In this document: positions 1-64,000 of the stretch, in pieces
Position numbering within the stretch: position 1 is the first letter of the stretch
Layout of the letters: each line of letters starts with the position of its first letter
DNA from: Gemmatimonadota bacterium
Lineage (GTDB): Bacteria; Gemmatimonadota; Gemmatimonadetes; Longimicrobiales; Gaopeijiaceae
Reading direction: 5' to 3'
Length of the DNA stretch: 64,000 nucleotides
NCBI GenBank assembly: GCA_030428885.1
Contig: JAUIEJ010000008.1
Coordinates: 124,001-188,000 of the forward strand
Notes under the pieces: model-generated
Told to the model about the DNA's origin: nothing
Database searches by the model: none
The model's input: only the letters and a program-made list of their open reading frames with translations
Position numbers and translations under genes: made by a program

Positions 1-2
1 CG

Positions 3-656
3 GCGCGAGCCGCCGGGGCGGGCGGTCTGCCCGACGAAGAAGATGTGGGCCACCGCACCCTGGTGGCCCTCTCGAAGGTGGGTCTGGCCCTCCGGGAACA
101 AGCCTGGAAGGAGTCCGTGCCCGCGGGCCTCAACCCCACCCAGGCCCAGGTGCTCGTGGTTCTGGGCCGGGCGCCCGGGTCGGGCATGCGCCTTTCCGCC
201 ATCGCCGACCATCTGGGGGTCAGCGCCCCCACCGCCTCGGACTCCGTGTCGACGTTGGTCTCGAAGGGACTCGTGTCGAAGGGGCCGGCCCCGGACGACG
301 GGCGGGCATTGGCGGTGATCCTCACCGCCGAGGGCGAGGCCCGGGCCCGGGAGATGGCCGAGTGGCCGGACCTGCTCCTCTCGGCCGTGGACGTGCTCGA
401 GCCCGACGAGGAGGCCGTTCTCTTGAAAGGGCTTCTGAAGGTGATCCGGGAGCTCCAGGAGCAGGGGCGGATCGCCGCCTCTCGGATGTGCCTCACGTGC
501 CGGTACTTCCGCCCCCACGTGCACGCCGATGTCCGGGCGCCCCACCACTGCGCGTTCGTGGACGCTCCGTTCGGCGACCGCGATCTCCGGGTGGACTGTA
601 TCGACCACGAATCCGCGGATCCCACGCCCGGTCGGCCCGCACCGGTGGGAGTTTAG
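3..656 (+). CDS. MarR-family winged-helix regulator with C-terminal Cys/His cluster (5' end cut by window)
   Basis: The reading frame is open to the left edge, so the true start may lie outside; GTG at 45 is the first internal candidate. From that GTG the first ~100 residues form a MarR-like winged helix with a recognition segment (SAIADHLGVSAPTASDSVSTLV) and a wing ending in DDGRA, followed by the dimer helices. The C-terminal ~55 residues are unusual for MarR: CxxC at 149/152, then HHC, then CxxH near the end, a pattern suited to binding a metal ion or Fe-S centre. That suggests redox or metal sensing, which is inference. The stop (654-656) overlaps the stop of the convergent permease gene by two bases. 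The target genes are unknown. Confidence 0.8.
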   Translation, partial: ARAAGAGGLPDEEDVGHRTLVALSKVGLALREQAWKESVPAGLNPTQAQVLVVLGRAPGSGMRLSAIADHLGVSAPTASDSVSTLVSKGLVSKGPAPDDGRALAVILTAEGEARAREMAEWPDLLLSAVDVLEPDEEAVLLKGLLKVIRELQEQGRIAASRMCLTCRYFRPHVHADVRAPHHCAFVDAPFGDRDLRVDCIDHESADPTPGRPAPVGV

Positions 657-1945
657 CCCCTACCGACGCGCACCAGCGCGCGGATCAGGAGTCCCCCGCC
701 CAGGAGTCCCGACCCCAGCAACCAGATGCCGGGCTCCACCCAGAAGGCCAGACCGACGCAGCCCAGGAGTCCCATGGACGGAATCCACGGGGGGAAGAGC
801 CGCTGAGACCGGGGGAGCCGGAGGGCCGCCAGATTCGTGACGGCATAATAGACGAGCACCGTGAAGGCGCTGAACGACCAGGTGGTGCGGACATCGCCCA
901 CGAGGCAGAGCGCCGCCACGGCCGCGCCGCAGGCCCACACCGAAGCCACGGGACTGGAGCGGGCTTCGTCGACCCGGGCCAGGGACTGCGGCGCGTCTCC
1001 TCGGCGAGCCATGGCCAGGAGCACCCGGGAGAGGCCCAACACCAGGTTCAACAGTACCCCGGCCATGGCGGCCACCGCCGCGACCGCCACGACGAGGCCC
1101 AGTCCCGGGCGGGCGAGGGCCTCGGCGACCGCCTCGAGAGGGGCCGCCGTCCCCACGGCCGCGGCACCGAACGCTTCGGCCCCCAGCACGCCGACGCCGG
1201 AGGCGGCCATGACCAGATAAAGCAGCGTCACGGCACCCACCGTGGCCACGATGGCCCGGGGGATGACCCGGCGGGGCTCCCGCACCTCCTCGCCCAGGGT
1301 GGCGACCCGTCCGTAACCGGTGAAGGCCACGAACATGAGGGCGCTGCCGTGGAGCAGGTCGCGGAGGGCGGGGGTGTCGGAGAGAGCCGGGAAGAGGGGA
1401 ATGAACCGCGCCCGTCCGTCCGTCAGGGCCACCGGGAGAGCAAACACCGCCAGGGTCAGGAGGCCGAGGAGCGCGAGTCCCACGACCACCGCGTTGCCGG
1501 TGTTGGAGCGGCGGATCCCGCCGGCCACGAAGGCTGTCACCCCGAGGGTCGCGATCACGGCCAGGGCTACCGACCCCCGGCCCGCCTCGGCGCCGGCGAG
1601 GTCGAAGAGATACCCGGCCAGCCCCAGCGCCGCCGTGGCGGCCGACGCGCTCTTGGCCAGCAGGAACATCCAGCCGGCGCTGAACCCCAGCCACGGGGTG
1701 AGCCACAGGTGGCCGTACTCGTAGGTACCGCCACTTACGGGATGGGCCGCCGCGAGTTGGGCGCTGGAGAGCCCGTTGGCGGCGGCTACCACGGCGGCGA
1801 TCGCCGTGGCCGCCAGCACCGTGGATCCGGCCACTCCCGCAGCGATCCCCACGCTCACGAACACCCCCGTACCCACCATGGATCCCAGCCCCAGGAGCAC
1901 GGCGCCCCAGAGGCCGACCTCCCGGCGAAGGCGGGACCCGGTCAC
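653..1945 (-). CDS. APC-superfamily amino-acid permease
   Basis: 430 residues with about 12 hydrophobic segments and the APC N-terminal signature ([24 protein letters not shown]), so an inner-membrane amino-acid or amine transporter; the substrate cannot be read from sequence. I chose the GTG at 1945 because it overlaps the TGA of the upstream acetyltransferase gene as GTGA. The longer open frame up to 2074 only shadows that gene and adds a non-membrane, Pro/Arg-rich stretch. With the acetyltransferase it forms a two-gene unit leaving the arsR operator divergently, so ArsR may control it. Cargo related to arsenic, such as an organoarsenical amino acid, is speculation. Confidence 0.85.
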
Positions 1946-2442
1946 CCGGTACTCCCGAGCGACTCCGCGAGGTGCAGCTTCATGCCCTCGTGGCTCGCCG
2001 TGAACCCGAGGGACTCGTAGAAGGCCACCGCTCGGGGGCGCTGCTTGTCGGTGGTGAGCTGGACCATGCCGCATCCCCGCTCCCGCGCCCGCTCCACCGC
2101 GTGGGTCACGAGAAGGCGGCCCAGTCCGGACGACCGGAGATGCCGGGCGACCCGCACCCCTTCGATCTGGGCCCGCCAGCTGCCCCGGTAGGTGAGCGAC
2201 GGGATCAGGGTGAGCTGGAGCATGCCCACCACCGTCCCGTCGAGGTCGGCCACCAGGAGGGCCTGATTCCCATCGGAGGCGATTGCCGCATAGGCGGTCG
2301 CGTATCGCTCGGAGAGCGGGAGAGACGGGTCCTCCCGGGTCGCCCCCAGGGGGTCGTCGGCCAGAAGGGCCACCAGTGACGGGAGGTCGGACTCCCGGGC
2401 GTCGCGGAGTCGTACATCGGGTCGGGAGGGTGTGGTTGACAT
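1942..2442 (-). CDS. GNAT-family N-acetyltransferase
   Basis: 166 residues covering one GNAT domain: the N-terminal strand/helix [18 protein letters not shown], the acetyl-CoA loop with RSSGLGRLL, and the C-terminal motif [11 protein letters not shown]. The ATG at 2442 fits the start of the domain and lies at the edge of the arsR operator palindrome (2441-2460). No ribosome-binding site precedes it, so a leaderless or very short leader is likely. It is translationally coupled to the APC permease downstream. The substrate is unknown. It is not of the phosphinothricin-acetyltransferase type and differs from the ArsN2-like protein at 3735. Control by ArsR is inferred from the operator position. 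Confidence 0.85.
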
Positions 2443-2463
2443 ATCAACGCCGCTTGATATAAT
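2436..2463 (+). promoter_or_regulatory. Consensus sigma-70-type promoter of arsR, predicted leaderless transcript
   Basis: TTGACA at 2436-2441 and TATAAT at 2458-2463, both perfect consensus hexamers, with a 16-bp spacer. The expected transcription start, about 7 nt after the -10 box, falls on or next to the arsR ATG at 2470, and no Shine-Dalgarno sequence fits between, so the arsR mRNA should be leaderless. Confidence 0.8.
2441..2460. promoter_or_regulatory. ArsR operator, perfect palindrome (copy 1)
   Basis: ATATCAA-N6-TTGATAT, a perfect 7+7 inverted repeat that fills the spacer between the -35 and -10 boxes of the arsR promoter and touches the start codon of the divergent acetyltransferase gene. 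ArsR/SmtB repressors typically bind such ATCAA-N6-TTGAT dyads. Bound repressor would block RNA polymerase in both directions. Confidence 0.8.
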
Positions 2464-2469
2464 TCGCCC

Positions 2470-2799
2470 ATGTCCGAGACCACGCTTCCTTCCGCGGCCC
2501 TCCTCCAGCGCTTCCAGGCGGTGGCCGAGGAGACCCGATTCGAGATCGTGCGCCGCCTCTCCGGTGGGGAGCGCTGCGTGTGCGAGCTCCAGTCGGATCT
2601 GGACGCGGCCCAGTCTCGCCTCTCGTTCCACCTGAAGAAGCTCAAGGACGCCGGCGTGGTGTCCGACCGCCGGGACGGTCGGTGGGTCTACTATGCCCTC
2701 GTCCCCGGCGCGCTGGAAGAGATGCGGGCCTTTCTCGGAGAAGTGAAGCCCGAGGAGACTTGGCGGGCGCCCCGTGTTTCGGGGGACTGCTGCTCGTGA
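2470..2799 (+). CDS. arsR: ArsR-family As(III)-responsive repressor
   Basis: 109 residues, the usual ArsR length. The winged helix carries CVCEL with Cys36 and Cys38 next to the recognition helix, the classical As(III)/Sb(III) site of ArsR, and the recognition helix reads [18 protein letters not shown] further Cys pair (107/108) is at the C-terminus and could supply a third thiolate. It should release its operator when As(III) binds. It is the first gene of the arsenic operon, with a consensus promoter and operator directly upstream and a second operator copy just after its stop. Autoregulation is inferred from this layout. Confidence 0.93.
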
Positions 2800-2827
2800 T
2801 CCTCGAACCTCTCTTTTTTTCTCCAAC

Positions 2828-2847
2828 ATATCAACGTTCGTTGATCG
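2828..2847. promoter_or_regulatory. ArsR operator (copy 2) in the arsR-arsM gap
   Basis: ATATCAA-CGTTCG-TTGATCG: the same left arm as copy 1, the same 6-bp spacing and a right arm matching at 5 of 7 positions. It lies 28 bp after the arsR stop and 13 bp before the arsM ATG, just upstream of a strong ribosome-binding site (GGAGGAG, about 2849-2855). It suggests separate control of arsM and the downstream genes. No convincing -35/-10 pair was identified with it. Confidence 0.65.
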
Positions 2848-2860
2848 ACGGAGGAGTCCC

Positions 2861-3742
2861 ATGGATACCGAACTGAAATCGGTGGTGCGTCGGAAGTACG
2901 GAGAGGCGGCCACCCGCGCCGCCCAGGGTGACAAAGGCACGTGCTGCGGCACCTCGAGCGGGTGCGGGGAGACCGACCCCATCACCCGCGACCTGTACGA
3001 CGACGAGACGGCCGCCTCCCTGCCCCAGACGGCCATCGGCGCGTCATTGGGCTGCGGCAATCCCACGGCTCTGGCCGATCTCCACGAGGGAGAGGTGGTG
3101 CTGGATCTGGGGAGCGGCGGCGGCATCGACGTGCTCCTGAGCGCTCGCCGCGTGGGCCCCACGGGCAAGGCCTACGGGCTCGACATGACCGACGAGATGT
3201 TGGCCCTGGCCCGGCGCAACGCCGCCGAGGCCGGCGCCACCAACGTGGAGTTCCTGAAGGGCGACATCGAGTCGATTCCCCTCCCCGACGAAAGCGTCGA
3301 CGTCATCATCAGCAACTGCGTCATCAACCTCTCGGGCGACAAGGCCACGGTATTGAGGGAGGCCTTCCGGGTGCTGAAGCCCGGGGGCCGCTTCGCCGTC
3401 TCCGACGTGGTGGTCCGGGGCGAGATTCCGTCCGAGATCCGACGGAGCATGGAGCTCTGGGTCGGATGCGTGGCCGGCGCCCTGGAGATGAACGAATTCG
3501 AGCGCCTGCTGGTGGAGGCCGGCTTCGAGGATCCGTCGCTGGAGCCCACCCGCGTCTACGAGCCCGAAGACGCCCGGGCCGTGCTGGAGGAGGCGGGCGT
3601 CGACGTCGACGCCCTGGCCGAATCCGTGGACGGCCGGATCCTGTCGGCCTTCGTCCGGGCCCGGAAGCCCGCCGCGGCCCACGCCGGCGCGTCGACGTCG
3701 GCCGCCGACGAAGCCTGCTGCGGCCCCGACTGCTGTGGGTGA
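2861..3742 (+). CDS. arsM: Arsenite S-adenosylmethionine methyltransferase
   Basis: 293 residues. ArsM methylates As(III) stepwise using SAM in the cytoplasm. Visible are the SAM-binding motif [14 protein letters not shown], the N-terminal Cys cluster (Cys28, 29, 35), Cys153 in SNCVINL and Cys203 in WVGCVAGAL. The last two are 50 residues apart, the spacing of the conserved As(III)-binding cysteines in the family. An extra Cys pair motif (CCGPDCCG) closes the protein. The ATG at 2861 was preferred to upstream in-frame codons because a GGAGGAG ribosome-binding site precedes it. Operator copy 2 lies directly upstream. The gene overlaps the next one by 8 nt. Confidence 0.95.
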
Positions 3743-4202
3743 TCCAAACCCGGCCGTACGGCCGGCGACGGCCGACGATCTGCCGGCGATCCTGGCGCTG
3801 CTGGAGGCCGACGGCCTTCCGGCCGCCGGGGTCGCCGAGGCCCTGGCCACGTTTCGGGTGGCGGAGGATGACGGCCGAATCGTCGGCGTGGCCGGCCTGG
3901 AGGTCCACGGCCCCGACGGCGTGCTCCGTTCGGTGGCCGTGGACGGGAGTCGGCGGGGGGAAGGCCTGGGCCGGCGCCTCGTGGAGGCGACCCTCGGCGA
4001 GGCGCGCCGTCTCGGGCTCACCCACCTCTACCTCCTCACCACCACCGCCGAACGGTGGTTCCCCCGCTACGGCTTCCAGGTCGTGGAGCGGGAGTCCGCG
4101 TCGCCGGCCGTTCGGGCCAGCGTGGAGTTCGCGGAGGCCTGCCCCGCCACGGCCGTCGCCATGCGCCTGACCCTGCACGACCCCCGCCCCCCCGTCCTCT
4201 GA
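3735..4202 (+). CDS. arsN2: ArsN2-like GNAT acetyltransferase
   Basis: 155 residues from a GTG that overlaps the end of arsM by 8 nt. It is a single GNAT domain with the acetyl-CoA loop SRRGEGLGRRLV and the segment HLYLLTTTAERWFPRYGF, then a tail (VRASVEFAEACPATAVAMRL) that I recognise from proteins annotated as arsenic-resistance acetyltransferase ArsN2. The substrate in vivo is not established for the family. Its position inside the ars operon, between the methyltransferase and the exporter genes, supports a role in arsenic detoxification. The gene symbol rests on sequence resemblance only. Confidence 0.8.
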   Translation: MGDPNPAVRPATADDLPAILALLEADGLPAAGVAEALATFRVAEDDGRIVGVAGLEVHGPDGVLRSVAVDGSRRGEGLGRRLVEATLGEARRLGLTHLYLLTTTAERWFPRYGFQVVERESASPAVRASVEFAEACPATAVAMRLTLHDPRPPVL

Positions 4203-4221
4203 ACACCCCGATCCGACCCCC

Positions 4222-4989
4222 ATGCGAACCGCACTGATCAGCGACATCCACGGCAACCTCCCCGCGCTGGAGGCGGTCCTGGCGCACCTCGACGCCCGCA
4301 CCGACGTCGACGCCGTCTATCACCTTGGCGACCTGGTGGGCTACGCCCCCTGGCCCAACGAGGTGGTGGAGACGATGCGGCGTCGGGGCATGGCTGGGGT
4401 CGCGGGCAACTACGATTCCACCACCGCCACCGACTACGCCCATTGCGGCTGCAAGTACGAGGATCCGCGCCAGGAGGCGCTGAGTCACGAGAGTTACGCG
4501 TGGACCCGGGCCCACGTCACGCCTGAGACGAAGCGGTGGCTCGGGGGACTCCCGTTCCGCATCGACCTCCGGCCCCTGGGAGGTCACACGGGGGGGCCGC
4601 GGCTGGTGCTGGTCCACGGCAACCCCGTGCTGAACACGGTCTACTGGACCGAGGACCGCTCCGACGCCTTCTGTTCGAAGATGGCGCAGCATCTCGGCGT
4701 ACGGGCCGGCGACGTCGCGGCCTTCGGCCACACCCACAAGCCGTGGACCCGGGTGGTGGACGACGTCCGCTTCGTGAACACCGGTTCCGTGGGACGCCCC
4801 AAGGACGGGGATCCCCGGGCCGGGTACGTGGTGGTGGAGATGGACGGCGAGAAGGCCGACGTCGAGTTCGTGCGTGTGGAGTACGACGTGGCCCGGGCCG
4901 CCGCCGGGATCCGGGAGAGCGCGCTCCCCGACGAGTTCGCCGTGCACCTGGAGCAGGGATCCACCACGTCGAAGGGGGGAGTGGCATGA
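4222..4989 (+). CDS. Calcineurin-like metallophosphoesterase of the ars operon
   Basis: 255 residues with the metallophosphoesterase motifs in order: SDIHGN (Asp8, His10), [13 protein letters not shown] (replacing the usual GNHD), LVHGNP and GHTHKPW. The fold is that of YfcE/COG0639-type phosphodiesterases. An insert contains a His-Cys-Gly-Cys motif (in [11 protein letters not shown]) that could bind a metal or As(III). It starts 19 nt after the acetyltransferase gene and its TGA overlaps the acr3 ATG (ATGA), so it is produced together with the exporter. The substrate is unknown; hydrolysis of an arsenate- or phosphate-containing metabolite is speculation. Confidence 0.88.
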
Positions 4990-6107
4990 GTGGCGCCCAG
5001 GGCGGTGTGGCCCAGCGGATGTCGCTGCTGGACCGCTACCTCACGGTCTGGATCGGCGCCGCCATGGTCCTGGGGGTGGCCCTGGGCACCCTGTGGCCCG
5101 AGCCGGTGGCCGCCCTCAACCGGGCGACCCAGATCGGCACGACGTCGATCCCCATCGCCATCGGCCTGATCCTCATGATGTACCCGCCCCTGGCCAAGGT
5201 GCGGTACGAGGAGCTCGGCGACGTCTTCCGTGACGGGAAGATCCTGGGGCTGTCCCTGATCCAGAACTGGGTCATCGGGCCCCTGCTCATGTTCGGGCTG
5301 GCGGTGCTGTTCCTCCGGGACCACCCGGAGTTGATGGTGGGGCTGATTCTCATCGGTCTCGCCCGCTGCATCGCCATGGTCATCGTCTGGAACGACCTGG
5401 CCGACGGTGACCCCGAGTACGCGGCCGGCCTCGTGGCGTTCAACTCGGTGTTCCAGGTGCTCTTCTACTCGGTGTACGCCTGGGTCTTCATCACCGTGGT
5501 GCCCGAGTGGCTCGGCCTGGAGGGCATGGCCGTGGACATCACCATGGGGCAGATTGCCGAGAGCGTGTTCATCTATCTGGGCGTGCCGTTCCTGGCGGGC
5601 ATGCTCACCCGTTTCGTGGGGCTGAAGCTCAAGGGCGCCGAGTGGTACCACGAGCGGTTCATCCCCGCCATCAGCCCCCTGACCCTGGTGGCCCTGCTGT
5701 TCACCATCGTGGTCATGTTCTCCACCCAGGGCGAAGCCATCGTGGCCGAGCCGGTCAACGTGGTGCGGGTGGCGATCCCGCTGCTCATCTACTTCCTGGC
5801 CATGTTCGCCGTCACCTTCTTCATGAGCCGGGCCGTGGGGGCCGACTACCGACGTACCACGACCCTTTCGTTCACGGCGGCCTCCAACAACTTCGAGCTC
5901 GCCATCGCGGTGGCGGTGGGCACCTTCGGCATCGCCCACGGCGCCGCCTTCGCTGCGGTGATCGGCCCCCTGGTGGAGGTGCCGGTGCTCATCGCCCTGG
6001 TGAACGTGGCCCTGCGTTGGCGCCGGAAGTACTTCCCCGACGAGCAGGCCCGCATCGAGGAGGTGTCGAACTGCGCCGTACCGTCGGGGGTGTCGGCCCG
6101 GGACTGA
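4986..6107 (+). CDS. acr3: Acr3-family arsenite efflux transporter
   Basis: 373 residues with about ten membrane segments, the usual Acr3 length. The two diagnostic residues are present: Cys128 in [13 protein letters not shown] and Glu304 in SNNFELAIA, both required for As(III) transport in characterised Acr3 proteins. It expels arsenite across the inner membrane using the proton gradient. The start codon overlaps the stop of the metallophosphoesterase gene (ATGA), which makes translational coupling likely. It is the last gene of the ars operon. No arsenate reductase gene (arsC) follows, so arsenate reduction, if present, is encoded elsewhere. Confidence 0.96.
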
Positions 6108-6202
6108 GGGCCCGCCGGGTCACCGGTGCCCGGGGACCGTCGTACGTTGGTCCTGAACCCGGAGGCCGGAGGGGCGCAGTGGGGACACGGTGGTGGAACG
6201 AC

Positions 6203-7618
6203 ATGGGTCGGGCGGGGCGCATTCGGGCGCTGTTCCCGGCCATCGCCCTGGGGGCCCTCGCGGCGGCGGCCGGGGGCGCACAGGCCCAGGACATGGGGAC
6301 CCTCCGCCCCGGCGCCGTGGACTCGGCGGGAGCCTACGCCGTCTACCTGCCCTCGACCTACACGCCCGAGCGGGCCTGGCCCGTGCTCTTCGTCCTCGAT
6401 CCCCGGGGGCGCGCCGTGCCGGCCCTCACGCGCTTCCGGGACGGGGCGGAGGAGCTGGGCTGGGTCGTGGTCAGTTCGTACGACTCCCGCAGCGACGTGC
6501 CCGAAGATCGGAACACCCCGGCCTTCAACGCCATGCTGGACGACATCCAGGAACGGGTGCGGGTGGATCCTCGCCGGCTCTACCTCGCCGGCTTCTCGGG
6601 TACGGCCGAATCGTCGTGGTATCTGGCGTTGGCCCTTCCCGGGCACGTGGCCGGTGTGGTGGCCGCAGGCTTCGGGCTGCCGTCGGAAGTGCGGTTCCGC
6701 ATGCTCTTCGCCGAAGAGGAGGCGGGCTTCGCCGTGTATGGGACTGCGGGCCGCCTCGGATTCAACTACGAAGACGTGGTGGACATGGATGGGGCGCTGG
6801 GGGACCTGGGCGTGGTGCACCGGGCGGCCTACTTCGAGGGTGGCCACACCTGGATGCCCGACGCCCTGGCCACCGACGCTCTCCGGTGGCTCGAGCTCCG
6901 GGCCATGCGCGACGGGCTCCGGGCCGTGGATCCCGGCTTCGTGGCGCGGGAGCGGGACGGCGTGATCCGGCGAGCCGAGGCCCTGGCGTCGAACGGATGG
7001 GTGCGGGAGGCGGTGGAACTCCTGGACGACGCGGCGGGGGACTTCGAGGAGACGGCGCCCCTGGAGGCGCTTCGCGCCCGTCTGGCGGAGCGTCGGGACT
7101 ACACGGAGCAGGTGGCCCGCCGGGCACGGGACGCCCGGGAAGCCACCAACTATTCCGGCCGGCTCCGGGAGCGCTTCGGCGGCGGGCCCGGTGATCGCCC
7201 CCGGACCTCACCCGAAGAGCTGGTGGACGAGCTCGACCTGGAGGCGCTTCTGGCCCGAGCCGGGGGCCATGACCGAGCCGACGCCCTCCAGGCCCGCCGT
7301 CTCCTGGCGTCGGCGGGTGTGCTACTGTCGTTCTACGGACCCCGGGACGCCCTGGCCCAGGGCCGGCCCGGCATCGCCCTGGACTACGTGGACACGGCCG
7401 AGCGGATCCGCCCGGGCGACCCGGGCCTGTGCCGCTTCCGGGCGGCGGCCCTCGGGGCGCTGGAGCGGCTGGACGACGCCTTCGAGGCTCTACGGTGCTG
7501 GGTGGACGGGGCCGGCGTGGACGGCGCCGCGGTTCGAGGCGAGGCCGGGTTGGAGCCCCTTCGGGCCGACCCGCGCTTCGAGGCGCTGCTGGCCGAGCTG
7601 GACCGGGGCGGTCGATAG
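6203..7618 (+). CDS. Secreted alpha/beta-hydrolase-like protein with C-terminal helical repeats
   Basis: 471 residues. A Sec signal peptide ends near AQAQ (about residue 28). The next ~220 residues resemble PHB-depolymerase/esterase-type alpha/beta hydrolases, with a nucleophile-elbow-like GFSGTA and a late His in EGGHTWMP as candidate triad members. The C-terminal half is Ala/Leu/Arg-rich and probably a TPR-like helical array (ALDYVDTAERIRPGD and similar units). ATG 6203 was chosen because it starts the signal peptide; an in-frame GTG at 6179 is possible. It stands 95 nt after acr3 and has no evident link to arsenic. The substrate is unknown. Confidence 0.7.
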   Translation: MGRAGRIRALFPAIALGALAAAAGGAQAQDMGTLRPGAVDSAGAYAVYLPSTYTPERAWPVLFVLDPRGRAVPALTRFRDGAEELGWVVVSSYDSRSDVPEDRNTPAFNAMLDDIQERVRVDPRRLYLAGFSGTAESSWYLALALPGHVAGVVAAGFGLPSEVRFRMLFAEEEAGFAVYGTAGRLGFNYEDVVDMDGALGDLGVVHRAAYFEGGHTWMPDALATDALRWLELRAMRDGLRAVDPGFVARERDGVIRRAEALASNGWVREAVELLDDAAGDFEETAPLEALRARLAERRDYTEQVARRARDAREATNYSGRLRERFGGGPGDRPRTSPEELVDELDLEALLARAGGHDRADALQARRLLASAGVLLSFYGPRDALAQGRPGIALDYVDTAERIRPGDPGLCRFRAAALGALERLDDAFEALRCWVDGAGVDGAAVRGEAGLEPLRADPRFEALLAELDRGGR

Positions 7619-7688
7619 CCGGCGGTGATTGCCCCGAACGGGTCCGGGGTCGCATTCTCCCGCCTCGTTCCTTCCGCCGGGAGTCTCC

Positions 7689-9140
7689 ATGCGCGTCGCC
7701 TTGCCGTCGTTCTCCGCTGCCGTCCGTTCCGCTCTCGCGGGAGCCGTGGGGCTCGTGGGGGCGAGTTGCGGTCCCATGGACGATTCGGGGGCGTCCGGGT
7801 CGGCCGATCTGGCCATCGAACACGTCACCGTGGTGGATGCCGTGAACGGGGCCCGGGCCGATCGCACCGTCGTGGTGGACTCGGGTCGGATCGTGGCGGT
7901 GCTGGACGGGGGGACGGCGGTGGACGCCGACGAGGTCGTGGACGGGACGGGCCGGACCCTGATCCCGGGCCTCTGGGACTTCCACGTGCACCTCACCTAC
8001 GACGACCGCTTCACCGACGCCATGCCCGGACTCTTCCTGGGCCACGGCATCACCAGCATTCGCGACACCGGCGGAATCCTGGAGAAGGTGCTGCCGGTGG
8101 TGGAGCGCATGGAGGCGGAGGGCGCGATGGCGCCCCGGGTGTTCTTCGCGGGCCCCCTCCTGGACGGGGAGTGGGTGGTCTACGACGGCGTGAACCGACC
8201 GGCCCTGGGCATCGCCAATCCCGACGTGGAGACGGCCCGGGCCAACGTGGCGGCGTTGGCCGAGGCCGGGGTGGACTTCGTGAAGGTGTACGAGATGCTG
8301 ACCCCCGAGGTGTTCGCGGCTCTGGTGGAGGAGGCGTCGGCTCGGGGACTCCCCATCGACGGGCACGTGCCGTTGTCCATGGTGGCCCGGGACGTGGGAC
8401 CCCGGGTCCAGTCCCTGGAGCACCTGCGCAACATCGAGCTGGATTGTGCCGCCGGTGCCGACTCCCTGCTCGAGGCCCGGCGGGCCATTCTCGCCGCCCA
8501 CGACGGAGGCCCGGGCGCGGACCTGCGTTCCCGGCTGCACTCGGAGCAGCGGCTGGCGGCGGTGGCCGATTACGACCCGACCCGGTGCGGCGAGGTCATG
8601 GACGCCCTGTCGTCGACCATCATGATCCCGACCCTGCGGCTGAACGCCCTGGGTCTCGTCCCGCCCTTCGAGCGCGGGGATTGGGAAGCGGCGCTGGATC
8701 GGATTCCCGACGATGCGGCGGATGAATGGCGCGAGGTGGGGGAGCGGTCCCGGAGCGGTCCTCCGGCGCGGGACACGACCTACGGGGCGTTCAGCCTTCG
8801 CCTCGTCGGGGAGATGCACCGCCGGGGCGTGCCCGTGGCCGCCGGGACGGACACCCCCATCGGGTACGCCATTCCCGGCTACAGCCTCCACTCGGAGCTG
8901 GAGATGCTGGTGCGGGCCGGAATGCCCCCCCTGGAGGCCCTCCGGGGAGCCACGGTCCTGCCGGCGGAGTTCTTCGGGCTGGACGGCGAGATGGGCGCCG
9001 TGGCCGAGGGCATGGTGGCCGACCTGGTGCTGCTGGGCGGCAATCCCCTGGACGACATCACCAACACCCGGGCGGTGGAAGCGGTGGTCACCCGGGGGCG
9101 GCTTCTCCGGCGAGCCGACCTCGATGGACTGATGCGGTAG
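7689..9140 (+). CDS. Metal-dependent amidohydrolase, predicted lipoprotein
   Basis: 483 residues. A short signal peptide ends at a Cys (LVGASC), suggesting a lipoprotein although the lipobox is imperfect. The amidohydrolase TIM-barrel is complete: HxH in DFHVHL (His99, His101), Lys in VKVYE, His in DGHVPLS, His in LEHLRN and the catalytic Asp in AGTDTP. It closes with the small beta-domain typical of imidazolonepropionase-like enzymes (GNPLDDI). Cell-envelope members of this group act on peptides or cyclic amides; the substrate here is unknown. A strong hairpin terminator follows immediately. Confidence 0.85.
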   Translation: MRVALPSFSAAVRSALAGAVGLVGASCGPMDDSGASGSADLAIEHVTVVDAVNGARADRTVVVDSGRIVAVLDGGTAVDADEVVDGTGRTLIPGLWDFHVHLTYDDRFTDAMPGLFLGHGITSIRDTGGILEKVLPVVERMEAEGAMAPRVFFAGPLLDGEWVVYDGVNRPALGIANPDVETARANVAALAEAGVDFVKVYEMLTPEVFAALVEEASARGLPIDGHVPLSMVARDVGPRVQSLEHLRNIELDCAAGADSLLEARRAILAAHDGGPGADLRSRLHSEQRLAAVADYDPTRCGEVMDALSSTIMIPTLRLNALGLVPPFERGDWEAALDRIPDDAADEWREVGERSRSGPPARDTTYGAFSLRLVGEMHRRGVPVAAGTDTPIGYAIPGYSLHSELEMLVRAGMPPLEALRGATVLPAEFFGLDGEMGAVAEGMVADLVLLGGNPLDDITNTRAVEAVVTRGRLLRRADLDGLMR

Positions 9141-9141
9141 A

Positions 9142-9166
9142 GGGGGGCGGCCGCCGGCCGCCCCCC
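9142..9166. terminator. GC-rich hairpin between convergent genes
   Basis: Perfect 11-bp inverted repeat (GGGGGGCGGCC / GGCCGCCCCCC) with a 3-nt loop, between the amidohydrolase stop (9140) and the end of the convergent DUF4287 gene (9214). No T-run follows on either strand, so termination efficiency is uncertain. The position favours a shared bidirectional terminator. Confidence 0.65.
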
Positions 9167-9213
9167 TCCCGAGCGCTCCCCGTCGCCGTTCGAGCGGGGG
9201 AGCGGGTGGGCCG

Positions 9214-9876
9214 TCAGGCGAGGAGCGCCTTCAGAGCATCCAGGCGCTCGGACCAATAGGCTCGCCGAGCCTCCAGTGTCTGCCGGTCGGGCAGGTGGGT
9301 GTGCTGGGCCGAGAGCCGGGCCTTCTCGTCTCCCTTCGCCTCCACGTACAACTGGACCCGGGTCCCGTCGGGCCAGTCCAGGCGCACGGAGCGAGGCGGG
9401 TTGAGGGCCCGGACCTCGACGTCGGAGGGGAGCCATCGGTCGCGGAGCTCGGGCTCCGCGATCCATCTGAAGAGGGTGGCCGCATCGAGGGTGACCGTCC
9501 GGCTGCGGTTCGCTTCGTATGCGCCGTCCCGGCGCTGTCCCGTTTCCCGGAGCCCCCGGATGCGTTCGTAGCCGACGGTGACGGTCTGGGCCCACCAGCC
9601 GCTGTCCACCTCGGCAGCCACCAGGCGGGCGATCTCGGGGTGGGGGAGGCCGGCGGCGGAGCGCTCGTCGAGCCAGGCGGTCCAGGCCGCCCAGTCCCGG
9701 CCGGTGCGCCGCGCCACGGCTTCGTCGGACATGCCGGCGAGGTCGGCGAGGTCGGGGGGCGGAGTGTCGCTCCCGGAGGCGCGGGTCAGGAGGTGGGCCC
9801 GGGCGGCGGTGTACGACTCGCCCGTCTTCGCCATGCGCTCGCGAACGCGGCGCTTGAAATCACGGTCCTTCGTCAT
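9214..9876 (-). CDS. DUF4287 domain protein with SRPBCC-like C-terminal half
   Basis: 220 residues. The N-terminal ~70 match the DUF4287 pattern (FKRRVRERMAKTGESYTAARAHLL, then GRDWAAWTAWLDERSAAGLPHPEIARLV). The C-terminal part (TVTLDAATLFRWI, then RLDWPDGTRVQLYVEAKGDEKARLSAQHTHL, then ALKALLA) resembles SRPBCC/AHSA1 ligand-binding domains. The function is unknown in the family. It is a cytosolic protein with no signal peptide, transcribed alone and converging on the amidohydrolase across a hairpin. Confidence 0.8.
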   Translation of the reverse strand: MTKDRDFKRRVRERMAKTGESYTAARAHLLTRASGSDTPPPDLADLAGMSDEAVARRTGRDWAAWTAWLDERSAAGLPHPEIARLVAAEVDSGWWAQTVTVGYERIRGLRETGQRRDGAYEANRSRTVTLDAATLFRWIAEPELRDRWLPSDVEVRALNPPRSVRLDWPDGTRVQLYVEAKGDEKARLSAQHTHLPDRQTLEARRAYWSERLDALKALLA

Positions 9877-10528
9877 GGGTGCGGTCCTCTCGTCGTGGCC
9901 GCGGGTCGCCCCTCCCTGGCAGGATCACGAGCCCGCGACGGACGTCGGATCGCAGTGGCGCGGGGGTCGACCGGGGCGCCTCCTGCCCGGCCCCGTTCGG
10001 GGGACCGACCGAGTCGGCCGCACTGCCGTCCACCACACCGTGAAACGGTCCGAGGGTGTGCCCCCCTTTGCCTCACGAAGACCCCGGCCAGGGCGGGATC
10101 GAAGAGGTTGGGCGCGAACCGGCGCCGGCAGGAAGGGTGGGGCGGGTGGGGGCGGCGGGCAAGGTCGCTCCGGCGGGAGGGCGGCGCGGACCGGCCCGTT
10201 CGACCATCCCCTCGCCCACCCCGGGAAGCCATCGTGATCACCGTGCGGGGCGCCGCGGAGCGGTCGGCGGGTGCCGTGGGCGCTCGTGGACCGTGATCGC
10301 TCCCATGGGATGGCGGCGGCCGCGGGTGGGCTCCGGCGCGGAGGTCGTTCCGCCGCGATCCCCCCTCGCCGCTCCAAGTCGTCACGACAGCATGTCATCG
10401 GGCGCCGCGGCGATTTGAGGCCACATAGGCGCGCCAAACGGGCCCGCAGGGCCGTTCGCAGACTACCCGTGGCGAATCGGGTACACATAGGCACTACAAG
10501 TCGCCCGCCGGGGCGAAAGGGAGTCGCG
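9877..10528. other. 652-nt intergenic region, no gene recognised
   Basis: It lies between the divergent starts of the DUF4287 gene and the AbiEi/DUF559 gene. Open frames here lack family resemblance and look like high-GC shadows. The only structure seen is a 6-bp dyad near the right end. No tRNA-like or rRNA-like sequence was recognised. Confidence 0.5.
10464..10483. promoter_or_regulatory. Short inverted repeat upstream of the AbiEi/DUF559 gene
   Basis: TACCCG-N8-CGGGTA, 46-65 nt upstream of the ATG at 10529. AbiEi antitoxins are known to bind inverted repeats at their own promoters, so an autoregulatory operator is possible. A 6-bp dyad can arise by chance in this GC-rich sequence. Confidence 0.25.
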
Positions 10529-11482
10529 ATGTCGAGTAGAGGCGTGCGGGCGGCCCGGCCCGGGTCGGTGGATGCCCGGATCCGGGCCGTCGCGGCAGGG
10601 CAGCACGGGATCGCCTCCGCCCGGCAGCTCCTGGCCGTGGGCGTGACCCGCCACGCGATCCGCCACCGCCTCGCCCGGGGAGACCTGTCCCCGGTGCACC
10701 GCGGCGTGTACGCGGTGGGGCCGGTGCGGGGCAGGCGATGGCGGGAGTGGGCCGCCCTGGTGGTGGCCGGAGAGTCGGCGGTCCTCAGTCACGGGACGGC
10801 GGCCGGGCTTCACGGCATGGTCCTCCCCCGACGGACCCTGGGACCCATCCACGTCACCCCGCGCCGAGGGCGTCCGGGCTCCCGGCCTGGCCTGCGGATC
10901 CATCGCGTGGCCGGGCTGGCGGACGACGAGATCCACACCGTCGACGGGCTGTCGGTGACCACCCCGGTCCGCACTCTGGTCGATGTGGCCGGCGACGCCC
11001 ACGCTGGGGCGCTGGAGCAGATGGTGTCGGTGGCGGATCGAACGGGACTGCTCGACGGCCTGGATCTCGAGGCGGCGCTACGGAGATACGCCGGGCGCGC
11101 CGGGATCGGCGCGCTCCGCATGCTGTGGGCATCGGGAGGTGTCGCCTTCACGCGCTCCGAGTTGGAGGAGCGGTTTCTCGCCCTGATCCGGGAGGGGGAC
11201 CTACCGGAGCCGGCCACCAACGTCCGGGTGGCGGGGCTGGAGGTGGACGCGCTGTGGCGCGACGAGGCGCTGGTGGCCGAGGTGGACGGCTTCGGCTTTC
11301 ACCGGGGCCGGGCAGCGTTCGAGCGGGACCGCCGGCGCGACGCGACGCTGGTGGCGGCGGGCTACCGCGTGGCGAGGTTCACGTGGACGGAAGTCACGAC
11401 CCACGGCCTCGTCGTGGTGGCCCGGCTGGCGCAGGCCATCGGATGGGCCCAGGGGGCGAGGGCCCGCCGGGTGCCGCCCTAG
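10529..11482 (+). CDS. AbiEi-type antitoxin domain fused to DUF559 nuclease-like domain
   Basis: 317 residues. The N-terminal part has the AbiEi winged-helix pattern (GIASARQLLAVGVTRHAIRHRLARGDLSPVHRGVYAVG), and the central segment carries HGTAAGLHG. The C-terminal ~100 residues fit DUF559, a Vsr/PD-(D/E)XK-like fold: SELEERFLALI, then AEVDGFGFH, then RDATLVAAGYRVARFTW, which includes candidate catalytic acidic residues. No AbiEii-type nucleotidyltransferase toxin gene lies next to it, so it is a solo protein. This architecture is common in Actinobacteria. The role is unknown. Its stop overlaps the stop of the convergent DUF368 gene. Confidence 0.8.
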   Translation: MSSRGVRAARPGSVDARIRAVAAGQHGIASARQLLAVGVTRHAIRHRLARGDLSPVHRGVYAVGPVRGRRWREWAALVVAGESAVLSHGTAAGLHGMVLPRRTLGPIHVTPRRGRPGSRPGLRIHRVAGLADDEIHTVDGLSVTTPVRTLVDVAGDAHAGALEQMVSVADRTGLLDGLDLEAALRRYAGRAGIGALRMLWASGGVAFTRSELEERFLALIREGDLPEPATNVRVAGLEVDALWRDEALVAEVDGFGFHRGRAAFERDRRRDATLVAAGYRVARFTWTEVTTHGLVVVARLAQAIGWAQGARARRVPP

Positions 11483-12525
11483 CCGCCGGCGGGTGTGGCT
11501 TTCCGGCCCTTCCCCATCCCGCCCAACGCCAGGGTCAGGACGAAGCCGAAGGCCAGGGTGGCCAGGGAGATCAGGATCCGAGGCACCGTGGGGCGATAGG
11601 GGTCGAGGTCCAGGGCCATGAGTTCGAGTTCCATGGATTCCCGTCCGCCGAAGGTGTCGGCGAGCCGGGTGGCTTCGGCGGCGTCGAAGGTCACGCCGGT
11701 TTCGGCGGCGATCTCCTCGAGGGAGGCTCCGGCCACCAACGCCTTCACGGCGTCGAGACGGGGTTCGTCGGCGAGATCGGGCCAGGCCGGTCCCTGGAAG
11801 GGCCACAGGCCCAGGACGGAGCCCACCAGGAGTCCCAGGAGAACGGCGTGGGAGGGCCGTTCGAACCGATGCAGGAACCACCGCAGCCCATTGGCCAGGA
11901 GACCGATGCCCACCACGGCGCCCACGCCCACGGGAACGATCACGCCCAGCGACCCCATGAAGTCGGCCGACAGCGCAGACGGCCGCACGCTGCCCACCAC
12001 CACGTCGTACAGTCCCAGGATCAGCAGCACGTACGACCCCGACACGCCCGGCAGGATCATGCTGCTGGCGGCCAGCGCGCCGGCCACGACGAAGACGGGC
12101 ACGGACTGGGGGAGGGCCGTGGACTGGAGTCCGAAGGCGATGGCCGCCATGGCCGCGAATCCCACCAGGGCACTCACCGCCACCGCGCCGTCCAGGGGGC
12201 GGACGATGGCCCACAGGAGCGGCACGCCGCCCAGGGTCATGCCGATGAAGAGGCTGTAGGCCAACCACCGGTGCTCCCGCACCAGCCACACGGCCGGCGT
12301 GGCGAGCCCCAGGATGGCGACGGCCAGCCCCACGGCGAGGATGGCGATGAACGAGATCGCCTTGACGTTCCAGCGGAGGCGGGCGACGTCGGCCACCGAC
12401 TCGATGAACCGGTCGTACAGTCCCAGGGCCAGGATCATGGTGCCGCCACTCACACCGGGCACCAGGTTGGCCAGGCCCATGAGCACGCCTCCGGCGAAGA
12501 CCCGGGGCGGGGTGGCCTCGGGCAC
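11479..12525 (-). CDS. popT: DUF368 polytopic membrane protein, probable undecaprenyl-phosphate transporter
   Basis: 348 residues, about 8-9 membrane segments. The duplicated DUF368 signature is clear: NLVPGVSGGTMILALGLY near the N-terminus and LPGVSGSYVLLILGLY in the middle. DUF368 proteins (PopT) have been shown to recycle the C55-P lipid carrier across the inner membrane for cell-wall synthesis. The GTG at 12525 is used. The frame is open further upstream into the DUF2164 gene but offers no better start. A poorly conserved, acidic linker (about residues 240-300) precedes the last membrane segment. Probably co-transcribed with the DUF2164 gene upstream. Confidence 0.88.
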   Translation of the reverse strand: MPEATPPRVFAGGVLMGLANLVPGVSGGTMILALGLYDRFIESVADVARLRWNVKAISFIAILAVGLAVAILGLATPAVWLVREHRWLAYSLFIGMTLGGVPLLWAIVRPLDGAVAVSALVGFAAMAAIAFGLQSTALPQSVPVFVVAGALAASSMILPGVSGSYVLLILGLYDVVVGSVRPSALSADFMGSLGVIVPVGVGAVVGIGLLANGLRWFLHRFERPSHAVLLGLLVGSVLGLWPFQGPAWPDLADEPRLDAVKALVAGASLEEIAAETGVTFDAAEATRLADTFGGRESMELELMALDLDPYRPTVPRILISLATLAFGFVLTLALGGMGKGRKATPAGG

Positions 12526-12575
12526 GGCGTCGGGGAGGTCGTCGTCCGACCGGGGCGTGCCCTGCTCCGGCGTGT

Positions 12576-12812
12576 TCAGAACACCTCCGGGGCGTAGACC
12601 TCGCCCTCGAGATCGTCCAGGCGGGTCTGGAGGTGTCGCCGGGCGTCCTGCACGCCCTGGTTGTAGACGGGGGGGGCGAGGCGTTCCACGAACCAGTCCA
12701 CGAGTTCGCCCGAGCGGAAGCTGCTGAGCTCCTCGTCGAACTCCTCCAGGAAGTAGCCCTGGAGGCTCCGGATCAGATGGTCGCGGCGGTCGTCGGCGAG
12801 ATGGATGGCCAT
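12576..12812 (-). CDS. DUF2164 family small protein
   Basis: 78 residues, cytosolic, matching DUF2164: RRDHLIRSLQGYFLEEFDEELSSF, then LVDWFVERLAPPVYNQGVQDAR. No function is known for the family. It lies 50 nt upstream of the DUF368 gene on the same strand and diverges from dps, sharing a 190-nt promoter region with it. Confidence 0.85.
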   Translation of the reverse strand: MAIHLADDRRDHLIRSLQGYFLEEFDEELSSFRSGELVDWFVERLAPPVYNQGVQDARRHLQTRLDDLEGEVYAPEVF

Positions 12813-13002
12813 GAGGTGCGAACGCGGGAGAGGGGGGCGGCAGCCCGCACCCTACCTCCCCCGGGTCGGTCCCGGCAAGGCAGGGAGGCCGGGGTCCGGA
12901 CCCCCCTACGCCTCAACGGGGTTCTCCCGACACCCAAGCCCGGGCGGACGGCCTACCTTTCAGGGCATTCTCCCGCAACAACACACGACTCAGGAGGACT
13001 CC

Positions 13003-13464
13003 ATGGCTGCGAACGGCGCCGTGCTCGACGGACTCAACGGACTGCTCGCCGACGCCACCGTGTTCTATCAGAAACTCCGCCACTACCACTGGAACGTGGA
13101 GGGGCGGAAGTTCTTCGAACTCCACACCAAGTTCGAGGAGCTCTACACCGGGTGGGCCGAGTTCATCGACCAGATCGCCGAGCGGATCCTCATGGTCCAG
13201 GGCGTGCCGCTGCACACCCTGAAGTCCATGCTCGATCACGCCCGAATCGACGAGGACGAAAGCATTCCGCCCGCCCATACCATGGTCGATCGCATCATCG
13301 ACGACCTCGAGGCGCTCCACGGCTTCGGCGGTGAGGTGGTGCAGGCGGCGGAGGACGCCGGCGACCGGGGGACGGCCAACCTCATGGACGACCTGCGGGA
13401 CGCCATGGAGAAGGACCTCTGGATGTTGCGGAGCTGGAAGGCCGAGGCCGAGCGGGGCGGCTGA
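13003..13464 (+). CDS. dps: Dps-family ferritin-like DNA-protection protein
   Basis: 153 residues. Dps dodecamers oxidise and store iron with H2O2 and shield DNA. The inter-subunit ferroxidase residues are visible: His in KLRHYHWNVEG, Asp/His in the FFELHTKFEELY segment and AEFIDQIAERI. A strong AGGAGG ribosome-binding site sits about 5 nt before the ATG, which decides the start. The gene stands alone with its own upstream region. It is conventional in length and motifs; no DNA-binding Lys-rich tail is seen. Confidence 0.93.
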   Translation: MAANGAVLDGLNGLLADATVFYQKLRHYHWNVEGRKFFELHTKFEELYTGWAEFIDQIAERILMVQGVPLHTLKSMLDHARIDEDESIPPAHTMVDRIIDDLEALHGFGGEVVQAAEDAGDRGTANLMDDLRDAMEKDLWMLRSWKAEAERGG

Positions 13465-13498
13465 GAGGTTCAAAGCGAGGGCGGCGGGGCCCCCCGCC

Positions 13499-15673
13499 TC
13501 AGTGGGGTCCCGCCGACCCCGTGGATCGGGCGTCGCCCCGTACCACGTCGACCCGCACCTCGGTCCAGCCGTCGAGTTGGTAGTGGCGGACCCGGACGTC
13601 GTGGGTCCCGGGGGGGATGTCCGCGTAGTCCACCAGGGATCCGTGGGGGTCCCACCGGTCGATGACCAGCGCTCCGTCGACCCACACCCGGATCGCGTCG
13701 TCGCTGATGGTCCGGAGCGACCACGTCTCGCCCTCGGCGAGGGTCACCGATGAGGTGGCTTCCAGCGCCCAGCGCTCCTGGGGGAGGCCCGCCACCTGCG
13801 GCCCGTACCACTGGTAGTCCAGGCGCGCCTCGGTCCGGGTGAGGAGGGGCGTGCCGGCGAGGAGGGCGTCGAACGCCGCCGGGTCCGACAGGGGATCCCG
13901 GGCCGGGTCGTCCCACGCGAAGAAGCGCACGTCCCACGGGGCGAACGGCTCCACCCGTTCGAACGAGAACGGCACCCGCCGCCCGGCGGGGACGACCGTG
14001 CCTCGGGGCGAGACCGTGGCTTCGCCCACGTACTCGAGGTGGACCGCCCAGACTCCCCCCTCCACCTCGGGGGTGACCACCAGGGTGTCGCCCATGGCGC
14101 CGGCCTCGGCCGAGACCGAGGCCACCCCGTGCCGGTCCACGATGCGCCACGATCCGGCGGGGCCCAGGAGCTGCAGCGGGACCACGCTCCGAAGGGTGTC
14201 CAGCGGCCAGAGCTTCGGCGACTGCCCGTCCCACGGCCCCCACTCGTCCACCACGATGGCCGAGCGGGGCAGGGCGCTCCGGGGGCCCCGGGGAATCTCC
14301 CGGGGGACTCCGGGAAGGTCCGGCGCCAGGGTGTCGAACGCCTCGCCCAGGAGGGCTCTGGGATCACACCCCGCGGCCGAAGTCCCGGCCTCCACGGGGT
14401 TCCATCCGAATCGGTGTGGCCCGGTGCGCTCGAGGCGCCACCGCTCCGCCACGCCTCGGAAGACGTTGCCGTCGATGACGTGGTCCCGGCTCCGGACGTC
14501 CCGATTCTGGGGGTAGCCCCAATCGGCCGGTTGTTCCTCCCGGGCCCAGAGGGAGATGCCCAGGGAATCCCCGTCGAAGACGTTGCCCATGATCCGGTTG
14601 TCCTGGCCGTGCTCGATGGCCACGCCGTAGCGGTTGCCGCCGAAGCAGTTCCCCACGATCTCCGTCTCCCACGAATACCCGCCCCACACGCCGTAGCGCG
14701 AGCCGCCGAGATGGTTGGCGACGATGCGGTTGCGGCTGAAGGTCACCTCCACCGCGTTGGTGGGGGCGTACGAGAAATCGTTGTGGAAGAGCAGGTTGTC
14801 GTTGGCTCCGCCCTCGCCCGAATCCATTGTGGAGTTGCCCGCCCACAGAAAGAAGCCGTCGCCCGAGTGGGTGGCCGAGTTGTAGGCGACGACGTTGTGG
14901 TTGCTCTGCTCGTACAACAGGAGACCGGCCGAGTCCTGTCCCCGCTCGTAGTAGCCGGTGGACCAGCCCCGGACGTCGTAGTCGAAGCGGTTGCGGACGA
15001 TGGTGTTGTGGCTCGACCGATAGAGGCCGATGCCCAGTCCCGAGTTGTACGACGCGTCGCTGTCGCGCACGGTGAGGGAGTCGGTGCGGGTCAGGAGAAA
15101 CCCGTTCATGCCCTGGACCGCCCGGACCCCCCGGATCTCCCCGCCCACGACGTCTTCGAGGTAGACGGCGGCTCCGAAGCGCATCCACTGGCGATCTTCG
15201 TTGTCGTGGAAGGAGAGCCAATCGACCAGGCTTTCATGGGACACCTGGCTGAAGAGGCGGGGCTTCCAGTTGTACGACAGGTCGGTGTCGACGATGTGGA
15301 GGCCCCGGGTGCCCCGGGCCAGGATTCCGAAGCGGTAGCCCCGGATCGCGCCGCCTCGGATCGACACGTTGCGACCCCCCTCCACCCGCACCGCAACGCC
15401 CCGGGCGAGGTCGGGATCGGCTTCGGGGTCGATCCCCCGGAGCACCACCCCCGAGAGGTCGATCTCCAGGTCCGATCCCCGCACCACGATGAGGGCCGAA
15501 TCGGTGGAGGCGGGTGCCGGCGCATCGTAGGTGGCGGGAGCTACGCGCACCGATCGGGTGATCACCATCCCGGGAGAGAAGGGGACGGTGTCCTGGGCGG
15601 CCAACGGGGCGGTGGGGGCGACCATCGCCACCAGGGCCAGGGTCGCGGCATGGGGGAAGACGGAAGCAGGCAT
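13499..15673 (-). CDS. Secreted right-handed beta-helix protein with C-terminal PA14 domain
   Basis: 724 residues. A Sec signal peptide ends near APLAAQ (about residue 26). Residues ~60-440 are parallel beta-helix (PbH1/NosD-like) repeats with recurring NxxxxNRF, YGVWGGYS and N-x-F-x-G turns. Near residues 625-700 there is a PA14-type domain (LDYQWYGPQVAGLP, then WSLRTISDDAIRVWVDGALVIDRW), a carbohydrate-binding module in many glycosidases. This suggests a secreted polysaccharide lyase, epimerase or adhesin; catalytic residues cannot be assigned. It diverges from the ROK regulator gene across 120 nt, so co-regulation is plausible. Confidence 0.8.
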   Translation of the reverse strand: MPASVFPHAATLALVAMVAPTAPLAAQDTVPFSPGMVITRSVRVAPATYDAPAPASTDSALIVVRGSDLEIDLSGVVLRGIDPEADPDLARGVAVRVEGGRNVSIRGGAIRGYRFGILARGTRGLHIVDTDLSYNWKPRLFSQVSHESLVDWLSFHDNEDRQWMRFGAAVYLEDVVGGEIRGVRAVQGMNGFLLTRTDSLTVRDSDASYNSGLGIGLYRSSHNTIVRNRFDYDVRGWSTGYYERGQDSAGLLLYEQSNHNVVAYNSATHSGDGFFLWAGNSTMDSGEGGANDNLLFHNDFSYAPTNAVEVTFSRNRIVANHLGGSRYGVWGGYSWETEIVGNCFGGNRYGVAIEHGQDNRIMGNVFDGDSLGISLWAREEQPADWGYPQNRDVRSRDHVIDGNVFRGVAERWRLERTGPHRFGWNPVEAGTSAAGCDPRALLGEAFDTLAPDLPGVPREIPRGPRSALPRSAIVVDEWGPWDGQSPKLWPLDTLRSVVPLQLLGPAGSWRIVDRHGVASVSAEAGAMGDTLVVTPEVEGGVWAVHLEYVGEATVSPRGTVVPAGRRVPFSFERVEPFAPWDVRFFAWDDPARDPLSDPAAFDALLAGTPLLTRTEARLDYQWYGPQVAGLPQERWALEATSSVTLAEGETWSLRTISDDAIRVWVDGALVIDRWDPHGSLVDYADIPPGTHDVRVRHYQLDGWTEVRVDVVRGDARSTGSAGPH

Positions 15674-15793
15674 GCCCCAACGTACCCTCCCTCCGGCCCA
15701 CGCGCCGCCCCGGGCCCATGGGTCGGTTGCGTCGATCCGGATGAAACGGCGAGACTGCAGGGTTGGGCCCTCGTTACCCCCACGGAGTCTGCG

Positions 15794-17020
15794 GTGCGGA
15801 AGATCGACATCGAGAACTTCCAGCGGGCCACCCGCGACACGCCTCGGGAGGTCAACCGCCGCATCGTGCTCAACCTCATCCGGGAGCACGGTCCGGTGTC
15901 CCGGGCCGATCTCGCGCGCATGATGGGGATCGCCCGTGGGATGATCACTCCGCTGGTCAACGAGCTCCTGGCCGATGATCTGATCTACGAGGGGCGCACG
16001 GCCCGCACGGCCCGGGGTCGCCGACCCACCCTGCTCCATCTCCGGTCGTTCGATCGGTTCGCCGTGGGCATCAACGTGGGGACCTCGCACACGGTGGTGG
16101 AACTGTCGGACTTCGGTGGGCGCCGGGTTGCCGTCGACGGCTTCCCCACGCCGGAGGATCCCCGGGAGCTGACGGCCACGGTGGAGACCATCGTGGAGGG
16201 CTTCCTCTCCATCCACGGCGAGGCCGGCACGGTGGAGGGGATCGGGTTCGTGGTGCCCGGCATGGTGGATGCCCGGACCCGGCGGGTCCTGCGGGTGCCC
16301 ACCCTGGGCTGGCGCGACGTGGAGGTCCACACGGCGCTGGAGGCGCGGTTCGGGCTCCCGGTTCGGGTGGAGCGTGACGCGGTGGCCTGCGCCATGGCCC
16401 GCATGTGGCTGGGCGGGGGCGCCGGCGCCCAGCCCGAACTCCGGGACTTCGTCTACGTCGTGGTGGCCGAGGGCGTGGGTACGGGTCTCGTCGTCAACGG
16501 GTCTCCCGTTCGGGGCCGCCACTACACCGCTGGGGAGTTCGGCCACGTGCCCCTGGATGGGGACGGCCCGGTGTGTGCCTGCGGGTCCCGGGGGTGTCTG
16601 GAGGCGTTCGCCTCGGACGTGGCCACCATCGCCCGCTATCTGGGACTCCCGTACGACGGCCGTACCACCCGGGCCGAGATCGAGGCTCGGGGCGTCACCC
16701 TGTGCGACGTCATCGCGAGGGCCGACGACGGCGATCAGGGCGCCGTGGAGGCGATCCGGGAGACCGGCCGGTATCTGGGGCTCGGGCTGGCCGCCATCGT
16801 GAACGCGCTGGACCCGTCGCTCCTCGTCGTGGGGGGTGATCTCTGTCGATCGTGGTCGCTGGTGGGCGACGAGGTCTCGGCCACGATCCGGCGACGGGCG
16901 CTCACCCCCGGCGCCGCGGCCATCCCCATCGAACTCGACCAGGATCACGCCGGCACCCGCCTCAGGGGGGCGGCGGCCCTGGTGGTGGCCCCCTCGTTCG
17001 CGGCGCCCGCCATCGCGTGA
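15794..17020 (+). CDS. ROK-family transcriptional regulator
   Basis: 408 residues. An N-terminal winged helix (VNRRIVLNLIREHGPVSRADLARMMGIARGMITPLVNELL) precedes a full ROK sugar-kinase-like domain. The ROK zinc site is intact (GEFGHVPL followed by CACGSRGCLEAF), and so is the sugar-contact EGVGTGLVVNG. Such NagC/Mlc/XylR-type proteins repress sugar genes and respond to a sugar or sugar phosphate. The GTG at 15794 directly precedes the conserved KIDIENFQRATRDT. It lies between the divergent beta-helix gene and the GH97 gene on its own strand, so control of the surrounding glycan genes is likely but unproven. Confidence 0.9.
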   Translation: MRKIDIENFQRATRDTPREVNRRIVLNLIREHGPVSRADLARMMGIARGMITPLVNELLADDLIYEGRTARTARGRRPTLLHLRSFDRFAVGINVGTSHTVVELSDFGGRRVAVDGFPTPEDPRELTATVETIVEGFLSIHGEAGTVEGIGFVVPGMVDARTRRVLRVPTLGWRDVEVHTALEARFGLPVRVERDAVACAMARMWLGGGAGAQPELRDFVYVVVAEGVGTGLVVNGSPVRGRHYTAGEFGHVPLDGDGPVCACGSRGCLEAFASDVATIARYLGLPYDGRTTRAEIEARGVTLCDVIARADDGDQGAVEAIRETGRYLGLGLAAIVNALDPSLLVVGGDLCRSWSLVGDEVSATIRRRALTPGAAAIPIELDQDHAGTRLRGAAALVVAPSFAAPAIA

Positions 17021-17165
17021 CCCCCCTCGCGGGACCGCACACATCCGAACGCCGTCCGCTCCCCCGGGGCACGGACTGATGCGGCGCCGACCCTCGTTCG
17101 GTATGTTTTGTTCGTTGGACTGCCGAATGTGATCCGTCGCCGTCGTCCCGACGCGAGGCCGCCCT

Positions 17166-19229
17166 ATGAACGCCCGTTCTCGATCCTGCCGCCGCCCCTG
17201 GGGTCCGGGGTTCGCGGCCCTCTCGGCCCTTCTCGCCACCGCTCCCGCAGCCTGTCAGGCCCCGGGCCAGGTCGCCTCCCCCGATGGACGGACCGTGGTG
17301 ACGGTGGAGACCACCGACGGCGGCCTTTTCTACCGCATCGATCGGGACGGCGCACCCCTGGTGCTTCCCTCCCGGTTGGGCTTCGCGCTTCGGGGCGCCC
17401 CCGACCTCCGGGACGGTCTGTCCATCGCCGGCACGAACCGGGCGTCGGTGGACGAGACGTGGGAGCAGCCGTGGGGCCAGGTGCGCACCGTGCGGGACCA
17501 CCACAACGAGCTGCGGGTCGCCGTGGAGGAGACGTCGGCGCCGGGCCGCCGCTTCGAGGTGGTGGTGCGGGTCTTCGACGACGGGGTGGGGCTTCGATAC
17601 GTGGTGCCCGACCAGCCGGGATTGGCCGAGGTCGTGGTCGACGATGAACTCACCGAGTTCGCCTTCGCCGAGAACGCCGACGCCTGGTGGATTCCCTCGG
17701 ATCGGCCCCGGAAGGACCGCTCCGAGATGCTCTATTCCCGGTCTCCGGTGAGCGTCCTGGACAGCGTCCAGACTCCCCTGACCCTGGAGTCGCCGAGCGG
17801 TCCGGTCATGGTGGTCCACGAGGCCCATCTGGTCGACTGGCCCCGCATGTTCCTGGCGGGCGACCAGATCGAGGAGCGCACCCTGCGGGCCGCCCTGGCG
17901 CCCATGGTCGACGGCGTGAAGGCTCGCCGGGCGACCCCCTTCGAGACGCCGTGGCGCACGATCCAGATCGCCGACCGCGTCGAAGACCTCCAGCCCTCGG
18001 TCCTGGCCCTCAACCTCAACCCGCCGAGCGTGCTCGACGACACGTCGTGGATCGAGCCCATGACCTACGTGGGCATCTGGTGGGGCATGCACATCGGGGT
18101 GAACAGTTGGGGGTCGGGCCCGATTCACGACGCCACCACCGACAACACCCTCCGCTATCTCGACTTCGCCGCGGACAACGGCGTGGGCGGGGTTCTGGTG
18201 GAGGGGTGGAACGTGGGATGGGACGGCGACTGGATCGCCAACGGCGACGTCTTTTCGTTCACCGAGGCCTATCCGGACTACGACCTCGAGCGCGTGGCGG
18301 CCCACGCCCGGGAGCGGGGCGTCGCTCTCATCGCCCACAACGAGACCTCCGGGGGACTGGCCAACTACGAGTCCCAGATGGACTCGGCCTTCGCCCTCTA
18401 CGAGTCCCTCGGGATCCGGGCCATCAAGTCGGGCTACGTCATCGACACGATTCCCGGGGGCCACAGCCACTACTCCCAGGAGATGGTGCGGCACCATCGC
18501 CGCGTGCTCGAGACCGCGGCCCGCCATGGCATCATGATGAACGTGCACGAGCCGGTCCACGACACGGGCGAGCGCCGCACGTATCCCAACATGATGACCC
18601 GGGAAGGCTCCCGAGGTCAGGAGTACAACGCCTGGTCCGGCGACGGGGGCAATCCGCCGGAGCACGAGACGATCCTGTTCTTCACGCGCCTGATCCCGGG
18701 TCCCATGGACTTCACTCCGGGGGTCCTGGACATCCTGCGCACCGACCCCGACGGGCGGGAGCGGGCGTTCCACGAGCCCCGCATCCGGACCACGGTGGCC
18801 AAACAGCTCGCCCTCTACGTGGTGCTCTACTCGCCCTTCCAGATGGCCGCCGACCTCATCGAGAATTACGAGGGGCACCCCGCCTTCGAGTTCATCCGCA
18901 CCGTCGCGGTGGATTGGGACTCCACCCGGGTCCTGGAGGGGGCCATCGGAGACCACGTGGTGGTGGCCCGGAAAGCCCGGGACTCGGACGAGTGGTTCGT
19001 CGGCGCCATCACCGACGAGCAGGGTCGGACCTTCGAGGTGGCGCTGGATTTCCTCGATGCGGATGGGGACTACGTCGCCGAGATCTACGCCGACGGGCCC
19101 GGAGCCCATTGGGTCGATGCTCCCCTGGAGCTGGCGATCTCGGAGCGGGCCGTGGATTCGAACACGACCCTGAGCCTGGTTCTGGCCCCCGGCGGCGGAC
19201 AGGCGATCCGCATCCGGCCGGCGGGGTGA
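17166..19229 (+). CDS. susB: GH97 alpha-glucosidase (SusB-like, inverting type)
   Basis: 687 residues; the signal sequence ends at a Cys (APAAC), possibly a lipoprotein. It has the N-terminal beta-sandwich of GH97 (SPDGRTVVTVETTDGGLFYRI) and the barrel with WWGMHIG, EGWNVGWDGDW and NVHEP (Glu462), then TREGSRGQEYNAW and NPPEHETILFF, the acidic residues that in SusB serve as base and acid and bind calcium. At the position where retaining GH97 enzymes have an Asp nucleophile it reads AIKSGYVID with Gly, as in inverting SusB. It should release glucose from malto-oligosaccharides in the periplasm. It follows the ROK regulator by 145 nt. Confidence 0.92.
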   Translation: MNARSRSCRRPWGPGFAALSALLATAPAACQAPGQVASPDGRTVVTVETTDGGLFYRIDRDGAPLVLPSRLGFALRGAPDLRDGLSIAGTNRASVDETWEQPWGQVRTVRDHHNELRVAVEETSAPGRRFEVVVRVFDDGVGLRYVVPDQPGLAEVVVDDELTEFAFAENADAWWIPSDRPRKDRSEMLYSRSPVSVLDSVQTPLTLESPSGPVMVVHEAHLVDWPRMFLAGDQIEERTLRAALAPMVDGVKARRATPFETPWRTIQIADRVEDLQPSVLALNLNPPSVLDDTSWIEPMTYVGIWWGMHIGVNSWGSGPIHDATTDNTLRYLDFAADNGVGGVLVEGWNVGWDGDWIANGDVFSFTEAYPDYDLERVAAHARERGVALIAHNETSGGLANYESQMDSAFALYESLGIRAIKSGYVIDTIPGGHSHYSQEMVRHHRRVLETAARHGIMMNVHEPVHDTGERRTYPNMMTREGSRGQEYNAWSGDGGNPPEHETILFFTRLIPGPMDFTPGVLDILRTDPDGRERAFHEPRIRTTVAKQLALYVVLYSPFQMAADLIENYEGHPAFEFIRTVAVDWDSTRVLEGAIGDHVVVARKARDSDEWFVGAITDEQGRTFEVALDFLDADGDYVAEIYADGPGAHWVDAPLELAISERAVDSNTTLSLVLAPGGGQAIRIRPAG

Positions 19230-19235
19230 GGGCCG

Positions 19236-20252
19236 CTACGCCCGCCCTCCCGCGCCCCCCCGGGGGGCCAGCTCCGGGCTGAACGCCGGCGCCTCCATGT
19301 GCCGGAGGGCCGCCACGGCGCACCCCAGGAGTCCGGGGTGTTCCGCCTGGATCCACCCCAGGGCCACGCTCTCACAGAACCGGGTGAACCGGCCCTTGTC
19401 TTCGAACCGGGCCCGAATGCGCTCGGCGTCGAGGAACGGCACCAGACGGTGGAGCATGCCGCCGGAGAGGAACACGCCTCCCGTGGCCCACGAGGCCAGG
19501 GCCATGTCGCCGCAGAACCCGCCCAGGATGTCGAAGAAGTCCTCGATGGCCTGGAGGGCCGTGGCGTCGGCGTCGTGGGCCAGGTCGACGATCTGGGGCG
19601 CCGTGCGCGACGGCACCGGGACGTCGTCCCGGCCGTGGGCGATGTGGAGGTTGGCCCAGTACAGGTTCTCCAGTCCCGGCCCCGACACCAGACGCTCCAC
19701 CGAAACCCGGCGATAGCGGGAGATGAGGATCTTCAGCAGCTCGATCTCGTGATCGTCGGTGGGGGCGAACCCCACGTGGCCGCCCTCCGACGGCACCACC
19801 TCGCCTCCAGGGGTCTGGATGGCGATGCCCAGGCCCGTGCCCGGCCCGATCACCGTGCGGATGCCCCCGGGCCGGGGCCGGGCCTCGCCGAACCACGTGA
19901 CCTCGTCGGGGTCCAGCACGTCGATGGCCAACGCCTGGGCGGTGAAGTCGTTGAGGATCTCCAGCGGCGCCGCCAGGTGCTGCCGCAGGGCCGCCCGGCT
20001 GAAGCTCCACGGACTGTTGGGCAGATCGACCAGGTCTTCGTGGATCGGGCCCGCCACCGCGATGCAGGCCTCCACGATCTCGTCCACGCCCCGGCGTTCC
20101 AGGTACCGGGCGATGGCGTCTTCGATGCCCTCGAACTCGGCACACGCCAGGACCTCCACGCTGCGGAGATCCCGGGGGCCGTCGCCCACCAGGGCGAACC
20201 GGGCGTTGGTGCCGCCGATGTCGGCGATGAGGATGGCGCCGGCGGGGTTCAC
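19236..20252 (-). CDS. glk: Glucokinase (Glk, hexokinase fold)
   Basis: 338 residues of the E. coli Glk type rather than the ROK type: phosphate-binding loop IADIGGTNARFAL, catalytic region EILNDFTAQALAI, GPGTGLGIA, and EGGHVGFAP. It phosphorylates cytosolic glucose with ATP. The GTG at 20252 overlaps the TGA of the upstream GH13 gene (GTGA), so kinase and amylase are translated from one mRNA. It converges closely with the GH97 gene (6 nt apart). The location fits a pathway in which secreted glucosidases release glucose that is then trapped inside. Confidence 0.93.
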   Translation of the reverse strand: MNPAGAILIADIGGTNARFALVGDGPRDLRSVEVLACAEFEGIEDAIARYLERRGVDEIVEACIAVAGPIHEDLVDLPNSPWSFSRAALRQHLAAPLEILNDFTAQALAIDVLDPDEVTWFGEARPRPGGIRTVIGPGTGLGIAIQTPGGEVVPSEGGHVGFAPTDDHEIELLKILISRYRRVSVERLVSGPGLENLYWANLHIAHGRDDVPVPSRTAPQIVDLAHDADATALQAIEDFFDILGGFCGDMALASWATGGVFLSGGMLHRLVPFLDAERIRARFEDKGRFTRFCESVALGWIQAEHPGLLGCAVAALRHMEAPAFSPELAPRGGAGGRA

Positions 20253-22618
20253 GGAGTGGGCTCCCGGATCCAGATCACGAAGGCGCCGGCGGCCACGTCC
20301 ACCGACCGGCGTCCACCGTCCAGGGTCGACTGGGGACCGTCGACTCCCGAGAGGTCGATGGCGTCTCCCGTGGAGACCTGCCGCCACCGCCCCGGGGGAA
20401 GCTCCACCTCCACCGATCCGTCGTCGTCGCCGTTGTTGGCCGCCACCAGCACCTCGCCGCCCACCAGATACGCCAGGAGCCGGCCGTCGTCGGGCAGGAA
20501 GAAGCGGTAGTGGTCGTCGGGCACCTCGGCCACCCGGAATACCCGGCCCACCTCGGAGAAGCGGAGACTCAGGAGTCCCCTCCACCAGTCCCGCATGGCG
20601 GCGGCGGAGGAGCCCGGCACCAGGTCGCTCCACACGAACCGATTCGGGGCCCGGAGATTGTAGGTGTCGTCCCGGCCCTTGAAGTGGATGGGACCCCCGG
20701 CCGTTTCCACCACCCGCTCGTCGTCGGGTGCGAGCCCCTTGGAGCGGAGCATCTCCGTGCCTCCGTGGATCACCACGGGGCCGGCCGAGGTGAGGAGCAG
20801 CCCCGCGGCCCGGCGTACCGCCCCCAGATCGACGCCGCGTCGGCCGTCGTGCTCGTCGTTGGTCGCGTAGCGATCCGCCAGCGCCCAGTTGTCGTGGATG
20901 TCCACGTACGAGATTCCCCGGGTGCTCAGGGGTTCCTCGTCGAAGCGGTTCGCCAGGGCGCGCACCGCGGCGTCCCGCGCCGTGCCGTCACCCCCGGCCC
21001 ACCCGCGCTCGTTCACGTCGAAGGGGCTGCCCTGGAATGCGTTCCGGGCGTCGTCCTGGAAGAACGTGATGGGGGCGTCGGCCTTGTACCACGACCAGTC
21101 GGGATTCGACGCTACGTCGGGGTCGGACGGGGCGATCCACGGCTCGCCGTAGATGATGAGGTCGTCGGGGAGTTCGCTCTTCACCCGGAGCAGCGTCTGG
21201 CGGTCGATCTGGCCCGCGAGGTCGATGCGGAATCCATCCACGCCCAGTTCCTCGACCCAGTGGCGCAACTGGTCCACGATCCACCGCTGCACCATGGGCC
21301 GCTCCTCGCTCTTCACCTCGTTGCCGAAGGGCCCGATGTGCTCGAGGTCGTCGTTGGTGCGGAACCAGTACGGCAGGTCGAGGACGTTGAAGTTCAGGAG
21401 CAGATGCCGGCCGTCCATGTTCTCACCGGTGTGGTTGGGCACCACGTCGATGATCACGGCCATGCCCTCGGCGTGGAAGGCGGCCACCAGGTCCTTGAAG
21501 GCCTGCCGTTCGGCCCCGTGCTCGCTCCCCGGGGGACGGAAACGGCTCTCCACGGCGAAGGCGTGGGTGGTGCGGTACCCCCACTGGTAGTTCTCCTCGG
21601 CGATCCCCATCTCCCGGGCCACCGGGTCGTCGGCGAAGGTGGCGCGCCATTCCTCGTCGGAGTAGTGGAGGTACTCCTGCATGGGCATGAGGTGCACCAC
21701 GTTCACGCCGAGTTCCACGAGGTGGTCGAAGCCCACGGGCTCACCGTCGGCGTTGCGGAGTCCGGCCCGGGCCATGGCCGGGAGGGTGCCGGCGTCGGCG
21801 CCCACGTCGGGAAGGAGATCGGTGAAGTCCTGGAGGTGCACCTCGTAGGCCACCACGTCTTCCATGGCGGGCCGGCCCCCGGCCACGGGTGGGGGAGGCG
21901 GACCGTCGCGCCACACCCGGGAGCGACCCAGGGCATCGTCGTTGACCCGGGCGTAGGGGTCGGAGACGTGCGCCGGGTGGGCCTCGTAGAACCAGTTTCC
22001 CGGATCGGAGGGACCGTGGACCGTGAAGTCGTACCACGTGCGGTGCAGATCGCCGGACAGGCGGGCTTCCCAGACGCCGTCGGCCCCCAGGGTCATGTCC
22101 ACCGTGGTGTCGGGCTCCGGGGCGGTGCGGCCGTCGGGGCCGTAGAGGTGGAGCCGGACGGCGTCGGCCCGGGGCGAAAACAAGCGGAAGGTGGTGGACG
22201 CGCCGTCGTCGGCGACGTCGGCGCCCAGGGGGAGGGTGGAGTAGAGGTTCCGGAACCAGGGGTCCCGTCGCACCAGGGCGCGGAGGGAGCGGTCCGGCAG
22301 CTCCAGATAGTGCACCCGCCGGACGTCCAGCGACTCGCCCGGAATCAGCAGGGATCCGGTCTCGGTCTGGCGAAGCACCTGAGCCACCGGAATCTCCCGA
22401 CCGCTCCCGTCGGTGAGACGCCACGCTCGGGGATCGTCCGGACGGTCGGCGCCGGTGAGGGTCAGCCGGATCGACGTGGGACCGTGGATCTCGGCCTGGA
22501 GGCGAGGCTCCACTGGGGACTCCTGAGCGGTCGTTCCCGCCGCCGAGAGACATCCGGCGACGAGGGCGGCCGCGGTGGCGGGGAGGAGGGATCGTAGGGC
22601 GAACGGGCGAGCAGGCAT
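20249..22618 (-). CDS. GH13 alpha-glucan hydrolase lipoprotein, pullulanase-like
   Basis: 789 residues. A perfect lipobox (LVAGC) about 22 residues in predicts a lipoprotein. Order: lipoprotein signal; strand-rich N-terminal domains, the second resembling CBM48/E-set (TFRLFSPRADAVRLHLYG); GH13 barrel; C-terminal beta-domain. Catalytic residues: Asp466 nucleophile (GFRIDLAG), Glu492 acid/base (YGEPW), Asp576 (DIHDNW); region I is DVVPNHTG. The domain order resembles type I pullulanases, so alpha-1,6 or mixed activity is likely. ATG 22618 was chosen for the signal peptide. First gene of a unit with glk; divergent from a second GH13 gene across 133 nt that contains a shared 21-bp motif. Confidence 0.9.
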   Translation of the reverse strand: MPARPFALRSLLPATAAALVAGCLSAAGTTAQESPVEPRLQAEIHGPTSIRLTLTGADRPDDPRAWRLTDGSGREIPVAQVLRQTETGSLLIPGESLDVRRVHYLELPDRSLRALVRRDPWFRNLYSTLPLGADVADDGASTTFRLFSPRADAVRLHLYGPDGRTAPEPDTTVDMTLGADGVWEARLSGDLHRTWYDFTVHGPSDPGNWFYEAHPAHVSDPYARVNDDALGRSRVWRDGPPPPPVAGGRPAMEDVVAYEVHLQDFTDLLPDVGADAGTLPAMARAGLRNADGEPVGFDHLVELGVNVVHLMPMQEYLHYSDEEWRATFADDPVAREMGIAEENYQWGYRTTHAFAVESRFRPPGSEHGAERQAFKDLVAAFHAEGMAVIIDVVPNHTGENMDGRHLLLNFNVLDLPYWFRTNDDLEHIGPFGNEVKSEERPMVQRWIVDQLRHWVEELGVDGFRIDLAGQIDRQTLLRVKSELPDDLIIYGEPWIAPSDPDVASNPDWSWYKADAPITFFQDDARNAFQGSPFDVNERGWAGGDGTARDAAVRALANRFDEEPLSTRGISYVDIHDNWALADRYATNDEHDGRRGVDLGAVRRAAGLLLTSAGPVVIHGGTEMLRSKGLAPDDERVVETAGGPIHFKGRDDTYNLRAPNRFVWSDLVPGSSAAAMRDWWRGLLSLRFSEVGRVFRVAEVPDDHYRFFLPDDGRLLAYLVGGEVLVAANNGDDDGSVEVELPPGRWRQVSTGDAIDLSGVDGPQSTLDGGRRSVDVAAGAFVIWIREPTP

Positions 22619-22690
22619 GCGAGGCTCGGTAGGGGAACACCCCGTAGATTGGCGGCCCGACGGAGCGGAGGCAACCGGGTGTCGGTCCAT

Positions 22691-22711
22691 TTGACACCGG
22701 GGGTTCCAAAA
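22691..22711. promoter_or_regulatory. Maltodextrin-locus motif, copy A (candidate operator)
   Basis: TTGACACC-N5-TTCCAAAA, in the 133-nt gap between two divergent GH13 genes. The outer 8-mers form an imperfect dyad (TTGACACC against TTGGAACC, 6 of 8). An identical pair of 8-mers with the same 5-nt spacing recurs upstream of malQ (34110-34130). TTGACA could also serve as a -35 box for the rightward gene, with a weak -10 about 18 bp further on. Confidence 0.55.
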
Positions 22712-22751
22712 GGCGATTCTGCTCCATATCGGCCCCCTATCTCCGAACACC

Positions 22752-24674
22752 ATGACCTCTCGGCGCGGCGTGTTGCTCCTGATCCCGGTGCTCCTCGTCC
22801 AGGGCGCCTGCGCGCCGGAGTCGGGGGGGCCGGAGCGCGCCGCCCCCGAGCCCGTGGCCACCGTGCCCCGGTGGTCCCAGGAGGCCATCTGGTACCAGGT
22901 CTTCGTGGAGCGCTTCCGCAACGGGGACCCGGCCAACGATCCGACCCTGGCCGACATCGACGGATCGTGGCCCCACCGGGCCTTCGACGGCTGGGCCCCT
23001 ACGCCCTGGGGCCAGGACTGGTACGCCCAGGAAGACTGGGCCCGGACGTCGGGGGAGCCGTTCTACCTGACGGTCCAGGCCCGCCGGTACGGCGGCGACC
23101 TCCAGGGGGTCATGGACCAGCTCGACCAACTCGACGCCCTGGGAGTGACGGCCCTCTACCTGAATCCGGTCAACGACGCGCCGTCGCTGCACAAGTACGA
23201 CGCCCGCAACTACCGGCACGTGGACCGGAACTTCGGCCCCGACCCCCAGGGCGACGCGGCGCGGATGGCCGAAGAAGACCCGGCGGACCCCGCCACCTGG
23301 GCGTGGACCTCGGCCGACTCGCTGCTCCTGGCCGTGGTGGATGCGGCCCACGCCCGGGGCATGCGGGTCGTTCTCGACGTCTCGTGGAACCACACGGGGA
23401 TCACCTTCTGGGCGTGGCGCGACGTCCTGGAGCGACAGGAGGACTCGCCCTTCGCCGACTGGTACGAGATCGAGGCGTTCGACGACCCGGCCACACCCGA
23501 CACCAGCGAGTTCGCCTACCGGGGATGGGCCGGGGTGCGGGAGCTCCCCGAGTTGCGGAAGATCGGGCGGCCGGAGGGCGAGACCCACGGTCCCATCGCA
23601 GGCACCCTGGTGCCCGAGGTGCGGGACCACGTGTTCGCCGTGAGTCGGCGCTGGCTGGATCCCGACGGGGACGGCGATCCCTCCGACGGCGTCGACGGGT
23701 TCCGGTTGGACGTGGCCGAGATGGTGCCCCTGGGATTCTGGCGGGAATACCGGCGCTTCGTGCGGAGCGTGAATCCCGAGGCCTACCTGGTGGGGGAGGT
23801 GTGGTGGGAACAGTGGCCGGATCGCATGTACGATCCGGCGCCGTGGCTCCAGGGCGACGTGTTCGACGCGGTCATGAACTACCGGTGGTACGCCCCCACC
23901 CGGAGCTTCTTCACCGGGGCGCCTCCGGGGCTGTCGGCGTCGGCGTGGATCGAGGCCCTGAACGCCGCCGAAGCCGGCATTCCCCCGGAGCACGTGAAGG
24001 CCCAGATGAACCTCACGGCGAGCCACGACAGCCCCCGGTTCGCCACCTCCATCGGGAATCCCGGCCTCTACAAGTCCGGGGTGAACCCCCGGGACAACCC
24101 GGACTACCGCCTCGACCGCCCCGGCCCCGACACCCGGCGCCTGCAGGAGTTGATCCTGGTGCAGCAGTTCACCTGGAAGGGCGCCCCCCACATCTGGAAC
24201 GGCGACGAGGTGGGCATGTGGGGCGCCGACGATCCGGACAACCGCAAGCCCATCGTGTGGCCGGACCTCGCCTACGCCGACGAGGCGGCCGATCCCTTCG
24301 GGCGCCCGCGAGAGTCGCAGGCCGTGGAGCCGGATCTCGAGCTGAGGGCCCGCTATGCCGAGCTCATCGCGCTCCGGAGAGCCCACACCGATCTGTTCGT
24401 GGACGGCGACGTCGAGGTGCTGGTCGCGGACGACGACGCCCGTGGGGTGGTCTACCAGCGTGTCCTGGGCCAGGGGGAGGACGCCCGGCGGGCCCTGGTG
24501 GCCTTCAACGCCGGAGCCGGAGAACTGGCCCTCCCCCCGGTTGCCGAGTCCGGTGGTTGGACGCAGGCCGTGGTCGTAGGCGCGGCCTCGGGCGACCCCA
24601 CCGATGGATTGGTGCTGGGGCCCCGCTCGGCCGGGGTGTGGTTGTTCAGCGGATCGGGGGCCGGGGGGGAGTAG
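22752..24674 (+). CDS. GH13 alpha-amylase/neopullulanase-like lipoprotein
   Basis: 640 residues. The signal peptide ends at a lipobox-like QGAC (about residue 20). The barrel starts with EAIWYQVFVERFRNGDP. Region I is DVSWNHTG; catalytic Asp320 (GFRLDVAEM), Glu349 (VGEVWW) and Asp426 (TASHDSPR) are all present, and a calcium-site-like acidic loop (DPDGDGDPSDGVDG) precedes the nucleophile. It ends with a short beta-domain. It resembles cyclomaltodextrinase/neopullulanase-type enzymes that cut maltodextrins at the cell surface. It diverges from the other GH13 gene and is followed after 77 nt by the ankyrin/barrel gene. Confidence 0.9.
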   Translation: MTSRRGVLLLIPVLLVQGACAPESGGPERAAPEPVATVPRWSQEAIWYQVFVERFRNGDPANDPTLADIDGSWPHRAFDGWAPTPWGQDWYAQEDWARTSGEPFYLTVQARRYGGDLQGVMDQLDQLDALGVTALYLNPVNDAPSLHKYDARNYRHVDRNFGPDPQGDAARMAEEDPADPATWAWTSADSLLLAVVDAAHARGMRVVLDVSWNHTGITFWAWRDVLERQEDSPFADWYEIEAFDDPATPDTSEFAYRGWAGVRELPELRKIGRPEGETHGPIAGTLVPEVRDHVFAVSRRWLDPDGDGDPSDGVDGFRLDVAEMVPLGFWREYRRFVRSVNPEAYLVGEVWWEQWPDRMYDPAPWLQGDVFDAVMNYRWYAPTRSFFTGAPPGLSASAWIEALNAAEAGIPPEHVKAQMNLTASHDSPRFATSIGNPGLYKSGVNPRDNPDYRLDRPGPDTRRLQELILVQQFTWKGAPHIWNGDEVGMWGADDPDNRKPIVWPDLAYADEAADPFGRPRESQAVEPDLELRARYAELIALRRAHTDLFVDGDVEVLVADDDARGVVYQRVLGQGEDARRALVAFNAGAGELALPPVAESGGWTQAVVVGAASGDPTDGLVLGPRSAGVWLFSGSGAGGE

Positions 24675-24751
24675 GGGCGTGGTTGCCTGACCCGAGGTGC
24701 GAGGCGTACGCTCCGGCCCGGAGGCCGTCGCTTCGCTTTTGGGGAGGAGCC

Positions 24752-26866
24752 ATGCTCGCGCTGTCTCGACGCCCGTTCGTCGTTCCGGTTCTGTGGGCCG
24801 CACTGGCCTGGCCCTCGGGCTCGGCGGCGCAGCGGGTGGGGACCGTCACCGATCGCAGTGGACGGGTCGACGGCGGTGCGGAGTGGGCGGGACTCGTCTA
24901 CGCTCGGGCGGCCGAGGCGGTGCGATCCGGGGACCTGGCCGCCGTCGAGGTTGCCCTGGCCGAGATCGAGGGGCTGGAAGGCGGGAGCGTCGACGCTCCG
25001 TTCGAACGGAGGGCCCTTCCCATCGATCCGGCGTGGAGCCCGGCCGAACGGGAGGCGTACATCGTCGATGTCGTCCTCCCCTACCTCCATCCGGACGCGG
25101 CCGGCCAATCGGTCGAGTGCGGGACGATCTCGACCCTCCAGGTCAACACGTTCGATGCCCGTGGTGAGCCCGAGGGGTTCGCCCAGGCCACCCTGTCCTG
25201 TTCGGTCGGGCCGGTGCGCTTCTCGTACGTGGGGCAGCGGACCAGGACCGACGGCGGAACGCTCGACGTGGAGGGCTTCCGGTTCGGGGAGGTGCCCACC
25301 ACGGTGAGCATCCTGTCGCGAGGAAGCGTCTTCATCGAATCGGACACCGATCATGGAACGCTCCTCGCCCTCGCCGCGGGCTCGGGACACGCCCCGGTCG
25401 TGGAGCGGCTGATGCGTGCCGGTGCCTCGGCCGACGGTCGATCGGCGGCGGGGCGAACGGCCCTCATGGACGCGGCGGCGCGGGGGCAGGGGTCCACGGT
25501 CCGGGCTCTGCTGGCCGGCGGCGCGTCGGTCGACCTCGCCGCTCCCGACGGGCGATCGGCGCTGCACTTCGCCGTCGAGGCCGACCGCCTCCCGACGGTC
25601 GAGGCGCTGCTCGAAGCAGGCGCCGACCCCTCCGTCACGGATCGGGAGGGGCGCACCCCGCTGCACGGCGCCGTGGACGACTCGGTGGCCACGGGTCGCA
25701 TGGTCGAGCGCCTCGTGGCAGCGGGGGCTCCCCTCGAACGGGAGACGGCGGCGGGTGACCGGGCCCTTCACCTGGCCCTGGAGAACCGGCACGCCGACGC
25801 CGCCCTCACCCTCCTTCGTCTGGGCGCCGACGCCACGGCTCCCGACGGGGACGGCCGGACGCCGCTGACGCTGGCCATCCGATCGGGGCTGGACGTCCTC
25901 GGATCCCTCGTGGAAGGGGGAGCCGACCTGGACCAGCCGGATGGTGAGGGGTGGACGGCCCTGCACCACGCCGCGCGCGCGGCCGACCCCGAGATGGTGG
26001 GGGAGGTCCTCGCGCTGGGGGCCCGGGTAGATGCGCGGGCGACCGATGGCTCCACCGCCCTCATGCTCGCCGCGGAGGGTGGGGCGACGGACGTCCTGAA
26101 CCTCCTCCTTCGGGCAGGTGCCGAGATCGAAGCGTCGGACGATGCCGGCAACACCGCCCTCCACAGGGCGGCGCGGGGCGGACGCGATCGGACGGCGGAG
26201 GCCCTGCTCCGGGCCGGCGCCGACCGGGGCCCGAGGAACGGGAACGGCCGCTCACCTCAAGATCTCGCCGGCGACCACGGCCACGGGGGCGTGCAGTCGC
26301 TCTTCCGGCACACGAAGGGACTGCATGTCGGCCTCCGGGGGGCGGCGGGATTCACGCGCCTCGCCGACCCGCAACACGAGTCGTCGGTGGGCTGGGAGTA
26401 CGGCCTCGGGCTCGGCCTGAAGGTCCACGAGCGGGTGCGACTCCAGGCCGAGATCGGCTGGGCCACCCGCACGACGGATCCCACGGAAGAGGGGCCCGTC
26501 GTCGTCCAACCGGGCAGTGGGGACTTCTACTACGCGGCGTATTCCGTCGACCTGCGTCCCACCGTCCGCGTGGCCCTCGGCAATCCCTATCGGACCCACC
26601 TCTACGGCGTCGCGGGCATGAACTTCTCGACCGTGGAGGAGGCGGAGATCCTGGACTGGGTCGACACCGACGCCGACGGGATCATCGTGACCGACGACAC
26701 GGACACGGAGGTGGCGTCCTTGATCGGTGGTCTGGGGATTCAGGCCACGCTGGGGCGCATCATCACGTCGGTGGAGATCCTGGTTTCCCGATCGTCGGAT
26801 ACCCGACTGGACCGATTCGAAGGGCCCATGGAAGCGATCAGCGTGGGGCTGTCGTTCGCCTGGTAG
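24752..26866 (+). CDS. Secreted ankyrin-repeat protein with C-terminal outer-membrane beta-barrel
   Basis: 704 residues; a GGGGAGGAG ribosome-binding site precedes the ATG. Order: Sec signal peptide (ends near GSAAQ, ~residue 27); a ~170-residue N-terminal domain without recognised family; then about ten ankyrin repeats (roughly 200-520) with the GxTALHxAA pattern, for example GRTALMDAAARG, GRTPLHGAV, GWTALHHAARA, GNTALHRAARGG; then ~180 residues of alternating amphipathic strands (VGLRGAAGF, EYGLGLGLKV, FYYAAYSVDLRPTVRVAL, LYGVAGMNF) ending in SFAW. A terminal aromatic residue after a beta-strand is the signature of outer-membrane barrels. The ankyrin part should face the periplasm or the outside. 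Function is unknown; the neighbours degrade alpha-glucans. Confidence 0.82.
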   Translation: MLALSRRPFVVPVLWAALAWPSGSAAQRVGTVTDRSGRVDGGAEWAGLVYARAAEAVRSGDLAAVEVALAEIEGLEGGSVDAPFERRALPIDPAWSPAEREAYIVDVVLPYLHPDAAGQSVECGTISTLQVNTFDARGEPEGFAQATLSCSVGPVRFSYVGQRTRTDGGTLDVEGFRFGEVPTTVSILSRGSVFIESDTDHGTLLALAAGSGHAPVVERLMRAGASADGRSAAGRTALMDAAARGQGSTVRALLAGGASVDLAAPDGRSALHFAVEADRLPTVEALLEAGADPSVTDREGRTPLHGAVDDSVATGRMVERLVAAGAPLERETAAGDRALHLALENRHADAALTLLRLGADATAPDGDGRTPLTLAIRSGLDVLGSLVEGGADLDQPDGEGWTALHHAARAADPEMVGEVLALGARVDARATDGSTALMLAAEGGATDVLNLLLRAGAEIEASDDAGNTALHRAARGGRDRTAEALLRAGADRGPRNGNGRSPQDLAGDHGHGGVQSLFRHTKGLHVGLRGAAGFTRLADPQHESSVGWEYGLGLGLKVHERVRLQAEIGWATRTTDPTEEGPVVVQPGSGDFYYAAYSVDLRPTVRVALGNPYRTHLYGVAGMNFSTVEEAEILDWVDTDADGIIVTDDTDTEVASLIGGLGIQATLGRIITSVEILVSRSSDTRLDRFEGPMEAISVGLSFAW

Positions 26867-26884
26867 TCCGCGGCACGGCCCCCG

Positions 26885-28717
26885 TCAGAGGATGATCCGC
26901 ACGCCCCCCAGGTCTTCGACCCGGTGGGGGAACCGATCGCCGGGAGTCCCGATGAACATGGCGTTCTTGGGCACGCCCAGCCGCTGCGAGAGGCGCTCGA
27001 TGAGCTCCGGTCCGAAGGTGCCTTGAACCGCGAGGAAGTCGATCTTGAGTCGCGGGTACAGGTGATCCACCGTGACCAGTTGCTCGGCCAGCCGCGGGGG
27101 AATGTCGCCCTCGGTTTCGTATGCGTGGACCACCCGCAGGTGGTTCGTCTGCTCGTTCTTGAGCACGTAGAGCGCGGCCCGGTTCAGGATCGAGATGTCG
27201 TCGCCCTTCGTGAAGTAGACGACCTCGCTGGAGGCGATTTCGTCGATCTTCCGGTAGAGCGTCCTCCGGATCCAGTCGTTGGCCGCCGAGAGGCGATCGA
27301 CCGCGGTGCGCGACAGGGAGAGCCCGAGGCGCAGGATCTCGATCCGGAGGAACATGACCGCCACGGCGGCCAGCCCCACCAGGTAGTAGGTGGCGAAGAC
27401 CTCGACGTTGAGGGGGTCGAGGAGCACGTTGCCCAGCAGGCCCACCAGGACGGCGGCGAGGGCCACGACCACGGTGGGCCAGGCGGCTCGCTCCGGCCGG
27501 GGAAGGCGGCCCCGGGTCTTCTTGAGGAGCATGTTGCCGATGGCGTACAACGCCATGACGCTCAGGAACGAGAGCGTGTACACGCCGGCCAGCGTCTCGA
27601 TGTCGCCCCGGGTCACGAACAGGATCGAGGTGCAGAGGGCGAAGAACCCCAGAATGATCCAGTGGTTCGTCGACCGCCAACGGTTCTCGGCCAGAAGGAA
27701 CTGGGGGAGGCAGCGGTCGAGGGACATGCGCCGCACCAGTCCGGTCACGCCCACGTAGCTCGTGAGGACGGCGCCCGAGAGCACCAGCACGGCGTCGAGG
27801 CTCACCCACCACCCCAGCCCCGGCCCCAGGGACACGGTGCCCATCCGGGCGAGCAGGTCCTGGGGCACCTCCTGGATCACCGCCAGGGGGAGCAGTCCCA
27901 GGGCCAGGAGCGCCATGAGCGGATTGAAGACGGCCACGGCCCCCCACATGTTGCGCAGCGTCTTCGGAAAGACGCCCTCCTTCTGCTCCTCGATGAAGTT
28001 GGCCGAGCTCTCGAACCCGCTGATGCCGAGCATCGCGGCCGCGAACCCGAAGAAGAGGGCGCCGACGAATCCCCGGGGACTCGGCATGGCCCAGTTCTGC
28101 AGCAGCAGGCCGGGGTCCCTCACCACCGCGGCACCGGCGACGACGGCCAGGACCGTCAGGGTCGCCATGTGCAGCACGAAGATGCCCAGGGCCACGGCCG
28201 CCGACTCGGTGATGCCCACCAGGTTCAACACGGCGAAGAAGCCCAGGACGCCGACGGTGGCCCCGATGACGTCCAGCCCCTGATAGAGGTTGTGGGCGTA
28301 GTGCATCGCCTCGTTCGCACTGATCACCGCGGTGGCGATGTACGACAGCAGGGTCAGGACCGCGGCTCCGGCGGCGAGGCGCTTTCCGGTGGTGTTGAGC
28401 AGCACCGTGTAGCTGCCGCCGTTGAGCGGGAGGGCACCCCCCACCTCGGCGTAGATCTTCCGGAACAGAAACAGCACTCCGGCCACGATGACGAGCACCA
28501 GCGGGGCGAGTGCCCCGGCCTGGGCGGCGCAGAGCGCCGAGACGTAGAGCACGCTCGACGTGATGTCGTTGCCGCAGATGGCGGTGGCCCGCCACGTGCC
28601 GAGCGTGTGTTTATGCGGCTGGTCGAGGTGGGAGACCGGGGTGGGCCCCGATCCGAGGCCCGTGATCTTCCGGGACTCTCCCCACCCGGCGAAGTCCCAG
28701 GGCTCCGACGTGTTCAT
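26885..28717 (-). CDS. APC-superfamily permease with C-terminal soluble domain
   Basis: 610 residues. About 12 membrane segments (roughly residues 50-460) carry APC features such as GNDITSSVLYVSALCAAQAG and GGALPLNGGSYTVLLNTTGK. A soluble tail of ~140 residues follows (DEIASSEVVYFTKGDDISILNRAALYVLKNEQTNHLRVVHAYE), reminiscent of a universal-stress or ligand-sensing alpha/beta domain. The substrate is unknown. ATG 28717 was chosen over 28753 because it is preceded by a purine-rich stretch and starts close to the conserved region. It lies 95 nt downstream of the malQ/MFS/GH13 operon on the same strand and may be read through from it. It converges with the ankyrin/barrel gene. Confidence 0.85.
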   Translation of the reverse strand: MNTSEPWDFAGWGESRKITGLGSGPTPVSHLDQPHKHTLGTWRATAICGNDITSSVLYVSALCAAQAGALAPLVLVIVAGVLFLFRKIYAEVGGALPLNGGSYTVLLNTTGKRLAAGAAVLTLLSYIATAVISANEAMHYAHNLYQGLDVIGATVGVLGFFAVLNLVGITESAAVALGIFVLHMATLTVLAVVAGAAVVRDPGLLLQNWAMPSPRGFVGALFFGFAAAMLGISGFESSANFIEEQKEGVFPKTLRNMWGAVAVFNPLMALLALGLLPLAVIQEVPQDLLARMGTVSLGPGLGWWVSLDAVLVLSGAVLTSYVGVTGLVRRMSLDRCLPQFLLAENRWRSTNHWIILGFFALCTSILFVTRGDIETLAGVYTLSFLSVMALYAIGNMLLKKTRGRLPRPERAAWPTVVVALAAVLVGLLGNVLLDPLNVEVFATYYLVGLAAVAVMFLRIEILRLGLSLSRTAVDRLSAANDWIRRTLYRKIDEIASSEVVYFTKGDDISILNRAALYVLKNEQTNHLRVVHAYETEGDIPPRLAEQLVTVDHLYPRLKIDFLAVQGTFGPELIERLSQRLGVPKNAMFIGTPGDRFPHRVEDLGGVRIIL

Positions 28718-28811
28718 GGTCGTGTCACCCCTCTCCCGGGGGACTCGGGTCAACCGCGCTCCCCCTCCGTACGTCCGCGCACCGAAAGGTAGACCCGGGC
28801 GGGTTGGTCCG

Positions 28812-30521
28812 TCAGCCCTCCTCCGCCGACCGGATCTCGAGCAACACGACCCCGGCCGGGGTGGAGAGCGTGACCGCCCCGCCCTCGACGGTGGCTGCAG
28901 TGCCGGTGTAGGCGTCCACCACCGCCTCGCCGTCGGCGAACACGTCGCCCACGGGAAGGGTCTTGTCGCCCTCGGGCAGATCGAGCCCCACCACCACCCG
29001 GTCCGTCGCTCCGTCCTGGTCCAGCGTGCGGGCGAAGACGTACGGCTCGGTCTGGAGGCGCCGGTGGGCCCCGGCGCCCACCGCCGGGTGCGCGGCCCGG
29101 AACCGCCCGAGGGCGCGCCAGTGCTCCAGGAGGGCGGCGCCCCCGGCGGCGTCCAGGGCTTCCCAGTTCATGAACGACCGCAGGTTCGCGTCGCCCTCCG
29201 CTCCGTCCACCACCAGGGGCCGTGCCAACTCGTCGCCGTAGTAGATCTGGGCGGCGCCGGGGGCCAGGAGGAGGGCCGTGCCGGTGCGGTAGGGCTGCTC
29301 CCGCTCCCGGTCGAGGGGCCCGCCGTCGTCGTGGGAGCTGGCGTAGTTCACCGTGGAGAGCCCCTGGAGAGCCCCGGTGCGCAGGGCGGCGGCGTAGTCG
29401 GTGTACATGGCGTCGAGGTCGCCCCCGGCCCGGCCCTTGAACCCGAAGTTGATGAGGGCGTCGTAGCCGAAGTCGTAGAAGTCGACGGTGCGGTCGCCGA
29501 ACGAGAAGTCCCGGCCGTGGCGCAGTTCGTAGTTGTAGACCTCGGCCATCATCCAGAACGGCCGGTCGTCCAATACCTGGTCGGGGTGGGCGGCTTTCCA
29601 GTCGTCGAAGGCCTGTCGGGCCTCGACGGCCAGTTCGGCGCTGACCTGCTCCTCGAAGTGTTTGGCCGTATCGACCCGGTACCCGTCGAACCCGTACTCC
29701 CGCACCCAGTCGGTGAGCCACTTCATGACGTAGTAGCGGGGGGCCCGGGGGTAGCCCGTGCGCTCGAAGAAGGCGTCCAGCTCGGCCTGCTCCTGATCCA
29801 GCCGGCCCTCGGCGCTCCACTTCTCCACCAGGAAACCGGGGAGCTCCACGGCGTCGGTGCTCTCGGTGAGGAAGTCCGGGAGCTCGGGCACGAGGTTGCA
29901 GGTGACCGTGGTCTCGTAGTCCCGGTAGGTGCAGGGGGGCTCCAGGCGGATCCAATCCGATGGCCAGGGCTCGTCGAGATCGGTTCCGGCGCCGGGGTGG
30001 TTGATGACGGCGTCCATGATCACCCGGATGCCCCGGGCGTGGGCTTCGTCGACCACGGCGCGCAGGTCGTCGGCGGTGCCCAGCGACGGCTCCACGGCGG
30101 TCCAGTCCTTCGCCCAGTAGCCGTGGTATCCGTAGCTCCGACCCGTGCCTTCGTCGACACCGCCCCGGATCTGCTCGGTGAACGGCGTCATCCACAGCGC
30201 GCTCACGCCGAGTTCATCGAAGTAGCCGGCCCGGAGCATGTCCAGGACCCCCGCCAGATCGCCCCCCTCGAAGCCCCGGAGGAGGGCCGCGTCGTCGGGT
30301 CGGCCGGCCCCGTCGTTGGTGGGGTCCCCGTTCCGGAACCGGTCGGTGAGGAGGAAGTAGATCGTGGCGGAGTTCCAGAACACGTCGGGGGCGGCGGTCG
30401 CCTCCATCGGCGCGGCGGCGCTCGACCCCTCCTCCGTGCCTCCGGACCCGTCGGCGGCGGGCCCGCAGCCGACCAGCAGTCCCATGGAGAGCAGGAACGC
30501 GGTCCCCCCCATGCGCTTCAT
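28812..30521 (-). CDS. GH13 alpha-amylase lipoprotein (MalS-like)
   Basis: 569 residues with a perfect lipobox (LLVGC, residues ~15-19). The barrel opens with SATIYFLLTDRFRNGDP. Region I is DAVINHPG; catalytic Asp284 (GYRVDTAKHF), Glu327 (MMAEVYN) and Asp398 (SSHDDG) are present. A Cys pair in EPPCTYRDYETTVTCNL could form a disulfide, as expected for an exported enzyme. It resembles periplasmic alpha-amylase MalS (GH13_19). Last gene of a three-gene operon: its ATG overlaps the stop of the MFS gene (ATGA). It should cut long maltodextrins at the envelope for uptake by the neighbouring transporter. Confidence 0.9.
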   Translation of the reverse strand: MKRMGGTAFLLSMGLLVGCGPAADGSGGTEEGSSAAAPMEATAAPDVFWNSATIYFLLTDRFRNGDPTNDGAGRPDDAALLRGFEGGDLAGVLDMLRAGYFDELGVSALWMTPFTEQIRGGVDEGTGRSYGYHGYWAKDWTAVEPSLGTADDLRAVVDEAHARGIRVIMDAVINHPGAGTDLDEPWPSDWIRLEPPCTYRDYETTVTCNLVPELPDFLTESTDAVELPGFLVEKWSAEGRLDQEQAELDAFFERTGYPRAPRYYVMKWLTDWVREYGFDGYRVDTAKHFEEQVSAELAVEARQAFDDWKAAHPDQVLDDRPFWMMAEVYNYELRHGRDFSFGDRTVDFYDFGYDALINFGFKGRAGGDLDAMYTDYAAALRTGALQGLSTVNYASSHDDGGPLDREREQPYRTGTALLLAPGAAQIYYGDELARPLVVDGAEGDANLRSFMNWEALDAAGGAALLEHWRALGRFRAAHPAVGAGAHRRLQTEPYVFARTLDQDGATDRVVVGLDLPEGDKTLPVGDVFADGEAVVDAYTGTAATVEGGAVTLSTPAGVVLLEIRSAEEG

Positions 30522-32125
30522 GGAGCCCCCACGGCCGCAGCCACGTCGTCGTGATCGTCCACTCGCAGCGTGAGGAGCGCCGAGAGGATCAGCGAGCCTC
30601 CGCCGATGAGGAGGGCGTAGATGGCCTCGCCCCCGAAGAAGCGGCCCACGAAGAACCCCAGGATGGCCGCGGCCACGATCTGGGGAATCACGATGAAGAA
30701 ATTGAACACCCCCATGTAGTACCCCATCTTCGACGGCGGCAGCGATCCGGTGAGGATGGCGTAGGGCATGGAGAGGATGCTGGCCCAGGCGATGCCGACC
30801 CCGATCATGGACACGAGGAGCAGGGTCGGGTCGGTGATGACCCAGACCGAGAGGAGTCCCAGGGCACCCGCCACCAGGCAGAGGGCGTGGGCGATCTTCC
30901 GGCTCGTGGCCCGGGCCACCACCGGAATCCCGAAGGCCACCAGGGCGGCGATGCCGTTGTAGGCGGCGAAGCAGACCCCGACCCAGTTGGCGCCCTCGTT
31001 GTAGAGAGCCGACGCGGCGTCGGTGGTGCCGTACACGTGGCTGGTCACCGCCGCCGTCGTGTAGATCCACATGGCGAAGAGAGCGAACCAACTGAAGAAC
31101 TGGACCCACGCCAGTTGCTTCATGGTGGTGGGCATGTCCTGGAAGTCGTTCAGGATGGTGACGAAGGCGTTGTCCCACGAGCCCGACTGCTGCATGCGTC
31201 CGGAGAGCACCAGGAGGAGTCCCACGGCGGCCACGCCCACCGAGAGGATCATGACCTGGTACAGCTCGGCCCGGGCGAGCCACCAGCTCAGGGCGAGGCC
31301 CACCCCCAGGGTCACGAGACCGATCCGGACCTGACGCCCCCCGTTGGCCGCGAAGGCCTCGGGAGTGCGTTCTTCCTTTGCGAACTCCTCCCGGTCCTGG
31401 TGGTCGATGAACGACTCCATCTCCTCGGGGGAGTACTCCCGGGAGCGGAGGACCGTCCAGAGCACGGCCAGGAAGAACACGACCGCGCCCAGATAGAACG
31501 ACCAGCGCACCGAATCGGGGATCCGACCGGCGGGCGCCTCGTTGGCCACGCCGAACCAGTTCGTGAGCATCCACGGCAGAATGGACGCCACCACGGCCCC
31601 GGTGCCGATGAAGAAGCTCTGCATGGCGAAGCCCGTGGTGCGCTGTTCGCTGGGCAGGTTGTCGCCTACGAACGCCCGGAACGGCTCCATGGAGATGTTG
31701 ATGGAGGCGTCCATGATCCACAGGATGCCCGCCGCGATCCACAACGTCGGCGAGTTGGGCATGGCGATGAGCGCCAGCGATGCCAGGACGGCCCCCACCA
31801 GGAAGTAGGGCCGACGCCGGCCGAGGCGGTTCCAGGTGCGATCGCTGAAGTACCCCACGATGGGCTGGACCAGGAGGCCGGTGACGGGGGCCGCCACCCA
31901 CAGCACGGGGATGTCCTCCACCGACGCGCCCAGGGTCTCGAAGATGCGGCTGACGTTGGCGTTCTGGAGCGCGAAGCCGAACTGGATGCCCAGGAAGCCG
32001 AAGCTCATGTTCCAGATCTCCCCGAAGGAGAGCCGGGGCTTCGGCCGGAGTCCCTCGGCACCCTGCTGGAGCGGGCTCTGGGCCCGGTCCCGGGGCGTCG
32101 GGGAAGGGGTGGGGCGCGTGGTCAT
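30518..32125 (-). CDS. MFS/GPH-type sugar transporter, probable maltodextrin/maltose permease
   Basis: 535 residues, about 12 membrane segments. The pattern LSFGEIWNMSFGFLGIQFGFALQNANVSRIFETLG and QPIVGYFSDRTWNRLGRRRPYFLVGA is that of the SLC45/MalT-like group within the MFS that moves sucrose or maltose with protons. A long cytosolic loop (residues ~225-270, acidic) separates the halves. Both ends overlap neighbours by ATGA, with malQ upstream and the GH13 amylase downstream, so the three proteins are made together. Uptake of maltose or short maltodextrins across the inner membrane is therefore the likely job. Confidence 0.9.
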   Translation of the reverse strand: MTTRPTPSPTPRDRAQSPLQQGAEGLRPKPRLSFGEIWNMSFGFLGIQFGFALQNANVSRIFETLGASVEDIPVLWVAAPVTGLLVQPIVGYFSDRTWNRLGRRRPYFLVGAVLASLALIAMPNSPTLWIAAGILWIMDASINISMEPFRAFVGDNLPSEQRTTGFAMQSFFIGTGAVVASILPWMLTNWFGVANEAPAGRIPDSVRWSFYLGAVVFFLAVLWTVLRSREYSPEEMESFIDHQDREEFAKEERTPEAFAANGGRQVRIGLVTLGVGLALSWWLARAELYQVMILSVGVAAVGLLLVLSGRMQQSGSWDNAFVTILNDFQDMPTTMKQLAWVQFFSWFALFAMWIYTTAAVTSHVYGTTDAASALYNEGANWVGVCFAAYNGIAALVAFGIPVVARATSRKIAHALCLVAGALGLLSVWVITDPTLLLVSMIGVGIAWASILSMPYAILTGSLPPSKMGYYMGVFNFFIVIPQIVAAAILGFFVGRFFGGEAIYALLIGGGSLILSALLTLRVDDHDDVAAAVGAP

Positions 32126-34059
32126 GAGGCGTCGCCTCGAAGGGGAGCGTGCTCGCGGGCCGCGCGCAGGATCTCCACGCGGGCTTCGACGGCGGGGTCG
32201 TTCAGGAGATCCTCCAGGGGCCGGGCCATGGTGCGCTGCCAGTTGGGGCGTTCGGAGGACCGGGTGCCCGGGAGGTTCACCTGATCGGGTTCCAGCCAGA
32301 GGTCCTCGATCCAGGGCACCACCAGGGGGCTGTCGGAGCGCCCGATCCAGGTCAGAACCCGGTCGAAGAGGTCGCCGGGGTCGTCCACCGATCCGCCCAC
32401 GGTCTCGGCCAGGCGCTTCGCCGACGCGGTCCGGGCCTTCCGTTCCGCCGGCGCGGCCTCGGGGTCCAGGAGGCCCGACTCCACCCGCGCCTCGATGTCC
32501 CGGCCTTCGAGCCATCCGACGAACGTCGGGGTGTCGTGGGTGCCGACCATGGCGACGTCGGTCTCCGCCGGAGATCGGGGCTCGGGGGCGTCGGCCTCGA
32601 AGATCGCCAGCACCATGCCCCGGATCCCGTGGCGCGGGAGTCCCTCGTCGATTTCGGGGGGGACCGTGCCCAGGTTCTCGCCGATGATCTCGCAGCGGCG
32701 CCGATGGGACTCCAGCGTGAGCACGGCGAACATCTCGTCGGTGGGATAGTGGACGTACGTCCCCTGGTTCAGGGGGAGGCCGTGGGGGATCCAGTAGAGG
32801 CGGGTCAGGGCCATGATGTGGTCGACCCGGAGGACCCCCGCCAGGGAGGCCTGGTGGGCGATGGAGCGGGCCACGTAGTCGTGGCCCTCGGCCTGGGACG
32901 CCCCCGGCAGGACCGGCGCGAATCCCCAGTCCTGCCCGCTGGGGAAGCCCGGGTCGGGGGGGGCGCCCACCGACATGCCCCGGGCGAACAGATGGGGACG
33001 GGCCCACGGGTCGAAGCCGTCGGGGTGGACCCCCACGGCCAGATCCAGGCCCAGGCGCACACCCCATCCCTCCAGGGTGTCCTGGAGGCTCCGGAGCCGC
33101 TGTCGCACGGCGGTCTGGGCCACCCGGTGGAAGCGCGCCTCGTCGGGATCCACGTGTTCGTCCCGGAGGTGCCCGCCGCGGGCGTCGTCGGGCCAGTCGC
33201 GCCAGTTGCGGCCCAGGCGTCGTTGGGCCCCCCGGAAGCGGGCGTAGAGGGCCAGTTCGGGGTCCACCCCGTCGGGCCCCGGATCGGGGACGTCGGCCAG
33301 GAGGGCCCGAACCTCGGCGTCGGCCCGGGCCACGTCCAGCCGCTGCACCGGTTCTCCCCCCCCGGCGCCCGGCACCCGGTCCAGAATCAGCTCCGACCAG
33401 AAGAGCCGACTCACCGGGGAATAGGGGCTCGGCTCCACCGGCGGGGTGTTGAAGGTCGGAAGCAGGGGGAGGGCCGTGACCAGGTCCCCTCCCCGTTCAC
33501 CCACCCACCGACAGACGGTCTCGAGGTCGGTGAGATCGCCCACCGCGCCGGAACGGCGACTGCGCAGGGCGCCCAGGTGGGTGCCCACGCCCCAGCTCCG
33601 GGTCGTGCCCGGACGTCGCCACGCTCGGGTGGGTGCGGAGATGACGCGGGCCGAGTGGAGGGAGCCCGAGGCCTCCACCCGAAGTGTGTGGTAGCCCGGA
33701 GGGAGACGTCGACCCCCGGGCCGCACCGTGCCCGCCACCTCTCCCAGGCCCCACTTCCCACCGTCTTCCAGTTCGATCTCGGCCTGGGCCGGCATGGTGG
33801 TGTGGAGCCGCACCGAAGGCATGACGCCGTCCCAGGCGAGAAGCACCGGCGGCAGGGGTGGGCGCGCATTGCGCCCTTCCCGGTAGGCCCGGAGCGCCTC
33901 GGGGGCGTCGCTCACGTCGGCCAGCGGTGCGCCGAGGGAGGTGCAGATGGCCATGAGGGACTCGGACGACACGGTCACGGTGCGTTCGAGGCCGTCGACG
34001 AAGGTGTGGAGCACACCCAGGTCGGTGGCGAGGGTTTCGAGGGCGGCGCGATCGTCCAT
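32122..34059 (-). CDS. malQ: 4-alpha-glucanotransferase (GH77, amylomaltase)
   Basis: 645 residues, no signal peptide, so cytosolic. The GH77 catalytic residues are Asp413 (RVDHIMALTRLYWIP), Glu461 (IIGENLGTVP) and Asp509 (VGTHDTPTFVGW). The N-terminal ~150 residues form an extra domain as in the long bacterial MalQ type. The enzyme transfers maltodextrin segments between chains and releases glucose, which the nearby Glk would use. It is the first gene of the operon malQ / MFS / GH13, with the candidate operator copy B 51-71 nt upstream of the ATG. Confidence 0.93.
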   Translation of the reverse strand: MDDRAALETLATDLGVLHTFVDGLERTVTVSSESLMAICTSLGAPLADVSDAPEALRAYREGRNARPPLPPVLLAWDGVMPSVRLHTTMPAQAEIELEDGGKWGLGEVAGTVRPGGRRLPPGYHTLRVEASGSLHSARVISAPTRAWRRPGTTRSWGVGTHLGALRSRRSGAVGDLTDLETVCRWVGERGGDLVTALPLLPTFNTPPVEPSPYSPVSRLFWSELILDRVPGAGGGEPVQRLDVARADAEVRALLADVPDPGPDGVDPELALYARFRGAQRRLGRNWRDWPDDARGGHLRDEHVDPDEARFHRVAQTAVRQRLRSLQDTLEGWGVRLGLDLAVGVHPDGFDPWARPHLFARGMSVGAPPDPGFPSGQDWGFAPVLPGASQAEGHDYVARSIAHQASLAGVLRVDHIMALTRLYWIPHGLPLNQGTYVHYPTDEMFAVLTLESHRRRCEIIGENLGTVPPEIDEGLPRHGIRGMVLAIFEADAPEPRSPAETDVAMVGTHDTPTFVGWLEGRDIEARVESGLLDPEAAPAERKARTASAKRLAETVGGSVDDPGDLFDRVLTWIGRSDSPLVVPWIEDLWLEPDQVNLPGTRSSERPNWQRTMARPLEDLLNDPAVEARVEILRAAREHAPLRGDAS

Positions 34060-34109
34060 GGTTCGCGAAGCGGGGGCCGGTACGGCTCCGACGGGGGAAC
34101 GTGACGGGT

Positions 34110-34130
34110 TTGACACCCGCGCTTCCAAAA
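34110..34130. promoter_or_regulatory. Maltodextrin-locus motif, copy B (candidate operator upstream of malQ)
   Basis: TTGACACC-N5-TTCCAAAA, identical in both 8-mers and in spacing to copy A at 22691-22711, and preceded by a T in both. It lies just upstream of the leftward malQ operon. No rightward gene starts nearby, so here it cannot be a -35 box for the + strand and is more likely a regulator site. Confidence 0.55.
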
Positions 34131-34196
34131 TGGGTCGCCCGGGCCGGTGAGGCCAGAAGCGCCGCCGCGAGGCGGAGTGGGTGTTTCGGGGGCGCC

Positions 34197-34577
34197 TCAG
34201 AAGGGCTTGGTGAGAGCCACGGCGCCGGCGAGGACGGCCAGGGCCGGGAGCGCCAGGAGCATCCATCCGGCGCCCTCGGGGCGACGCTTCGCCAGGGTCA
34301 CCAGGGCTCCGAGGATCACCCAGATGGCCAGCTTGGCCCAGACCCATCCGGGGAGGGTGAGGCCCTGGGTCACCTCCAGGCGCGCCAGCATGCCGAATCC
34401 GCCCAGGAGCACCAGGAAGAGCCCCGCCCCGTGGGCGGCCACGAGCCGCTTCGACCACGGCTCCCGGACCAGCGGCGTGCCCCCGGCGGCGGAGAGGGTC
34501 AGGAACGCCCCCAGCGCCGCCACGGCGGTGAAGATGCCCCCGTAGTGGATGATCTTGTAGACGGTGTAGGAGATCAT
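34197..34577 (-). CDS. Small four-helix membrane protein of unknown function
   Basis: 126 residues with four hydrophobic segments (HYGGIFTAVAALGAFLTLSA; AAHGAGLFLVLLGGFGMLA; WVWAKLAIWVILGALVTLA; MLLALPALAVLAGAVAL). A His early in the first segment (IIHYGG) and another in AAHGAG resemble small haem- or copper-related CopD-type membrane proteins, but I cannot assign a family. Its ATG overlaps the stop of the propeller gene upstream (ATGA). It ends the run of genes starting at 40482. Confidence 0.7.
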   Translation of the reverse strand: MISYTVYKIIHYGGIFTAVAALGAFLTLSAAGGTPLVREPWSKRLVAAHGAGLFLVLLGGFGMLARLEVTQGLTLPGWVWAKLAIWVILGALVTLAKRRPEGAGWMLLALPALAVLAGAVALTKPF

Positions 34578-35824
34578 GGGACCTCGTCCAGGAGTCGGCC
34601 CACGGTGACCACCGGGGCGCCGAACTCGTCGCGGGTGAGATGGGCCACCAGGCCCCGGGGACCGAAGGCGGTGGGAAGGGGCAGGTCGCCGGCCGCCAGC
34701 GTTCCCAGGTAGTCGCCCTCGGGGGTGAGGATGTCGATGGGTCCGTGGGCGGCCGGGGGGACGGGGGTCCGGGCCACCCAGAGGCGTCCGGACCGGTCGG
34801 CTCGCAGACCGTCGATCACGGGGATCCGATCGTGGAACCCCATGGCGTCGATCCGGGCTTCCTGGAGTCGTCGCACGGCGTCGTTCGCCACCGACGACCG
34901 GGCTCCGTCGGCCGTGCTCCGCACCAGGCGGGGGGCGTCGGCGTCCAGCGCCGCGATGCGGCGCCGTCGCTCGGCCTCCCGAACCGCCGGTGTGACGCCT
35001 GCGGGTTCCAGCGGCCGCACCCACTCGACGGCGTCGCCCCCGTCGATGCCGACGACCCGGACCCGAAAGTCCACCGAGTCCACGACGGCCATGCGCCCGT
35101 CGGAAAGCGGCGCGGCCAGGAGCCGCGGGTGGAAGCCCACCAGGGGCGCCAGACGCACCCGCATCCCGCCCGTCTCGGCCTCGGTGAGGGGTCGACTCTG
35201 CGGGGTGGGCGGGCGCCACCCGTGCCACACCACTCGGACGTCGGCGTCCGGGTCCCGGGGAAAGACCCGGAGGGCCCGGGTGGGGGGCGGGTCGATGCCG
35301 GGCTCGGTGAGTGCCGTGTCGTCGGTCCCCACCACCCATCGATCGCCCCAGGCGGCCATGGGGCCTCCGGGGAGCGGCAGGGAATCGGCGACCGAGACGG
35401 TGGGGCCCGGCGTGCCGTCGGCCTCGAAGACCACCAGGCGGCGACGCGCCGCGTCCAGGACGGTGAGGCCGCCGTCGGGGTCCACCACGAGTCCCGCGGC
35501 CGAGGCCAGTTCCCCCGGACCGTCTCCCGGGGTGCCGCGGACGGCCACCACGGCCCCGGCGGTGTCCACCACCACCACGCGGCGGGCGTCGCCGTCCAGC
35601 ACGTACAGGCGCCCCGCTCCGTCGAAGCCCATTCCGGCGACGCGGCCGAAGGCGGTGGCATCGACGGCCTGGGCGCCCCCCACCGAAACCAGCGGGGCTA
35701 CGCTCCACTCCAGGGCCACGTCGGGCCCGCTCAGTCCGCTTCCCCCGTCTCCCGGCGCGCACGCCGTGGACGCCAGGCACAGCATCGCCACCGGGACCCG
35801 CCCGCGGAGGCGACCGACCGTCAC
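34574..35824 (-). CDS. Six-bladed beta-propeller lipoprotein
   Basis: 416 residues from a GTG one base after the stop of the upstream monooxygenase gene. The signal peptide ends in a lipobox-like STAC (about residue 22). The body has NHL/6-bladed propeller units: GMGFDGAGRLYVLDGDARRVVVVD, GLVVDPDGGLTVLDAARRRLVVFE, GLRADRSGRLWVARTP. Such proteins are frequent in Gemmatimonadota and Bacteroidetes envelopes and mainly bind partners or ligands. No catalytic residues are seen. Coupled by ATGA to the small membrane protein downstream. Function unknown. Confidence 0.8.
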   Translation of the reverse strand: MTVGRLRGRVPVAMLCLASTACAPGDGGSGLSGPDVALEWSVAPLVSVGGAQAVDATAFGRVAGMGFDGAGRLYVLDGDARRVVVVDTAGAVVAVRGTPGDGPGELASAAGLVVDPDGGLTVLDAARRRLVVFEADGTPGPTVSVADSLPLPGGPMAAWGDRWVVGTDDTALTEPGIDPPPTRALRVFPRDPDADVRVVWHGWRPPTPQSRPLTEAETGGMRVRLAPLVGFHPRLLAAPLSDGRMAVVDSVDFRVRVVGIDGGDAVEWVRPLEPAGVTPAVREAERRRRIAALDADAPRLVRSTADGARSSVANDAVRRLQEARIDAMGFHDRIPVIDGLRADRSGRLWVARTPVPPAAHGPIDILTPEGDYLGTLAAGDLPLPTAFGPRGLVAHLTRDEFGAPVVTVGRLLDEVP

Positions 35825-35825
35825 G

Positions 35826-37304
35826 TCAGGGGCGCGGGGCCGACGCCGCAGCCGATGCCGTGGGCGTGGGGGCGGGCGTGCCGCCCCGGAGGTATTCCAC
35901 CACGTCGGCGGCCGAGTACCGAACCCGGTCGCCCAGAAAGCGGGCCAGCACCTGCAGGTCGTCGCCCGCGGTGAAGAAGGTCGGCTCCACGGTCCCGTCC
36001 TTCTGGACCTGGGGGAAGTCGAGGTTGGCCATGAGGGCGTTGCAGAGACACTTCCGCCCCACCGTCTCCTCGATGTCCCCGCCCTTCTTCACGAAGGTGT
36101 CCACGGGCTCGGAGGCGCAGCGGTACGAGATGCCCCCCCGATCGTTGCGGTACGGGGTGCGCAGGTACCCGAGATCGCAGCACCGGGGGCGCTCCCGATA
36201 GACGGTGTCGGACGCCAGGGTGCCGGGGAGCTGGACCGCCTTGAACGGAAAGCCCGTGGGCGAGGCCCGGCCGTCGGTGATCACCTCGAGTCCGCCGGTG
36301 TGGGCCGCCTCGGTCACCCGTCGCTTGTGCTCGGCGGGGAGCCCGCTTTCGTCGCAATAGGCGAAGAGCGTCCCGACCTGGACGCCGGTGGCGCCCGCGG
36401 CCAGGGCCTCCCGGAGCCGGTCCGGATGGCCGGCGCCTCCGGCCACCCAGAAGGGGAGGCCCAGCTCGGCGATCTTGTCCAGGTCCACCACGTCGCGCTC
36501 GCCGTACTGGGGCTCGCCCCGCTCGTTGAACACGGGCGCGCCCCGGGGGGGAGCGTTGTGTCCGCCGGCGGTGGGTCCCTCGATGACGAACCCGTCGATG
36601 CGACCGGTCGCCTTCCGGGCCAGCATGGTGGCCAGGGAATTGGAGGCCACGATGGGCAGGAACGCCGGGCGCCCCAGTTCCGGGAGCTCTCCGTCGTGGA
36701 TGTCCCGGGGGTCGAAGGCGATCACCTCCCGTTCCCCCTTCGCCAGTCCCACGGCGTCCAGGGTCAGCTCGGCCGGGGTGTTGCGGGCGAGTCGATCCAG
36801 CGCTCCCGGGATCTCCCGGGGAATGCCGGCGCCCATGAGCACGTAGTCGACCCCCGCCAGCATGGCCCCGTAGAGGGAGGCCAGGTTGGGGAGCTGGATC
36901 TTGGTGAGCAGGTTGATTCCCACCTGCCCCTCGTGCCCCTCCCGGGCCAGGTAGACCTCCACGAAGTTGGCGAGCACCGTCACCTGGAGTCGCGCCCGCC
37001 CCACCACCTGCTTGTACATGGGCAGCAGCCGATAGCTCTCGTCCTCGGCGCGGCCCTCGGGCCGGAAGTACCGCTCCAACGCGGCGTCCACCACTTCGGG
37101 GAACGGGAAGTGGGCCATGGCCCTCCGCACGTGACCCTCGGGGTCTCCGTCCTGGAGGCGCCGTACGAAAAGGGTATCGACGCCGGTGCCCGACACGACG
37201 CCCAGTTCGCCCATGGAGGCCACGGCGCGTGCGAGCCTCCAATTGGAGACCCCCACGCCCATGCCGCCCTGGATGATGGTGGGAAGGGAGGCGGCAGATG
37301 TCAT
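35826..37304 (-). CDS. Nitronate monooxygenase / 2-nitropropane dioxygenase-family FMN enzyme
   Basis: 492 residues, cytosolic. TIM-barrel FMN enzyme with the family start IIQGGMGVGVSNWRLARAVA, the FMN/substrate loop IEGPTAGGHNAPPRG, and the phosphate-binding WVAGGAGHPDRLREALAAGATGVQVGT. It is longer than FabK-type proteins and has a Cys-rich C-terminal part (RCCDLGYLRTPY, then YRCASEPVDTFVKKGG, then GRKCLCNALM) that may hold a metal or disulfides. It oxidises nitronates or reduces enoyl-type substrates; which one cannot be told. It lies 46 nt after the sortilin-like gene and 1 nt before the propeller gene, apparently in one transcription unit. Confidence 0.85.
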   Translation of the reverse strand: MTSAASLPTIIQGGMGVGVSNWRLARAVASMGELGVVSGTGVDTLFVRRLQDGDPEGHVRRAMAHFPFPEVVDAALERYFRPEGRAEDESYRLLPMYKQVVGRARLQVTVLANFVEVYLAREGHEGQVGINLLTKIQLPNLASLYGAMLAGVDYVLMGAGIPREIPGALDRLARNTPAELTLDAVGLAKGEREVIAFDPRDIHDGELPELGRPAFLPIVASNSLATMLARKATGRIDGFVIEGPTAGGHNAPPRGAPVFNERGEPQYGERDVVDLDKIAELGLPFWVAGGAGHPDRLREALAAGATGVQVGTLFAYCDESGLPAEHKRRVTEAAHTGGLEVITDGRASPTGFPFKAVQLPGTLASDTVYRERPRCCDLGYLRTPYRNDRGGISYRCASEPVDTFVKKGGDIEETVGRKCLCNALMANLDFPQVQKDGTVEPTFFTAGDDLQVLARFLGDRVRYSAADVVEYLRGGTPAPTPTASAAASAPRP

Positions 37305-37350
37305 GAAATCTCCGGGCCGGGGCGAGCAGTGGGGAGGGTGGGGGGCACGA

Positions 37351-40300
37351 CTACTGGGAGATCAGGGGCGTGTCCCGGTCGAACGGGTCCACCGGGTCCA
37401 GCCCCAGGCGCTCCAGTTCCCGGTTCACCGCTGCGAGGTCGGTGTCCCAGATCTCCTGGAGGCGCATCGTGTGGTCGGCCAACTCGTCGACCATGATCTG
37501 AAACACCTCCCGCATCCCTTGGTTCGGCGGACCGTCTCCCCGCTCCGACATGGAGAGGAGGTTGGCCAGCCGGTTGTTGACCTTGATGGGGAAGTTCAGC
37601 GGGTCCTGATTGCTACGATTCCGCACCTGGTAGATGTCGGCCTCCACCTCGGAGGCGTGGGACACCAGCGTCGAGGCCGCGGCCTGCAGCGCGCCGTCGT
37701 CGGACGCTTCCAGACGGTCGTCCACCTGGCTCTTCATCCGACGAACGGCGATGACCGCCGAGTTGGCCTCGTGGACCTGTTCCCGAATCTGCTTGCCGAA
37801 TTCGTACTGCGCCACGAGATCGGCATCGGTCACGCCCTCGATCCAGGGATTCCGCCTCACTTCCAGTGTAGTCTCGGCAGTGAGGCCGTCGGCCGTGAGG
37901 CGGGCGGTGTAGGTGCCCGGGGGCACGCGGGGGGCCATGGTGCGCACGCCCCACAGGATCATGCCCGGGAACGTGGCGGCGGGTTCGATCTGGAGGTCCC
38001 ACTCGAACGAGGTGAGCCCCTCCTGGACTGGCAGTGCCGCGCCGCTCCACCGGTCCCGGGGCGCCGTGGAGTCCCGAGGTTCGAAGGTGCGGATCACCGC
38101 GCCCGAGCCGTCGAGGATCTCCAGCTTCGCCGTGGACGGCTCCGAGCCCATCCACCAGGTCAGGCGGGCGTCGGCGGCGGAGCGGTAGGCCGGCGCCGGA
38201 TCGAACATCACCAGGGTTTCGTCGGCCAGGCCCGGGCGGGCCTGGCGGAGGGGGGCGATGTCGTCCAGCACCCAGAAGCCTCGGCCGTGGGACGCGATGA
38301 CCAGGGCGTCTTCCTCCACGATGAGATCGACGATGGGCAGGTCCGGCAGGCCCGGGTTCAATTCGCTCCACATGCCGCCGTCGTCGTACGACACGTAGAC
38401 CCCGTGGTTGGTCGCGGCGTACAGCAGTCCCCGGCGCGTGGGATCCTCCCGCACGGCGTTCACGTAGCCGTCGTCCCGGATCCCGTCGACGATCTTCGTC
38501 CAGGTGGCGCCGTAGTCGTCGGTCTTCCAGATGTAGGGGCGGAAGTCGTCCAGGAGAGGGAGCCGCACCGACACGTAGGCCCGGCCGGCCTCGAAGGCCG
38601 ACGCGTCGATCTGGCTGACCCGCCCGAAGTCGGGCATGTCGGGCGGCGTGACGTTCGTCCAGGACTCCCCGCCGTCCCGGGTCACGTGGACGAGGCCGTC
38701 GTCCGAGCCCGTCCAGATCACGTTCATGTCGATCTTGCCCGGTCCCACGGAGAAGATCGTGGCATACACCTCGGGGCCGTTCATATCGCCGGTGATGGGC
38801 CCGCCCGAGTGGCCCAGCGTCGACGGATCGGCCCGGGTGAGGTCCGGGCTCAGGCGGTCCCAGCTCCGCCCGTCGTCGGTGGACCGCCACAGCCGGTTCG
38901 ACGACGTGTAGAGGGTGTTGGGATCCAGGGGTGAGAAGAGGATCGGGAAGGTCCACTGCCACCGCTCCACCATGTCGATGGCGGGCTCGCCGGAGTAGAA
39001 CCAGGGGTACGGGTTCACCTCGCGGGCATAGTCCAGCGTGCGGTCGTAGCGGTCGATGTAGCGCCCGTTGTTCGTGCCCGAGTAGAACACGTTCAGATCC
39101 TGGGGATCGGGGGCGATGTAGCCGGGTTCCCCCCCGCCCACGCGGTAGGCCACGTCCATGGAGCCTTCGGTCATGCTCCCGTCGCCCCGGCGGTTGCGGT
39201 TCCAGTCCGACGGGAGGCAGAGCGTGCTGTTGTCCTGCTGCGAGCCGCAGACGTGGAACGGGATGTGGTGCGTGGTGACCGCGTGGTAGAACTGGGAGGT
39301 GGAGAACTCCTGATCCGTCCACTCGGCGCCCGTGGCGAAGCTCACCGCCCCGCCGCCGTCGTTGGCCACCACCAGGTGGGCCGGGTCGGTGGGGTCGATC
39401 CAGAGATCGTGGAAGTCGCCGTGGGTGCCGTTGTTGATGACCTCGGTGGTCTCCCCCCCGTCGGTGGAGCGGAAGAACGAGGTGTTCTGGATGTAGACCA
39501 CGTCGGGGTCGTGGTGGTCGGCGAAGACGTGGGTGTAGTAGAACGCCCGCTGGCGGATGGCCCGCTCGGCGTTCACCAGGGCCCAGGTCTCGCCGCCGTC
39601 GTCACTGCGGAAGAGCCCCCCGTCGTCGTGCTCGAAGAGGGCGTACACCCGGTCGGAGTCGGCGCTCGATACGGCCAGCCCGATCCGGCCCACCACGCCG
39701 TCCTGGGGCATGCCCTGGGCCCGGGTGAGTTCGGTCCAGGTGTCGCCGCCGTCGGTGCTCTTGAACATGCCCGATCCGGGCCCGCCCGACGACATGGTGT
39801 ACTCCTTCCGGAAGGCCTGCCACAGGGAGGCGTAGAGCACGTCGGGATCGTTGCGGTCGATGGCGAGATCGATGGCGCCGGTCTCGTCGTCCCGGAAGAG
39901 GACCCGCTCCCAGGTGTCGCCGCCGTCGGTGCTCCGGAACACCCCCCGCTCCTCACTGGGAGCGCTGTACTTCCCGAACGACGCCACGTAGATGATGTCG
40001 GGATCGGTGGGATGGATCCGGATCTTCGAGATGCCGTGGGACTCCCGGAAGCCCACGTGCTCCCAGGTGTCGCCGCCGTCGCGGCTGCGGTAGACGCCGT
40101 CGCCGGGGAGGATGTTGCCCCGGATGCACGTCTCGCCCGTGCCGATGAACACCAGGTCGGGATTGGTCTCGCTCACCGCCACCGCCCCCACCGAGGCCGA
40201 CGTGATCTGGTAGTCCGTCACGGGCCGCCAGTTGTCCCCGCCGTCCGTGGTCTTCCACAGCCCTCCCCCCACCGCTCCGAAGTACGCCTCCTGGGGCCGT

Positions 40301-40482
40301 CCCGCCACGCCGGTGGTGGCGATGGACCGGCCTCCTCGGTCCGGACCCAGATTGCGCCAGGAGAAGTTCTCCAGGAGCGTCTGTTCCAACGGGGACTCCT
40401 GAGCGGGCGCGGCGGCCGGAAGGGTCGCCAGCGCGGCGAGGAGGACGAGGAGGGGGCGCAGCAGGGCTGAGGTGTGGGCCAT
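37351..40482 (-). CDS. Large secreted sortilin/VPS10-like BNR-repeat protein
   Basis: 1043 residues; the signal peptide ends near APAQ (~residue 27). About ten BNR/Asp-box motifs (STDGGDTWE, RSDDGGETWAL, STDDGRSWDRL, TRDGGESWTN, KTDDYGATWTK) fold into large propellers of the VPS10/sialidase-like type. The C-terminal ~250 residues include a beta-sandwich (PPGTYTARLTADGLTAETTLEV) and a helical tail. Databases usually call these 'glycosyl hydrolase', but no sialidase Arg triad or FRIP motif is seen, so enzymatic activity is doubtful; peptide or glycan binding is as likely. First gene of a leftward run ending at 34197, divergent from the endonuclease-family gene. Confidence 0.88.
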   Translation of the reverse strand: MAHTSALLRPLLVLLAALATLPAAAPAQESPLEQTLLENFSWRNLGPDRGGRSIATTGVAGRPQEAYFGAVGGGLWKTTDGGDNWRPVTDYQITSASVGAVAVSETNPDLVFIGTGETCIRGNILPGDGVYRSRDGGDTWEHVGFRESHGISKIRIHPTDPDIIYVASFGKYSAPSEERGVFRSTDGGDTWERVLFRDDETGAIDLAIDRNDPDVLYASLWQAFRKEYTMSSGGPGSGMFKSTDGGDTWTELTRAQGMPQDGVVGRIGLAVSSADSDRVYALFEHDDGGLFRSDDGGETWALVNAERAIRQRAFYYTHVFADHHDPDVVYIQNTSFFRSTDGGETTEVINNGTHGDFHDLWIDPTDPAHLVVANDGGGAVSFATGAEWTDQEFSTSQFYHAVTTHHIPFHVCGSQQDNSTLCLPSDWNRNRRGDGSMTEGSMDVAYRVGGGEPGYIAPDPQDLNVFYSGTNNGRYIDRYDRTLDYAREVNPYPWFYSGEPAIDMVERWQWTFPILFSPLDPNTLYTSSNRLWRSTDDGRSWDRLSPDLTRADPSTLGHSGGPITGDMNGPEVYATIFSVGPGKIDMNVIWTGSDDGLVHVTRDGGESWTNVTPPDMPDFGRVSQIDASAFEAGRAYVSVRLPLLDDFRPYIWKTDDYGATWTKIVDGIRDDGYVNAVREDPTRRGLLYAATNHGVYVSYDDGGMWSELNPGLPDLPIVDLIVEEDALVIASHGRGFWVLDDIAPLRQARPGLADETLVMFDPAPAYRSAADARLTWWMGSEPSTAKLEILDGSGAVIRTFEPRDSTAPRDRWSGAALPVQEGLTSFEWDLQIEPAATFPGMILWGVRTMAPRVPPGTYTARLTADGLTAETTLEVRRNPWIEGVTDADLVAQYEFGKQIREQVHEANSAVIAVRRMKSQVDDRLEASDDGALQAAASTLVSHASEVEADIYQVRNRSNQDPLNFPIKVNNRLANLLSMSERGDGPPNQGMREVFQIMVDELADHTMRLQEIWDTDLAAVNRELERLGLDPVDPFDRDTPLISQ

Positions 40483-40632
40483 GGGGGGTATCCGGTCGGG
40501 GGTGGGACGGACCGGGCCAATGTACGGCGTGGCGCCGGCCTTCGCATCGCGGTCGGGGGCGCCGGCCTCGGGGGCCGCCTCCGGCCCGGCGGGGCGAACT
40601 TCGGCCCTCGGGGGAGCGTACCATGGTCCGTG

Positions 40633-41496
40633 ATGCTCCCCGACCCTCTCCCCTCGACCCCCGCCCGTCGGGTGCGCCGGTCCCTCGGCGTCCGGGCCGT
40701 GGCGATCCCCCTGACCCTGGGCCTGGCCCTCGCGGGGTGTCGGACGGGCATCAATTACCTGGACTCGGCCGCGCCCCGGTACGGGAACGGCCTGGTGCGA
40801 CCGGCGCCCCCATCGGCGTGGCCCGACACCCTGCTGGTGGTGACGTACAACGTCCAGGAGAGCCGGGAAGTGGGCCGTGCCCTCGACGTGCTCCACTCCG
40901 AAGCGGCGCTGGCCGCCCCGGACATCGTGCTCCTGCAGGAGATGGACGCCCGGGGCACGGAGCGGGTGGCCCGGGCGCTGGGCATGGCCTGGGTCTACTA
41001 CCCGGCCGTGCGGAGGACGGGCACGGGACGGGACTTCGGCAATGCGGTGCTGTCCCGGTGGCCCATCGTGGACGACGCCAAGCTGATCCTGCCGAAGATC
41101 GCCACCTGGGGGCGGATGCAGCGCACGGCCACGGCGGTGACGGTGGATGTGGGCGGCGTGCCGGTGCGGGTCTATTCGGTGCATCTGGGCACGCCGCTGT
41201 CCCTCTCGCTCCAGGACCGGCGAGCCCAGCTCCGGGCCGTGCTCGACGACGCCTCGGTCCACCCCCGGGTCATCGTCGGCGGTGATCTGAACAGTGGAGA
41301 CCTGGGGAGCATGGCGGTGCGACGGGGATTCGTCTGGCCCACCGAAGACGGCCCCCGCACCACGACCTTCGGGCGCTTCGACCACGTTCTCTTCCGGGGG
41401 TTGGGCGCGCCCGCCACGGGTGCCACCGGCACGATCCTGGAAGGGCGGGGCGCCAGCGACCATCGCCCGGTGTGGGCGCGGGGCGTCCTGCGCTGA
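40633..41496 (+). CDS. Endonuclease/exonuclease/phosphatase-family lipoprotein
   Basis: 287 residues with a lipobox (LALAGC) about 35 residues in. The EEP fold motifs are complete: TYNVQES, LLQEMDARG, SVHLGTP, GGDLNSGDLGS, FDHVLFRG and GASDHRPVWA, giving the usual Glu, Asp/Asn and His residues for Mg2+-dependent phosphodiester cleavage. As an envelope-anchored enzyme it may act on extracellular DNA, phospholipid head groups or inositol phosphates. It precedes the M14 peptidase gene by 71 nt on the same strand. An in-frame GTG immediately upstream of the ATG is an alternative start. Confidence 0.85.
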   Translation: MLPDPLPSTPARRVRRSLGVRAVAIPLTLGLALAGCRTGINYLDSAAPRYGNGLVRPAPPSAWPDTLLVVTYNVQESREVGRALDVLHSEAALAAPDIVLLQEMDARGTERVARALGMAWVYYPAVRRTGTGRDFGNAVLSRWPIVDDAKLILPKIATWGRMQRTATAVTVDVGGVPVRVYSVHLGTPLSLSLQDRRAQLRAVLDDASVHPRVIVGGDLNSGDLGSMAVRRGFVWPTEDGPRTTTFGRFDHVLFRGLGAPATGATGTILEGRGASDHRPVWARGVLR

Positions 41497-41567
41497 GGGC
41501 AGCGCCTTGCCTCCCACGGTCGGCGGGGCCAGTCTGCGGTCCCCCGTCCCCCCTCGGAGGTCGCTTC

Positions 41568-43535
41568 GTGAATCTTCGACCGCTTCACCCTGCCGCGGTT
41601 CCCATCGTCCCCTTCGTCGTGGCGGCCGTGCTCGCCGTGCCGGCGTCTCTCGCCGCCCAGACCACGCCTCCCGACCACCCGCCCGCCACCCTCCCCATGG
41701 AGGCGGACCGGAATCCGGACACCTTCGTCCTGGAGTCCCTCGGTCGCCACGGGCCGAGTCATTTTCCCCGGGTGCGGCATCCCGAGGTGGAGTACGAAGC
41801 CGGGGCCACGCTGTCGTTCGACCGCTACCACACGGTGGACGTCATGTACGAGTGGCTGCACCGATGGGCCGATCGGTACCCGGACATCGTGGAGCTCTAC
41901 CAGGTGGGTACGAGCCTCGAGGGACGGCCGATCCTGCAGGTCACCCTGACCAACAGGAACACGGGGCCCGCCACCGAGAAGCCCGCCGCCTTCTTCGAGG
42001 GGGGACGCCACTCCGGTGAGATCACCTCGTCGGAGTCGGTGTTGTGGATGATCCAGCACCTCGTGGAGAACTACGGCACCGACCCCGAGGTCACGGCCCT
42101 CCTGGATCGGGCCGCCATCTACGCCAAGCCCCAGAACAACCCCGACGGCTCCAACCTCTATCTGCAGACGGCCCAGACGAACCGTTCCAGCGTGCGGCCC
42201 ACCGACAACGACGGCGACGGGCTGCTGGACGAGGATCCGGCCAACGACCTCGACGGCGACGGCATCATTCTCCAGATGCGGTGGCGGGATCCCGACGGCG
42301 CCTGGGTGATCGACGAGCGCGATCCCCAGGGGCGTCTCATGCGCCAGGCCGAGGACGGCGAGGGCGGCGAGCGGTGGTCCATGGGTCGAGAGGGTGTGGA
42401 TGACGACGGCGACGGTCGGACCGACGAAGACGGGGTCGGGGGTCTCGACCTGCACCGCAACTATCCCGAGAACTGGCGGCCCATGCCGGGCCGGGATCAG
42501 ACGGGGCGGGGATGGACCCAGAACGGGGCGGGGGCCTACCCCCTCTCCGAGCCCGAGACCCGGGCCGTGGTGCTCTTCGTCCTGGAGCACCCCAACATCG
42601 CCGTGGCCAATTCCATGGATACCCGGGTGCCCATGCACCTGAGGCCTCCGTCGACGTCGAAGTCGGAGGAGCGCATGTATCCCGAGGACCTGGCCTACTA
42701 CGAACACTTCGATAGTGTGGGAATCTCCATCACCGGCTATCCGTGGGCCGGCGACGTCTATCACACCTACGCCACACGCAACAATCCCGAGCGGGAGGGC
42801 AGCCCCCTCTTCGGCCACGGGCCCGACTTCGGCTACTTCTACCTCGGCGCCATCTGGTACGGCGACGAGCTGTGGGACGGCGGGTCGGTGGGCGACGTGA
42901 ACGGCGACGGCGAGGAGGACCAGCTCGACCGCCTGATCTGGCAGGACAGCGTGGCCGCGGCCCGGGACTACGCCATGCCGTTCAAGGCGTGGACGCCCTT
43001 CGACCACCCGGAGCACGGCGAGGTGGAGATCGGCGGCTGGCACCCGAAGTTCTTCAGCCAGAATGGTCCGCCGGAGGTCCTGGAGAAGTGGGCCCGCAAC
43101 CAGGCCCTCTTCAACCTGTACATGGCCGGCAGCCTGCCTGAGCTGTCGGCCGACGAAGCGACGGTGCGGGAGGTGCGCACGGAGGACGGCTACACCGAGT
43201 GGGCCTTCTCCCTCACCGTGCGCAACACGGGGCGTCTGCCCACGGCCCTGCGCCAGGCCGACCTGGTGAAGATCGTGCGACCGGACCGGATCGAACTGTC
43301 GTTCGACGACGGCGTGCGGATCGGCGGTGACGACGGCGCGGTGCGCTTCCTGGGCGACGACGGACAGGAGATGGGACGAGGCGGCAACGACCTCACCCTG
43401 GGATACCTCCAGCCCGGCGAGGAGCGGGAGGTGGAGCTGCGCTTCCGCACCTACGAAATGGACGCCTTCTCGGGCACGTGGGAGCTGCTGTCGACCCGAG
43501 GCGGCGTGCTGCGGGGGACCTTCGAGGCGGGGTGA
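41568..43535 (+). CDS. Secreted M14-family zinc carboxypeptidase-like protein, third zinc ligand altered
   Basis: 655 residues; GTG start after a CGGAGG ribosome-binding site, signal peptide ending near SLAAQ. The M14 fold is evident: GGRHSGEITSSE (the HxxE zinc motif), KPQNNPDGSNLY, and LHRNYPENW. Two Asp/Gly-rich calcium-binding-like loops are inserted (DNDGDGLLDEDPANDLDGDG; DDDGDGRTDEDG), as in related envelope peptidases. Where relatives as I remember them read NNHTAGG, giving the third zinc ligand His, this one reads SMDTRVP: Asp replaces His. Activity may be changed or lost. The C-terminal ~140 residues form a beta-domain. The TGA overlaps the DksA-like gene (GTGA). Confidence 0.87.
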   Translation: MNLRPLHPAAVPIVPFVVAAVLAVPASLAAQTTPPDHPPATLPMEADRNPDTFVLESLGRHGPSHFPRVRHPEVEYEAGATLSFDRYHTVDVMYEWLHRWADRYPDIVELYQVGTSLEGRPILQVTLTNRNTGPATEKPAAFFEGGRHSGEITSSESVLWMIQHLVENYGTDPEVTALLDRAAIYAKPQNNPDGSNLYLQTAQTNRSSVRPTDNDGDGLLDEDPANDLDGDGIILQMRWRDPDGAWVIDERDPQGRLMRQAEDGEGGERWSMGREGVDDDGDGRTDEDGVGGLDLHRNYPENWRPMPGRDQTGRGWTQNGAGAYPLSEPETRAVVLFVLEHPNIAVANSMDTRVPMHLRPPSTSKSEERMYPEDLAYYEHFDSVGISITGYPWAGDVYHTYATRNNPEREGSPLFGHGPDFGYFYLGAIWYGDELWDGGSVGDVNGDGEEDQLDRLIWQDSVAAARDYAMPFKAWTPFDHPEHGEVEIGGWHPKFFSQNGPPEVLEKWARNQALFNLYMAGSLPELSADEATVREVRTEDGYTEWAFSLTVRNTGRLPTALRQADLVKIVRPDRIELSFDDGVRIGGDDGAVRFLGDDGQEMGRGGNDLTLGYLQPGEEREVELRFRTYEMDAFSGTWELLSTRGGVLRGTFEAG

Positions 43536-43882
43536 GCGCCTCCCCCCTCACCGACGAGCAGGTCGCCGAGCTCGCGGAGATCCTGGACCGGGATCTCCGC
43601 GGGCTCGAGCGCAGCATGCGCGTCACCGACGAAGCCATGCGACCCGTGGAGCTCGATCAGACGGCCGTGGGGCGGCTGTCCCGCATCGACTCGCTCCAGA
43701 ACCAGGGCCTCACCCGCAACCTCCAGGAGCGGGAGCAGGCGAAGCTGGGGCTCCTGGTGGCGGCGCTCCGGCGGCTGGAGTCCGGCACCTACGGGGTCTG
43801 CACCGAGTGCGGCGGGGGGATCGCGTTCGGCCGGCTGCTGGTGGTGCCGGAGACGCCGACCTGCGCGGAGTGCGCGCCGTAG
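43532..43882 (+). CDS. DksA/TraR-type zinc-finger protein
   Basis: 116 residues. N-terminal helices (EQVAELAEILDRDLRGLERSM) and a C-terminal CxxC-x17-CxxC zinc finger (GVCTECGGGIAFGRLLVVPETPTCAECAP) match the DksA/TraR family, which bind RNA polymerase through the secondary channel. The acidic tip of E. coli DksA (DxxDxA) is not clearly present, so the function may differ. It starts inside the last codons of the M14 peptidase gene (GTGA), an odd pairing of a secreted protein with a cytosolic regulator. A hairpin with a short T-run follows. Confidence 0.85.
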   Translation: MSASPLTDEQVAELAEILDRDLRGLERSMRVTDEAMRPVELDQTAVGRLSRIDSLQNQGLTRNLQEREQAKLGLLVAALRRLESGTYGVCTECGGGIAFGRLLVVPETPTCAECAP

Positions 43883-43892
43883 GGCGGAATTC

Positions 43893-43921
43893 CCCACTCG
43901 ATGCAGCCCATCGGTGGGTTT
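43893..43921 (+). terminator. Probable intrinsic terminator after the DksA-like gene
   Basis: Stem of 9 bp with one bulged T (CCCAC-T-CGAT / ATCG-GTGGG), loop GCAGCCC, followed by TTT, 10 nt after the stop. The U-run is short but the position suits termination of the rightward unit. Confidence 0.5.
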
Positions 43922-44014
43922 GGGGATTCGGCCCGCATACCGGTGCGAACCCGGAATCGTGCGGCGCCGACGCGACTGTTGGGGAGTTCGCCCCGGACGT
44001 GCCCTGGCCCCCGC

Positions 44015-44812
44015 TCAGTGCCGCCGGTGGTCCAGGTGGACCGGGTGCTGCTCCTGCTTCCGCTCCCACCAGTTCTGGTAGAGGTCCACGGCGAACATGA
44101 GGAGGAGGATGAAGATGACGATCCACTGGGGAATGTAGGGGAACGTCTCGCCGTTGGCGGTGAGGTGCGCTTCGTGGCCTCCCTCGAGTACGAGGACGAA
44201 GCCGATGAGGAGGAGCACGAAGAGCCCCAGGATCTCGAACTCGGGGTTCGACGAGAGGAAGTCGGCGATGGGCTCGGCGAAGATCAGCATCAGGGCCACC
44301 GAGATCACCACCGACCCCACCATGACCAGGAAGATGTCGGTCATGCCCACCACGGTGAGGATCGAGTCGACGCTGAAGAGCAGGTTCATGCCCACGATGA
44401 GGGCCACCACGTCTCGCAGCTTGGCGGCCTTCTTCACGTCCGCCCCGAGGCCCTTCAGCTTCACCCGGAGTTCCTTCACCCCTTTCCAGATGAGGAACAG
44501 CCCTCCGATGGCGAGGACGATGGATTTGCCGTTCACCTCACCGGTGAGGCTCACCCACAGCAGCGTCGTGTCGATGTGGAAGAGCTCGGCGCTGGCCGCG
44601 GCCAGGATCCAGCTCACGGCTGCGAGCAGAAGGATCCGGAACGCCATGGCCAGGATCAGGCCCAGGCGGATCGCCTTGTTCCGGTCGGCCCTGGGCAGCT
44701 TGTTGGCGATGATCGTGATGATGATCAGGTTGTCGGCGCCCAGGGCGATCTGGATCAGCGTGATGGCGAAAAGGCTGGCCCAGACGGCGGGATCGGTGAA
44801 GAGCTCGAGCAT
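44015..44812 (-). CDS. terC: TerC-family integral membrane protein
   Basis: 265 residues with about seven membrane helices. The TerC signatures are LIQIALGADNLIIITIIANKLP, with the acidic Asp in the second helix, and VGMNLLFSVDSILTVVGM, with the second conserved Asp. TerC/Alx-like proteins export Mn2+ during protein secretion or under alkaline stress, and some are tied to tellurite resistance; Mn2+ export is the safest guess. A cytosolic Lys-rich loop (KGVKELRVKLKGLGADVKKAAKL) separates the halves. It lies downstream of the susCD pair but behind a hairpin, so it is probably transcribed alone. Confidence 0.9.
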   Translation of the reverse strand: MLELFTDPAVWASLFAITLIQIALGADNLIIITIIANKLPRADRNKAIRLGLILAMAFRILLLAAVSWILAAASAELFHIDTTLLWVSLTGEVNGKSIVLAIGGLFLIWKGVKELRVKLKGLGADVKKAAKLRDVVALIVGMNLLFSVDSILTVVGMTDIFLVMVGSVVISVALMLIFAEPIADFLSSNPEFEILGLFVLLLIGFVLVLEGGHEAHLTANGETFPYIPQWIVIFILLLMFAVDLYQNWWERKQEQHPVHLDHRRH

Positions 44813-44956
44813 GGGGAGGGGTCGGCGGTGGGGGTCGGGACGGCCCCCAACCTACCACCCCGACCCCTGCGGGGGCACCAGCCCGCTGTTCGGAAGGGCA
44901 ACGGGTTGGGGGCGCCAGCCCGCACTTCGCCGGTCCATGGGTCGGGGGCACGAGAA

Positions 44957-44987
44957 CGGGCCCGACTCCCGTGGGGAGCCGGGCCCG
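44957..44987 (-). terminator. Hairpin terminator after susD
   Basis: CGGGCCCG-A-CTCCC, loop GTG, GGGAG-C-CGGGCCCG: a 13-bp stem with one A/C mismatch, 30 nt after the susD stop in the leftward direction. Only a weak T-rich stretch (TTCTC) follows, as often in GC-rich genomes. Confidence 0.6.
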
Positions 44988-45016
44988 CAGACCTCGGTGA
45001 GTCGGGGTGGACCCGA

Positions 45017-46471
45017 TCAGTAACTGTTCTGGACCATCTCCCCGGGGGCCACGTCGATCTCCCGCTGGGGAATGGGATAGAGCAGGCGAATGTCACCCTG
45101 CGTCAGACCCGCATCCACCAGAGGTTGGAAGGATCCCATCACCGACGGCGCCACTCCGAAGCGAAGGAGGTCGGCCCAGCGCTTGCCCTCGGTGACGAAC
45201 TCCAACCGGCGCTCGAAGAGGAGCTTCTGGTCCCACGTGCCGGGGGTCGAGGCGTCGATGGGCGTGACGCCCGCCCGCTCCCGGACCTGGTTGATGAGGC
45301 TGTATCCCTCGGCGCCCTCGCCCACCGCCTCGGCCAGCATCAGGAGCACGTCGGCGTACCGGAACACCGGGAAGTTGTTGTCGGCGTCGCCCGGTCCGAA
45401 CGGCTGGCTCTCCCACTTGGCGACCCAGACCGTGGTGTCGTTGCCCTCGACCTCGAAGCCCCAGGTGCCGCCGAAGCCGCGCTCGTCGTTCTCCTCGATG
45501 CCGTACTGCACGCTGTGGAGGTACTCGACGCCGGGGGACAGCACCTGCGGAGCATTCCCCGCTCCGACACCGCCCCCATCACCGAACGGAGTGTAGTAGT
45601 CGGTGAACTGGCTTCCCGTGTCGGTGCCGCCGGCCCTGTACTGGAGCTCGAAGACCGACTCGACGTTGTTTTCGTTCTGGACGCCCCAGAGGTCGGAGTA
45701 GTTGTCGACGAGCTGGTACTGGTTGGAGTTCACCACGCGGCGCAGTGCCGTCGCGGCATCACTGCTCTGCCCGTTGGTGAGGTACACCAACCCGAGCAGT
45801 GCGTTGGCGGCGCCGCTCGTGGCCCGCCCCAGGTTCGCGGCATCATAGGAGGCCGGCAGAATGCTCTGGGCCAGTTCGAGGTCTCCGGCGATCTGCTGGT
45901 AGATGACGTCCGCCGAGACCTGGTTCACCGCGACGTTGGGCGACCTCACGGCCTCGATCTGGAGAGGGACGTTCCCCCAGAGGACCGCGAGCTGGTAGTA
46001 GAAGAGCGAACGGATGAAGAGGGCCTCTCCCCGAATCCGCTCCTTGAACGACCCATCCTCCAGATTGTCGATGCGGTCGAGGATGGTGTTGGCCCGGGCA
46101 ATTCCCTGGTAGGCCGTGGTCCAGGGGCTGGAGAGCTCCGAGGCCGTGGCCAGTTCCGAGAAGTGGGCCAGGCGGAAATACACTTCGGCCAGCCCGGTAT
46201 TGCCGCCCCCGTTCATGGTGTTGTCGGAGCGCATCTCGTGGAGCAGAACGTACGCACGGTTGTAGGCGCCGTTTCCGGCGAGCGTGCTGTAGGCCCCGTT
46301 GATGGCCACCGTGAAGTCGGTGGGAGTCCGGTAGAAGGACTCGACATTCCGTTCGGAGATGGGGCTGAGGAGCGTGAAGTCTTCGCTGCAGCCCGAGAAG
46401 ATCACGGCCGTCGAGAGAGCCGCGATCATGCGAGTGGTCGACTTGAAGTTCATGAGAGATCTCGATTGCAT
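45017..46471 (-). CDS. susD: SusD/RagB-family nutrient-binding outer-membrane lipoprotein
   Basis: 484 residues. Lipobox IFSGC about 28 residues in. The helical SusD fold is recognisable: SPISERNVESFYRTPTDFTVAINGAYSTL, AYQGIARANTILDRID, IRGEALFIRSLFYYQLAVLWGNVPL, and near the C-terminus LLFERRLEFVTEGKRWADLLRFG. SusD covers the SusC pore and captures glycans. ATG 46471 lies 4 nt after the susC stop; ATG 46453 (MNFKS) gives a more typical signal peptide and may be the real start. It forms the pair with the susC gene upstream and ends the unit before a hairpin. The ligand is unknown. Confidence 0.92.
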   Translation of the reverse strand: MQSRSLMNFKSTTRMIAALSTAVIFSGCSEDFTLLSPISERNVESFYRTPTDFTVAINGAYSTLAGNGAYNRAYVLLHEMRSDNTMNGGGNTGLAEVYFRLAHFSELATASELSSPWTTAYQGIARANTILDRIDNLEDGSFKERIRGEALFIRSLFYYQLAVLWGNVPLQIEAVRSPNVAVNQVSADVIYQQIAGDLELAQSILPASYDAANLGRATSGAANALLGLVYLTNGQSSDAATALRRVVNSNQYQLVDNYSDLWGVQNENNVESVFELQYRAGGTDTGSQFTDYYTPFGDGGGVGAGNAPQVLSPGVEYLHSVQYGIEENDERGFGGTWGFEVEGNDTTVWVAKWESQPFGPGDADNNFPVFRYADVLLMLAEAVGEGAEGYSLINQVRERAGVTPIDASTPGTWDQKLLFERRLEFVTEGKRWADLLRFGVAPSVMGSFQPLVDAGLTQGDIRLLYPIPQREIDVAPGEMVQNSY

Positions 46472-46475
46472 GATA

Positions 46476-49400
46476 TTAGAACCCGATCTCGAGACCGAAT
46501 TGGTAGGCCCGCATCAGCGGGTACGCTCCATAGTCCTCGCCCGGCGTCAGGCCACTGGACTGGATGTTGACTTCGGGGTTCCAACCCCAGTAGTCGGTCC
46601 AGATGGCCACGTTGGTGATGGACCCGAAGAACCGGACGTTCCGGGGGCTGCCCCAGATCCGCTCGGCGACGCTGGAGGGAAGGTTGTAGCCGAGGGTGAT
46701 GCTCTTCAGGGCGGTGTACGATCCGTCTTCGACCTGACGGGTCGAGGGCCGCGTGCCGCCACCGTGGGACTCCCGGTCGGGCTTCGGATGCAGTCCGTCT
46801 CCGGGCTCCTCGGCCGACTTGTAGTACTTGCCGACCAGATTCCCGTAGAGGTTGAAGTTCCCCTCGGGCTCCATGTGACGCCGGGTGAGGTTGAGAATCT
46901 CCCGCCCGACGACGCCGTTGAAGAAGAAGCCCACGTCCAGGCCCCGCCAGGAGAAGCGATTCTGGATGCCCCAGGTGTAGTCGGGGTTGTAGCTGCCGAT
47001 CTCGGTCCGGTCGTCGGCGTTGATCACACCGTCGTTGTTGATGTCCTTGAACCGGAGGTCACCCACCGTCGGGTTCCCTTCCATGTCGACCGGGCCGTTG
47101 TCGATTTCGGCCTGGCTCATGTAGACGCCGTCGGTCACGTAGCCGTAGTAGGCGCCGACTTCGCCGCCCACCTGGGTGATGTGGCGGATGCCCGCCGCGC
47201 CGGACGCCAGAATCGGGTCGCCCTCGGGTCCGAGGCGAAGCACCTCGTTGGAGTTGGCTCCGATGCTGAAGTCGGTGGACCACTGGAAGTCGCCCACGAG
47301 GTTCCGAGAGGTGACCTGGGCCTCGAAGCCCTTGTTCCGCACCTCGCCGATGTTTGTGAGGACCGAAGCGAATCCGGTGGACGACGGCACGTTCACGTTG
47401 AGGAGCAGGTCCTCGGTGTTACTGACGTAGTAGTCGAACGTCCCGTACATGCGGTCGCCGAAGATGCCGAAGTCGACGCCCATGTTGAGCTGCTTCGTGG
47501 TCTCCCACGTGAGGTCCTCGTTGCCCAGCGTGTTCTGCGTGGCCCCGGGCACGAGTTGGTCGCCCAGCGTGTAGGGGCTGCTCCCCACGAGGCCGATGGA
47601 TCCGTAGTTCGGGATGTTGAAGTTCCCCGTCACGCCGTAACTGACCCGGGGCTTCAACTGGCTCACGAACTGGACCCCCCGCATGAAGGGCTCCTGGGTC
47701 ACCTGCCATCCCAGGGAGACCGAGGGGAAGTACCCCGTCTGGTTGCCCCAACCGAACCGCGAGGAGCGGTCCGACCGGAAGGTGAACGTCGCGAGATACC
47801 GGTCCATGAGGCTGTAGTTGACCCGGCCGAGCATGGAGACCAGAGACCACTCCTCCTTGCTCTGCCCGCCGCCGGTGATCTCGCCCCCGTTGATGGTCGT
47901 GACCTGATCGTCCGGGAAGTTGCGGGCAATCACGTACTTCGAGTCTTCGTACTGCTTCTCCGCCGTGTACCCCACCAGAACGTCGAAATCGTGGGCTCCG
48001 ACCGACGTGTTGTAGTTGGCCGTGTTCTCGATCAGCCAACTGTACTGCTGGCCCGAGAAGGCCTGGGCGTAGGGCTGAGGGGTCGAGCTGCCCCGGTAGG
48101 CGAGCTGGGTGCCCTGGTAGAAGTTCCGGTCGTTGGTGTCGTAGTTGAACCCGACCAGCAGGTTGTAGCTGAGGTTTTCGAGAATCGAGTAGTTCGCTCC
48201 CACGCTTCCGAAGATCCGACCGTTCTGCAGCTTGTCGTCGATGTAGTCGCGAACAGCCAGGGCATGGTTCGTGGTCGTCATGCCGTTGCCGAGACCGTTG
48301 ATGCTGCTGGTCCCGGACTGGAGGTAGTTGCCCTCGTCATCGTACACCTTGGCCACCGGCGACGAGACCATGGCCGAATAGATGATTCCCGGCGGCCGTC
48401 CGAAGTAGGGCGCGTTGGCGGCCTTGCGGTCATGGTCACCGAAGGCGCCGTTGATGTCGGTGGTGAGCCGGAGCCTCTCCGTGGCATCGAGCGTCAGGTT
48501 GGCTCTCAGGGCCAGCCGCTCGAAGCGCGAACCCTTGATCACGCCGGCCTGGTTCAGATAGGAACCGGACACGAAGTAGTTGAAGTTCTCCGCGCCCCCG
48601 CGGACCGACATGTCGTAGCTCTGCAGGCTCGCGTTGTCGAGCACCAGGTCCACCCAATCGGTGTCGGTGCCGTCCCAGTTCACCATGGCCTCGGGAATCA
48701 GGTGGTTCCCGCTGGCCCCGTTCTCCGCCCGACCCGCGTTGGTGTCGGGATCGTAGAGCGGGTTGTACGACGAACTGGCGGGATTCAGCGGATCGCGGGC
48801 GAACATGTAGGCGTTGTTCCGGGAGAGCTTCACGAACTCGATCTGCTCCTGGGCGTTCATCATGTCCGGTCGATTGAACGCGGTCTGCACGCCGCCGTAG
48901 GCCCGGTAGCTCACCTGGGGGGCCATGCCCATCTCGCCCCGCTTGGTGGTGATGAGGATCACCCCGTTGGAACCCCGCGATCCGTAGATGGCCGCGGCCG
49001 CCGCGTCCTTGAGGACCTCGACGTTTTCGATGTCGTTGGGGTTGAGCGTCGCGAGGGGATTGGCTCGCGTGCTCCCGTGCCGCGGATTGGACTGATCGAT
49101 GGTGCCCTGGAGGTCGGTGTTCGTGGAGTACGGAACTCCGTCGATCACGTAGAGGGGCTCGATCCCCGCCGAAATGGACCCCCGACCCCGGACCAGCACC
49201 TGGGGGGCCGATCCGGGCTCACCCGTGGACTCGGCCACGTTGACCCCGGCCAGCCGACCCTGGAGAACCGACTGGATGTTGGCCGTGACGGCGGCTTCGG
49301 CGATGTCTTCGCCGCGGACGGAGACCACGGCTCCCGTCACCTCCCGTCGGATCTGTGTGCCGTAGCCCACGACCACCAGCTCGTCGAGGGCCAGGGCCGT

Positions 49401-49718
49401 TTCGTCGAGGCCGATCTCCAGGGTCAACACGTCGCCCGCGGCGACGGTGATGTCCTGGCTCCGGGTGGCGAACCCGAGAAGCTGGATCGTGAGGACCTGA
49501 GCTCCCACGGGGACATTGGTCAGGAGGAAGCGACCGCTGCTGTTGGTGAGGCCTCCGACGCTCGTCCCTTCGATGTACACCTGAGCCCCTTCGAGCGGGC
49601 GCATGGTCGCCGCGTCGGTCACCAGACCCGTCACCTGGCCCACCTGGGCCTGGGCGGGTAGTGCCGCCGGGAGCATGCCCGCGAGCAGGAAGAGTGCGAT
49701 ACGAGCGGTTGTTTTCAT
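46476..49718 (-). CDS. susC: SusC/RagA-family TonB-linked outer-membrane transporter
   Basis: 1080 residues. Signal peptide ending near LPAQAQ; then the carboxypeptidase-regulatory-like domain (GLVTDAATMRPLEGAQVYIEG), the plug with the family motif (VNVAESTGEPGSAPQVLVRGRGSI, then PLYVIDGVPY and NPNDIENVEVLKDAAAAAIYGSRGSNGVILITTKRG), and a 22-strand barrel ending in FGLEIGF. It imports oligosaccharides or peptides with TonB energy, with SusD as lid. ATG 49718 was chosen because it starts the signal peptide; the open frame to 49970 has no such feature. A 306-nt region with a long inverted repeat lies upstream. Substrate unknown. Confidence 0.94.
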   Translation of the reverse strand: MKTTARIALFLLAGMLPAALPAQAQVGQVTGLVTDAATMRPLEGAQVYIEGTSVGGLTNSSGRFLLTNVPVGAQVLTIQLLGFATRSQDITVAAGDVLTLEIGLDETALALDELVVVGYGTQIRREVTGAVVSVRGEDIAEAAVTANIQSVLQGRLAGVNVAESTGEPGSAPQVLVRGRGSISAGIEPLYVIDGVPYSTNTDLQGTIDQSNPRHGSTRANPLATLNPNDIENVEVLKDAAAAAIYGSRGSNGVILITTKRGEMGMAPQVSYRAYGGVQTAFNRPDMMNAQEQIEFVKLSRNNAYMFARDPLNPASSSYNPLYDPDTNAGRAENGASGNHLIPEAMVNWDGTDTDWVDLVLDNASLQSYDMSVRGGAENFNYFVSGSYLNQAGVIKGSRFERLALRANLTLDATERLRLTTDINGAFGDHDRKAANAPYFGRPPGIIYSAMVSSPVAKVYDDEGNYLQSGTSSINGLGNGMTTTNHALAVRDYIDDKLQNGRIFGSVGANYSILENLSYNLLVGFNYDTNDRNFYQGTQLAYRGSSTPQPYAQAFSGQQYSWLIENTANYNTSVGAHDFDVLVGYTAEKQYEDSKYVIARNFPDDQVTTINGGEITGGGQSKEEWSLVSMLGRVNYSLMDRYLATFTFRSDRSSRFGWGNQTGYFPSVSLGWQVTQEPFMRGVQFVSQLKPRVSYGVTGNFNIPNYGSIGLVGSSPYTLGDQLVPGATQNTLGNEDLTWETTKQLNMGVDFGIFGDRMYGTFDYYVSNTEDLLLNVNVPSSTGFASVLTNIGEVRNKGFEAQVTSRNLVGDFQWSTDFSIGANSNEVLRLGPEGDPILASGAAGIRHITQVGGEVGAYYGYVTDGVYMSQAEIDNGPVDMEGNPTVGDLRFKDINNDGVINADDRTEIGSYNPDYTWGIQNRFSWRGLDVGFFFNGVVGREILNLTRRHMEPEGNFNLYGNLVGKYYKSAEEPGDGLHPKPDRESHGGGTRPSTRQVEDGSYTALKSITLGYNLPSSVAERIWGSPRNVRFFGSITNVAIWTDYWGWNPEVNIQSSGLTPGEDYGAYPLMRAYQFGLEIGF

Positions 49719-50024
49719 GTTTTTCCCCGACTCCCGAGTGAATGGAGCGGCAACTCCCAACGTCCCCGCATGGACGCATATCTGCGACACGATTTTCGGG
49801 CAAAAGTGACGCAGATCTGCACAGTTCCGACAACGTACGTTTCCGCTCCATTCGCACGCAAGCAACGCGGACGGCGCGGCGGCGCCTCGCCGGACAAGCT
49901 CCTGCCGTGCAACGGGTTGCGGGTGAGATCGTCCGCGGGCCGGTGGCGGTGTTTCGTGTACACTCTTCACCGTGCGATTTCGCGCCGGGGGACGCGGGAG
50001 GGGCGGATAATCCCGGAATCGACC
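49719..50024. other. 306-nt susC leader region, no gene recognised
   Basis: This stretch between the plug-lipoprotein gene and susC is less GC-rich than its surroundings in its middle and contains a long dyad (49776-49820) and a perfect palindrome AACGTACGTT (49832-49841). It probably holds the susCD promoter, which I could not pinpoint. Confidence 0.5.
49776..49820. promoter_or_regulatory. Long inverted repeat upstream of susC
   Basis: Arms of 15 nt (GCATATCTGCGACAC and GTGACGCAGATCTGC) complementary at 13 of 15 positions, separated by 15 nt that themselves contain TTTT-CGGGC-AAAA. As RNA on the leftward strand it would form a long hairpin 58-102 nt before the susC start. It may be an operator, an attenuator or a 5'-UTR stabiliser. 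No T-run follows. Confidence 0.55.
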
Positions 50025-50576
50025 CTATCGCAGCCGAAGAGCGGGGGCGCGGGGAGCCGCTGATGCCGACGCCGAGCGGCGGGGAGTGGTGAAGATCAAC
50101 ACCACGCCGTTGGCACCCCTGCTTCCGTAGATGGCGGTGGCGCCCGCATCCTTGAGAACGTCGATCCGCGTGATGTCCCTCGGGTTCACGCCCATGAGCG
50201 CCTGGCCCGGGGCGGCGCGGATCGGAACGCCGTTGATCACGTAGAGGGGCTCGTCGTCGCTGCTGAACGACGACGAGCCACGGATCCGGAGGGAGATACC
50301 CCCGTTGGAGAGGCGGCGCACCGTGACGCCCGCCAGACCCTGAACGAGGTCTTCGAAGCTGGTGACCTCGCGACCGAGGTCTTCGGCGCGCACCGTCACC
50401 ACCGCCCCGGTCACGTCTTCCTGATCCTGGGATCCGTAGCCGATCCGGACCTGGTCCGAGGGAGCCTTCAATCCCTCCGGGGCCTGCAGGGTCGGGGCGC
50501 ATCCCGCCGATGCGAGGACACCGAGGGCCAGGGCCGCGGCCGCCGTGGCGAAACGAACGTCGGGCGAGCGCGGCAT
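50025..50576 (-). CDS. Stand-alone TonB-receptor plug-domain lipoprotein
   Basis: 183 residues. Signal peptide with lipobox-like SAGC (about residue 24). The rest is one plug domain without barrel: VTGAVVTVRAEDLGREVTSFEDLVQGLAGVTVRRLSNGGISLRIRG, then DEPLYVINGVPI and NPRDITRIDVLKDAGATAIYGSRGANGVVLIFT, very close to the plug of the neighbouring SusC. The Arg/Ala-rich tail ends without strands. It is either a truncated receptor or a free-standing plug protein; the intact signal and complete plug favour the latter. It lies between the metallo-beta-lactamase gene and susC on the same strand. Confidence 0.8.
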   Translation of the reverse strand: MPRSPDVRFATAAAALALGVLASAGCAPTLQAPEGLKAPSDQVRIGYGSQDQEDVTGAVVTVRAEDLGREVTSFEDLVQGLAGVTVRRLSNGGISLRIRGSSSFSSDDEPLYVINGVPIRAAPGQALMGVNPRDITRIDVLKDAGATAIYGSRGANGVVLIFTTPRRSASASAAPRAPALRLR

Positions 50577-50604
50577 GTCGGCACCTCGGGGTTCGGGTCC
50601 CTCG

Positions 50605-51873
50605 CTAGCGGCCACTCGGGTAGGGGCCGTGGATACTGAGCACGTGATGGGACTCCGTGCGGTTCTCCAACACGAACACTTGGTACGATGCCCCCCCGGG
50701 CGCAACGCGTACGACGACGTGCCCGTGGTCGCTGGCCACCTGCTGAGCCCTCCCGCCGATGGCCGCCTGGGTCTCGTCGCGGAACTCCAGGATGAAGATG
50801 TCGCGCTCGTCGGCGTAGATGCGCCGGTTGAGCAGGCGCTTGAGGACGACGGGGGCCGGATGGGTCCGGGACCAGGCCGGGACGATGTCCACCCGGGGCC
50901 GGAGGGTGGAGAGGAAGAAGGCGTTGGCCGGCTCGATGGAGCCGTGGTGCCCGATCACCGCCACGTCCACGGGCCCGCCGATGCCGCGGGCGATGGGCGT
51001 CTCCTGGTCGTGCCACGGCGGAAAGCCGTCGGGCGGAACTCCCTGGAGATCCCCGCCGGTGTAGTAGGAGAACGCCCCGTATCGCAGCAGGAACGCCAGG
51101 GAGGAGTGGTTCTCGGTGGGTCGGTCTTCCGGGGCGACGGTCTCCAGGGGCGGCACGATGCGAGCGACCTCGTCGCCGGTACCGGTCCACACGTCACCGT
51201 TGGCGTGGAGGTTGCGGACCTGGAACGAGGGATACGCGGTGGGATCGCGCAGGAGACGAATCTGGTCGGCGCGGCCCGGAGCGAATCGGTCCACGACGAG
51301 GCCCCGATCGCGGCGGCCCGCCTCGAGAAACCGCCTGTAGTTGTCGACGGACGGGTTGTCGAGAGGTTCGGGGTAGTCGTAGTCCGGCCAACCCCGATCC
51401 AGCACCCTCCGGATCGGCACCCGCTCGGCCACGTCGGTGATGCCGGCGAGCTGGTAGTCGCCGAGGGTGGAGGGGGGAGACCCCTCCGAGACGAACCCCA
51501 TGTGGTCGGCGTGGAAGTGGGTCACCAGGGCGTAGTCGATCTCCGGATCCCGTCCGGAGGGGGCCATGCGGCGGATGTATCGGGCGATCCACTCGCCGGC
51601 GCTGCGGGAGGCGTCGGGGTAGGGGGTGGCGATGGGCTCCCGGCCCGGCGGGTTGGCGTCGCCCGCGTCCAGGAGCATGGTCGTCCCGTCGGGCAACACG
51701 AAGAACGTGGCGTTCCCCTGGCCGGTGGCCAGGTGGTGGATGTCCAACGTCCCCGGCGTCCAGGGCGGGAGGGCCGAGGGAGCCTGCCCGGGGGCCGGAC
51801 CGGTCCACACCAGCAGCCCCGCGACGGCCAGGCCATAGGGAAGCCGCCGCCGACACGCCGCCGCCGTCTTCAC
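50605..51873 (-). CDS. Secreted ComEC/Rec2-like metallo-beta-lactamase-fold hydrolase
   Basis: 422 residues; the GTG start overlaps the TGA of the SIS gene (GTGA). A signal peptide ends near APGQA. The metallo-beta-lactamase fold has HxHxDH (THFHADHMGF), an Asp in LLDAGDAN, and GHHGS, the combination seen in the hydrolase domain of ComEC and related free proteins. Here there are no membrane helices, so it is a soluble exported hydrolase, perhaps a nuclease or phosphodiesterase. The reason for its coupling to a cytosolic sugar-phosphate protein is unclear. Substrate unknown. Confidence 0.83.
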   Translation of the reverse strand: MKTAAACRRRLPYGLAVAGLLVWTGPAPGQAPSALPPWTPGTLDIHHLATGQGNATFFVLPDGTTMLLDAGDANPPGREPIATPYPDASRSAGEWIARYIRRMAPSGRDPEIDYALVTHFHADHMGFVSEGSPPSTLGDYQLAGITDVAERVPIRRVLDRGWPDYDYPEPLDNPSVDNYRRFLEAGRRDRGLVVDRFAPGRADQIRLLRDPTAYPSFQVRNLHANGDVWTGTGDEVARIVPPLETVAPEDRPTENHSSLAFLLRYGAFSYYTGGDLQGVPPDGFPPWHDQETPIARGIGGPVDVAVIGHHGSIEPANAFFLSTLRPRVDIVPAWSRTHPAPVVLKRLLNRRIYADERDIFILEFRDETQAAIGGRAQQVASDHGHVVVRVAPGGASYQVFVLENRTESHHVLSIHGPYPSGR

Positions 51874-52886
51874 CCCACGAACTCGTTGCCGACCTTCCGG
51901 GCCCGCTCCGGCTTGTCCAGGTCGATTCCCAGGGACAGCCCGACCTCGACCAGCAGGTTCCATCCCGCGGCGAGGTGGACGAAGGGGTTCATCTCTCCCG
52001 CATCGGGCACCTCGATGGTGGGGAACCGGGTGGCGGACGAACTGACGGCCACCACGGTGAGTCCCACACCGTCGACCAGCACCGTCTCGAACTTCTCGGC
52101 CTCGACGTCGATGGGGTCGATGACCACGACCACGTCCCGGGGGTCCATCACCTCTTCGATTCCGTGGACGGCGTAGGTGCCCTCCAGGAAGTCACTCTTC
52201 TTCCGGGCGATCTCGTTGGTCTTGAGAGTCAGTTCCTCGGCGACTCCGTCGTTGTACCCGGCGAAGTAGACCGTGGGCGCCTGAACGACGGCCTCCACGA
52301 TGCCCGGATCGATGGCTCCGGTCAGGGCCGCCCGCACCTTGTCGGCGGCGCCGTCCAGATCCCGGGCCATGTCCCGGCCGGCGACGTGGCTCACGATGGA
52401 CTGGTACACGAGGGCCTGCTCTGCGACGCTCTTGGTGGCGGCCACGGCATGCTCCCAGCCGCACTGGAGCACGAAGGTCGTGGAGGCGTGCTGTTCCAGA
52501 AGCGTGTCTTCGTTCGCCGTAAGCCCGAATCGATGGGGATTGCCGGCCTCGGCGAGCTGCTTCAGTACGGCGATGACCTCGGCCGTGCGCCCGGAGTTCG
52601 AGGCCCCGAAGACGGCGAATCTGGAGAGGTCGTAGGTCGCCGCTTGTCGCGAGCCCTCCGTGGCGATCCAGAGATCGGCGCCCCAGGTGAGCGCCTTCCG
52701 GATGGCGTTCTTCGCGGGGAAGATCCGGCTGGAGCCCTCGCCCGTCAGGAGGAGCCGTCCAACGTCGGCGATGGCGTCGGCGGCGTCGGCGGTCGGGGCC
52801 GGGTCGAAGTCGTCGATCACGCCCACGGCATCCATCATCTCGCGGCACAGCGCGAACCGGGTGTATCGGGCGTCGTGGCTATTCAC
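51870..52886 (-). CDS. SIS-domain sugar-phosphate isomerase/deaminase-like protein
   Basis: 338 residues, cytosolic, two SIS domains as in AgaS or the isomerase half of GlmS. The first holds FGASNSGRTAEVIAVL, binding the phosphate, and the second YFAGYNDGVAEELTLKTNEIARKKSDFLEGTYAVHGIEEVMD. Where GlmS-type enzymes read GELKHGP, this protein reads GTYAVHGIEEV, as in some aldose/ketose isomerases. It probably isomerises or deaminates an (amino)hexose 6-phosphate. It sits between a PPi-type phosphofructokinase gene (42 nt upstream) and the exported hydrolase, consistent with feeding an amino- or ketohexose into glycolysis. Confidence 0.85.
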   Translation of the reverse strand: MNSHDARYTRFALCREMMDAVGVIDDFDPAPTADAADAIADVGRLLLTGEGSSRIFPAKNAIRKALTWGADLWIATEGSRQAATYDLSRFAVFGASNSGRTAEVIAVLKQLAEAGNPHRFGLTANEDTLLEQHASTTFVLQCGWEHAVAATKSVAEQALVYQSIVSHVAGRDMARDLDGAADKVRAALTGAIDPGIVEAVVQAPTVYFAGYNDGVAEELTLKTNEIARKKSDFLEGTYAVHGIEEVMDPRDVVVVIDPIDVEAEKFETVLVDGVGLTVVAVSSSATRFPTIEVPDAGEMNPFVHLAAGWNLLVEVGLSLGIDLDKPERARKVGNEFVG

Positions 52887-52928
52887 GGTGGGAACCCTCC
52901 TTCGCGGGCACGGCTCTCGAACGGGCGG

Positions 52929-54131
52929 CTACGCAACCGGATCGACGCGCAGGTCGGCGTACTCGGGAAGTTCACCCACCAACGGGCGCAGGTAGTCGAA
53001 GAACGCCGGGGTGGGGAAGTTGCCGTCGGCGTTGATCATGTCGTCGGGCATGGGCTTCGCACGAACGGCGACGTCCTCCAGGGGGGCGGTACCCAGGGAG
53101 ATCCGGTAGGGATCACCGGTCTCCCGGACGAAGGTGACCATGACGCCCGTCCGGCCTTCGCCGGCGAGGCGCGCCGCCTCCCGCCCGGCATCGTAGGCTT
53201 CGTTCAGGTCCGTCTCCACGGCCCGATCGATGGCGCACATGGGGAGGGATTCGGTGACCTGGAATTCCCCACGCCACCCGAAGCGGTCCGTGATCATGCG
53301 GTGCAGACGCATCCCCACGCTGGCGCCGCCCATGGCGCCGAACTCGACGTTGGCGAACCGATCGGTGGTCTCGGAGGCGGACACCGGCGTCCCGTCGGCG
53401 TACTTGATGCCTTCGCCGCACACGATGGACACGTATCCGAAGCGGCGGTGCGCGTCGGCCACATCGTCGACGAACCGTTCCCGGTCGAAGGCACGCTCGG
53501 GGAGGTAGACCAGATGGGGTCCGTCCTCGTCCCGGTGCCGGGCGAGGGCCCCCGCGGCCGCCAGCCACCCCGAGTCCCGTCCGATGGACTGGTAGATGGT
53601 GAACTGATCCACCTTCTGCATGTCGCGAGCCAATCGCCCGGCCTGCTGGACGGAGAGGGCCGTGTAGCGCGCGGCGCTGGGGTAGCCCGGCGTATGGTCG
53701 GTGGCGTAGAGGTCGTTGTCGACGGTCTTCGGCACGCCGATCCCCCGGAGTTCGTAGCCCTCCCGGGCCGCGTACGCCGTGACGCGATGGATGGTGTCCA
53801 TGGTGTCGTTGCCGCCGATCATGAACATCGTGTGGATGTCGTACTTCTCGAGCCGGGAGAGGATTCTCGGAAAGTCGTCGTCCTGGAGCTTGTGTCGGGA
53901 CGAGCCCAGGACCGACGACGGCGTTCGCCGGAGCCCGGCGAGGGTCTCGGCGGACTGGGCCGAGAGATCCACCAACTGGTCGGCCATGAAGCCCTCGATC
54001 CCCCAGCGCATGCCGAGCACACGATCGATGTCGGCGATCCCGGCGCACCCCTCGACGATGCCGGCGAGGCTCGAGTTGATGACACTCGTGGGACCGCCGG
54101 ACTGGCCGACGATGGCGTTGCCCTTTCCCAT
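52929..54131 (-). CDS. PfkA-family 6-phosphofructokinase, probably PPi-dependent
   Basis: 400 residues. The family start AIVGQSGGPTSVINSSL, then IGGNDTMDT and PKTVDNDL. The Lys in PKTVDND and the Asp after Asn in GGND are the residues that mark PPi-using enzymes (ATP-PFKs have GGDGS and PGTIDND). The position of the Mg-binding Asp of ATP-PFK is Asn here, a variant I believe occurs in other PPi-PFKs. ATG 54131 is preceded by an AAAGGAAG ribosome-binding site. With the SIS gene it makes a small sugar-phosphate module. It could phosphorylate tagatose- or fructose-6-phosphate. Confidence 0.88.
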   Translation of the reverse strand: MGKGNAIVGQSGGPTSVINSSLAGIVEGCAGIADIDRVLGMRWGIEGFMADQLVDLSAQSAETLAGLRRTPSSVLGSSRHKLQDDDFPRILSRLEKYDIHTMFMIGGNDTMDTIHRVTAYAAREGYELRGIGVPKTVDNDLYATDHTPGYPSAARYTALSVQQAGRLARDMQKVDQFTIYQSIGRDSGWLAAAGALARHRDEDGPHLVYLPERAFDRERFVDDVADAHRRFGYVSIVCGEGIKYADGTPVSASETTDRFANVEFGAMGGASVGMRLHRMITDRFGWRGEFQVTESLPMCAIDRAVETDLNEAYDAGREAARLAGEGRTGVMVTFVRETGDPYRISLGTAPLEDVAVRAKPMPDDMINADGNFPTPAFFDYLRPLVGELPEYADLRVDPVA

Positions 54132-54179
54132 TCCATCTTCCTTTCGTGGGGCGACCCGGGTCGCCCTTGACATGAACTC

Positions 54180-54980
54180 GTGAAGCCGTACGGTGTGGCG
54201 ATGGACAACCGGATTCTGTACGCGGGGGATACCGATCTCGGGAGCGCGGCCGCCTACCTGGCCGGAGTGCTGACCCACGCGGGTTGTCCCTTCGACTACG
54301 TTGCGAGCGACGTGCCCCTGGGGCCGACGTTGGCGAGGGTCGAACCTCGGTTGTACGTCCTGTCCGACTACCCTGTCAAGAATCTCTCGGAGGGGGATTT
54401 CCGTCGCATCATAGACGACGTGGAGCAGGGGGCCGGATTGCTCATGATCGGGGGTTGGGAGTCGTTTCACGGGGCGCGGGGAGAGTACCACCGCTCGCCT
54501 CTGGCGGAGATCCTCCCGGTGCGGATGGAGTCCACCGACGACCGGGTCAACGTATCCCAACCGTGTCTGGTGGAGCAGCGCGCCGACCACGCGATTCTCG
54601 AGGGACTCCCCTTCCACCGTCCGCCCGGGATCGGTGGATACAATCGGGTTCGGGCCCGGGACGGAGCCGAGGTCCTCCTCATGGCCCGTCATTGTGCGGT
54701 GGACGTCCGGCGGCGGGCCGACCGTCTCGACGCCGAATACGTCGTCACCCCCGGCGAGGGGGTCCCCCTCCTGGTTGTGGGACATCACGGGCGAGGCCGC
54801 ACCGCGGCCTTCACGAGCGACGTGGCGCCCCACTGGGTCGGCGGCTTCGTCGATTGGGGACTCCGGCGGGTGGTGGCCCAGGCGCCGGGGGCCGCCGAGA
54901 TCGAGGTCGGTTCGGATTACGCCGCGTTCTTCACCCGTCTCGTCCGCTGGACCCGGGGCGACGATCCACCCGACGCCTGA
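54180..54980 (+). CDS. Class-I glutamine-amidotransferase-like protein (STM3548/COG5426-like)
   Basis: 266 residues from GTG 54180, or 259 from ATG 54201 (MDNRILYAGDTD), which fits the usual family start better; neither has a clear ribosome-binding site. The segment ILYAGDTDLGSAAAYLAGVLTHAGCPFDYV, then GAGLLMIGGWESFHG, and GHHGRGRTAAFTSDVAPHW match the GATase1-like family, whose members lack the catalytic Cys of true amidotransferases. They are often next to sugar catabolism genes, as here (PFK/SIS on the other strand). Function unknown; cytosolic. Confidence 0.78.
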   Translation: MKPYGVAMDNRILYAGDTDLGSAAAYLAGVLTHAGCPFDYVASDVPLGPTLARVEPRLYVLSDYPVKNLSEGDFRRIIDDVEQGAGLLMIGGWESFHGARGEYHRSPLAEILPVRMESTDDRVNVSQPCLVEQRADHAILEGLPFHRPPGIGGYNRVRARDGAEVLLMARHCAVDVRRRADRLDAEYVVTPGEGVPLLVVGHHGRGRTAAFTSDVAPHWVGGFVDWGLRRVVAQAPGAAEIEVGSDYAAFFTRLVRWTRGDDPPDA

Positions 54981-54998
54981 CACCGGTCCCCAGGGCGG

Positions 54999-57113
54999 TC
55001 ACGACGGGGTCCGGTCCCAGGGGAAGGCCGCCGTGGGCAGGTTCGTGTAGCGGCGAACGCCGATGCGCAGGGTCTCGCCGCTCCCGGGCGCCAGGCGGAC
55101 GGTGAACCACGAGCCGTTCACCGCGGTACTCCGCCCGTCCACGGTCACCTCGGTGGCGGTGTGCTCACCGTAGGCCCCCATCTGCACCGTGACCGTTCGC
55201 TCGTGAAGGGGATTCGCGTTGACGAGAGTGAGCGTCACGCTCCCGGCGTCGAAGCCGTCCACCAGTGCGCCCACGTCGGCCGGGAGGCCCGGACGCCGGT
55301 TCACCGGATCGAAATGCCGCACCTGGACGTTCAACGGGAGGGGGCCGTGGGACTCGCCGCCGGGGTCGGGGCCGCCCATGGTGAGATGCACCAGGGCCGA
55401 GATGGGGATCGAGCCGTTCCCCCCGATGCCGTCGCTCGTGCCGCCGCCGGCCGCTCGAGGCGCGGCGACCGACGAAGCGGGGCCCGCGGCCGCAGCCGCC
55501 GATACCGCCGCGGGGGACGTCGTGGTCAACGGCGCGCCGTTGTTCGGCACGCATCCGCCGAGCGCCTGCCGCATGGGCGGCAACCGATCGAGGGACGCCA
55601 TGGAGATGGTGGACGGATACGCCTGACCCTCCACGCCCAGCCAGCCGCTGGACGCGGTGGCGCCGCCGGGCCGCGTAGCCTGGCCCGGACCGGGGGGCAC
55701 GGCGTTGGCCCGCATCTCCGACAGCGCCGATTCGAGGGCTCGCACGGGGTAGCCGGGATCGTTGCCCTTCAGGTAGTCGATCCAATCCGTACCGGGCTGG
55801 GTGTCCACACCCTGGCGTTGGGGGGAGATGTCGCCCGGGAGAATCGGGATCCGCTCGAGGTCGTCCGGCCGGAGCGACGTGACGTAGAGGTCGACCAGGA
55901 TGTTCACCAGGTTGCCCTGCGTGCCGCTGCCGTTGCCCCGCTGGACGTGGCGGGTTCCGTCACTCAGCGAACCGTAGCCCCCCCATCCGTTGTCGTCGTA
56001 GAGATGGGGAACCAAGACCGTTCCGTCCACCACCTTCCGGGCCGCGAAGAGGTTTTCGACCTGGTGACGCATGGCCTGGGTGTACGACGGGTCGCCCGAC
56101 AGGAGCAACGCCACGTCGAATCCCTCGGGCGGGCCCCGGAAGACGTAGTTCCGCTCTCCCTCCCCGGTCCACCCCCAGACTCCGCAGTACCACTTGCCGC
56201 CCCACTCCCCGCCGATGGTGCCGTCCAGGCCGATGTTCGACGGGATGTTGCCCCCGTTGGCCTCGGTCCGGTCGCGCCACGCCCCGATGTACTCCAGGAC
56301 CCAGTCCCGGTACTTCGGGTCCTGCGTCAGGATGAAGGCGGTGAACGGAAGCATGGCCGCGGCCATGTTCATGGGATGATCCCCCCGGACGTCGGTGGCC
56401 GCGACGCTCCAGAACCGCAGGCTCGGGCTGAGCCCCTCCCAGTCGGCGGGCACCACCGCGTCGAGCTTGGGACCGAGGCTTCCGTTGAACAGACTCCGGA
56501 TGATCTTCGTCTCCGGGTCGTAGTTCGGGGCCGCCGGGTCTTCGTTCATGTACAGTCCCGCGAACCGCTGGGCCCGGAGCTTGTTCGTGGGGTCGTTGGG
56601 GCGGGCGAGGGCGTACAGGTAGAACGGGGCGAGCTCTTCGCTGCTGTGTTCCCAATCGAACTGGGTGATGAAGTCGTTGCGGAAGATCCCGTTCTTCGCC
56701 GCCGCCACCTCCGGGACGCGGCCGTTCGTGTACTGCTCGAGGTGGCCTTCCCAGATCCGGCGAAACTCGTCCACCAACGACTCGGGCCCTCCCATGATGT
56801 AGGCGAGGGGCCAGTCCTTGGCTCGATTGACGATGTCGTCGGGCCCGTCGCCCGCGCCCCACGCCGGAGGCACGCTGCGGATCGCCTGGCCGTCCGGATG
56901 GAATGCCGCAGCGGCATGGGCTTCGGCGATCTCGGCACTGGATTCCAGGAGGGTCCGCTGGGCGGCGACCCAGGGGGGTGGGGTCATGGCGCGATCCACG
57001 ACGATGGTGGTGGAGCCGAGGGTGTCCTGGGGGGCGACCGCCGCGGCGTGAACCGGGGCCGCGGGAACGATGGCCAGCGCGCTGGCGAGCCCTGCCACGA
57101 CACGGACGTTCAC
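54999..57113 (-). CDS. Large secreted protein, possibly an alpha/alpha-toroid polysaccharide-active enzyme
   Basis: 704 residues from a GTG that overlaps the stop of the aldo/keto reductase gene (GTGA). Signal peptide ending near VHAAA. The first ~420 residues are helix-rich with many aromatic and Asp/Glu residues (FDWEHSSEELAPFYLYALA, YRDWVLEYIGAWRDRTEANGGN, GGEWGGKWYCGVWGWTGEGERNYVF), compatible with a toroid of the lyase/glycosidase type. A low-complexity Ala/Gly linker (about 510-560) leads to a C-terminal beta-sandwich (VTLTLVNANPLHERTVTVQMGAYGEHTATEVTVDGR). I do not recognise the family with certainty. The neighbours suggest carbohydrate degradation. Confidence 0.6.
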   Translation of the reverse strand: MNVRVVAGLASALAIVPAAPVHAAAVAPQDTLGSTTIVVDRAMTPPPWVAAQRTLLESSAEIAEAHAAAAFHPDGQAIRSVPPAWGAGDGPDDIVNRAKDWPLAYIMGGPESLVDEFRRIWEGHLEQYTNGRVPEVAAAKNGIFRNDFITQFDWEHSSEELAPFYLYALARPNDPTNKLRAQRFAGLYMNEDPAAPNYDPETKIIRSLFNGSLGPKLDAVVPADWEGLSPSLRFWSVAATDVRGDHPMNMAAAMLPFTAFILTQDPKYRDWVLEYIGAWRDRTEANGGNIPSNIGLDGTIGGEWGGKWYCGVWGWTGEGERNYVFRGPPEGFDVALLLSGDPSYTQAMRHQVENLFAARKVVDGTVLVPHLYDDNGWGGYGSLSDGTRHVQRGNGSGTQGNLVNILVDLYVTSLRPDDLERIPILPGDISPQRQGVDTQPGTDWIDYLKGNDPGYPVRALESALSEMRANAVPPGPGQATRPGGATASSGWLGVEGQAYPSTISMASLDRLPPMRQALGGCVPNNGAPLTTTSPAAVSAAAAAGPASSVAAPRAAGGGTSDGIGGNGSIPISALVHLTMGGPDPGGESHGPLPLNVQVRHFDPVNRRPGLPADVGALVDGFDAGSVTLTLVNANPLHERTVTVQMGAYGEHTATEVTVDGRSTAVNGSWFTVRLAPGSGETLRIGVRRYTNLPTAAFPWDRTPS

Positions 57114-58075
57114 GTCTGCCTCCCGGGGGTCTGTCGGTTCAGCCTCGCCGCCTCCTCCTCGAGGGCGTCCCGCACCCCGTCGTCGAGGGGCGGAAGCTCG
57201 GCGGCGGCCACGGCCGCACGGTAGTCGTCGATGTTCTTCGCACCCATGCAGATGGTGTGGCACCCGGGCTGATCCAGCGCCCACCGGATGGCCGCCTGCG
57301 CCATGGTGACACCGGCGGGCAGATGGTCGGCGAGAGCGCCGAAGCGGGCGAAGTCCACGTCCCGGCACCCCTCCGACCGGTTGTCGTCGGGGCGGAAGCG
57401 CGGCCGTTGCCCGAAGTACTTCCCGCTGAGCCGGCCCTGAGCCATGACCCCCCGAACCTGGGTTCCCAGACCGTGCTCCCGGGCGACGGCCCAGAGGTCC
57501 TGCCGCGGACTCAGGAGGTTCGAGGGAAACTGGAGGACCTCCACGGCCTCGTGCTCCACCATGGTGGAGAGGATGGGGAGGCGACCTGTGGAAATGCCGT
57601 ATGCACGGATCTTCCCCTGTGCCCGGGCCTCGTCCAGGACGGCCCGGCCCGCGGCCACGTATTCGGGGCGGGGCGCACAGTGGTAGAGGAAGATGTCGAC
57701 GTAGTCGGTGCCCAGGCGTCGCAGGGATCCTTCGAGGCTGGGCAGGATCGTCTCGGGACTGGAGTCGTCCTCCCGGGTGCCGCCGGGGCCGACCCGATAC
57801 CCGAACTTGGTGGACACGACCCAGCGGTGGCGACGGTCCTGGAGCGCCCGGCCGACCCGCCGTTCCGACTCGCCCGCGCTGTACTGCTCCGCGGTGTCGA
57901 TGGCGTTCACTCCCAGGTCGTCCAGCTCGTGGATCATACGGATCACGTTGGCCTCGCCCGGGTCGGGATGGCCGTCGGCCTGCCCGTCGAGGGAGAGGGG
58001 GCCCCCGAGCTGCCATGCCCCGATGGTGATGGGGGACACCTGGAGGCCGGTGGAACCCAGTGCGTTGGTCCTCAC
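57110..58075 (-). CDS. Aldo/keto reductase
   Basis: 321 residues, cytosolic. AKR barrel with the catalytic tetrad visible: Asp and Tyr in NAIDTAEQYSAGESE, Lys in VVSTKFGY and His in DIFLYHCAPR. The NADPH-binding C-terminal segment is CMGAKNIDDYRAAVAAAELP. It reduces a sugar, ketone or aldehyde. GTG 58075 overlaps the stop of the lyase gene and its own stop overlaps the next start (both GTGA), so three proteins are made from one message. The longer open frame to 60751 is a shadow. Confidence 0.9.
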   Translation of the reverse strand: MRTNALGSTGLQVSPITIGAWQLGGPLSLDGQADGHPDPGEANVIRMIHELDDLGVNAIDTAEQYSAGESERRVGRALQDRRHRWVVSTKFGYRVGPGGTREDDSSPETILPSLEGSLRRLGTDYVDIFLYHCAPRPEYVAAGRAVLDEARAQGKIRAYGISTGRLPILSTMVEHEAVEVLQFPSNLLSPRQDLWAVAREHGLGTQVRGVMAQGRLSGKYFGQRPRFRPDDNRSEGCRDVDFARFGALADHLPAGVTMAQAAIRWALDQPGCHTICMGAKNIDDYRAAVAAAELPPLDDGVRDALEEEAARLNRQTPGRQT

Positions 58076-59436
58076 GAGGCGGCCTGCTCCCCGGCCCGAT
58101 GCCGGGCGAGGACCGTGTCGACGAACTCTCCCGCCAGGCCGATCTGGCTCTCCAGGTCGAGGGCCCGTGCCAGCTCGGTCTCGGAGAGGTGTTCGGTCAC
58201 CACGGGGTCGCGGGAGACGATCTCGCTGAACGACTCGCCACGGGTGACGGCTTCGGCCGAGAGTTGGCGGATCAGCTCGTGGGCCCGGGCCCGACCGAGG
58301 GGTTCGGCCAGGGCCATGAGCAGTCCCTCGGAGCACGACAGACCCTGCTGGCGGTCCAGATTCCGAAGCATGTTCTCGGGTTTGACGATGAGCCCGTCCA
58401 GGACCCGCCTCAGCGTGTGGAGCTGGGCGGACATGAGGAGGCAGGCCTCGGGAAGGAACTTCCAGGCCGTTTCTCCCTGCCGGTGGTCGTCCTCCCACTC
58501 GGCATGGATGTAGTCCAGAGCCGGGATGGCGTTGGAGCGGAGGAGGCGTCCCAGGAAGACCACCGATCCCGAGGCCACCGGGTTCTGTTTGTGGGGCATG
58601 GCGGAGCTTCCCACCTTCCCCTCGGTGAACTCGGTCACCTCGTCGATGTCGGTCTGCTGAAGGTTGTAGATGTTCTGGGCGATCTTGCCGAGGGTGGCCG
58701 ACAGCATGCAGAGCAGCAGGACGAACTCGGCCACCCGGTCGCCGGACGTCTTCACCGGAATCACCGACGAGGCGAGACCCAACCTCTTCATGAGGCGCTT
58801 CTCGACCTCCAACCCGATGGGCCCGAGAGATGCCAGGGTTCCCACGGCCCCGCCGAATTCTCCCACGAGAATGCGGGAACGGGCGCTGAGAAGGCGTTCC
58901 TGCTGACGGTGCACCTCGTCCAACCACACCGCCGTCTTGAAGCCGAAGGTTACGGGGATCGCATGCTGGCCGTGGGTCCGCCCCGCCATCACGGTGCGAC
59001 GGTGCGTCTCGGCGAGGTGGGCGAGGGAATCGCCGACCGCGGCCAGATCCTCGAGGATGAGCGCGTACGCATCCTTGATCTGGAGCATCATGCCGGTGTC
59101 GAAGATGTTCTTGCTGGTGGCGCCCCAGTGCACGTACCGGCCCGCCGAGGGTGAGATGACCTTGCGCAGGGCGTTCACCAGCGGCACCACCGGATTCCAG
59201 GTGGCGTCGAATTCCGCCTTCATGGCGGCGAGGTCGAGGAGATCGATCCGGGCGCCCCGGGCGATCTCGTCGGCCGCCTCGGCGGGCACGATCCCGAGTT
59301 CGGCTTCGGCGTGAGCCAGCGCGGCCTCGACGTCGAGCCATCGCTGTTGGGTCTGCCGGTCCTGCCACACCGCGCGCATGGCGGCGGTGCCGAAGCGGTC
59401 CCGGAAGTAGAATGAATCGAAGGCGGTGGAGCTCAT
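58072..59436 (-). CDS. Fumarase/aspartase-superfamily lyase (PurB/PcaB-like)
   Basis: 454 residues from ATG 59436; in-frame starts at 59448 and 59478 are possible. The superfamily regions are clear: YVHWGATSKNIFDTGMM, MAGRTHGQHAIPVTFGFKTA with the catalytic His, and the signature loop GSSAMPHKQNP. Sequence style is closest to adenylosuccinate lyase and 3-carboxymuconate cycloisomerase. Being the first gene of an operon with an aldo/keto reductase and a secreted protein, it is unlikely to be the purine-pathway PurB and more likely cleaves a C-N or C-O bond in a catabolic intermediate. The reaction is unknown. Confidence 0.83.
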   Translation of the reverse strand: MSSTAFDSFYFRDRFGTAAMRAVWQDRQTQQRWLDVEAALAHAEAELGIVPAEAADEIARGARIDLLDLAAMKAEFDATWNPVVPLVNALRKVISPSAGRYVHWGATSKNIFDTGMMLQIKDAYALILEDLAAVGDSLAHLAETHRRTVMAGRTHGQHAIPVTFGFKTAVWLDEVHRQQERLLSARSRILVGEFGGAVGTLASLGPIGLEVEKRLMKRLGLASSVIPVKTSGDRVAEFVLLLCMLSATLGKIAQNIYNLQQTDIDEVTEFTEGKVGSSAMPHKQNPVASGSVVFLGRLLRSNAIPALDYIHAEWEDDHRQGETAWKFLPEACLLMSAQLHTLRRVLDGLIVKPENMLRNLDRQQGLSCSEGLLMALAEPLGRARAHELIRQLSAEAVTRGESFSEIVSRDPVVTEHLSETELARALDLESQIGLAGEFVDTVLARHRAGEQAAS

Positions 59437-59641
59437 GACCTGTACCATGCGAACGTGGACCCGGCGCCGACGATCCAACCCTCACGTCAACGGGAACGGC
59501 CAACATGGGACCCCCGGGATACACGCCACAAGGCGGGCTCCCGTGCGGGGTGAAGCGCTCAACAAACGGCGTCCGGTAGGGGTCCACGTCCGTGCCGGCA
59601 GACCTCGCCGGCCCCTGCGTCTCCATCCCGGAGGATCCCTC

Positions 59642-60865
59642 GTGCGTGTCCCGCATCTCGTCGCCTGCTCGGTCCTCACCTGCCTGGTCGCCGTCGTCGG
59701 CTGTGCCGAGCCGGCCGAAGACGAGCAACCCCAGGCTCAGCCCCAGGCCCAGGCCGGGCCCCCGTCCCAATCCGAGACGTATCCCGAGTATCGTCCGGGA
59801 ACGACCGAGGTTCGGCCGGGCCAGTTCCGAGCTCCCGAGTTCGATCCACCGAGCATTCTGGACTACAAGCCCAACTCCATGCTCGTGGCCGAGGAGAATC
59901 TCGTTCCGGCGGCGAAGTTCCCCGTCATCGACATCCACAGCCACCAGCGGGCCACGGCCGAGAACATGGAGCGGCTCGTGGACGAGATGGACGCCATGAA
60001 CGTGCAGGTTCTGGTGAACCTGAGCGGGGGCAGCGGTGAAGAGCTGCAGGAACGGATCGAAGCGGTTCGCAACGGCCCCTATCCGGACCGGTTCCGGCTG
60101 TTTGCGAATATCGACTTCGACGATGTGGGTCCCGGCTTCGGAGAGGAGGCCGCCGCGCAACTCCAGCGGGACGTGGAGGCCGGCGCCATCGGCCTGAAGA
60201 TCTTCAAGAGCCTCGGCATGACGAACCTGAAGGCCGACGGGACGCGACTGCACGTGGATGATCCGGAGTTGGATCCCATCTGGGAGATGGCCGGTCAGAT
60301 GGACATTCCGGTGCTGATCCACACCGCCGAGCCGCCGGCGTTCTTCGAGGAGCCGGACTATACCAACGAGCGGTGGCTCGAGCTGGCGCTCTTTCCGAGC
60401 CGGCGAAACTACGGGCCCGATCAGGTGGACTTCGAGACGCTCCTCCAGGAGCGCGATCGCATGTTCCTGAAGCACCCCGACACCCGTTTCATCGCGGCCC
60501 ACTTCGGCTTCCACGGCCATGACCTCCAGCGGGCGGCCGAGGTGCTCGACTCCATTCCCAACCTGTACCTCGATCTCTCGGCCGTGCTCTACGACTTCGG
60601 GCGCCAGCCCCGGGCCGCTCGGGAGTTCTTCATCGAGTATCAGGACCGCCTGATTTTCGGAAAGGACTCCTACCAGCCCACCGAGTTCCCGTACTACTGG
60701 CGGGTCTTCGAGACCGCGGACGAGTACTTCGACTACTATCGGGACTATCACGCGTACTGGAAGCTCTACGGCATGGCGCTTCCCGACGACGTCCTGAGGA
60801 AGATCTACTACGAGAACGCCCTGGCGGTGACCCCGGGTCTGCCGGCGGGGGCCTACGGCGGATAG
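59642..60865 (+). CDS. Amidohydrolase-2-family lipoprotein
   Basis: 407 residues; GTG preceded by GGAGG (59630-59634). Lipobox VVGC about 21 residues in, then a Gln/Pro-rich linker. Metal-site motifs: DIHSH, IFKSLG with Lys, LIHTAEP, AHFGFHG, and the late Asp in GKDSYQP, so a TIM-barrel hydrolase or decarboxylase of the ACMSD/LigW-like group. Being anchored in the envelope is unusual for that group, which is mostly cytosolic, but such lipoproteins occur in Gemmatimonadota-like genomes. Substrate unknown. Diverges from the lyase operon across 205 nt; a strong terminator follows. Confidence 0.85.
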   Translation: MRVPHLVACSVLTCLVAVVGCAEPAEDEQPQAQPQAQAGPPSQSETYPEYRPGTTEVRPGQFRAPEFDPPSILDYKPNSMLVAEENLVPAAKFPVIDIHSHQRATAENMERLVDEMDAMNVQVLVNLSGGSGEELQERIEAVRNGPYPDRFRLFANIDFDDVGPGFGEEAAAQLQRDVEAGAIGLKIFKSLGMTNLKADGTRLHVDDPELDPIWEMAGQMDIPVLIHTAEPPAFFEEPDYTNERWLELALFPSRRNYGPDQVDFETLLQERDRMFLKHPDTRFIAAHFGFHGHDLQRAAEVLDSIPNLYLDLSAVLYDFGRQPRAAREFFIEYQDRLIFGKDSYQPTEFPYYWRVFETADEYFDYYRDYHAYWKLYGMALPDDVLRKIYYENALAVTPGLPAGAYGG

Positions 60866-60894
60866 CGCTTTCGCGCCGTACGGCCTGAACGACG

Positions 60895-60930
60895 ACGGCG
60901 CCTCCCCCGGCCATGGGGGAGGCGCCGTTT
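60895..60930 (+). terminator. Strong intrinsic terminator
   Basis: Perfect 14-bp stem (ACGGCGCCTCCCCC / GGGGGAGGCGCCGT) with a 6-nt loop, ending in TTT, 29 nt after the amidohydrolase stop. The leftward PIG-L gene ends at 60953, so the hairpin may serve both convergent genes. Confidence 0.85.
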
Positions 60931-60952
60931 TCCGTTGGAGGACCGTCGGCGA

Positions 60953-63598
60953 TTATCCGATGGGAACGCTGGGCAGGCTCAGGATGTTGGCGAAGAACTT
61001 GAAGGCGTCGGTCACGCCCTCGGGGAGCTGTCGATAGAAGCCCAGGCCCGTGTAGATCCAGCGGCCGTCGCCGTACTGGGTCTCCACGAAGATGCCCCGC
61101 TTCTCACCGGCGTTGTATTCCCAGGGATCCTCCGACGCCAGGAGATCGACATACCGGTCGTCCTTGTCGCCGATGAAGTAGGTGCCCCGCTCCTGGATCC
61201 AGTCGTCCCAATCGGCCTCGGTCACCCGGTTGGGGAAGTTGAACACCCGATGATCGGGATCCAGGATACGCATGGGGGCTTCTTCCACGGTGATCCGGTT
61301 CCGGCTCACCTCGATGGGGTAGGGGCCCCACTGGGCATCGTTGAACTCGAACTTGTTGTACTGGACCACGACGGTTCCGCCGTTTTCCACGTACTCGAGA
61401 AGGCGGGCGTTGTAGGCCCGGAGGTCCTGCCGGGTCAGGTACGCCCGGACGCCGGTCATGATGAGGTCGTACTGGGAGAGGTCGCCTTCCGCGAGGTCGT
61501 CCTCGTCCAGCATGGTGACGTCCAGTCCGAGCTGCTGGATGGCCGCGGGAACGTCGTCTCCCGCACCCATGACGTAGCCCACCGACATGGGCTCCACCTG
61601 GATGTCCAGGGTCTTCACGGTGGATTGAGCGTCCCGGAAGATGTAGCGCGTCTCGATGTGGTGGTACGCGATGGGCTCGTAGCCCTCACGGAACTCCATG
61701 CCGTCCATGGAAGCCACGGCATCCACGGTGAACTCGTCGGCGTCGACCCCGGCGGGGGCCGAGATGTCGAACTGCAGCACGGCGGCCTCTCCCTTCCGCT
61801 CGAAGCTCACCGGGGCCTGCTGCGGACTCACGGTCCACCCGGCCGGGACCTCGAGGCGCACCGTGCCCTCGGCCGGACCCGTGCCCTTGTACACCACGTC
61901 CACCGAGACTTCGCGGCTCTCGGCCCCGATGGGATACACCATCACCCGGGGCGACACGTTGACCGACATCGCCGGCAGCACGGTGATGCGTTGCTGCTTC
62001 TCGGTGCCGACCCAGGGACCCGCGTAACGGTACTGGACGGGCTCCTGGAGCACGACGTCCACGTCCCCGGACCGGAAGGACACCTGGGCGAGGACGGACG
62101 CGGGCGTGAAGGGGATCCCCAGGAGGCTTTCGTCGAGGATGTCGAAGCGATCGACGTCGTAGTTCCGCTTCCAGTAGGGCCGGCTGTAGGCCGCACCGGC
62201 CGACACCTCGACCTGGAAGCCGCTGGAGAGCCGGTCGCCGGCTCCGATGGTCCCGCTCACGTCTCCAGTGCTGCGGAGCGTCCACCCGGCGGGGGTCACC
62301 ACGTCGACGTTGGTGACGGCCAGGGCCTCGGGGCTCTGGTTGGCCACCACGAGGTCGACGTTGAACGTGCTGCCGGGCACCACCTCGCCGGCGTCGGCCC
62401 GGGACTCCACGGCGATGCCGTGGGCCAGGGCGAGGGCGTGGGCGAACTGCTCCTCCTTGAGGGAAAGGCGGTGTTCGAGGTCGTACTTGGCGTCGTCGGA
62501 CAGGGCGCTGGCCGCCACGTCCGCTCGAAGGGTCCGTACCGTGGACAGGCCGGCCCGGAGCGCGGGGAGCGTCGCCCACGGGGCGAGGGCGTCGTAGGCC
62601 TCCTCGGCCTCGGCCACGTGCCCCTTCAACGTCTCGAGTCCCGCCAGGAAGGTGGCCGCCTGCGCTTCCTGGCCCTGGACGAAGGCCCGGTACCGATCGA
62701 GGCCCATGTCGATGCCGTCGAAGAGATCGTTCTCCCGCTCTTCGGTCTCGATGGACGCGTTCTCCAGGAACCAGCGCGACACCGCCTCACCGGGCATTCC
62801 CCGGAGCTGGGACATGGACTGGCAGCGGTGCATGGTCCGCGCCTCCGTGCCCATCTGGGCATAGGTGCGGCCCAGGACGGGATCGTAGACGCCGGTGTTC
62901 ATCCGGACGACGCCGGCCGGGAGACCATCGTTCGAGGCTCCGAACCCCATGCCCATCCCGCCGAATCGCTCGTACATCTTGACGACCTGCCAGGGGCGTA
63001 GGCCGTCCCGGAGCTGTTCGGGAAACCGGTCGGGGTCCGCGGCGGCTTCGAACGCCTCGCGGGTGAGGCGTCCGGAGGTCTGGTGGTGCTGGCCGCCGCC
63101 CTCGCCGGTGGTGGGCAGATGGGTCACCACGTCGGGCCGCACGGTCCGGATGATCCGGACGACGTCGGCCAGGATCTCTTCCTTGCCCCACTTCTCCAGG
63201 GTCTCTTCGACGCTGAAGGAGTACCCGAATTCGTACGCGCGGGTGAAGTACTGCTCCGCGCCGTCGATGCGGTGCATCGCCATGAGTTCGGCGCTGCGCA
63301 GGATGCCCAGGGCCTCGAGGATCTCGGGCCCGATCTCGTTCTGTCCGCCGTCGCCCCGGGTGACCGTCAGGAGCGACGTCCGGAGGCCTCGCCCCCGGTT
63401 GAGCATGACGAGCAGGCCGTTGTTTTCGTCGTCGGGGTGGGCCGTGACCTCCATGTAGCTCGCGCCGGCTCCGAGCTGACGGATGGCCAGGGCCAGTCCG
63501 GTGGCGCCTTTGTCCAGTGGAATGGGTTCGAGCTGCGCATGCGCCGCCACGGGCGCCAGCAGAACCGCGAGGAATAGAGTCGAGATGAGACGCTTCAC
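60953..63598 (-). CDS. Large secreted PIG-L (LmbE)-family deacetylase
   Basis: 881 residues; signal peptide ending near AAHAQ. The N-terminal ~250 residues are the PIG-L domain: AHPDDEN (zinc-binding His, Asp and catalytic Asp) and HHQTS for the third ligand. These enzymes remove N-acetyl groups from amino sugars. The long C-terminal part has Ig-like beta-domains (GSTFNVDLVVANQSPEALAVTNVDVVTPAGW; EGTVRLEVPAGWTVSP) and a terminal ThuA/GATase-like segment (YDLIMTGVRAYLTRQDLRAYNARLLEYVENGGTVVVQYNK). Export suggests it trims acetylated glycans or glycoconjugates outside the cytoplasm. It stands alone, with a 132-nt gap before the permease gene. Confidence 0.88.
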   Translation of the reverse strand: MKRLISTLFLAVLLAPVAAHAQLEPIPLDKGATGLALAIRQLGAGASYMEVTAHPDDENNGLLVMLNRGRGLRTSLLTVTRGDGGQNEIGPEILEALGILRSAELMAMHRIDGAEQYFTRAYEFGYSFSVEETLEKWGKEEILADVVRIIRTVRPDVVTHLPTTGEGGGQHHQTSGRLTREAFEAAADPDRFPEQLRDGLRPWQVVKMYERFGGMGMGFGASNDGLPAGVVRMNTGVYDPVLGRTYAQMGTEARTMHRCQSMSQLRGMPGEAVSRWFLENASIETEERENDLFDGIDMGLDRYRAFVQGQEAQAATFLAGLETLKGHVAEAEEAYDALAPWATLPALRAGLSTVRTLRADVAASALSDDAKYDLEHRLSLKEEQFAHALALAHGIAVESRADAGEVVPGSTFNVDLVVANQSPEALAVTNVDVVTPAGWTLRSTGDVSGTIGAGDRLSSGFQVEVSAGAAYSRPYWKRNYDVDRFDILDESLLGIPFTPASVLAQVSFRSGDVDVVLQEPVQYRYAGPWVGTEKQQRITVLPAMSVNVSPRVMVYPIGAESREVSVDVVYKGTGPAEGTVRLEVPAGWTVSPQQAPVSFERKGEAAVLQFDISAPAGVDADEFTVDAVASMDGMEFREGYEPIAYHHIETRYIFRDAQSTVKTLDIQVEPMSVGYVMGAGDDVPAAIQQLGLDVTMLDEDDLAEGDLSQYDLIMTGVRAYLTRQDLRAYNARLLEYVENGGTVVVQYNKFEFNDAQWGPYPIEVSRNRITVEEAPMRILDPDHRVFNFPNRVTEADWDDWIQERGTYFIGDKDDRYVDLLASEDPWEYNAGEKRGIFVETQYGDGRWIYTGLGFYRQLPEGVTDAFKFFANILSLPSVPIG

Positions 63599-63730
63599 GA
63601 CGCGACCTCCATATGATGTATACGATTTGCTGCAGTATGCTTCTCCCGCATCCCGCCAGCAAGTACAGGGAACGAGCCCCGGCGTCCCGGTCGAGGCGGG
63701 TTCTGGAGGGGAGGAGATCGGCCGTCGGGA

Positions 63731-64000
63731 TCACTCGGCCCGCAGGGCCTCCCGGGGGTCGGTCCGCACCGCCCGACGGGTGGGGAGCCAGGCGGCCAGC
63801 AGTCCCACGGAGCCCAGGATCAGCGTCGTGACGAGGAGTGTGGCCGGGTCCCACGGTCGGACGCCGAAGAGGAGCCCCGCCAGGGTGCGGCCCGCCAGGA
63901 GCGCGGCCCCCACGCCCGTCACCAACCCCAGGGCGAGGAGGCGGGCCGTGTGGCCGACCACCATGCCGGTCAGGTCGCGGCCCGAGGCTCCCAGTGCGGC
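63731..64000 (-). CDS. C-terminal fragment of an FtsX/MacB-type ABC permease (cut by window edge)
   Basis: The frame is open through the right edge; about 89 residues are visible. ALGASGRDLTGMVVGHTARLLALG, two hydrophobic helices and the ending AAWLPTRRAVRTDPREALRAE match the last part of FtsX-domain permeases of the MacB/ADOP type. The gene's start lies outside, so subtype and partner cannot be determined. Confidence 0.85.
   Translation of the reverse strand, partial: AALGASGRDLTGMVVGHTARLLALGLVTGVGAALLAGRTLAGLLFGVRPWDPATLLVTTLILGSVGLLAAWLPTRRAVRTDPREALRAE

Follow-up and report, generated by a model that had tools for sequence, protein, structure and literature searches.

A single protein of 704 residues, encoded by a Gemmatimonadota bacterium, combines a signal peptide and a long ankyrin-repeat array with a C-terminal domain that is probably a small outer-membrane β-barrel. 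Its gene, referred to here as the ANK-barrel gene, is one open reading frame with an ATG start at positions 24752–26866 (forward strand) of the window (the whole 64,000-nucleotide stretch of DNA that was analysed). The best reading of this layout, which we favour with moderate confidence, is that of a periplasmic protein-binding scaffold anchored in the outer membrane, in which the ankyrin array is hung from the small barrel.

Gene structure and domain layout

The ANK-barrel gene is preceded by a strong Shine–Dalgarno sequence (GGGGAGGAG), and the third codon position is high in GC across the whole gene, the junction between the ankyrin array and the putative barrel included. Because of this good ribosome-binding site and the coding signal throughout, chance read-through across the junction is unlikely. 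The one 704-residue frame confirms the layout given in the preliminary description, in which a signal peptide, a domain of unknown type, ankyrin repeats and a barrel-like C-terminus occur in one protein.

The N-terminus carries a signal peptide, judged by eye from the sequence (MLALSRRPFVVPVLWAALAWPSGSAA; residues ~1–27, positions 24752–24832, forward strand). It contains the stretch SRRPFVV (24764–24784), which resembles a twin-arginine (Tat) motif; such a motif was found in none of 75 signal-peptide-like ankyrin ORFs of relatives. Tat export is ill-suited to a BAM client, and the motif is odd in a protein with an outer-membrane barrel. The domain that follows (residues ~28–200, positions 24833–25351, forward strand) has no significant match in Pfam, NCBIfam or the PDB. 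In a low-confidence AF2 single-sequence model it consists of helices followed by β strands, and the only two cysteines of the protein (residues 123 and 150) both lie within it.

Residues 201–518 (positions 25352–26305, forward strand) are ankyrin repeats beyond doubt. The protein matches Ank_2 with an E-value of 1.6e-77 and 256.6 bits, against a Pfam cut-off of 27.3, and its tandem 33-residue repeats place it in the ankyrin family. A custom repeat HMM scores nine repeats at residues 207–497, with a degenerate C-cap extending to residue ~518, so that the first count of about ten repeats was right. AF2, run on the single sequence, models residues ~200–390 mostly with pLDDT values of 70–89.

The C-terminal domain

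Residues 519–704 (positions 26306–26863, forward strand) probably form a small, eight-stranded outer-membrane barrel, judging from several sequence features. The domain alone matches OMP_b-brl (PF13505) with 26.0 bits and an E-value of 1.2e-5, below the curated cut-off of 28.7; in a search of the whole genome the score is 25.3 bits. Nine other OMP_b-brl matches in the same genome (E ≤ 0.01), most of which are stand-alone barrels with a signal peptide when judged by eye, score between 18.6 and 43 bits and thus fall on both sides of the cut-off. A score of 25–26 bits is thus typical of barrels in this genome. The domain also matches the NCBIfam model CglE (NF033755) with an E-value of 1.1e-4 and 22.1 bits, where the curated cut-off is 70 bits. 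Using phmmer, it matches one of the genome's own barrels (L059, from a set of eight) with an E-value of 2e-4. Aligned by hhalign to a profile of barrels from the lineage, it gives a P-value of 0.0015 over 135 columns (probability 17%), whereas the N-terminal domain, used as a control, gives 0.41; with a second barrel set, the corresponding values are 0.0076 over 69 columns (probability 5%) and 0.63.

Inspection by eye places eight amphipathic segments in the domain, some joined by short turns (ER, NPYR and GR) and others by longer loops. The protein ends in SVGLSFAW (26840–26863, forward strand), which fits the β-signal of BAM substrates, a general feature of outer-membrane barrels with the pattern polar-x-G-x-x-aromatic-x-aromatic. 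In domain size, strand pattern and C-terminal β-signal, the domain is like the OMP_b-brl and CglE barrels. It differs from them in that it follows ~490 exported residues and scores below both curated cut-offs, while most of the OMP_b-brl barrels examined in this genome are stand-alone proteins. A home-made alternation score gave ankyrin segments values as high as those of barrel segments and, since it does not separate the two, was not used as evidence.

Structure prediction had been suggested as a check on the barrel. In AF2 runs without an alignment, the C-terminal domain reached a mean pLDDT of 31 on its own and stayed below 30 within the full protein, with no barrel folded. The Phe-Ala-Trp ending of the preliminary description is as stated, and its barrel is backed by several individually weak sequence signals, with the fold left unproven by AF2. 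The unfolded model and the weak profile scores speak for a soluble β domain at the C-terminus, which would make the protein an ordinary periplasmic ankyrin protein. We consider this rather unlikely, in view of matches to two barrel models, the β-signal, the pattern of strands and turns, and scores within the range of the genome's stand-alone barrels.

Genomic context

The ANK-barrel gene lies within a starch/maltodextrin cluster (window 17166–34059) that includes genes for GH97, glucokinase, three GH13 proteins, an MFS transporter, GH77 (MalQ) and an APC amino-acid permease. Its upstream neighbour (22752–24674, forward strand) encodes a GH13 amylase with a lipoprotein-type signal and is separated from it by a gap of 77 bp. 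Elsewhere in the window, at 45017–49676, a SusD gene is paired with one for a SusC/TonB-type receptor.

It had been suggested that the protein organises the neighbouring amylases. This would be a narrower form of the anchored scaffold, in which the lipoprotein GH13 encoded next door, and perhaps the remaining exported amylases encoded here, would be retained at the outer membrane by the array, as a periplasmic part of a starch-utilisation system. The shared strand, the short gap and the position inside the cluster speak for such a role. However, the gene that follows the GH13 orthologue is another one in each of three congeners: in G002 it encodes a lipoprotein that starts with a CBM20-like region and includes an esterase-like part (domains by eye), in G004 a serine hydrolase (by eye) and in G005 an unrelated protein. 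In the last of these, GH13b and CBM48-GH13 are adjacent, and the block of GH13 lipoprotein, ANK-barrel and permease genes is absent between the flanking amylases. Because the three congeners carry other genes at this place, the link to the amylases is weak, being one of adjacency and not of conservation, and we regard an amylase scaffold as unlikely. No conserved partner or neighbour of the ANK-barrel gene was seen.

Topology and proposed function

In the usual topology of outer-membrane barrels, the N-terminal parts face the periplasm. The translocators of autotransporters (type V) have 12 strands and ~270–300 residues; the C-terminal domain, with 186 residues, has room for ~8 strands. As this is too small for autotransport and the array is on its N-terminal side, the array should face the periplasm and not the surface. 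Display of the array on the surface, for cell contact or adhesion, would require autotransport through the barrel or an inverted topology. Its one support is the probable presence of an outer-membrane barrel; against it stand the length of the domain, the lack of a linker helix and Pfam and NCBIfam scans of the protein without a match to any autotransporter model, which together make it very unlikely. The initial proposal of a 'periplasmic or surface' protein-binding scaffold therefore fits the evidence as regards a scaffold on a barrel and a periplasmic location, while its surface variant is disfavoured.

In the anchored-scaffold reading, the ANK-barrel protein would be exported to the periplasm, where BAM would insert its C-terminal domain into the outer membrane as a small eight-stranded barrel. 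The N-terminal domain and the ankyrin array would then hang from the barrel into the periplasm, and the array may bind one or more envelope proteins, keeping them on the inner face of that membrane. As a partner, the lipoprotein amylase encoded next to it is no more than a candidate. The many exported ankyrin proteins of the lineage and the location of both cysteines in the N-terminal domain were counted for this reading. Counted against it were the SRRPFVV stretch, which would suggest Tat export, the unfolded AF2 model, the Pfam score below the cut-off, the low hhalign probabilities and the lack of a conserved partner or neighbour.

Relation to known systems

PgaA is the nearest working analogue of the ANK-barrel protein. 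In PgaA, a TPR solenoid on a barrel binds a periplasmic enzyme and stimulates or modulates it (PMC9384988). Like PgaA, BcsC and PelB, the ANK-barrel protein would be an exported protein with an N-terminal periplasmic α-solenoid and a C-terminal outer-membrane barrel. Those proteins differ in having TPR repeats and a large polysaccharide porin, where the present one has ankyrin repeats and a domain sized for ~8 strands, read as a small non-porin barrel. It has no TPR match, its C-terminal domain comprises 186 residues, and none of the neighbouring genes scanned was recognised as serving polysaccharide export; the protein belongs to neither the PgaA nor the AnkB group.

The AnkB group comprises ankyrin proteins linked to catalase, in which we know of no barrel. 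It shares with the ANK-barrel protein the use of ankyrin repeats outside a cytosolic or injected setting, there in assistance of an enzyme; as cited in PMC10294975, such ankyrin proteins interact with and promote catalase, and AnkB of P. aeruginosa is periplasmic. By analogy, the array could be a chaperone-like partner of a periplasmic enzyme with the barrel as anchor only, but no catalase gene, the mark of the AnkB type, is among the neighbouring genes scanned and annotated, and this is the least probable of the alternatives.

Literature searches gave no characterised ankyrin-barrel architecture among the titles and abstracts listed. The earlier remark that no system with this layout has been characterised holds in that sense for ankyrin repeats, but the TPR-barrel proteins PgaA, BcsC and PelB are a characterised analogue (PMC9384988).

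Distribution among relatives

Among 154 genomes of the order, searches with the N-terminal domain and the barrel (tblastn) gave no convincing relative; among 395 genomes of the phylum they gave, besides the protein itself, only marginal matches. One weak barrel match (G039, E-value 5e-4) was rejected as chance, because the long multidomain protein that contains it shows no barrel character. In pattern scans of species genomes from GTDB, which detect close relatives only, no relative of either end domain was found, and a plasmid search with the barrel domain gave no match.

Exported ankyrin proteins are common in this lineage. In a survey of 109 ankyrin ORFs, built from ankyrin matches within one order, ~75 have an export-like N-terminus according to a simple regular expression. 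The generalisation that places ankyrin repeats mostly in the cytosol or in injected proteins is thus untrue here, about two thirds of the sampled ORFs being signal-peptide-like. Signal-peptide ankyrin proteins of the same bacterial family resemble the ANK-barrel protein in combining a signal peptide with long arrays, yet none of the 109 has a barrel-like C-terminal extension or a closing β-signal. Comparing barrel and ankyrin positions across the family gave no second fusion among the matches listed, and no second case of an ankyrin array combined with a barrel was seen among the relatives sampled.

Other exported ankyrin proteins were encountered as well. A frame lying ~3 kb upstream of the window (L009, G000:C20:118500-123500) combines a signal peptide and a few ankyrin repeats with a serine-hydrolase/β-lactamase-like domain (by eye), and a frame of congener G005 (L175) is similar to this ankyrin-hydrolase fusion. 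Among the many exported ankyrin proteins of relatives (loci L023–L036 and others), one recurrent family ends in a conserved NNxCxSC-like motif.

Implications

Repeat solenoids on outer-membrane barrels organise periplasmic enzymes, and the familiar cases have TPR repeats and large porins. Tentatively, we propose that the ANK-barrel protein is a lineage-specific envelope scaffold, which arose by fusion of two parts common in the group (an exported ankyrin protein and a stand-alone barrel), and in which an ankyrin array and a new N-terminal domain on a small barrel bring enzymes to the inner side of the outer membrane. If this is true, placing ankyrin repeats on a small barrel would offer a simple way, natural and also engineerable, of tethering proteins there.
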